IMG/VR virus record: IMGVR_UViG_3300037502_001308
Coordinates: 1 to 30,825 of that record
DNA from: a virus
Reading direction: 5' to 3' (one strand)
DNA: 30,825 nt
Part shown: piece by piece, positions 1-30,825 of the stretch
Position numbering within the stretch: the first letter of the stretch is position 1
Layout of the letters: the number at the start of each line of letters is the position of its first letter
Made by a program: the position numbers and the translations under genes
The notes under the pieces: generated by a model
What the model saw: the letters and a program-made list of their open reading frames with translations, nothing else
The model's database searches: none
Told to the model about the DNA's origin: nothing

Positions 1-905
1 GTTGAAGTTTGTGTTGGCGTATTGGTTGGTGTATTGGTTGGAGTTTGTGTAGGTGTTTGGGTTGAAGTTTGTGTTGGAGTTTGTGTTGGTGTATTGGTTG
101 TTGTTGGAGTGTTAGTTGGGGTTTGTGTCGGTGTGTTAGTTGGCGTTTGGGTTGGTGTTTGTGTCGGTGTTTGTGTCGGTGTATTAGTTGTTGTTGGGGT
201 GTTAGTTGGGGTTTGCGTAGGTGTGTTAGTTGGAGTTTGAGTAGGTGTGTTTGTTTGTGTGGGAGTATTAGTTGGTGTTTGGGTTGGTGTTTGTGTCGGT
301 GTATTGGTAGATGTTGGTGTATTGGTTGCAGTATTTGAAGGTGTGTTGGTTGGTGTATTTGTTTGTGTTGGTGTATTGGTAGGTGTATTGGTAGGTGTCT
401 GTGTAGGTGTTTGCGTAGGTGTTTGTGTAGGTGTATTGGTTGGGGTTGATGTATTTGTAGGCGTTTGTGTGGGTGTGTTGGTTGGTGTATTTGTAGATGT
501 TTTTGTTGGTGTATTAGTTTGTGTTGGGGTGTTAGTTGTTGTTGGTGTGTTTGTAGGTGTTTGTGATGGTGTGTTAGTTGGCGTATTTGTGGGTGTATTT
601 GTTCGTGTTGGTGTGTTTGTAGGTGTTTGTGATGGTGTGTTAGTTGGTGTATTTGTAGGCGTTTGTGTGGGTGTTTGTGTGGGTGTTGGGGTGGGTGTAT
701 TAGTAGGTGTTTGTGTGTTTGTAGGTGTTTGGGTTGGTGTATTAGTTGTAGTATTTGTAGGTGTTTGTGTTGGTGTATTAGTTGTAGTATTTGTAGGTGT
801 TTGTGTTGGAGTGTTGGTTGGTGTTGGTGTATTTGTAGGTGTATTGGTTGGTGTTGGTGTATTTGTAGGTGTATTGGTTGGTGTTGGTGTTGGTGATGGT
901 AATGG
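1..905 (-). repeat. Thr-Pro-Thr-Asn/Gln coding repeat (12-base period)
   Basis: Read on the minus strand, this stretch encodes about 300 residues of a tetrapeptide series TPTN/TPTQ with occasional variants (TSTQ, TPSN, TTTN). The plus strand is nearly all G and T. The units differ at synonymous positions (ACA, ACT, ACC; AAT, AAC), so the array is old or under protein-level selection rather than a fresh slippage product. The repeat keeps frame throughout and continues past the left edge. Such sequences usually make extended, non-globular stalks, and their threonines could carry O-glycans; that last point is speculation. Confidence 0.95.
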
Positions 906-3900
906 AACATAACATCCAACAATAAATTTAAATGTTGTTTCAACATTAGGATATGTTGTAACAACAACTTTAATTAAATTAACATTTTCATCTACAGATA
1001 TATCTGCACTACCAGTTCCACCAGTATATGAATATGGTGTCGTTTCATCAGACGGTACATATACATCAAAAACATCTTCATTAGTAAATCCTGAATAATA
1101 GAATACAAATTTACCTATTGAATAGGTTGGTGTTATTGGTATATAATATGTTAATGGTGTTGCCGAATATTGACCCTCTATCTCAACACCACATTCTTCA
1201 ATATCTATTTCTTCAATACATGAAACCTTAAAACTATATGTTGTTTCTATTTCAGTGCTACTTGTTACCCTAACCTTTACAATATCAACACTACTATCGA
1301 CAAATATATCATATGTACCAGTACCGCCAGTAAAAGAATATGGTGTTGATGAGGCCGTATACGGAACAAATACTTCAAAAATATCTTCAAATGAATGACC
1401 CGTGTATTCAATTGTTATTACACCATTAATATTATTTACATTTCCAATGTTTATATAATAATCTTTTGGCGTTGCTGAGTATTGTCCATAAATTATTTCA
1501 TTACATAATGTTGTTGTTACAGCACTAGGTGTGATTGTTGGTGTTGGTGTTTTTGTTGGTGTTGGTGTATTAGTTAATGTTGGTGTTTGTGTTGGTGTTA
1601 CATCAACAATGCTACAATCAACATTAAAAACCCACGTTGAATTTGTTTCTGTTGTTTTAACAACAACTTTAATTATGTCATATGTTCCATCAATATATAA
1701 ATTACTACTACCCGTTCCACCAACAAATGTTTGTGGTGTTGTTGATGTTGCTGGTGCATAAACTTCAAAAGTATCTGGTGTAGAATACCCCGAATAATTG
1801 AAGGTGATTTCTCCAGGTGTTACACTACTTAATTTGACAAAATATTCTTGTGGTACTGCGGAATATGAACCTTCAATATTTGTGTCACATAGATAAGTTG
1901 ATTTAGGTACAAAGCATGAAACATTAAAAAGATATTGTGACTCTATTGAAGAGTTTGGTGTCACTCTAACTTTAATAATTTTTGTGTTAGTTGTAATTGG
2001 TATTGTTGTTGTTCCATTAACACCATTAAATGAATATATTGTTGATGATGCGGTATATGGTACAAAAATTTCAAATGTACTCGCATTACCAAACCCATTG
2101 TAATTGAACGTTATTTCACCTGGTAATGCGGTATTATTATTAATATTAATAAAATAATCAATAGGTGTTGCAGACCAACTACCAACTATATTGGTATCAC
2201 AATTTCTAGTTGTTATTGGTGTTAATGTTGGTGTTGGTGTGTTGGTTGGAGTTGGTGTCAGTGTTCTTGTAACAGATGGTGTTGGTGTATTAGTAGGTGT
2301 GTTGGTTGGCGTAAGTGTTGGTGTTGGTGTCAACGTTCTTGTAACAGACGGTGTTGGTGTGTTGGTTGGTGTCTGCGTGATTGTTGGTGTTGGTGTTCTT
2401 GTAGGTATTTCTGGTAAGTCTTCGCATGGTGTAGTATAACTTCTGATAAGTGAAGAGATACTTGGAATAACATTACATTTATCGCTATTTGGTAAATAAT
2501 AATACTGCTGAAGTTTCATATCCATAGCAGTAAACTTATCATATGTATGTTGTAATAAAAGTTGATAATTATTATTACCATTAAACATTATTACATCTGA
2601 TAAATTAATATCGTTTTCAATGTTAATATGATAATATATGTTAGCATCACAATAATTTAAATCAACACCTACTACTTCTAACAACTCGCCATTATGTGCT
2701 ACTAAGTAATCACCATTTCTTGTGAATGATATTGTTTCGCCCGTAACATTTAATTCTGGACAACAAGGATTATTTACACTTTGTGTTTGAATAGTGTCTT
2801 CAGCTCGAACTTGTAAATATTCGGGTAATCTATTGGTGAAATAATAGTTTTTATTATTGGTTATACCACCATTAGATTCGTTAACTTGAATATTTGTATA
2901 TGTTCTGAGTCTTGTGGTTGGTAGTAATTCAAACACCTCAACCGAGGATGTTGAAGTAAGACCACTGATAATATTTCTCTTTATTGAACCTAAACAATCT
3001 ATGCCACTAATTGTGACACCAGTATATTGGTATGAAAATGAGTAATCATTTTCAGATTTTGCGGTTACAAAATCTTGGTTTGTAAATGTTGATGCATTTA
3101 AATATATTGCAGATAATATTGTATCCCCCGATACTATATTTTGAATTGTTGTTGGAATTAATGTTCCACCAGTTATATATGATTCAATATCTGCGGATGT
3201 TGTCTCAGCATTAATTGTTGCACCATCAATAAGCAAGACCTTTGTGTCACCTTTGATACCATAGTTGAAAGAAGGTCTATATTGTACAATTGGTTCTATT
3301 GTATAGCCTGTTGTAGATAATGGATCTTCTGGTGTACACACAGATTTTAATTGTAATCCTTGTATTTTAGCTTTAATATCGCAGTTTGCCCCATCGGTGA
3401 ATAACAAATCAATTTCGTCAGTTTCTGTTACGCCCGAAATTAATAATGTACAATTTTCACTCTCCCCATCAATAATGATTGGATTTATTTGTGTGTACCC
3501 ACCCCCAATTGTTGGTAATGATGCGTTATATCCCGAAGAACAATTCGCATGAACATACACTGGCCAATATGGCGATGAACCTACCGCTGGAATTCCAATG
3601 GTTTTACCTGTAAATGTTACATAGATTCCGCCAGTCAATAAACAATTTTCGGTTCCACCACTATAGATATCATTCGAAGCGAATGAAAAATTAGCCTCCA
3701 TCCCACATAATGGACCTTCTTTAGTATATTCTGAAACAAAACTAAAGTCAATATATTCTCTGACTGAACAATCATTTGTGCCATAATATATGGATGTAAA
3801 AATAATCTTTTCACTCCCTGGTGTTGTTTCGTCAAATTGATATTTAATTCTATCGGTTGGATTGTTTATGATGTACTCTATTAAATTTGCAATAGCAGAC

Positions 3901-6530
3901 TTCCATAAAGTTTTAATTTTATCAATATCAGGATTTACATAATCCTTATACTCACATATCAATGGTAATTGGGTATCAGTTGTTCCTGTTGATATTGATG
4001 TGCAACCACCATTGTCTATAAATTCTGAAATATCTTCAGTTAAACCACTAAATAATCTAGCACTATTTGTGGTGCTTGTTGTTCCACTTATAACAACTCT
4101 TGCTGAATCTGTTATCCCTGTGAATGATTCCCCACCATAAATTTCACCATCAATATCTATAATTGGATATAAAATTATAGTTGTTAAATCAATTAATCCA
4201 CGAAGATTAGACTCTTCACCTATTAATGTTTCTAAGTCTTCCTCTATTGCGGATTCAAAACTTGGGTATAAAGATTGTGTAAACGTTTTGACTGAACAAC
4301 CTTTTCTATATGCAAATTTGGACCTACCAAATATTGAGTTTTCGATTAAGTTACCACCAGTCCATAAAGTTGTTGCTGGTATAAATTGCTCAATAAGTTT
4401 TGTCCAATATGGTGTTAAGTTATTTACAAAATCATTTATTGTTGTAATATCATATGGTGTAAAACCCGTACTTGTAATATAATCTTGGTATATATCTTCT
4501 AACGCAAAGTAGTTCTTTTGATATTTTATTAAATGTGAATTCTTTATTTGTGTACTAAAAACGTTATTTAAGTATTGTGCAAACGTGAAACCTGTTTGTG
4601 GTTCAAGAGTGTTGGTTCCAAAACTCAAAGATAGTTCTCTTGACTTTCTGTAAATATCATAATCAATACCTCTTGCTGGAGATATATAAACATTTATATT
4701 TTTTCTATTTAATATCAAGGATGATTCTTCATCGACAACATGTGATTTTTCATTATCAATTAAAGTCTCCAATTCATAACCTGTTTGTAATCCAGGTAAC
4801 ATTCTAAAAACATCAAAATATTCTTCACCATAGGTAAATTCTTTTGATTTGGTTTTTATAATTTTTGTTCTACCTGTCAAAACAGAATTATCTGTATCAG
4901 TGACCATTGTTGACCTATGCAACAACGTCTTTTCATACCAACCAGCACCTTTTTGAAAATAAATGTCTTCGGTTTTTGATGATGCTCTTCTTGGTAAATA
5001 AGAATTTTCTTTAACTGGATAACCCGCTCTTGTAAAAGTAGTGTTACCACTTAAAATAGCATCATATATATCACCTTCAAGGTCTGATGTTTTAGGTACA
5101 GAAGTTACTTTATAGACATATTCATCAAGTTTAATTAGTGGTTCAGGTGCACCTAAAAATTTTAAGAAGAATTCAATTGCTTTTCTTGTGCCTTTTGATT
5201 TGTAGATGTATGATAAGTTTACTATTAAGCGTCTGTAAAATTCATACTCGGCTTCAATCTGTGTTTGTCCATATGGTAAACCATCATAATCACTATTTGG
5301 TCTTGTATATAATAAACTATTAAAATTCTTTTCGTCTAATAAATTTATACTTTCTAAACCAAGAGTATTTGCTAAATTCTTTAATAAAACATCTGGAATG
5401 TTATTGACAGAGTCATAAGAAACATTTCGCATAAATGCTATATTGTCAATATATTTTTTGACTCTATCAAAACTTTGACCATATAATTGAAATACTGCAT
5501 CCGCTTTTTGGTCTTGTGAATCGAATTCGAATAATTGTGGTGAGGCTAAAAATCTAACCATTAAATTAGACTTATAATCATCAACCTCATCACCAATATC
5601 ACTTAATTCAGTTACATATTGTTCATATCTTAATCCCGAAATTTGTGGGTTCCAATTATCTTTAGACAATGGCCAAGTCACTAACTTTGGTGTAAGTTCA
5701 CTTCCACTACTATCCGCATTATCTCTTGGAACAGAAAAGGATGCAGTATATATTGGCGTTGTTTCTCTATTTAATAAAATCTCTTCTAATTCATCAAGGT
5801 TATTAAAAAATTCTTCAACAACACCATTATTTGGTTTTATCAATATATTTTGATTATACGTTGACCCAGTAAATGGTTTACCAGCAATAGTCAACGTTAA
5901 TATATTTTCGTTGTTAGGTTCAACATAATCTACAATATCATATTTTATACCTTCAACTTCTATTACATATTTTTTGTATGAAGAATAAAAATCTCTGATA
6001 GGGTTTTCAATATTTTTTAGTAGACTATTTTGTGTAATTAATTTTATATCAAATGGGTTGTATATCATTGATAACTCAATTTCAAATTCTGTTGTTTTGA
6101 AATTGTTATCATATGATATATTATAAGCAGTATATGACTTGGCTTTGATTGGACTATTGACATCAACCAACATTGCGGCTGGAAATGTCTTAATAATATT
6201 TGTTAATGAAACTAATATTCTACTTTTTAAAGAACCAAATAATGACTTGTTTCCATTATTTTTAGATGTGTTGAATCTTACCTTGTCAGTCCTTCTTGGT
6301 GTGGATTGTGTGCTGACAACAACTTCTTCTTTTAAGTCATCTAATGTTAAAAAATCTGAAAATGCGGAAGTAACAAATTCTTTACTATCCTTTTCAGGAA
6401 TTACAACATCTAATGCAAAATTTGTATTTGTTAGTTGACTTGTTCCATCCGTAATCTGATAACCAACTAAACTATCATTAAATGTATCTGCCCCACTTGC
6501 CGCTTGACTAGGTACTTTTCTTTTTGCCAT
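1..6530 (-). CDS. Giant modular tail-tip/fibre protein (3' end outside window)
   Basis: The frame is open from the ATG at 6530 to base 1, giving at least 2176 residues with no stop, so the C-terminus is missing. The ATG overlaps the previous stop by one base (TAATG), which supports translational coupling. Domains in order: an N-terminal baseplate-like part, which near residues 430-465 has a [15 protein letters not shown] segment resembling the P2 gpI tail-protein family; a cysteine-rich middle, about 840-1400; a short Thr-Pro linker, about 1408-1440; two Cys-bracketed modules at 1444-1539 and 1548-1639; a Thr-Pro linker; two more modules at 1676-1771 and 1780-1873; then a Thr-Pro-Thr-Asn/Gln stalk from about 1877 to the window edge. 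The layout of base, beta-like modules and extended stalk suggests a baseplate-anchored host-contact fibre. The structural role is fairly sure from context; the receptor role is inference. Confidence 0.85.
912..2204 (-). repeat. Four Cys-bracketed ~95-residue modules arranged as two pairs
   Basis: Within the giant protein, four diverged protein repeats each begin with Cys followed by a G-x-(W/Y)-SA-(T/V)-P pattern and end with a hydrophobic-x-Cys pattern. The Cys pairs are residues 1444/1539, 1548/1639, 1676/1771 and 1780/1873. Shared inner motifs include an aromatic-rich FE(V/I)-x-(V/A)P stretch, a GGTG turn (GVNG in the first module) and an IIKV-x-VT strand. Modules 1 and 2 are 9 residues apart, and so are 3 and 4, while 2 and 3 are separated by a Thr-Pro linker. 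The arrangement therefore looks like duplication of a two-module unit. The pattern suggests a beta-sandwich; I cannot name the family. Confidence 0.8.
1530..1606 (-). repeat. Short Thr-Pro linker between module pairs
   Basis: This piece encodes about 25 residues of [16 protein letters not shown] character between modules 2 and 3 of the giant protein. It is the same kind of sequence as the long terminal stalk, which shows that Thr-Pro stretches are used as spacers between folded units. Confidence 0.8.
2215..2415 (-). repeat. Thr-Pro linker containing a 72-base direct repeat
   Basis: A Thr-Pro-rich linker precedes the first Cys-bracketed module. It contains a direct repeat of 72 bases (24 codons): the block starting at 2257 recurs from 2329 with few changes. 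Each copy encodes [12 protein letters not shown] flanked by NTPTPT. The period is an exact multiple of three, so loss or gain of a copy would keep the frame. Confidence 0.8.
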
Positions 6531-7450
6531 TATATTTCGGTAATAGTATCAAAGTTTAATGTTTCATCAATATTAGTTCGCTGTTCTCTGATTTCATAGA
6601 GTGTTTCATTGAATTCATCTTTAACTTCATAAAGATTGAACTGCTTATAAATATTGTTGTTATTGTCATAAATTGTATATATGCCTGGTGCAACTGCCTT
6701 ACTTTGATTACCATATAGAGCATGTGCTAATGTACTTGTATCATGCTCAACCATTTCTATTTCAATTGTTGTTGGATTAAAAAAAGTATTTGATAAAATA
6801 ATTTTTTGTGATGGTTGACCAATAAATGGTATTGTGTTTGGTTTGTTTGATGGTGCTGATGATGGTGTGACTGTTAAAAACATTAAATTTGTTGCTTGGT
6901 CACTATATTGATATCTAACAGCCTTTTGTGTTGTACTTGTTAAATTGGTTGTTATTGGTGTACAATAAAATGATGATGTTACAATTCTATAAAAATTTGG
7001 TATTTTTTTATTATCTGTCAAATTCAAATATTCAACCCTATACCCAACTAATCCTTGGGGGGTGAACTTATTTCTATCAACACTTGGTACATTCGATAAA
7101 TCAATAATAATTCCTCTAACTGATGGTAGTGATGCTAAAACCCCACAATCTGTAATTCTTGTTCTAATTTGTTTTGGTCTTATATGAAGTGTATAAATTC
7201 CAAGTTCAGAAAAGTCAGTTGATGTTATTTTCAAATTATAAAGACCACCAAGTACTTCAATATTTGATGCTGTTGTATCTTGGGTCGTATTTGAGTTATG
7301 ATATAAAGGGGTTAAAACATCAATAGAATTTAATTTTTTTAATGTCACTTGAGACGTTGCATTTCTATCAGCAGCATAATGAAAATATATTTCAACATCT
7401 TCTGGTGAAACATCTGCACCTCTGACAACTCCATAAGAACCTACACTCAT
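6530..7450 (-). CDS. Unknown baseplate/tail structural protein, 306 residues
   Basis: I do not recognise this family. The 306-residue product is rich in Thr, Asn and beta-prone stretches, with few Lys-rich or helical segments and no signal peptide, as expected for a virion protein assembled in the cytoplasm. Its stop codon overlaps the start of the giant fibre protein by one base, so the two are probably made together and may contact each other. A 28-base gap upstream carries the TATTTATA motif seen before several other genes. The position, downstream of gp25, gp6 and the gp7-position protein, suggests a baseplate or fibre-attachment part, but nothing in the sequence proves which. Confidence 0.75.
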
Positions 7451-7464
7451 TATTTGTTATTTAA

Positions 7465-7476
7465 CTATAAATATAA
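7465..7476 (-). promoter_or_regulatory. Candidate late promoter motif (TATATTTATAG)
   Basis: The minus strand reads TTATATTTATAG in the 28-base gap before the 306-residue gene, with the TATTTAT core about 16 bases before the ATG. It shares this core with the motifs before gp25, the 101-residue gene, the 1395-residue gene and the 65-residue gene. No transcription data are available, and an AT-rich gap can produce such a match by chance. Confidence 0.35.
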
Positions 7477-7478
7477 TT

Positions 7479-8414
7479 TTATTGCTTTTTTATAATAAAA
7501 TATTCATTTTGGTAAACTTCTAATTCACCTATTGTATCTATTTCACATAATCTAAAATTTTTCTCCATAACATTCTGTTTGCCTCGTTCTACAAATACAT
7601 CTGAATATATAGTAGGTTCATCAACAAAACCTAAAAAATGTTCGTTTCTAGTGATTAATTTATTAAAAACTTCTTCTTTTGTAAAGCCTTCTGTCGTTCC
7701 TGTTATAAGAGTATACCCATCAGAATAATCTTTATAATATTGTCCATCAATAGTATATGCAGAATAATTTCCAATTGTATCCTTTCCAATAGTCACACCT
7801 GAATATGAATTACTACCATACAGTTTGAGCGTTGAAATTTTACTACCACCTATTGCCAAGTAAATATATCCACTTGTTGTATATCCAGTATTATTTGTGT
7901 AATCTAAATCATTCAAATAATTTTGTGTTTGTCCTGTAAGATTTGAATAAGCTGGAACAGATACGTTTGTAAATGTTCCGAATGGATTTGCTACACTATA
8001 TTCACTTGGTACAATCACATATTTGGAAGTTTTTTGTGTTGACCATGGCGAATCTAATGATATTGTGATAGTATATCCCGAAGAAATTGAATATGTGTGT
8101 TCTACACTTGGTATTTGTGAATTAATTTCACCCATATTAATTGGAATTGGTGATGTTGTACCATCACCCCAATTAATTGTAAAAGTTTGTTCCACAATTT
8201 TTCTTAATTTATTTGGATTCACAGTATTATAGATTGTGATTGTTTTGTCAGATTGTGTATAAGAAAAATTGACTAATTGTTCAACTTGTTCAATATCACC
8301 ATCAAAACCAACCATAACACCAAGTTCATCGGTATGACTTTCTAAATATATAGGAATATTAAAATTTTGTAAATTGTCCTTTTTTAGAATTTGGTAACTT
8401 AATTTATTTAACAT
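7479..8414 (-). CDS. Structural protein with PKD-like domain, 311 residues
   Basis: Residues 76-120 match the PKD/Ig-like fold signature: a hydrophobic strand leading to INWGDGTTS, then EHTY and a YTITISL strand. PKD-type domains are common in surface and virion proteins, where they give rigid beta-sandwich spacers or bind carbohydrate or protein. The remaining residues are Tyr/Ser/Thr-rich and unrecognised. The ATG overlaps the end of the preceding gene by 7 bases. It is the only start in the window with a strong Shine-Dalgarno-like string, AAAGGAGGT, 5 bases upstream, although that string also encodes KGG of the upstream protein. A baseplate or fibre accessory role is inferred from the operon. 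Confidence 0.8.
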   Translation of the reverse strand: MLNKLSYQILKKDNLQNFNIPIYLESHTDELGVMVGFDGDIEQVEQLVNFSYTQSDKTITIYNTVNPNKLRKIVEQTFTINWGDGTTSPIPINMGEINSQIPSVEHTYSISSGYTITISLDSPWSTQKTSKYVIVPSEYSVANPFGTFTNVSVPAYSNLTGQTQNYLNDLDYTNNTGYTTSGYIYLAIGGSKISTLKLYGSNSYSGVTIGKDTIGNYSAYTIDGQYYKDYSDGYTLITGTTEGFTKEEVFNKLITRNEHFLGFVDEPTIYSDVFVERGKQNVMEKNFRLCEIDTIGELEVYQNEYFIIKKQ

Positions 8415-9217
8415 GTTGCACCTCCTTTCTCATAAAATTTGATTGGATTGTTTTTTGTTCCAACCCTATCACCCTTTACACCATCATATTCATAAATCTG
8501 AAAAGTATAATTCTCCATATCTACATCCATTTGATAATACAAATCATTTGTTTCAATAATCTCATGTGATTGACTAAAACAACTATTTGTAAAATCTAAT
8601 ATATCACCATTTTTAGCGTTTAGATACTTTGCAGTAACCCAAAAGGTATTACCACTATAAGGTGTTGTTTCATATGGTGTATTGTCTTGAAACCAAAAAA
8701 TGTACATATTTTCTTTGTTTCTATAATTATTTCCTGTAAATACTGGTAAATAAAGATAATCGTTAAATTGGTCTTTAGTATAATAAAATTTTTCGCCAGA
8801 TGTAAGTACTAAATTTTTAGCAAATACTAATTTCCTATTTATTCTGCTTGGTGGTTCGTTGTCTATTGTTTTATAAAATTCTAATCTAAAAAAACTTCTT
8901 GTTGCTTGTGCCAACATTTTTGCGTTTTCATCATTTGTTAAATCGGTTGCTTCATAATTTTGTACATACGTGTTTCCGCTTATGAAATAAAAATAAAACC
9001 AAATATCTGTTTGTTTTAGACTTTCATCTAATGATATTCCACTATATGGTTGATGTATATACCTTATGGTTTCATAATTTTCAGCATTATTCGTTACTTG
9101 CCTCAAGGCATCGGTTTCAAACTCAACAAAACTTTCACTCCAACCTAAATTCGTTTGATAGTCGGTTTCGGTGTTTAATATCAAATTAATATTATTATTT
9201 GGTTTTACTATTTTCAT
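8408..9217 (-). CDS. Unknown baseplate/tail structural protein, 269 residues
   Basis: I do not recognise this family. The frame could start at a TTG at 9229, but the ATG at 9217 is preferred. It follows the previous stop in the arrangement TAA-T-ATG, the same junction seen before the helicase gene. The product is rich in aromatic residues (many Tyr, Phe and Trp) and Asn, with no membrane segment, and looks like a beta-rich virion protein. It lies between a 589-residue unknown and the PKD-domain protein in a tightly packed operon, so a shared assembly is likely. The C-terminus ends in KGGATC, with the next gene's start inside it. Confidence 0.75.
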   Translation of the reverse strand: MKIVKPNNNINLILNTETDYQTNLGWSESFVEFETDALRQVTNNAENYETIRYIHQPYSGISLDESLKQTDIWFYFYFISGNTYVQNYEATDLTNDENAKMLAQATRSFFRLEFYKTIDNEPPSRINRKLVFAKNLVLTSGEKFYYTKDQFNDYLYLPVFTGNNYRNKENMYIFWFQDNTPYETTPYSGNTFWVTAKYLNAKNGDILDFTNSCFSQSHEIIETNDLYYQMDVDMENYTFQIYEYDGVKGDRVGTKNNPIKFYEKGGATC

Positions 9218-9218
9218 A

Positions 9219-10988
9219 TTAGCAATCAATTAATCTTGTTAAGAAATCTTTTAGTCCATCTTTTTTATTTTGATATGTTTTTTCACTACGTAAATAAAAA
9301 TTAATATCTTTCTTTATATAGTGCATATCGTTTGCAAATGGAAAATTCGTACCATTACCATCCGTATCAATATATCCATGATCATATAAATCCCTCCATT
9401 TCCATAAACCTTCACTTTGTGAGTATTTCGTATTTTCTGGTAAATTGTATATATCGTTTGTTTTTGATGTTTCTATATATGGTGATAATTGTCTTAGTTT
9501 GATTCTATAATGTGGTTGATAATAAAGCCCAACCATATTGTTGGTCGATGCACCCGAATAATAATTTGGGTCGTCTTGATTGAAATCAAATACCCTTGTT
9601 GGGATTGTCATCTTGTGAAATGACTCACTTATAATACGTTCTTTCATTTCTATTTCATTATATTCAACAAATGCCCCTGTTAGTACATCCCCTTTGTTTA
9701 ACGTTGATCCGCTATTAAATGTAAATGTTGTTGAGTTTTGTGTTTTAGTAAATTCAGTATATTGTAAGGAAGACTCATTTGATGTCGTACCTTCAAAATG
9801 TTTATCAATCCACGTATCATGAAAATTAAATTTCCAACCCGTTTTTAATGGGTAATCAAAAAAACCATTTCCATTTCTGAAAACAATTGTTGTATATATT
9901 TCTGTTGGTGTATAACCTAAATTATTTGTGATGCCAGATAAATAAAATGGTTTTTTAAAATCATATAACATACTTTCCATTTTGTTTTTCTCCACCAAAT
10001 AATCATTTTCGCCAGAGAAATTCTCAAATACTAATTTTCTCTCATTTTCCCATATGGGTGATTCAAAACCTATTTTATCTAAAATATAATCGTTAGCGTC
10101 TGTTATTGTTTTATGTTTATGAACATAATATTGTGATGTTGTACCAGTAATATTTTTGATATTTAAACACCTTTTACCTAAATAAATTGTACCATCCGAA
10201 AGCGTTTCACCATTTTTAAGTTGTTTTTTTGAAATGTTAATCACAAATTTTTCTGACCTATATGTTTCATTACCAACACTATCAATAGAAAATGTCCTAT
10301 TCACCAAATCAATCCCGCTATTTAAATTAGTACCGCTTAAAACAATGTATTCACCAACATTCATACCATGTTCTACTGGACATGTTAAGACATAATAATT
10401 TTGATTTGAAGATATTCTGAATGGAATACCATCACCAGAAAGAAAACTAACATATGTATCGCCAGTAAGTGTATATGAAATTGGTGTTTGTGTATCACCG
10501 CTATAAACATAACTAAGATATATGTTCCAATTTTGGTATGGTGCTTGAATGTCGGTAATTGTTGTATGTTCAGTATTTTTTGTTGTAAGTTCTATGTTTG
10601 GTGTAAAAGATATTGTGCTGCCAGAATTCGGTATATTTTGCTCCCTCAATATGTCGTTTCTTAAAAATGCAAATTCATTATATGGAAGATTTCCCTCATA
10701 ATTGTTTGATTCACCATTATCGGTGAGATATAAATTATTTTTCAAAAAAGTATATTCACTATTACCAACATAATAATTGTCAAATATCATTTTAATTTTA
10801 CCATGTATTTTATATTTAATGCTTTCATTTCTTTCTTGAATATATAAATCGGATACACTTAATACTATGTTTTTTTCGTTTTCACGAAGTATATTTTCTT
10901 TAGATTTCAATTCCATCAAAGAATTTAATTCTTCAGCTGGTGCATTAAAATATCTTTTTGTAGGTAATAAAACTTTATACTTTTTCAT
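9219..10988 (-). CDS. Unknown baseplate/tail structural protein, 589 residues
   Basis: I do not recognise this family. It starts two bases after the stop of the 1395-residue protein and ends one base before the next ATG, so it is a firm member of the baseplate operon. The first 70 residues are Lys/Glu-rich and partly helical (LMELKSKENILRENEKN). The rest is Asn/Thr/Tyr-rich and beta-prone, ending in a short basic, helical tail. There is no signal peptide or membrane helix. By order it falls where T4-like phages carry baseplate wedge and pin genes such as gp8-gp10, but I see no sequence signature to tie it to one of them. Confidence 0.75.
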   Translation of the reverse strand: MKKYKVLLPTKRYFNAPAEELNSLMELKSKENILRENEKNIVLSVSDLYIQERNESIKYKIHGKIKMIFDNYYVGNSEYTFLKNNLYLTDNGESNNYEGNLPYNEFAFLRNDILREQNIPNSGSTISFTPNIELTTKNTEHTTITDIQAPYQNWNIYLSYVYSGDTQTPISYTLTGDTYVSFLSGDGIPFRISSNQNYYVLTCPVEHGMNVGEYIVLSGTNLNSGIDLVNRTFSIDSVGNETYRSEKFVINISKKQLKNGETLSDGTIYLGKRCLNIKNITGTTSQYYVHKHKTITDANDYILDKIGFESPIWENERKLVFENFSGENDYLVEKNKMESMLYDFKKPFYLSGITNNLGYTPTEIYTTIVFRNGNGFFDYPLKTGWKFNFHDTWIDKHFEGTTSNESSLQYTEFTKTQNSTTFTFNSGSTLNKGDVLTGAFVEYNEIEMKERIISESFHKMTIPTRVFDFNQDDPNYYSGASTNNMVGLYYQPHYRIKLRQLSPYIETSKTNDIYNLPENTKYSQSEGLWKWRDLYDHGYIDTDGNGTNFPFANDMHYIKKDINFYLRSEKTYQNKKDGLKDFLTRLIDC

Positions 10989-10990
10989 TA

Positions 10991-13900
10991 TTATACGTTT
11001 GTAAATCCATTTTTAGGTCCGAAATATTTTATTAGTTTATCAAATGCTGTTTTACCAGGTGTTATTCCAAAATAAAATAAAAATGGTGTTGATAGCACTT
11101 GTTTGCTGCCGCTATAGTTTTTGGTTGTTTCAAATAAAAACATTTCATATTGTTGATTTACAAATTTTTGTGATTGTTTTATCCATGTTTTATTTACAAC
11201 AACATATATATCACCACTTATTGGTGTTTTTCTGTAATCCGTTCCAACGTATGTTAGAACATGTAACCACAAATCACCCTCAACAAATGACGTTGCACCA
11301 TTAGTTGTAGTATTTGGTGCAACATCGCTTATGACTTCAAATCTTTCAATTGGACTATTTTGATAATCACCTTGTATATTATAAGTTGGATGTGTTATTG
11401 TCATTGGCTTGAGTAGATACTCTTCCTCACCATCAGCCATTAGGTAATTTGTTGTTGTGGCATTATGAGACGATATTGAAAAAATTCTTTGCAATTTCAT
11501 TGTTGCAATATTTTGTCTATCCCATTTTTGTTGGTCAGATAAATTACCATAATTACCAAACCCTTCGTTACCTTTATCCCATAAATAAAATGGTACCTTT
11601 TGTGAAAAATCTCCGAGTCTATAATTTAAACAACCTCTAATGAATGCACCATTTACGTCTAATTTGAAATCTATAGGTAACGGACTATACAGACCATTCT
11701 TTTTAAAATATGAACCATATGTTGGGTCATCAGGATCCATTATTTCATTATTGTACATGAAATAATGTGGACTATCCAAATCAAACTCTTCAATGCCCGC
11801 TTCACAATTTATTGACATCAATTGAATTATATCACCATCTAAAGTTTGTATATTAGACCCATATTGCCTACCACTGAAAAAGTCTTGAACATCCACTTTA
11901 GCATCTGTAATATCTAATCTATAATTTAAGGCATATTCAATGACATTTGCTGGATCTTGATATGACGTTACTGAAATATCTCTAACAACTGAGCATGTTG
12001 GGTCAATACTTGGGTCTGTACATATTTCATATAAAAATTCATCCCTAACACCTAAATCATAAAACGTTGTTGGGTGAAGAATTTGTTTTTGTAGCACATT
12101 GTTAATTTTGAAATACTGCTGCCCAATAAATTGACCAACACCATTTTGATACTTGTATGGTGTACTTCTATAGTAAAAATTTTCATCTAATACATTAAAA
12201 AATATTAATTCTCTCGGAAATTTTGAACCGCCTTGGTTTAAATCATAATTTTGAATATTATCCCATTTAATTCTTCTATCAAATTTGAAGAAATATAAAA
12301 CACCTGAAAGCCAATTGTCAATAAAAGAATAATTAACAACACCACCACAAAATGATAAAAGAACTTTTTTCCTTCTATACCATTCTCTAATTGCTTGAAG
12401 ATTTTTACTATTTCCTCTTATTACAGGTATAATTATAAAAACACCATCTCTAAATTCTGATAAACCTGATTTAGTTCTTCTATCGTATGTTACATCACCA
12501 AGATCATTACCATATGACATTTTATATGGTAATCTTGATGCACCTGAATCTCCGATTATTGTAGCAACTAATGTTTTATTTAATGGTTTTGTTAATGATT
12601 CTTGAAAATTACCATTATAAGTTGGTGGATTTAATGGTTCTGTTGGTTCACCATATGTAGTTGTTGAATTCCATAAATACGTTCTTATTATTGACTCATC
12701 AAATACAGAATCATATTTTGAACAACCTTGCTCTATTGTTATTGCATTATTTGTTGTGCTTGGTGTATTAATAAAAAATCCTCTTTCATATATTCTTAAT
12801 ACGGCATATGTATATTGATCATCTATCGGTGTTGAACTAGAATAATCCATACCAGTTAAATTAAACCATTTTTGATATGTAAATTCTATATATTTTCCCG
12901 TACCTAAACCAGCTTGCGTCATTTTACCAAAACCATAATCAACATTGAATTTAATATCGGTATCATTAATATTGTTATCATTAAAAAAACAAACAAAATT
13001 ACTAAATTTAGCACTATTTGCTATTGAGTCTGAATATATTTGAGCATAATATTTTGAAGTATTAGGGTCGTTAGGTACATTTATAGAATATGTATGTAAA
13101 TTATCTAAATCAGAGTATTGCATAGTAGATACAGATTGACAATCTGAATCATTTGATTTAGATGATTCCATCGGAAATAATGATGGTATAAGTGTTGTAC
13201 CAGCATTAGTACTACTACTAAAATTATTTATACTATTAACATCTAAAATATATAATAAAACAAGATTTTCAGAACCAATACTAAAATTATCTACCTTTAA
13301 TTTTACCTCAGAAACTCTACAATATGTGTTTTCATAAGTTATATCTGTTGATATGGTTTCATCATCTTGCGTACATTCATCACAATCAGGATATATTGTA
13401 AGTGGTAACGTTTGAGTAAATTTCGCCTGCATATGATATGATAAATTTTCAAATCTTCTTGCAATACCTTTAAACAAAAAACCCGCCAACCAACTATCAT
13501 AAATAAACATTGCAACACCATAAAATATTGAACCTATTATTTCAGCTACTTTAACTAATACTATGGTAATTAAAAATTGAAAAAACAATAATATTTGTGA
13601 TAATATCAATCCAAAATTTCTTCTATTTCTAAAAGCAAAATTTGTTGGGAAATAATTAACCTTTGATGCACAATCTTCTTCTTCTTTTGGTCTGATTTGT
13701 TTTACACCCAAAAAAGCATCTCTTCTCGCTGTTTCATAATGTGTCCCTTGGAAGGAAGATACTGTATATACTTTAGCATATGTAAATTTATAGAAATAAT
13801 CTTCAGGTATACCATTGTTATTTGTACCCAACATCAAATCTTTTTTATGATTTTTAACATCACTTGTATAATTTGTTGTGTCAAAAGTAACTGAAGTTAA

Positions 13901-15178
13901 TGGTGGAGGTACATTTATATAATCTTCAAATACATCAGAGAATTGATAGGTTGCAAGCATCCCCATGCTATACTCATACCTTGTATTTAAACCAGTCACA
14001 ATATCAGGATTAAACTCTCTAATATTTGGTACCAAGTATTTTGCGGTCGTCTTTTTTCTATCTTCAAATTGTAAACCAAACCTAAATCTTGCAATTGTTG
14101 TTGTTGGTATTCCCCTATTAGTATCGTTTGTTATCTCTTGTTCACCAAATTCATTTGTATAAACATATTCCATGTTCATTGGTAGAACGGCCATTGCCGC
14201 ACCATCTTCATCGATGACTTCGGCAATATTATAATATTCTAATTCTGGATATTGTGTTTGACCATCTGAACCAAGTACTTTTCTTCCAGTATATCTAACA
14301 CATTCGATTGTTCCACTTGTTGTTTGAAGATTACATTTGTAACCAGATTTTGCTCTAATTTTACCATTTCTTTTTATTGAATCACTATTGTCATCAGTAA
14401 AACTTGAAAATAATATTAAAGAAATTGGCTCAATTTTAATACCTCTTTCTGACAAATCAAAATCTGTTCTTGTAATCCCGATTTCACATAACTCTTGATT
14501 TCCCCAAAATGGATATACTTCAATTGTTTTATCAAAACTTATTATTTGTGGTAATCCATCAACGTCTGTGCTTGATTTGAAATTATAAAATCTATCAAAG
14601 TTTGATTCTCCAACACCTTTAATGATGAAGTCATATGGTCTCAGTGAAAAACAACCAATGTCAGATAAGTCAATATCAACATGAATTCTTTGTGTACCTA
14701 ATGGCACGCCCCATATCATAAAATCACCAGATTCGTTTGTTTTAACGGTGTAATTGTAATATTTCTCATACACCTCCAACACCTCCTCTCTTGAAAGAAT
14801 TTCAGATTGGCTTGGAAATGTTCCAGTAGGAACATGACCACCATGTTGTTTTTTTGCTGGTAATAAATTATATCTATATCCATCATCGTTCTTGTCACTT
14901 AATTCAATATATGGATATAAAGCAGATATCACAGGATCATCAGCATCATTTGTGTCTTGTGGCACAAAAATGGATACTTTTGCGTTAGGTATTCCTAATC
15001 CATTGTTTGCGGTAATTCTACCAACAACAACACCATAATCAGAACACAATGATGAGTATGCGTCTTTTTGTGTAAACTTTAATGAAAGTATTTCTAATAA
15101 ATCAAAATCTTGTTTTAACTCAACAAGAATCTTTTGATCCTTACCAATATTTGTTGAAATTCTATGTTTTTGTACCAT
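10991..15178 (-). CDS. Large baseplate protein at the gp7 position, with carboxypeptidase-regulatory-like domain and hydrophobic core segment
   Basis: The product has 1395 residues from the ATG at 15178; a GTG directly before it is a weaker alternative start. By order, directly after gp6, it occupies the place of T4 gp7 (1032 residues), but I see no clear gp7 signature. Counted from the GTG, residues 48-75 and 144-172 form a carboxypeptidase-D regulatory-like beta-sandwich (GRITANNGLGIPNAKVSIF, then ESGDF and a hydrophobic strand). It is split by an insert of about 65 residues rich in charged and Gly residues. Around residues 520-575 lies a long, very hydrophobic stretch with two or three potential membrane helices, followed by a CDEC motif. 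The C-terminal half is Tyr/Asn-rich and beta-like. The structural role is likely; the hydrophobic segment is unexplained. Confidence 0.8.
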   Translation of the reverse strand: MVQKHRISTNIGKDQKILVELKQDFDLLEILSLKFTQKDAYSSLCSDYGVVVGRITANNGLGIPNAKVSIFVPQDTNDADDPVISALYPYIELSDKNDDGYRYNLLPAKKQHGGHVPTGTFPSQSEILSREEVLEVYEKYYNYTVKTNESGDFMIWGVPLGTQRIHVDIDLSDIGCFSLRPYDFIIKGVGESNFDRFYNFKSSTDVDGLPQIISFDKTIEVYPFWGNQELCEIGITRTDFDLSERGIKIEPISLILFSSFTDDNSDSIKRNGKIRAKSGYKCNLQTTSGTIECVRYTGRKVLGSDGQTQYPELEYYNIAEVIDEDGAAMAVLPMNMEYVYTNEFGEQEITNDTNRGIPTTTIARFRFGLQFEDRKKTTAKYLVPNIREFNPDIVTGLNTRYEYSMGMLATYQFSDVFEDYINVPPPLTSVTFDTTNYTSDVKNHKKDLMLGTNNNGIPEDYFYKFTYAKVYTVSSFQGTHYETARRDAFLGVKQIRPKEEEDCASKVNYFPTNFAFRNRRNFGLILSQILLFFQFLITIVLVKVAEIIGSIFYGVAMFIYDSWLAGFLFKGIARRFENLSYHMQAKFTQTLPLTIYPDCDECTQDDETISTDITYENTYCRVSEVKLKVDNFSIGSENLVLLYILDVNSINNFSSSTNAGTTLIPSLFPMESSKSNDSDCQSVSTMQYSDLDNLHTYSINVPNDPNTSKYYAQIYSDSIANSAKFSNFVCFFNDNNINDTDIKFNVDYGFGKMTQAGLGTGKYIEFTYQKWFNLTGMDYSSSTPIDDQYTYAVLRIYERGFFINTPSTTNNAITIEQGCSKYDSVFDESIIRTYLWNSTTTYGEPTEPLNPPTYNGNFQESLTKPLNKTLVATIIGDSGASRLPYKMSYGNDLGDVTYDRRTKSGLSEFRDGVFIIIPVIRGNSKNLQAIREWYRRKKVLLSFCGGVVNYSFIDNWLSGVLYFFKFDRRIKWDNIQNYDLNQGGSKFPRELIFFNVLDENFYYRSTPYKYQNGVGQFIGQQYFKINNVLQKQILHPTTFYDLGVRDEFLYEICTDPSIDPTCSVVRDISVTSYQDPANVIEYALNYRLDITDAKVDVQDFFSGRQYGSNIQTLDGDIIQLMSINCEAGIEEFDLDSPHYFMYNNEIMDPDDPTYGSYFKKNGLYSPLPIDFKLDVNGAFIRGCLNYRLGDFSQKVPFYLWDKGNEGFGNYGNLSDQQKWDRQNIATMKLQRIFSISSHNATTTNYLMADGEEEYLLKPMTITHPTYNIQGDYQNSPIERFEVISDVAPNTTTNGATSFVEGDLWLHVLTYVGTDYRKTPISGDIYVVVNKTWIKQSQKFVNQQYEMFLFETTKNYSGSKQVLSTPFLFYFGITPGKTAFDKLIKYFGPKNGFTNV

Positions 15179-15181
15179 CAC

Positions 15182-15193
15182 TATAATAAATAG
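15182..15193 (-). promoter_or_regulatory. Candidate late promoter motif (CTATTTATTATA)
   Basis: The minus strand reads CTATTTATTATA immediately before the GTGATG start of the 1395-residue gene. It shares TATTTATTAT with the sequences before gp25 and the 101-residue gene. The distance from the core to the ATG is about 7 bases, so if it were a -10 box the transcript would be nearly leaderless. Alternatively it may act in translation initiation. Confidence 0.35.
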
Positions 15194-15213
15194 AAAAAAT
15201 GAGATTTTCTATT
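15189..15213 (-). terminator. Weak A/T-rich hairpin after gp6-like gene
   Basis: AATAGAAAA at 15189-15197 can pair with TTTTCTATT at 15205-15213 around a 7-base loop, in the 51-base gap between the gp6-like gene and the 1395-residue gene. Only one pair is G-C, so the stem is weak. It could be a partial terminator or chance in AT-rich DNA. Confidence 0.25.
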
Positions 15214-15232
15214 ATTATAATAAAAAAAGATA

Positions 15233-17065
15233 TTAAAATGAAGTTGTTCCTAATGTTTTAACTCTAAATTTAATATCTTTATTTGGGAATCTTATCTGAT
15301 AAATCTGATTAGATTTCATATATATCGTCATATCAGATTGTGCAATTTCTTTGGTTGTACTATCTTTATATGCTTGAGTTACTTCAGAACTCGAATATTC
15401 ACCTCCGATTAAATTAAAAACACGAATATCTATTACGTTTACTACACCATTGATATTACCTAAAAGTCTATATAAGTCACCCACAAATAATGGGTCTCCC
15501 ATTTTTCTTCTATTGATTGAAAAATAGTCGGTAACACCATCAATAGCTGTTCTGAGTAATTCAGTTTGGTTAATATTTTTATCAATCGCCATATCAATCT
15601 CTAATTTGAAATCTATAACTTCGCCACTTTCAATGTCTAAATAATCATTTAACATTCTATATTGTGACAGATATTTGATGATATTATTTTTTAATGTGTT
15701 TGAAACAATATTAGTCAAATTGCCCCTATCGTCATAAGATAATATTTTAACTCTTACTTTATTATCTTCTTCCATAACATTGACCTTTGCGGGTGCACCA
15801 AATACTGATGGCATATTTTCTATCATTGATTTATAATCATTCAATGTTACCGCTCTATTTTGTGCTGCAAAATTATATGCCACCATGTTTCTAATTTCTT
15901 CTATTGTCGGTTGATCTGCACCACCAATTGCTGGCGTGACGTTTGTTACACGTAACGATTGTGCAACTTGTGTATTAATAGTACTATTTGGACCTAACAC
16001 TATGAAATCAACATTATCAACACTTGTAATTACATTAACACCCAAATTTGAATCTCTACCTCCACCAATTCTATATTTAACAAATAATGTGGTATTTGAT
16101 TTTGGGGTCATGCCCAATGACATATTATTTAAATAACTTGATAATGAAACTTGCATATTACCATTTACAAAATTATCTAAATTATCCATAGGGTCAACAA
16201 CGCCCGAACCAAAAGTTAATGAAAAGAAACCTTCGGGTGTATATTCTGTAATAAATTTATTCGTAACCTTTAAATAAGTTCCAGATGTAAAATTATCTCT
16301 ATCTGATACAATTGTTGGATCTGGTATGAAAACACTATCTTCAATAAGTGATTTTACTTCGTACCATCTATTAGTTGCCGTTTCAAATTCAGAAGATAAT
16401 GGATTCGCACCAAAATTAGTGCCTTCTTTATGAATAACTGATGTTATTCCCAAAACATTTTGTTCAGGTAAAAACAATTTTAAAAATGGTTTTTGATCTG
16501 CTTGTGTTATAACTCTTCTATAGATTCTTGTTGTACCATTAACGACAGCATCTCTTTTAGTTATTGTGTATGATATTAATCTATTGTTAGCATCAAAATT
16601 TGGTATTTTTAACCTATTAGGTTCGCCCTTGCTATTAAATGGGTTTGAAAAATCTATGTCCTCAATTGTTTCAAATACTTGTCCTCCACCTGAAACTTGA
16701 GCACCACTCTTTAAAACACCCAAATATCTTTCATCTTCTTTGTCTCCTCTTACGGGTACATTAATTGAGAAATCACATAATGCTACAGATGGTCTATTCC
16801 CTGGAATCTTAAGACCATATGTTTTGGCAATATGAAACAAGGATTGTCTTTGTTGTGCAAAATCCAACATTGTTTCTTGCCAAACCCTATCTATATGAAA
16901 ATGTAAGTTATCGGTGACAGCAGCGTTCAAGTCTAATAAAACAGAAAAAATCGATGCATCATTAGTATTAGTTACTAAATCTGGATAATATTGTTTGGTT
17001 AAATTGACTAGTTCTTCTCTTAATCCTGCGAAGTCCCTAGTTGCATATGATATCTTTTTACTCAT
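15233..17065 (-). CDS. Baseplate wedge protein, gp6/J-like
   Basis: The 610-residue product resembles the baseplate J / T4 gp6 family, whose members form the inner ring of the contractile-tail baseplate and the wedge vertices. It opens with a typical N-terminal region (TRDFAGLREELVNLTKQYYP, then NDASIFSVLLDLNAAVTDN, then a Gln/Arg-rich helix). It also has the family's DYKSMIENMPSVFGAPAKVNV segment near residue 420, followed by a region for the J-type C-terminal domain. T4 gp6 is 660 residues, so the length fits. It follows the gp25-like gene by one base, the gene pairing conserved in contractile tails and type VI secretion systems. The upstream leader has no Shine-Dalgarno sequence. Confidence 0.9.
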   Translation of the reverse strand: MSKKISYATRDFAGLREELVNLTKQYYPDLVTNTNDASIFSVLLDLNAAVTDNLHFHIDRVWQETMLDFAQQRQSLFHIAKTYGLKIPGNRPSVALCDFSINVPVRGDKEDERYLGVLKSGAQVSGGGQVFETIEDIDFSNPFNSKGEPNRLKIPNFDANNRLISYTITKRDAVVNGTTRIYRRVITQADQKPFLKLFLPEQNVLGITSVIHKEGTNFGANPLSSEFETATNRWYEVKSLIEDSVFIPDPTIVSDRDNFTSGTYLKVTNKFITEYTPEGFFSLTFGSGVVDPMDNLDNFVNGNMQVSLSSYLNNMSLGMTPKSNTTLFVKYRIGGGRDSNLGVNVITSVDNVDFIVLGPNSTINTQVAQSLRVTNVTPAIGGADQPTIEEIRNMVAYNFAAQNRAVTLNDYKSMIENMPSVFGAPAKVNVMEEDNKVRVKILSYDDRGNLTNIVSNTLKNNIIKYLSQYRMLNDYLDIESGEVIDFKLEIDMAIDKNINQTELLRTAIDGVTDYFSINRRKMGDPLFVGDLYRLLGNINGVVNVIDIRVFNLIGGEYSSSEVTQAYKDSTTKEIAQSDMTIYMKSNQIYQIRFPNKDIKFRVKTLGTTSF

Positions 17066-17066
17066 T

Positions 17067-17519
17067 TTATATGTTTATAATTATAAAATCTGAAGACGAA
17101 AACGCTCCATTATTAACTGTATAATCTATTTTAACTTTTGCGGTATATGGTTTGGTAGAATTATCAGAAACCCTAAAAAGTCTCTCATCTTCTAATTCAT
17201 TCAAACTCATTTCATTATCAGGATCCTCTTCGGCTGATGTGACAATTATTGAATTAATATCAAGATTAGGTATATATTTTTTAACACTTTCCCTAATTTC
17301 TTCTTCGATTAGATTCCACGTAACAAAATCATTTTGGTCAAAAATGAATTCATAGATTCTTGTTCCAAAATCTGGCAAATAATATCTTGACCCTCTTCTT
17401 GTTAAAATTAGATGAATTAGATTAGCACGTACTTCTCTTTCTGGTGTTTCAGTCATACTTAAAAAATCACCTCTTTGACTATCTCTAAATGGAAAATCTA
17501 TACCATATTTTACTGCCAT
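17067..17519 (-). CDS. GPW/gp25-family baseplate protein
   Basis: The 150-residue product starts MAVKYGIDFPF. It matches the gp25/GPW lysozyme-like baseplate family, which clamps wedge proteins around the hub and helps start sheath assembly. Signatures are the N-terminal DFPF strand, the ETPEREVRANLIHLILTRRG helix-turn segment, then YLPDFGTRIYEFIFDQND, the family's core motif, and a C-terminal beta strand pair. An upstream ATG at 17576 would add 19 residues of hydrophobic sequence encoded by the terminator and leader. I reject it because the 17519 ATG directly follows the conserved TATTTATTAT motif and begins the conserved domain. The gene heads the baseplate operon and is followed at once by the gp6-like gene. 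Confidence 0.92.
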   Translation of the reverse strand: MAVKYGIDFPFRDSQRGDFLSMTETPEREVRANLIHLILTRRGSRYYLPDFGTRIYEFIFDQNDFVTWNLIEEEIRESVKKYIPNLDINSIIVTSAEEDPDNEMSLNELEDERLFRVSDNSTKPYTAKVKIDYTVNNGAFSSSDFIIINI

Positions 17520-17532
17520 AATAATAAATATA
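17520..17532 (-). promoter_or_regulatory. Candidate late promoter motif before gp25 (TATATTTATTAT)
   Basis: Minus-strand TATATTTATTATT lies directly before the gp25 ATG and just downstream of a terminator, where a new transcript would have to start. The 14 bases ending in the ATG, TATTTATTATTATG, are identical to those before the 101-residue gene at 18053. Confidence 0.45.
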
Positions 17533-17554
17533 AAGAATGATGAAATGTGAATAA

Positions 17555-17583
17555 ACAAAAAACTCGGATTATTCATCCGAGTC
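17555..17583 (-). terminator. Rho-independent terminator overlapping the end of the mini-protein gene
   Basis: An 8-base-pair stem (17562-17569 with 17575-17582; ATCCGAGT and its complement) surrounds a 5-base loop, and on the minus strand is followed by a T run. The stem and loop contain the last codons and the stop codon of the 60-residue gene, so coding and termination share the same bases. Confidence 0.85.
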
Positions 17584-17751
17584 TTTCTTTAATTTGGTAT
17601 TTCCTTTTTCCCCCTTTGGTTCATAAGGACAATGTCTACATCCACCATTTTTTGAACCGCAACAATAACCTCTTTCAATATGGTATTCTTCTGTGAATAC
17701 GACTTTAGTATCATCTAAATAGTAATGAACATTTTGAATGAACTCTTTCAT
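17569..17751 (-). CDS. Four-cysteine mini-protein, DUF5522-like
   Basis: This 60-residue protein carries the motif TEEYHIERGYCC, then GGCRHCPY, with Cys30, Cys31, Cys38 and Cys41 and His24 and His40 nearby. This matches what I know of the DUF5522 family, small proteins frequent in Bacteroidota with an RGYCC...CRHCPY core of unknown function. The cysteines suggest metal binding. The phage copy has a slightly longer loop between the Cys pairs and a charged C-terminal tail. The ATG overlaps the previous gene's TGA by 4 bases (ATGA), so the two are probably co-translated. The stop lies in a terminator hairpin. The family call is from memory; function is not known. Confidence 0.75.
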   Translation of the reverse strand: MKEFIQNVHYYLDDTKVVFTEEYHIERGYCCGSKNGGCRHCPYEPKGEKGNTKLKKDSDE

Positions 17752-18053
17752 AACAAATTTTTAATTTTTGATATTTGTTCTTGTAAATTATCTAATTTTC
17801 TTATACTTCTAATGATTTGATTATACTTGTGGTCTCCCAAACTTTTTTGTACATTATCCCAATTTTCTTTCCAACTATCCGTATTTTCTAATTCAACCCA
17901 ATCTGTCCATGCATCACCATTTTCAGGAGTAACAATTGAAACTAAATTTGGTGACCATTCTCCCGATTGTCTACCTTCAGGTGTGTGAACCAATTTGAAT
18001 GTTTTACCATAATTTTCGTCCCAATCTATATATATCCTATCTTGATTATTCAT
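17748..18053 (-). CDS. Unknown small protein, 101 residues
   Basis: I do not recognise it. It is acidic and Trp-rich (five Trp), beginning MNNQDRIYIDWDENYG and ending in a basic, Leu/Ile-rich helix. There are no cysteines and no membrane segment. I chose the ATG at 18053. The ATG at 18083 lies inside the preceding terminator and would add only low-complexity hydrophobic residues, while 18053 sits right after the TATTTATTATT motif. It shares an ATGA overlap with the DUF5522-like gene and forms a two-gene transcript bounded by terminators on both sides. Confidence 0.75.
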   Translation of the reverse strand: MNNQDRIYIDWDENYGKTFKLVHTPEGRQSGEWSPNLVSIVTPENGDAWTDWVELENTDSWKENWDNVQKSLGDHKYNQIIRSIRKLDNLQEQISKIKNLL

Positions 18054-18066
18054 AATAATAAATATA
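18054..18066 (-). promoter_or_regulatory. Candidate late promoter motif (TATATTTATTATT)
   Basis: The minus strand reads TATATATTTATTATT just after the NrdJ terminator and directly before the ATG at 18053. The 14 bases up to and including that ATG are identical to those before gp25. Confidence 0.45.
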
Positions 18067-18067
18067 T

Positions 18068-18103
18068 AAAAAAAAGGACCCATGTTATCAGGTCCTTTTT
18101 TTT
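18068..18103 (-). terminator. Rho-independent terminator after the ribonucleotide reductase gene
   Basis: GGACC/GGTCC arms extended by eight A-T pairs (18068-18080 with 18091-18103) flank a 10-base loop. The A and T runs on both sides make it potentially bidirectional, but only minus-strand genes flank it. It lies 15 bases after the reductase stop. Confidence 0.85.
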
Positions 18104-18118
18104 ATTATGTTTTTTTGA

Positions 18119-20371
18119 TTAAATGCGAACTATATCGCACGAACCACCAGAACACGCGACCGCACCAAATTCACCGATGTCCTTGTATTGTGGTTTGTCA
18201 AGAATTTCACCGAAGTTAACTTCTTTGAACTGACGAGTAACGGTTTCCCATTTGTGGAAGAGATGTACATCTTTCAAACAATATACCATCTTCCTCATGT
18301 CATTCTTAAAGTAGTTCTTTGCAAACTTCTTGGCTCTATCTAACCAATACTTCCTCAACAATACTTGTTCTCTTGTTCCTGTAACTGGAAGGTTTTCAAG
18401 AAGAGTGTCACATGCTGACCAAAGGTTGTTGTCGAAGTAATGAAGGCCATCTACAACCAATCCTGAGGCTAATACGGCACCTTTACCATACTCTTCCACA
18501 AGTTCCTCCAAGTTAAGTACTGAGGTGAATGGTGCTTGGTTAAAATCCTTGTCACCATAGTCGGACATAAATGATACCGCAGTGAATTCGTCTTTATTAT
18601 CCCAAATGTAATCAACAATTGCATCCTTGTCATCAATTATGACGGTGCAAGAAGTGTTATGGTTGATTGGATTATAAACACACTTTTCAGGATTTGTACC
18701 AGCATTAACCCAATTCTGTTGAACCAACTTGATAAGTTCAAGATGTTTGATACCTTTCATGTCTTTTTTGAAAAGTCCTTTCTTTGGATTCTCAACTGGA
18801 ACAAATACAACATAATCGCTTTTTGTTGTTGACCATACACTATCTTCCAAAAGGAATGGCATATTGTCTGTCAACCATTTTGCGGTATTTGATTCCTTGT
18901 TAAGTTGCATGATTCTGAAGTATTTTTCAGAATGTTCAGGATGAATACCTGATGCTGTACCCAATACGACTGATGCATTTCCTGAAGGTTTAACACAAGT
19001 TGTTCTTGCCGCTTGATTAATTCCAATTACTTCTGCAAGTTCTTTGTTTGTTCTTTTTACAACTTCAGCACCTTCTTTCAAGAGTTCAGCATTGAACAAC
19101 ATAGGATTATTCATCCATCCTGTGATGCTAACACCAAGCAGTGCTTCTCTTGCGAAAATCTTTTCACTTGTCCCACCAAGATATGGGAAGTTGTTGTACC
19201 CTGCTTGTAATGTACCAAGAATAGTGGCATCTTTACATGCTTTAAAAAACTTTTCTTTTGTTGTACATTTTTCAGCATTGATTTCAGATAAGTTACATCC
19301 TTGGATACCAAACTTGTCTTTATTCATTCTTGTATAATGTTCAACGTCCTCATAATCAATTTTTGAGAAATCAATATTATCAAGAATGGGTATCTTCAAA
19401 ATTTCAAAACATGGATTAAACATATCAAACCAACTATTTGCAAATACGAATCCAATATCGTTTGCACCATCGTTAAGTTTTACAAGATAATCGAATTGTT
19501 CTTTTGTTACTTTACCTCTCAACAAAAGAACTGAGTTGTTAGACCTTGCTCTTTGTGGGTTCTCTACCCTCCAATTACCCGTCTTTGCATGAATCATTTC
19601 ATCGTCATTTGGGTCAACAATCATATTCAATGCAGACCTTCTAACACCACCAGATAATACCGCATCAGATGCATGACAAATAATGTCGAATGCCAAAATG
19701 GGTCTGATTTTATTACCTTCTTTATCCAACCATTTTTCAATCAATTGCTCAATCTTTTCCAATGATTGTTTAAGTCCATCGGGACCTGGGGCTTTGAATC
19801 CGCCACTGATGAATGTTCCCTTCTCTCTGATTAATGAATAATCGAACTTGACCTCATAACCAGCATATTCTGGAAATGGTTGGTTGTCCGCAAAATATGA
19901 TGATAAAAGAACACCAAGAGAATCTGCCCAACCCTCAATAGTATCAGGAATAACAAACGTTTTTGTACCTAAAACTCTTTTTTGGATACGGCTTATGTTG
20001 TTTACAAATGGAATCAATAAACCACCACCAACACCACAGCCAGATAGACCAAGATAAAAAATTTCTTGAAATACTCTGTTTCTCATGATGTGCGTACTTG
20101 TACAATTGTACATTCTTGTGTTATGACGCATAATTTCATCATGTCTGAATTGAAGATTCCTTTGAGATGCGAGAACAACTTGGTCTTTCATACTTTCAAA
20201 AGCAGAAGACAAATATTCTTCAATGTCCACATTAGAATATTTTTTTCTATGTCCGTTTATGATATCAGCACATGCTTCTTCCCAATTTTCATACCTACCG
20301 ATTTCTTCTCTCCATTTAAAGTAATCCGAATACAATTTTAAGTCGCTAAGAAATTTCTTACCTTTTTGCAT
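18119..20371 (-). CDS. nrdJ: Adenosylcobalamin-dependent (class II) ribonucleotide reductase
   Basis: The 750-residue enzyme reduces ribonucleotides to deoxyribonucleotides with a thiyl radical generated from coenzyme B12, so it needs no NrdB subunit or oxygen. Visible active-site elements are GCGVGGG with Cys112 (first redox Cys), NPCFE with Asn319, Cys321 and Glu323 (radical Cys and partners), GCNLSEI with Cys359 (second redox Cys), and a C-terminal CSGGSC with Cys740 and Cys745. The last pair has the five-residue spacing of the re-reducing cysteines of the Lactobacillus leichmannii enzyme (731/736). Length is close to that 739-residue monomer. It lies 18 bases after the helicase gene, ends the DNA metabolism block, and is visibly less AT-rich than the structural genes. 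No candidate phage thioredoxin is adjacent. Confidence 0.93.
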   Translation of the reverse strand: MQKGKKFLSDLKLYSDYFKWREEIGRYENWEEACADIINGHRKKYSNVDIEEYLSSAFESMKDQVVLASQRNLQFRHDEIMRHNTRMYNCTSTHIMRNRVFQEIFYLGLSGCGVGGGLLIPFVNNISRIQKRVLGTKTFVIPDTIEGWADSLGVLLSSYFADNQPFPEYAGYEVKFDYSLIREKGTFISGGFKAPGPDGLKQSLEKIEQLIEKWLDKEGNKIRPILAFDIICHASDAVLSGGVRRSALNMIVDPNDDEMIHAKTGNWRVENPQRARSNNSVLLLRGKVTKEQFDYLVKLNDGANDIGFVFANSWFDMFNPCFEILKIPILDNIDFSKIDYEDVEHYTRMNKDKFGIQGCNLSEINAEKCTTKEKFFKACKDATILGTLQAGYNNFPYLGGTSEKIFAREALLGVSITGWMNNPMLFNAELLKEGAEVVKRTNKELAEVIGINQAARTTCVKPSGNASVVLGTASGIHPEHSEKYFRIMQLNKESNTAKWLTDNMPFLLEDSVWSTTKSDYVVFVPVENPKKGLFKKDMKGIKHLELIKLVQQNWVNAGTNPEKCVYNPINHNTSCTVIIDDKDAIVDYIWDNKDEFTAVSFMSDYGDKDFNQAPFTSVLNLEELVEEYGKGAVLASGLVVDGLHYFDNNLWSACDTLLENLPVTGTREQVLLRKYWLDRAKKFAKNYFKNDMRKMVYCLKDVHLFHKWETVTRQFKEVNFGEILDKPQYKDIGEFGAVACSGGSCDIVRI

Positions 20372-20389
20372 AGTTCTTTTTGTTTTAAT

Positions 20390-21757
20390 TTATTTGTTAT
20401 TTAATTCTTGCCTCTTGAGAAATGCTTTTTTGGCTAAGTCTTGTTTGTTTTGTACTTGTTGATTTTCAAAACCTAAAAGAGTATTTTGTGACTCGGTATC
20501 TATTTCAAGATACTCATTATTGAATTTGCAATTTTGGAAGATTATACCATCTTTTCCAATCCTTGATTTAACCAATGTAAGTGTGGCTAAATTATGTTCT
20601 TTTTGTTCTAAAGTTTTACCTATTGACAATATAACGTGAGCAATTTGTGCTTTCTTAATTGAACCGCCCATTTGGTCTGAACTAACAACTTCAGATGAGA
20701 TAGACTCTCTATTTCCTTGCGTTGCTGTCCATATCGCCATTTCAAATTCATCTGTCATGGCTTCGAGTCTACGCATAATTGAACCCTCACCTTTCCATTC
20801 TTCACCATTTGGTGACTTTTCGGGTGCTATACAATCAACATAGTCAATTAAGAGCAAATCAATCTTGAAACCATCAGAAATCATCTTTCTAATTTTCATT
20901 TTGATTTCTGAGATTGAAACATCACTACTTGGTAGTTTCAATAATTTTAATTGCCCCGATGATTTTGATTGCTTTTCTTTGGCAATTGTTAAGACTTCTT
21001 CTTTGTGTTCAGGTTGGTCATCTGGTGCAATACCTGTCCATATTGTGTAATGCTTTCTTTTGATATCACCTGGATTGTCCTCAAAGAAAATTTGTAGCAC
21101 ATTGTAACCACAATTGAATGCTGTATTTGCAATTTTCGTAAGCAAGGTTGTTTTACCAGTACCAGTTGGTGCTAAAACAACCGCTAATTCACCTCTACCT
21201 AAACCACCTTTAAGCAAGTTGTCAATACCAACGATACCTGTTGGAATAGGGTGCCTATAGTCTTTTTGAAGAGCATCCTCCATGTTTTCAAACACATCGG
21301 ACATTTCATCTTCTTCTAATCCAACTTGTAACGCATCGTTGAATAAACCCTCAAGTTTTTTATATTGCTCAAAATCACCACCTTCAATAATCTTTTCAGC
21401 AATTTTGATAACACGTTTTAAGTTCTGCTGTTTGCAGAAATTCATTGCTGTTTCTTGTACATAATCAGGGTTGCTATTGAGTTCTTTTAAAACTTCTAAT
21501 GTATCTAAATGTATTTTGGCTGAATCTCCGTTTTCATTTATCAATTTTTGTGCTAACGTAACATAATCGGGAATTCTCTCAAATTGATTGTTGAATTCCT
21601 TTATGTTCTCCATGATAAATCTGAAAGATGCGTTTTCAAAATACTTGCTTTCAATCAAATCGATGATTGATTCCGCATATTTCTTGTCTTCGATAATGGT
21701 TTTAATTAACGTTGCCTGAAAATCAAAACCTAAATAGCCAAAATTCTTTTCTGCCAT
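20390..21757 (-). CDS. DnaB/gp41-type replicative helicase
   Basis: The 455-residue product is a RecA-fold hexameric helicase that would unwind DNA at the phage fork. Residues 1-110 form a helical N-terminal domain like the DnaB/gp41 primase-interacting domain. The motor domain starts with a PTGIVGIDNLLKGGLGRGEL entry, Walker A APTGTGKT at 196-203, Walker B DLLLIDYVD at 300-308 (Asp305), and a TQGNR motif near 346-350 equivalent to the DnaB QxNR sensor. Length is close to T4 gp41 (475 residues). The start follows the previous stop in TAA-T-ATG. Position in a block with UvsX, SSB and exonuclease supports a replication rather than packaging role. I see no primase gene in the window. Confidence 0.9.
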   Translation of the reverse strand: MAEKNFGYLGFDFQATLIKTIIEDKKYAESIIDLIESKYFENASFRFIMENIKEFNNQFERIPDYVTLAQKLINENGDSAKIHLDTLEVLKELNSNPDYVQETAMNFCKQQNLKRVIKIAEKIIEGGDFEQYKKLEGLFNDALQVGLEEDEMSDVFENMEDALQKDYRHPIPTGIVGIDNLLKGGLGRGELAVVLAPTGTGKTTLLTKIANTAFNCGYNVLQIFFEDNPGDIKRKHYTIWTGIAPDDQPEHKEEVLTIAKEKQSKSSGQLKLLKLPSSDVSISEIKMKIRKMISDGFKIDLLLIDYVDCIAPEKSPNGEEWKGEGSIMRRLEAMTDEFEMAIWTATQGNRESISSEVVSSDQMGGSIKKAQIAHVILSIGKTLEQKEHNLATLTLVKSRIGKDGIIFQNCKFNNEYLEIDTESQNTLLGFENQQVQNKQDLAKKAFLKRQELNNK

Positions 21758-21758
21758 A

Positions 21759-22214
21759 TTAGTTCATTTGTAAGTTATACCCCAAATAAGTTGTTTCCAA
21801 TTGTTGCAAAGACAATACTTCGGTTAACCCATTAAGTATATCTTTGAGTCTTGGACGAATATCAACCATGTATCTCACCTTTGGGTGATATAGGTAAGCA
21901 GGGAATATTCTTTGAATAAATACGTGGTCATCTTGCTTAATTTCAAGAAGAAAATATTCTTTTTTATCATCTCTCGATTCTTCCACATCTTCAGAATTAT
22001 ACAAAAAATTTTGATTTTCACATAAAAAATCAGAACTTTTTATTTTTAAATCATGCGAGATTTCTTCACAAATATTTTTTACCTCCTCATGTAGCTCCAA
22101 AGAACGTTTTGATTTTGGATTATGGTTCTTTACATTAAAAAACCTTTGACAAATAATGTTTCCCTCAAGTGTTAGTAGGAATTCAAACTTAGTTACGTCT
22201 TGTTGATTAGTCAT
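21759..22214 (-). CDS. Unknown protein between exonuclease and helicase, 151 residues
   Basis: I do not recognise this family. It is a charged, mixed alpha/beta protein with two cysteines in the first half (IICQRFF, ICEEIS), a third in FLCENQ, and a C-terminal part VFIQRIFPAYLYHPKVRYMV followed by a helical region. Its ATG overlaps the end of the exonuclease gene by 8 bases, and its stop is one base before the helicase ATG, so it is made together with both. T4-like phages use small proteins as helicase loaders (gp59) or recombination mediators (UvsY), and the location makes such a role possible. No sequence signature supports either assignment. Confidence 0.75.
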   Translation of the reverse strand: MTNQQDVTKFEFLLTLEGNIICQRFFNVKNHNPKSKRSLELHEEVKNICEEISHDLKIKSSDFLCENQNFLYNSEDVEESRDDKKEYFLLEIKQDDHVFIQRIFPAYLYHPKVRYMVDIRPRLKDILNGLTEVLSLQQLETTYLGYNLQMN

Positions 22215-23226
22215 GATTTTTAATTTTAATTTTTCTTTTATTTTTTTCTTTTCTTGTTAATCTTAAAAAAGGATTTAGAAAATTCACCCACGCACCATCT
22301 GATTTTGGTAGCACGTTGAATAGACCATCTTCCATCATCATCTTCATGGTATTTTTATACGATCTACCATCTGGGTCCAATTCCTCGTTTATTAATGACA
22401 ATATGTCAGATTTAGCCTCATCAGTTAAGAATGGCTTGTCTAAACTTACAATAGTCTCATTTACAATGAAAAATTCGTCACCTAAAACACCTTCTTTTGT
22501 TACACCAGTCAGAAGGTTTGCAATTGTTTTGTTGTTTTTATCTTGTTCGAAAATTTGGTTTGATTTTTCAATCACCTCAGCGACTGATATTTTTTTTGTT
22601 TTGATTTCAGGGAAAAAATTTATCATTTTTTTGATACCAAAACCCCTTATTCCGTAAATATTGTCAGACTTGTCACCACATATAATCTTTGCAATTTTAA
22701 GGTTATCAACTAATATTTCTTCTTTGTCATAAATTATCAGTTCACCATTATTCACAATCCGTCTAAGACTTGGATTATATAATCTAACCCTTTCAGATAT
22801 AAGTTGAACTAAATCACCATCTGAAGAATAAATTATAACATCCTCATTTTCAACATTTTGTGTGTAAAAAGCAATAGAATCATCAGTTTCACAATATTGG
22901 AACTCGCCTTGTCTAACATAAAGTTCTTCCAAGTATTGTTTTACTCTTGTTCTTTGATAATTGTATGAACTAATTTCTTCGTCTGTTCTTAATCTTTTCC
23001 GTCTGTTTTCTTTATATTGGTGATATATTCTTTTTCTTGTCATTTGACAATCTTCACCATCCCAAAAAACAACAACTTTGTCTAAATGATACTCTTCAAT
23101 CGTTCTTCGGATAGTATTAAGAAAATGATAAATTGCTCCAATGTGCCTTCCCTTATAAAAATGGTTCTTGAGACCATAGAAACCAATCGTAAGTAAATTG
23201 TCACCATCAATTAATAAAACAGACAT
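22207..23226 (-). CDS. 5'-3' exonuclease / RNase H (FEN-type, T4 rnh-like)
   Basis: The 339-residue product belongs to the metal-dependent PIN/FEN nuclease superfamily, which removes RNA primers and 5' flaps. Acidic metal-site residues are visible in order: DGDN (Asp7), VVVFWDG (Asp56) followed by RKRIYHQYKENR, which fits the family's basic arch helix, then ETDDSIAF (Glu113, Asp115, Asp116), SSDGD (Asp136, Asp138), and GDKSDNIYGIRGFGIKK (Asp185, Asp188), the helix-hairpin-helix that contacts duplex DNA. Length is near T4 RNase H (305 residues) with a basic tail ending in KNKRKIKIKNHD. It starts 24 bases after the UvsX gene, with no Shine-Dalgarno sequence. Confidence 0.9.
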   Translation of the reverse strand: MSVLLIDGDNLLTIGFYGLKNHFYKGRHIGAIYHFLNTIRRTIEEYHLDKVVVFWDGEDCQMTRKRIYHQYKENRRKRLRTDEEISSYNYQRTRVKQYLEELYVRQGEFQYCETDDSIAFYTQNVENEDVIIYSSDGDLVQLISERVRLYNPSLRRIVNNGELIIYDKEEILVDNLKIAKIICGDKSDNIYGIRGFGIKKMINFFPEIKTKKISVAEVIEKSNQIFEQDKNNKTIANLLTGVTKEGVLGDEFFIVNETIVSLDKPFLTDEAKSDILSLINEELDPDGRSYKNTMKMMMEDGLFNVLPKSDGAWVNFLNPFLRLTRKEKNKRKIKIKNHD

Positions 23227-23250
23227 TAATTATTATTACAGGGTTCAAAA

Positions 23251-24234
23251 TCAATCTTCTTCATCATCTTCAAAGACTACAGATTCTTTCAGTTCAAAAT
23301 CACCACTACCCAACTTTTGATTCCAAAAATCTGAGTATTCTTTTTTGTATTGTTCTAACGCCTCTTTCGTATCAGAAATATAACCATTATGTACAACAAT
23401 AAGCTTACCATCTTTATAACCCAATCCGTTTACGTGATTCTTAATTACTGAAACTTTTGTTCTAACCGCATATGATACTTTCCTACCATTCTTTACAGCA
23501 TCAATATGATTGATACCAGCTTTCTTTTGATTACCAAACAAGAACACAAGAGCCGATGCTAACCAAACTGCTTCACCACCTTTTGCTTTGATTTCAGGTT
23601 GAGCATATGGATTTTCAGGCATATCAACCCATGGTTGGTTCACAATAATCATTGTGACGAAATAAGGATAGTCTTCTTTCTTAGATTTTGTAATTCGAGC
23701 ATGAATACCCATTCCAATTTTATCTGCCAATGCTGAGGCGTTGTGTTGCTTACCACCCTTACCTTCAAAGGTCATTTTGCAAGGTATGGAACCGATTGAA
23801 TCCCAACATATCTGAATATGTCTTGGAATTTCACCTTTCTGATGTAAATCCAAGATTTCATTTATAAAATCCGTAGCTTGTTCAATATAATCAAATGAAT
23901 CATTGAAAATAAAGTCACCAACCCACTCACCATCCTCATTCTGTTCGGCTTGGAACCCAAGCTCAATTGCGTGTTCCCACTTCCACTTCCTTTCTGTAAT
24001 GATAAGGATAGGTAGATGACCTTTCCTTTGTGCATCAACAGCCGCAAGAATCATTGCTGTTGTTTTAGATGAGTTTGTGTGTCCAAGAAACATATTAATG
24101 TTCCCCATTACAGGTCCTGGTAGACCACATGCATTATTGAATGCTTCACCACAATAATAGAAACTTTCAGGTTTGTATTTAGTTTTACTTGAAAATTTGG
24201 ATATATAATCGAATTCTTTTTTCTTAATTGCCAT
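23251..24234 (-). CDS. UvsX/RecA-like recombinase
   Basis: The 327-residue product is a RecA-fold strand-exchange protein for recombination-dependent replication and repair. The P-loop is GHTNSSKTT at 51-59, lacking the usual Gly before Lys. T4 UvsX also departs from the consensus here. Walker B is HIQICWDSIGSIP with Asp145. The segment after it contains an Ala-Leu-Ala region and IIVNQPWVDMPENPY, the place of the RecA L2/QN motif (VNQ). A KAKGGEAVWLASALVF segment matches the KxxGG(x)A(L/V) core of RecA/UvsX. The C-terminus is acidic (FEDDEED), as in many RecA proteins. The gene follows a large hairpin and precedes the exonuclease. A role together with the SSB gene upstream is expected. Confidence 0.9.
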   Translation of the reverse strand: MAIKKKEFDYISKFSSKTKYKPESFYYCGEAFNNACGLPGPVMGNINMFLGHTNSSKTTAMILAAVDAQRKGHLPILIITERKWKWEHAIELGFQAEQNEDGEWVGDFIFNDSFDYIEQATDFINEILDLHQKGEIPRHIQICWDSIGSIPCKMTFEGKGGKQHNASALADKIGMGIHARITKSKKEDYPYFVTMIIVNQPWVDMPENPYAQPEIKAKGGEAVWLASALVFLFGNQKKAGINHIDAVKNGRKVSYAVRTKVSVIKNHVNGLGYKDGKLIVVHNGYISDTKEALEQYKKEYSDFWNQKLGSGDFELKESVVFEDDEED

Positions 24235-24264
24235 ATTATAATTTTAATAAAGTTGAGAGAAAAG

Positions 24265-24313
24265 GAACCCCCACTCGTTACAATAGACCAATTGAAATGT
24301 CGAGTGAGGGTTC
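24265..24313 (-). terminator. Large hairpin between the SSB and UvsX genes
   Basis: A 13-base stem with one mismatch (24265-24277 with 24301-24313; arms GAACCC.. and ..GGGTTC) encloses a 23-base loop that itself contains CAAT...ATTG, able to form a small inner stem. On the minus strand it is followed by CTTTTCTC, a weak T-rich tail. It lies in the 93-base gap after the SSB stop and may be a leaky terminator setting the SSB-to-UvsX ratio, or an RNA control element. Confidence 0.65.
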
Positions 24314-24327
24314 ACTATTTTTAATAA

Positions 24328-25173
24328 TTAGAATGGTAAATCTTCTTCGGTTTCATCATCCTCTTGTGGGTCAACAATTGCTGTTTGCTTTGTTGTTCCA
24401 CCAGTAATTGTTTCTTCAGAAGAAGAATTAGAAACCCACTTGTTTGTAACTGAATCCCAACGAGGAACTTCGCCTTTTGCTACCATCTCAAGATAATCCT
24501 CACCTTTCTTTGAATAGACATCGGTCCATGCCATAGTGTCGTCTATCCAAGATTGTGCGATTGATTCATCAGAGTGTAATGGTGATGGGTCTTCTGGCAT
24601 TATGGTATTAATTGAAGTGTAATCCTTACCATTACCAGACTTAGTACGTGTCAAGAATAATGTCAAATCTCTACCTGTATTAATGTCCAAAATATCACCT
24701 TTCTTTTGTAGAATTGGATAAATTTTGTCAAAGATTCCATCTTTTTTAGCATTATGCTTAAACCTCCAAAACTTAGGTCCATCTTGCTCGTTGTCACGAT
24801 CAATGACCTTTACAATATAGAATTTTTTAGACCTATACTGCTTTGCAAGTTCTTTACTTTTATCATCACCCATTAGAAGAAGACCTTCTCTAACTTCATT
24901 AAGTGGTGAACGTTTACCTTCTTGTGCTGGGTCATAAAGTTTAACCCATTTCCCATCAACTAAAATTTCATGGAAATAAACCTCAACAAATGGTGAAGAA
25001 CCATCTTTTGTTGGAAGAATTCGTATTCTCCTCTCTTCTCCTTGTGATCCATTTGGGAGGAGTGTTGTGAAATACCTTTTCATTCTCTCTTCTTGAGAGA
25101 CATTGTTTCTGCTGCCGCTTGCGGCTTGTGTGTTTTTCTGATACTGTGCTAACATTGCTTCGAGTGTACTCAT
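24328..25173 (-). CDS. gp32-like single-stranded DNA-binding protein
   Basis: The 281-residue product would coat single-stranded DNA during replication and recombination. It has a helical, polar N-terminus (MSTLEAMLAQYQKNT), an OB-like core including IRILPTKDGSSPFVEVYFHEI and KFYIVKVIDRDN followed by KFWRFKHNAKKDGIFDKI, which resembles the gp32 core, and an acidic tail EDDETEEDLPF, the kind that docks partner proteins in gp32 and bacterial SSBs. T4 gp32 is 301 residues. Unlike T4 gp32, which holds zinc with His and three Cys, this protein has no cysteine at all. It starts after a strong terminator and ends before a large hairpin, so it may be its own transcript. Confidence 0.85.
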   Translation of the reverse strand: MSTLEAMLAQYQKNTQAASGSRNNVSQEERMKRYFTTLLPNGSQGEERRIRILPTKDGSSPFVEVYFHEILVDGKWVKLYDPAQEGKRSPLNEVREGLLLMGDDKSKELAKQYRSKKFYIVKVIDRDNEQDGPKFWRFKHNAKKDGIFDKIYPILQKKGDILDINTGRDLTLFLTRTKSGNGKDYTSINTIMPEDPSPLHSDESIAQSWIDDTMAWTDVYSKKGEDYLEMVAKGEVPRWDSVTNKWVSNSSSEETITGGTTKQTAIVDPQEDDETEEDLPF

Positions 25174-25199
25174 AAAAATTATTGTTTAAAAAATTTTGT

Positions 25200-25214
25200 G
25201 ATAATAAAATATAG
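25200..25214 (-). promoter_or_regulatory. Possible promoter motif before the SSB gene
   Basis: Minus-strand CTATATTTTATTATC lies just after the terminator and about 27 bases before the SSB ATG. It resembles the TATATTTATTAT motif with one extra T. Since a terminator precedes the gene, a promoter is needed here, but this exact call is weak. Confidence 0.3.
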
Positions 25215-25244
25215 AAAAAAAAAGTCGGATAAAAAAATCCGACT
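25214..25244 (-). terminator. Rho-independent terminator before the SSB gene
   Basis: AGTCGGAT (25223-25230) pairs with ATCCGACT (25237-25244) around a 6-base loop, and on the minus strand is followed by a run of nine T. It ends the transcript of the small-gene block at 26474-25264. The stem resembles the one at 17562-17582. Confidence 0.9.
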
Positions 25245-25263
25245 CAATTTTTTTGAAAAATAT

Positions 25264-25635
25264 TTAGTCTTGTGTCAACAAATATGCAGTTTTATAAATT
25301 AAACCAAGCATTTCATCTCTGATATTCAACAAGTTTGTGTCAGACTCGTCTAATTCACCAGAAAATTGAACCAAAGCCTCCGCAACATTTTTACAAAAAC
25401 TTTTTACGTCAATGTCTTTTAAGTTTTGAAGTTTATATGTGCTTGTTTGATCGTCTAATACAAATCTTCCATATTTACCCATATATTGTTCAACGTAATC
25501 GTCAATCAATGAATCTAAACCACTATACAAATCACCAAAAGCAGTATGTCTAGAATGACTTTTTGTTTGCCAATGACATACACGCAATTGATTTTGTAAT
25601 GATAAAAAGAAATTAATGTTAGAACCTAAATTCAT
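25264..25635 (-). CDS. Small Dps/ferritin-like helical protein, 123 residues
   Basis: The product is all-helical by eye. Its first half carries LRVCHWQTKSHSRHTAFGDL followed by LDSLIDDYVEQYMGKYGR. The HW...H...Y..LD..D...E spacing resembles the Dps/ferritin-like helix pair, and phage proteins of this type (I recall DUF5856) carry the same HWQT..S..H pattern. Whether it binds iron cannot be told; the second half (Asp/Glu-rich, with one Cys) lacks an obvious second metal-site helix. The gene overlaps the end of the proline-rich protein gene by 17 bases and is followed by a strong terminator. Role unknown; alternatives are a virion-associated or host-modifying protein. Confidence 0.7.
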   Translation of the reverse strand: MNLGSNINFFLSLQNQLRVCHWQTKSHSRHTAFGDLYSGLDSLIDDYVEQYMGKYGRFVLDDQTSTYKLQNLKDIDVKSFCKNVAEALVQFSGELDESDTNLLNIRDEMLGLIYKTAYLLTQD

Positions 25636-26272
25636 CTTCTTCTGTTTCAGGATTAAAAGTATTTCTTATGGTATCTTTTGAGTAATTTTCAACTTCATCT
25701 TTTGTCAAGACATACTCATTTTTACCTGTTTGTCTCATTTCGCCTTGTTTATTTGCAAAGAATTGTTGTGGATTTTGGTTGAATGGATAGGAATCTAAGG
25801 ATCTAAGTTCCAACTTCTCTTCGGGAGATTTTGGTTTCATTTGCTCCACCTTGTTACCAAGCATATCAATCTTTGCCATTAAATTGTCCATAGCAGCCAA
25901 TTTTTGCTCCAAATCATTCAATTTGCTGAAAACATCATCCATTTTAGCAACAACACCACTATTATCTGTTTTAGACGCATCCAATTCTTTTTTAATACTT
26001 TTTGTCATATTAACTAAATCAGTAATATCTACCTCTTCAGTATCAGACTCTGGTATCGGTGCCGCACCTTCTGGAGGTGGTGGAACATCTCCACCCATAG
26101 GTGGTGGGGGTACTTCTCCTCCTGGTGGTGGCGGTACTTCTCCTCCTGGAGGTGGTGGAGGTGGTATTTCCCCACCTGGAGGTGGTGGTACCTCTTGTTC
26201 ATTAATTATAAATTTATACTTATAAATTTGGTTAAATCTTTTAAGTTCCTCTTGTATCTGCTTATTCTTCAT
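25619..26272 (-). CDS. Proline-rich PPPPGGE-repeat / coiled-coil protein, 217 residues
   Basis: I do not recognise it as a family. Residues 1-26 form a Lys/Glu-rich helix ending INEQE. Residues 29-68 hold five PPPP(PP)GGE/D-(I/V) units, which should be an extended polyproline stretch. Residues 82-145 are helical with heptad-like leucines and methionines (NLMAKIDMLGNKVEQM), a likely coiled coil. The C-terminus is polar and ends EDEFRF. The gene starts 4 bases after the 65-residue gene and overlaps the next by 17 bases. An elongated scaffold, prohead-core or tail-assembly role would fit the architecture, but this is inference. Confidence 0.75.
   Translation of the reverse strand: MKNKQIQEELKRFNQIYKYKFIINEQEVPPPPGGEIPPPPPPGGEVPPPPGGEVPPPPMGGDVPPPPEGAAPIPESDTEEVDITDLVNMTKSIKKELDASKTDNSGVVAKMDDVFSKLNDLEQKLAAMDNLMAKIDMLGNKVEQMKPKSPEEKLELRSLDSYPFNQNPQQFFANKQGEMRQTGKNEYVLTKDEVENYSKDTIRNTFNPETEEDEFRF
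26068..26189 (-). repeat. PPPPGGE coding repeat
   Basis: Five tandem units encoding PPPP-GGE/D-V lie within the 217-residue protein. The plus strand here is rich in GGTGG, making a locally GC-rich island in an AT-rich genome, with unit lengths varying by whole codons (4 or 6 Pro). Confidence 0.8.
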
Positions 26273-26276
26273 AGTA

Positions 26277-26474
26277 TTAATCTTGTAATAATTGTCTACC
26301 GTCTTCTGTGACGTATTTTTTATTTATTCTTTCAACAATACCATCTTTCTCTCTAACAACATAACATTCACCAGTCACTAAATCACATTCCTCAACCTCA
26401 CGATTATTAATTCTATTTGTTGTTTTCGGTTGTAAAAAATTATTTACCGTATTTTTAATTTTCTGATTATCCAT
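26277..26474 (-). CDS. Unknown small protein, 65 residues
   Basis: I do not recognise it. The chosen ATG at 26474 (MDNQKIKNTVNN) is preferred over an upstream TTG at 26498, which lies within the TATATTTATA motif. The protein has a basic, polar N-terminal helix and a compact C-terminal part with VEECDLVTGECYVVREKDG, a Cys pair six residues apart, then NKKYVTEDGRQLL. The latter reads like a small beta hairpin with a conserved Gly-Arg tail. It heads a three-gene block that ends in a strong terminator. A small structural or regulatory role is possible. Confidence 0.7.
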   Translation of the reverse strand: MDNQKIKNTVNNFLQPKTTNRINNREVEECDLVTGECYVVREKDGIVERINKKYVTEDGRQLLQD

Positions 26475-26482
26475 AATCTTTT

Positions 26483-26494
26483 TATATAAATATA
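26483..26494 (-). promoter_or_regulatory. Candidate late promoter motif (TATATTTATATA)
   Basis: The 36-base gap after the large hub-like gene contains minus-strand TATATTTATATA, with the TATTTAT core about 11 bases before the ATG at 26474. A second TATTTATA lies at about 26502-26509. Confidence 0.35.
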
Positions 26495-26510
26495 CCAAAA
26501 TTTATAAATA

Positions 26511-29500
26511 TTATTCAAGTCTAAAATAAACAATTCCACCATTTTCTAATTTCAATTTTTTCATCAGTGATGTTGACAAACCGATACCAAAATTATTAAC
26601 AACACCATTATCTATTGGTCCGTTTACTTTTCTATTCGAATCACTTCCAGATATTGTTGAATTTACAATTGTTTTAATTTTAATTTCAGGATTAACAAAT
26701 GTCGTCTTGGCTGAAAATATTTTTTCATGTGTTATCTCATTATTTTCACCAGGTACAATAAAGTTTAAACTATAAAAATCATTACTTGTTGTGGTTCCAC
26801 TAATTTCATTCCATTTCAATATTTTTTGTGTCTTTAATTTACTTACAACAAACATCGTTTTATCGTTTGGATCAATAGGAAATTGTGAACTACCATAATT
26901 GTATACTCTTGCTCTGAACCATCTTTTTTCTTCCTCACCTGGGAATGTATACTTGATTAATTGTATTGTTTCAACATTTTTATAACCATTATATGGTACA
27001 CCGAATTCAGAATAACCCGACTCTTCAACTTTTATTTTTTCAAAATCTTCACCAATCGCTTCTTGTCCAATGTTAACTCTATATGTTTTACCATCCTTTT
27101 TATTGAGAATTGTGGATGTTAAATTTAATTGACCCGTAGAAGATAGTGTTTGTTTTTTTATTAAATCCGCTCTCATTTTATCAAATAATACCCTATAACT
27201 TGAAATGAAGGAATCTCTTGGGTCGGGTAATGATGTTTGTGGAATTCTAGTGCCCTTAAATGTTGTTGTGAAGTTATTGCCTCTTATTTGATGGGATACT
27301 TCTGTTATCCAATACGAACCTTTGAACATAGGAATATTTTTCAAATAGAAAAACATTGTTGGTTGTATCATAGCATTTCCCATACATGTTACATCACAAG
27401 TATACGATGCTTGTCTGTAGTAATCAAATAAACTAATATCAACATTATATGCACCCGCACCAGATTCAGATCTTGCTAAGTTTTCTAAAACTGCAAATGA
27501 TTCTGTTGTATTTCTTAATGAGGTTTGGTCTAATGTTACACCTTTGAAAATTCCTTGATTTTGGTCGCCAAAACTTACTTCAAAGGCCACTGCTCTGTTT
27601 GATTTTGACAAATCAAGATTACCAAAAGATTCTAATGTCGTTATTAAAATTGGATTTTTACTTGGGTCTAAAAAATTAAAACTATCGTCCTTATATCTAT
27701 AATTGTTATTTGGAATATCCAAATGTTTAGATGTTTGTCCAACTAATTGTAATATAATTTTTGGCGATGTGTCTTGATAATCAACATCTAAAAAGGTACC
27801 AAATAAATCAGATGCTATTTTTTTAGATGGTGTTATTTTATTTTTTGTTTTTACTTCATTACCATAAAAATTTATATACGATGGTAATGGTCGCATATCA
27901 ATACCACTATCTCTTATTAAAATAGATATAACACTATAAAGATTTGTTTTGTCTAAATCTTGATTATTTAATTCGATTAATCTAGTTAAATTCAAAAATA
28001 GTTTATCTCCAATATCTTTGTTAGCCTTATCCAAAAAAAAGAACTCCTCCAACAATAATCTTTGTCCTATAGAATTTCCTCCAATCCACTTATCATTAAA
28101 AGATTTGAAAGTATTATATAATTCTAACTTCAATTTTTCGTTCTCGTATCCTGAAATAAACTTTCTTGTTGACCTATTTTCAATTATTGGTTGTAATTGT
28201 GCAAACTTGGGTGTTAAAAAATTTAAGAAATCTCGTCTTCTTGTTATGGAACCTGTTGTTTTTCTACTATTTTTTGGGTATTCAAGAATTTGTGATTTTA
28301 TGTAATTTTGAAAAGATGTTGTATCATCAGGTTGTCCACTTTCTACATAACCAGCATATATTTGTATCAGTGGTCTGAATTGTAATATATTTGTTTCGGT
28401 TAATCCAATATCATTTACTTCGAAAAAATTTTGATAATGTAAGTCAATATCTTCACCTAAATATAATTTTATTAATTGTTTATTTTCGTCTGTAAGTTGT
28501 GAACTGAAATATCTTTGTACCACATAATTTTCAACATTACTCATTCCAACAAATCCATACCAATTATAATTGTCAATCTCTTTTGGGTTTCCAATTGAGA
28601 ACTTCAACATATTTTTGGTTAGAATATTGTTTGTAATTTCTTGTAATTTTTGAGTTTGTCTTTTTTTAATTTCAACAATAACATTTTGTGGTGTTAAGGA
28701 ATCATCAGTAGATTCTTTTTTTACTGAAACAATTTCATTTAATAATGTTTGAAATTTGCTATAATTAATATTTGGAAATCTTTGACTGACTTCTGTTTTT
28801 GATAATTTTTCCGATGCAAATTCTAAAAATATGTTTTCAAAATCATCAAGTATCTTTGGACTGAATGTCGCTATTAAATCGATAACTTTTTTATAATCTT
28901 TATCTACAGCATAAATGTTATTGTCTGAAGGATTATCAGATGTTGTTTTAAAATATTGATCACTATTAGGAAATGTTCTATTTTCAAATGCATCATTAAT
29001 ATAATAGTCTTCCCATAAAATACTGAAATAATTCTGTGTTGCACTACTGAATGGTTCAAAATTAAGTGCAACTGATGTAGTTGTTAAATTAGTAACTAAT
29101 AATTTGTTTATATTTTTATTTGCACCATCACATGGTAAAATTGTTAGTCTTAAATCAGTAACGTCATATTTGCTATTATCAACATATGATGTCCAATAAT
29201 TTAAATTGTTAGATTGTGGTTTTTTAATCGATACAATTGATTTTGTTTCTGTTCTTGCTGAATATGATGTATTTCCAGATAAAACATCATAATGATTATA
29301 ATCATTGACTACTTGATGATATATTGCATCGTAATAAGGGTGTATACCAACATCTTTACCTTCAGAATATGTTATCGTATCTCCGCTTGATGTGAACCCC
29401 GTGAAATTCTCGTCTGTTTCATCATCATTAAAAAATAAAGAACCATTTATTCTTGTAGACTTATATGATGTGTTTAAAAACCCATCTAAAATATCAACTC

Positions 29501-30825
29501 CCTCGGTAATATATTTTTTATACCTATGATATATTGCACCCCATTTACACATCAAATGATATGGTACATAATGCGTTGCACTAACTTCTCTAAATAATGT
29601 TGATAATCTAACTGGGTCAAATGGTCTAATATCAAATGTAATATTATCATCTAAATCCAAAAAAGGTAACGATGTTAACAACAAATATGCTGACCCAGCA
29701 TATTTTCCATATGATGAAGTTTTGTTAAAATCATCATATAATTGTTTATGAAAATATGGTGTATTTAGAATGTTAACTTCAGTATTGTTTATTTTTAATT
29801 TTTTAGAGAATAAATTTTTTATAAACTGAGGCTGTACCCAAGATGTTGGGTTATTTGGTGATGTTATAAATGCATCAACTAAATTTGGTGTTAATACCCC
29901 ATTAAGTTGTAATTCATTTTTTGTAAATTGGTTAATACCTAAATATGACAAATATGTTGTTGAATTAAATGGATATATGTTAACTCTATAATCTTCAGAT
30001 TGATAAGTGTTTAGATTATTAGCCAATTTCGGTAACGTACCATTTGTTGACTTTGCTATTTTTTCATTACTCTCAATAATTTCATGTGAAAATTCTAAAG
30101 TATTTTTTATATATGGTATGGTTGGTAATTCATCTTTATAATAAGCATATCTTTCGAATGGTGAATACGACTTCATCATTTCAACCAATGATTCTTCACT
30201 TGATACTTTAGTATTTAAAATTGTTATTAATTGATTATCCTCTTCTATTGCCTTTTCAATATTTTCAAATTCTAATTCAGCCAACTCTTTCAAAACATCG
30301 GTATCGAAAGAATCTACCATAGAGTAATAATTTGCTCTTTCATAGATTTCATACAAAAATGATGATGGTGATTTATCTATATATGGAATTACATTAGATA
30401 TATAATTTAACGTACTTATTTTATTGATATCATTACTATTATCATCATTTGGAAAATTATCTTTTGTTTGTTTTGGACTATTTTCTTTTTGAACGTTAGT
30501 ATCTATTTTATTCGTTGATATTTCAATAAAACTTTCAACAAAATCAACTTCTGGCCATAAACTGGGGTCATCTGATTTTAATTTTGATACGAGACTTCTA
30601 TCACCTGGGTATGCAATTACACTGCTTTTTTGATTTTCAATATCTTTTTTTACTTCTGGCCATGGATATATTGCACTATCACCTTTTGTTTCATTAGATA
30701 ATCCTTTAAGATATTTCTCTCTTTCTTTTGAACGTTTGAAAGCATTTTCATGAACCTCTTTCATTAACCTAATATGTACATCGGCATTCGCTAGAATAAT
30801 TGCAAAAATATTTCTAATAGTCGGT
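26511..30825 (-). CDS. Very large tail/baseplate-hub-like structural protein (5' end outside window)
   Basis: The frame is open from the stop at 26511 through base 30824, so the true start lies beyond the window. The first in-window ATG (30764) gives 1417 residues, and 20 more codons upstream read as plausible coding sequence (IRNIFAIILANADVHIRLMK). The N-terminal half is helical and charged with long Glu/Asn-rich stretches; the middle is Tyr/Asn/Ser-rich. Residues about 1120-1175 (from the ATG) carry MIQPTMFFYLKNIPMFKGSYWITEVSHQI split by short turns, then FTTTFKGTRIP. This resembles the closing region of gpD/gp27-type baseplate hub proteins. A further 240 residues follow. A hub or tail role is moderately supported by this segment and by context; the family name is not certain. 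Confidence 0.7.
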   Translation of the reverse strand, partial: PTIRNIFAIILANADVHIRLMKEVHENAFKRSKEREKYLKGLSNETKGDSAIYPWPEVKKDIENQKSSVIAYPGDRSLVSKLKSDDPSLWPEVDFVESFIEISTNKIDTNVQKENSPKQTKDNFPNDDNSNDINKISTLNYISNVIPYIDKSPSSFLYEIYERANYYSMVDSFDTDVLKELAELEFENIEKAIEEDNQLITILNTKVSSEESLVEMMKSYSPFERYAYYKDELPTIPYIKNTLEFSHEIIESNEKIAKSTNGTLPKLANNLNTYQSEDYRVNIYPFNSTTYLSYLGINQFTKNELQLNGVLTPNLVDAFITSPNNPTSWVQPQFIKNLFSKKLKINNTEVNILNTPYFHKQLYDDFNKTSSYGKYAGSAYLLLTSLPFLDLDDNITFDIRPFDPVRLSTLFREVSATHYVPYHLMCKWGAIYHRYKKYITEGVDILDGFLNTSYKSTRINGSLFFNDDETDENFTGFTSSGDTITYSEGKDVGIHPYYDAIYHQVVNDYNHYDVLSGNTSYSARTETKSIVSIKKPQSNNLNYWTSYVDNSKYDVTDLRLTILPCDGANKNINKLLVTNLTTTSVALNFEPFSSATQNYFSILWEDYYINDAFENRTFPNSDQYFKTTSDNPSDNNIYAVDKDYKKVIDLIATFSPKILDDFENIFLEFASEKLSKTEVSQRFPNINYSKFQTLLNEIVSVKKESTDDSLTPQNVIVEIKKRQTQKLQEITNNILTKNMLKFSIGNPKEIDNYNWYGFVGMSNVENYVVQRYFSSQLTDENKQLIKLYLGEDIDLHYQNFFEVNDIGLTETNILQFRPLIQIYAGYVESGQPDDTTSFQNYIKSQILEYPKNSRKTTGSITRRRDFLNFLTPKFAQLQPIIENRSTRKFISGYENEKLKLELYNTFKSFNDKWIGGNSIGQRLLLEEFFFLDKANKDIGDKLFLNLTRLIELNNQDLDKTNLYSVISILIRDSGIDMRPLPSYINFYGNEVKTKNKITPSKKIASDLFGTFLDVDYQDTSPKIILQLVGQTSKHLDIPNNNYRYKDDSFNFLDPSKNPILITTLESFGNLDLSKSNRAVAFEVSFGDQNQGIFKGVTLDQTSLRNTTESFAVLENLARSESGAGAYNVDISLFDYYRQASYTCDVTCMGNAMIQPTMFFYLKNIPMFKGSYWITEVSHQIRGNNFTTTFKGTRIPQTSLPDPRDSFISSYRVLFDKMRADLIKKQTLSSTGQLNLTSTILNKKDGKTYRVNIGQEAIGEDFEKIKVEESGYSEFGVPYNGYKNVETIQLIKYTFPGEEEKRWFRARVYNYGSSQFPIDPNDKTMFVVSKLKTQKILKWNEISGTTTSNDFYSLNFIVPGENNEITHEKIFSAKTTFVNPEIKIKTIVNSTISGSDSNRKVNGPIDNGVVNNFGIGLSTSLMKKLKLENGGIVYFRLE

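What the first reader, a model, noticed from the sequence alone, without database searches (positions are those of the whole stretch)
13440..13640. Long hydrophobic, membrane-like segment in the middle of a cytoplasmically assembled baseplate protein
Around residues 520-575 of the 1395-residue protein lie two or three consecutive strongly hydrophobic helices, followed by a CDEC motif. No signal peptide exists and flanks are ordinary soluble virion sequence. A buried segment that inserts into the host membrane on contraction would be a notable mechanism. A misplaced acquisition is another explanation.
Basis: partly seen in the sequence, partly recalled or inferred. Interest (0 to 1): 0.65.

Follow-up and report, generated by a model that had tools for sequence, protein, structure and literature searches.

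The report
Conserved hydrophobic hairpin in phage baseplate
A large, uncharacterised baseplate protein of an abundant group of uncultured, contractile-tailed phages carries, in every member examined, a very greasy helical hairpin bracketed by three invariant cysteines; it most likely plugs into a neighbouring part of the baseplate, and a role in entering the host membrane is possible but unproven.

Summary
The 1395-residue ORF (10994-15178, minus strand) has one membrane-grade hydrophobic stretch, residues ~521-570 (hydropathy 2.58; 0 of 2000 shuffles reach its 50-residue mean). It is no accident or misplaced acquisition: in 101 non-redundant relatives the protein's hydropathy maximum lies there in 100 and exceeds 1.6 in 97, although sequence at the site is poorly conserved. 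AlphaFold2 predicts a 40-residue helix (522-561) and a second helix (567-587), an antiparallel hairpin between two low-confidence linkers, bracketed by invariant C503 and C599xxC602. Gene order gp25-gp6-X is constant, and the five large relatives searched encode a contractile sheath. X is not gp7: it has no detectable similarity to it, and a P2-gpI/gp7-like protein lies downstream. No homologue was found in 50,697 phage records or 84,980 prokaryote genomes, against at least 580 viral contigs; one uncharacterised protein, from Myoviridae sp. ctPuP5, appears in BFVD. The helix has a family-wide polar stripe, and 65 of 101 relatives carry charges even in their most hydrophobic 19 residues. This favours a hairpin buried in an inter-subunit helical bundle over a lipid-embedded one. 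Membrane insertion at infection is not excluded: X has the only membrane-grade segment in the tail modules read, tape-measure candidates included.

The parts
10991..15178 (-). Protein X, 1395 aa, uncharacterised baseplate-cassette protein (stop codon included)
   Evidence: >=580 related viral contigs; no Pfam hit over cut-off and no PHROG
13496..13615 (-). Helix 1 of the hydrophobic hairpin, residues 522-561 (40 residues), with a polar stripe (528, 534, 538, 546, 550, 553, 557, 561)
   Evidence: AlphaFold2 pLDDT 73-94, 60-90; hydropathy; family profile
13418..13480 (-). Helix 2 of the hairpin, residues 567-587, amphipathic
   Evidence: (pLDDT 76-84)
13670..13672 (-). Invariant Cys503 (E/D-D-C motif) in the linker before the hairpin
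   Evidence: 101 of 101 non-redundant relatives
13373..13384 (-). Invariant C599-x-x-C602 (YP-C-x-x-C motif) after the hairpin
   Evidence: 99 of 99
12722..12724 (-). Cys819, conserved wherever the column is occupied; candidate fourth ligand (inference)
   Evidence: 29 of 29
13616..13741 (-). Linker, residues 480-521, low confidence (pLDDT about 50-55)
12773..13324 (-). Beta-rich domain, residues 619-802 (pLDDT 93-98), in the part that varies most in length among relatives
14429..15043 (-). N-terminal Ig-like (CnaB/transthyretin/CarboxypepD_reg-like) domain, residues 46-250, the most conserved part
   Evidence: VIA-align Z up to 7.2; Pfam CarboxypepD_reg E 0.032, below cut-off; conservation
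15179..15217 (-). Conserved non-coding element abutting the X start codon (AGAAAA-N7-TTTCTATTTATTATA)
   Evidence: no covariation support for the small stem
15233..17065 (-). gp6 / Baseplate_J-type wedge protein, directly upstream of X in 124 loci
17067..17519 (-). gp25-type sheath initiator (start most likely the ATG at 17519)
3..6530 (-). Probable gp7 / P2-gpI-type wedge protein (residues 432-471, at 5118-5237, match Tail_P2_I weakly), runs off the window

Best explanation
Protein X is a wedge-associated baseplate protein specific to a large group of uncultured contractile-tailed phages. Its hydrophobic segment is a long antiparallel helical hairpin ('finger') joined by flexible linkers to two soluble beta-rich parts; the two feet of the finger are probably clasped by the invariant cysteines C503, C599 and C602 (metal or disulphide; a fourth ligand may be C819). 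In the assembled baseplate the finger most likely docks into an inter-subunit helical bundle, made with gp6, another wedge protein or neighbouring copies of X. The hydrophobic faces are buried there and the narrow polar stripe faces water or polar partners. It would thus play a role like the helix-turn-helix 'core bundle' of other contractile systems: holding the wedge together and passing on the movement that triggers contraction. Shown here: hydropathy, conservation, hairpin prediction, invariant cysteines, gene order. Inferred: docking partner, clasp, presence in the virion, function.
For: Hairpin predicted in two runs with different alignments. Polar stripe along the whole 40-residue helix: position 534 is E/Q/D in 94% and 546 N/E/Q in 98% of weighted sequences, with polar or charged residues common at 528, 538, 550, 553, 557, 561. 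65 of 101 relatives carry 1-3 charged residues in their best 19-residue window and all carry 2-7 in the 40-residue helix. Hydrophobic moment significant and opposed to the variable face; variable positions are the more polar ones, corr -0.45. The helix is twice the length of one membrane pass. Hydropathy grades down to 1.49-1.59 in some clades without loss of the module. Gene order gp25-gp6-X constant, gp6 directly upstream in 124 loci. Precedent: T4 gp7, a wedge protein with solved structures, also has a stretch of KD 2.07, and GenBank annotates a 'predicted integral membrane domain' at its C-terminus. Core bundles are made of helix-turn-helix motifs of wedge proteins (PMC10457771; PMC10996793).
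Against: In the window's own clade the helix is extremely hydrophobic (octanol -15.8; 36 of 101 relatives have no charged residue in the best 19 residues), more than any T4 wedge or hub protein examined. The variability vector is significant only in the second half of helix 1, so the first 24 residues remain compatible with lipid. No partner or complex was modelled, and no coordinates were available to measure packing or cysteine distances. Fold matches of the hairpin are generic.
Confidence: 0.55

Rival explanations
1. Stowed membrane finger: in the virion the hairpins are shielded inside the baseplate, and on contraction (probably six copies, one per wedge) they insert into the outer or inner membrane, anchoring the baseplate or lining an opening with their polar stripe.
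For: Membrane-grade hydropathy in 97 of 101 relatives; the only such segment among the tail-module ORFs of two relatives, and no flanking ORF of 305 reaches 2.0; the tape-measure candidate of relative L134 has none (KD max 0.88), whereas T4 gp29 has 2.2; a hairpin on flexible linkers; membrane-spanning helices are predicted in other tail proteins, e.g. the diffocin tape measure (PMC10996793).
Against: Polar stripe and charges inside the helix in many relatives; helix 40 residues long; the basic cluster before the helix (517, 519, 521) is absent in one clade, so no consistent positive-inside pattern; variable positions are polar rather than hydrophobic. The tape-measure assignment is by position and composition only (no PHROG).
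Confidence: 0.22
2. Assembly anchor: during replication X sits in the host membrane through the hairpin and nucleates baseplate assembly there, as Cis13 anchors the thylakoid contractile system.
For: Direct precedent for a membrane helix in a baseplate-bound component that positions a contractile machine (Cis13, PMC8894136); hydropathy.
Against: Phage tails must leave the cell, so the helix would have to be pulled out of the membrane again; same polar-stripe arguments; no sequence or fold link to Cis12/Cis13 was tested.
Confidence: 0.1
3. Self-oligomer: the hairpins of three or six X copies form a central hydrophobic helical plug or ring near the hub, independent of gp6.
For: Long helix with a hydrophobic majority face and a narrow, nearly always polar stripe, as in oligomeric bundles. 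By analogy, the AlgoCIS plug Alg6 is a trimer with a hydrophobic core (PMC8894135).
Confidence: 0.1
4. Misplaced acquisition or sequence accident of this one contig.
For: None beyond the contrast with its soluble flanks.
Against: Present at the same place in 101 of 101 non-redundant relatives with invariant flanking cysteines and constant gene order; synonymous changes outnumber non-synonymous ones within it (15 against 11 in 68 codons versus the 91%-identical L001).
Confidence: 0.01

Closest known systems
T4 gp7 (baseplate wedge protein; structures 5HX2, 5IV5, 5IV7)
   Same: Large wedge protein encoded directly after gp6; one membrane-grade hydrophobic stretch (886-904, KD 2.07); GenBank annotates a predicted integral membrane domain at its C-terminus
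   Different: No detectable similarity to X (hhalign probability 0.1); none of the gp7 Pfam domains in X; the phage encodes another, gp7/P2-gpI-like protein downstream
Core-bundle helix-turn-helix of contractile systems (XM1 gp16/gp17, diffocin triplex, AlgoCIS Alg11/12)
   Same: Helical hairpin of a wedge-cassette protein; proposed inter-subunit packing
   Different: There the hairpin is N-terminal and 48-68 residues in all (XM1, PMC10457771); here it is internal, with a 40-residue, strongly hydrophobic first helix and a cysteine bracket
Thylakoid-anchored contractile system, Cis12/Cis13 (PMC8894136)
   Same: A baseplate-bound component with a membrane-grade helix
   Different: Cis13 is a tail-fibre-like trimer with a C-terminal helix, experimentally membrane-bound; X has an internal hairpin and is untested
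A0A8S5LA66, uncharacterised protein of Myoviridae sp. ctPuP5 (BFVD)
   Same: Homologue: 33% identity over 567 alignment columns, Foldseek E 5e-35
   Different: Uncharacterised; its hairpin region could not be inspected here

Membership tests
T4 gp7 family | Sequence or profile similarity to gp7 | tested here: not met
   hhalign of A1 with T4 gp7: probability 0.1, E 0.56; Pfam finds none of Gp7_helical, Gp7_5th, Gp7_6th in X, while T4 gp7 shows all three
T4 gp7 family | Gene directly after gp6 | tested here: met
   124 loci with gp6 directly upstream; T4 order 6-7
T4 gp7 family | No other gp7-type protein in the phage | tested here: inconclusive
   ORF 3-6530 aligns with the L132 homologue (hhalign probability 94) and weakly with Tail_P2_I (E 0.017, below cut-off); no direct profile match to T4 gp7
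Core-bundle helix-turn-helix (gp6/gp7, Tri1/Tri2) | Helical hairpin | tested here: met
   AlphaFold2 helices 522-561 and 567-587
Core-bundle helix-turn-helix (gp6/gp7, Tri1/Tri2) | N-terminal position followed by a trifurcation unit | tested here: not met
   The hairpin is internal (residue 522 of 1395), preceded by an Ig-like and further beta-rich parts
Core-bundle helix-turn-helix (gp6/gp7, Tri1/Tri2) | Packs with two gp6 copies | not testable with these tools
   No complex prediction available
Transmembrane segment | Hydropathy of at least 1.6 over 19 residues | tested here: met
   2.58 in the window protein; 97 of 101 relatives
Transmembrane segment | Few or no charged residues in the span | tested here: inconclusive
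   0 charged in 36 of 101 (window clade among them), 1 in 19, 2-3 in 46
Transmembrane segment | Variable face is the hydrophobic, lipid-facing one | tested here: inconclusive
   Variable positions are more polar (corr -0.45), but the vector is significant only for 542-561 (p 0.034) and not for 522-545 (p 0.7)
Transmembrane segment | Membrane association in an experiment | not testable with these tools
   -
Baseplate/tail structural protein | Constant place among baseplate genes of contractile phages | tested here: met
   gp25-gp6-X order; Phage_sheath_1 over cut-off in 5 of 5 large relatives
Baseplate/tail structural protein | Found in purified virions | not testable with these tools
   No isolate with a homologue in the 50,697 phage records
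CarboxypepD_reg / CnaB-like Ig domain (residues 46-250) | Profile match over curated cut-off or clear fold match | tested here: inconclusive
   Pfam E 0.032, 15 bits against cut-off 32.3; best VIA Z 7.2, rmsd 4.0, 103 aligned
Cysteine (metal or disulphide) clasp | Invariant cysteines at both feet of the hairpin | tested here: met
   C503 101/101, C599 and C602 99/99
Cysteine (metal or disulphide) clasp | Cysteines close in space, metal bound | not testable with these tools
   No model coordinates; feet have low pLDDT

The most novel reading that the evidence does not exclude
The hairpin is a stowed membrane-insertion device: a ring of hydrophobic fingers, clasped at the base by cysteines, that baseplates of this large phage group push into the host membrane on contraction. 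It would take over a membrane role that in other phages is assigned to the tape-measure protein.
Probability: 0.2. Interest if true: 0.75.

Novelty: new variant of a known kind. Interest (0 to 1): 0.42.

Why it matters
How contractile phages deal with the host's membranes after the sheath fires is still poorly known. A greasy, strictly conserved hairpin in a baseplate-cassette protein of an abundant but uncultured phage group is a concrete, testable candidate, either as a wedge bundle built unlike T4's or as a membrane device. It also flags a whole protein family (at least 580 viral contigs, none in the phage or prokaryote genome collections searched) with no known function.

Tried and rejected
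Homology to T4 gp6, gp7, gp8, gp9, gp10, gp11, gp53 by profile: none. Homology to proteins next to gp6 in the nearest cultured relatives (Flavobacterium phage immuto, Microcystis phage Mel-JY01) and in the uncultured LR756508: none at E below 0.05. Solved-structure sequence search with the family profile: no hit at E up to 1. Foldseek on PDB with both models: no hit below E 0.001. VIA-align lists only generic antiparallel hairpins for 522-587 (best Z 8.0) and Ig-like domains for 46-250, both in the range that means little. Phage records and bacterial genomes: no homologue. Local hydrophobic 'N-terminus' of gp25 (KD 2.16): rejected as coding; the start is the ATG at 17519 and the upstream stretch is a conserved non-coding element. 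Stem-loop before X: conserved, but no covariation. A papers search on T4 gp7 as a membrane protein gave nothing decisive.

Full report
The observation. The finding lies in an ORF on the minus strand, 10991-15181; the sensible start is the ATG at 15178, giving 1395 residues. Only one stretch reaches membrane-grade hydropathy: 19-residue windows starting at 521-541, maximum 2.58 at 524-542, octanol sum -15.8; the best window elsewhere is 1.15. Its 50-residue mean (1.73) was not reached in 2000 shuffles. A second, weaker stretch is 551-569. No other ORF of at least 250 residues in the flanks of the first fetched relatives (305 ORFs) reaches 2.0. The CDEC motif is C599-C602.

Relatives. There was no match in 50,697 GenBank phage records (tblastn) or in one genome for each of 84,980 prokaryote species. 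A structure search in BFVD found one homologue, an uncharacterised protein of Myoviridae sp. ctPuP5, 33% identical over 567 columns. In 101 non-redundant relatives the hydropathy maximum lies in this segment in 100; it is at least 1.6 in 97 and at least 1.49 in all. Residue identity at the site is only about 0.2-0.3, against 0.45-0.8 in most of the N-terminal 500 residues. So the hydrophobic character is kept while the letters are not. C503, C599 and C602 are invariant, C819 in all 29 sequences that have the column. Comparison with L001 (91% identical) shows more synonymous than non-synonymous changes in the segment, though it evolves faster than the rest. An accident or a recent acquisition is ruled out.

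Anatomy. AlphaFold2 on residues 1-1200 with 33 sequences (mean pLDDT 68) and on 430-830 with 74 sequences (mean pLDDT 79) agree on a 40-residue helix, 522-561, and a second helix, about 567-587. Before and after the hairpin the confidence drops to about 50 (480-520 and 590-615); the three invariant cysteines sit in or near these feet. A beta-rich domain, 619-802, follows with pLDDT 93-98; it lies in the part that varies most in length in the family. Residues 46-250 resemble CnaB/transthyretin-type Ig domains (Pfam CarboxypepD_reg below cut-off). Structure searches gave only generic matches for the hairpin.

Membrane or bundle? The helix carries a polar stripe: position 534 is E/Q/D in 94% of weighted sequences, 546 N/E/Q in 98%, 528 D/Q/E in 70%, and 538, 550, 553, 557, 561 are mostly polar. 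Most of these positions fall on one side of a helix (100 degrees per residue); the hydrophobic vector over 522-561 is significant (p 0.008) and points about 135 degrees from the variability vector. Variable positions are the more polar ones (corr -0.45). In membrane helices one expects the variable side to be hydrophobic (established knowledge). The test is not clean: the variability vector alone is significant only for 542-561. In 46 of 101 relatives even the best 19-residue window holds two or three charged residues; in 36, among them the window's own clade, it holds none. The first 24 residues of the helix in this clade would be called transmembrane by a plain hydropathy rule. I therefore favour a bundle but keep the membrane reading alive.

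Neighbourhood. Order is gp25 (17067-17519), gp6 (15233-17065), X, then ORFs of 589, 273, 311 and 306 residues and ORF 3-6530; the same order appears wherever the contigs are long enough, and gp6 is directly upstream in 124 loci. Five of five large relatives carry a tail-sheath gene. X occupies the place of T4 gp7 but is not its relative by profile. ORF 3-6530 aligns with the corresponding large protein of Microcystis phage Mel-JY01 (hhalign probability 94), and its residues 432-471 match Tail_P2_I weakly (E 0.017), so a gp7/P2-gpI-type protein is probably present besides X. In the nearest cultured relatives by gp6 (27.9% Flavobacterium phage immuto, 26.4% Microcystis phage Mel-JY01) no X homologue was found in the stretches fetched around gp6, and tblastn found none in the collection that holds these records.

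Tail modules of relatives L134 and L135 (sheath to hub) contain no ORF with a window of 1.6 or more; the tape-measure candidate of L134 (642 residues, by position and composition only; no PHROG) peaks at 0.88, whereas T4 gp29 reaches 2.2 and T4 gp7 2.07. So X carries the only membrane-grade segment found in the parts of the tail module read here. That is the main argument for the novel reading. T4 gp7 is the main argument for caution: GenBank annotates a membrane domain in it, yet it is a wedge protein with solved baseplate structures. I could not check from coordinates how its hydrophobic stretch is buried.

Mechanism. The hairpin most likely docks into an inter-subunit bundle, as helix-turn-helix motifs of gp6/gp7-type proteins do in XM1, diffocin and AlgoCIS (PMC10457771, PMC10996793, PMC8894135), pinned at its feet by cysteines. 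That is inference; what is shown is the conserved, predicted hairpin and its polar stripe. Known ways for such machines to hold a membrane include Cis13 of the thylakoid system, a baseplate-bound trimer with a membrane helix shown by deletion to anchor it (PMC8894136), and predicted membrane helices of tape measures (PMC10996793).

Verdict. Real, strongly conserved and unexplained in detail; membrane insertion unproven and, on balance, less likely than a buried protein-protein hairpin.

Noticed in passing
window 17520-17580 and 15179-15217 (minus strand): Conserved non-coding elements directly before the gp25 start (ACCATTTT-N~10-TTATATTTATT-GATATG in many relatives) and before the X start (AGAAAA-N7-TTTCTATTTATTATAAG); both place a TATTTATT a few bases before ATG. 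Candidate late promoter or translation signal; no covariation for a stem before X.
   Followed up: partly
window 3-6530 (minus strand): A protein of over 2176 residues combining a weak Tail_P2_I-like region with a very long threonine/proline-rich repeat tail ([10 protein letters not shown]...); the repeat probably causes the GC skew of +0.86 at 1-1000.
   Followed up: partly
X family: viral contigs against the phage and prokaryote genome collections: At least 580 viral contigs encode X, but no match in 50,697 phage records or 84,980 prokaryote genomes: an abundant phage group essentially missing from the reference collections, on contigs up to 335 kb (L263).
   Followed up: partly
window 18119-20371: Ribonucleotide reductase gene (PHROG 367; weak match to the B12-dependent RNR insertion domain) close to the baseplate cassette.
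   Followed up: no
L062 (G003, 251,358-base record): X and the hub-like gene are broken into many pieces with stops in several frames; probably sequencing errors rather than real decay.
   Followed up: no
X residues 603-815 across the family: The part after the CxxC varies strongly in length and sequence, from mostly missing to expanded, between two conserved halves; possibly an exchangeable display domain.
   Followed up: no
window 26511-30824: Large protein (over 1417 aa) without a close database match, conserved at 41-47% in four relatives (open frames of 1935-1952 aa there); its C-terminal part reads like a hub protein.
   Followed up: no
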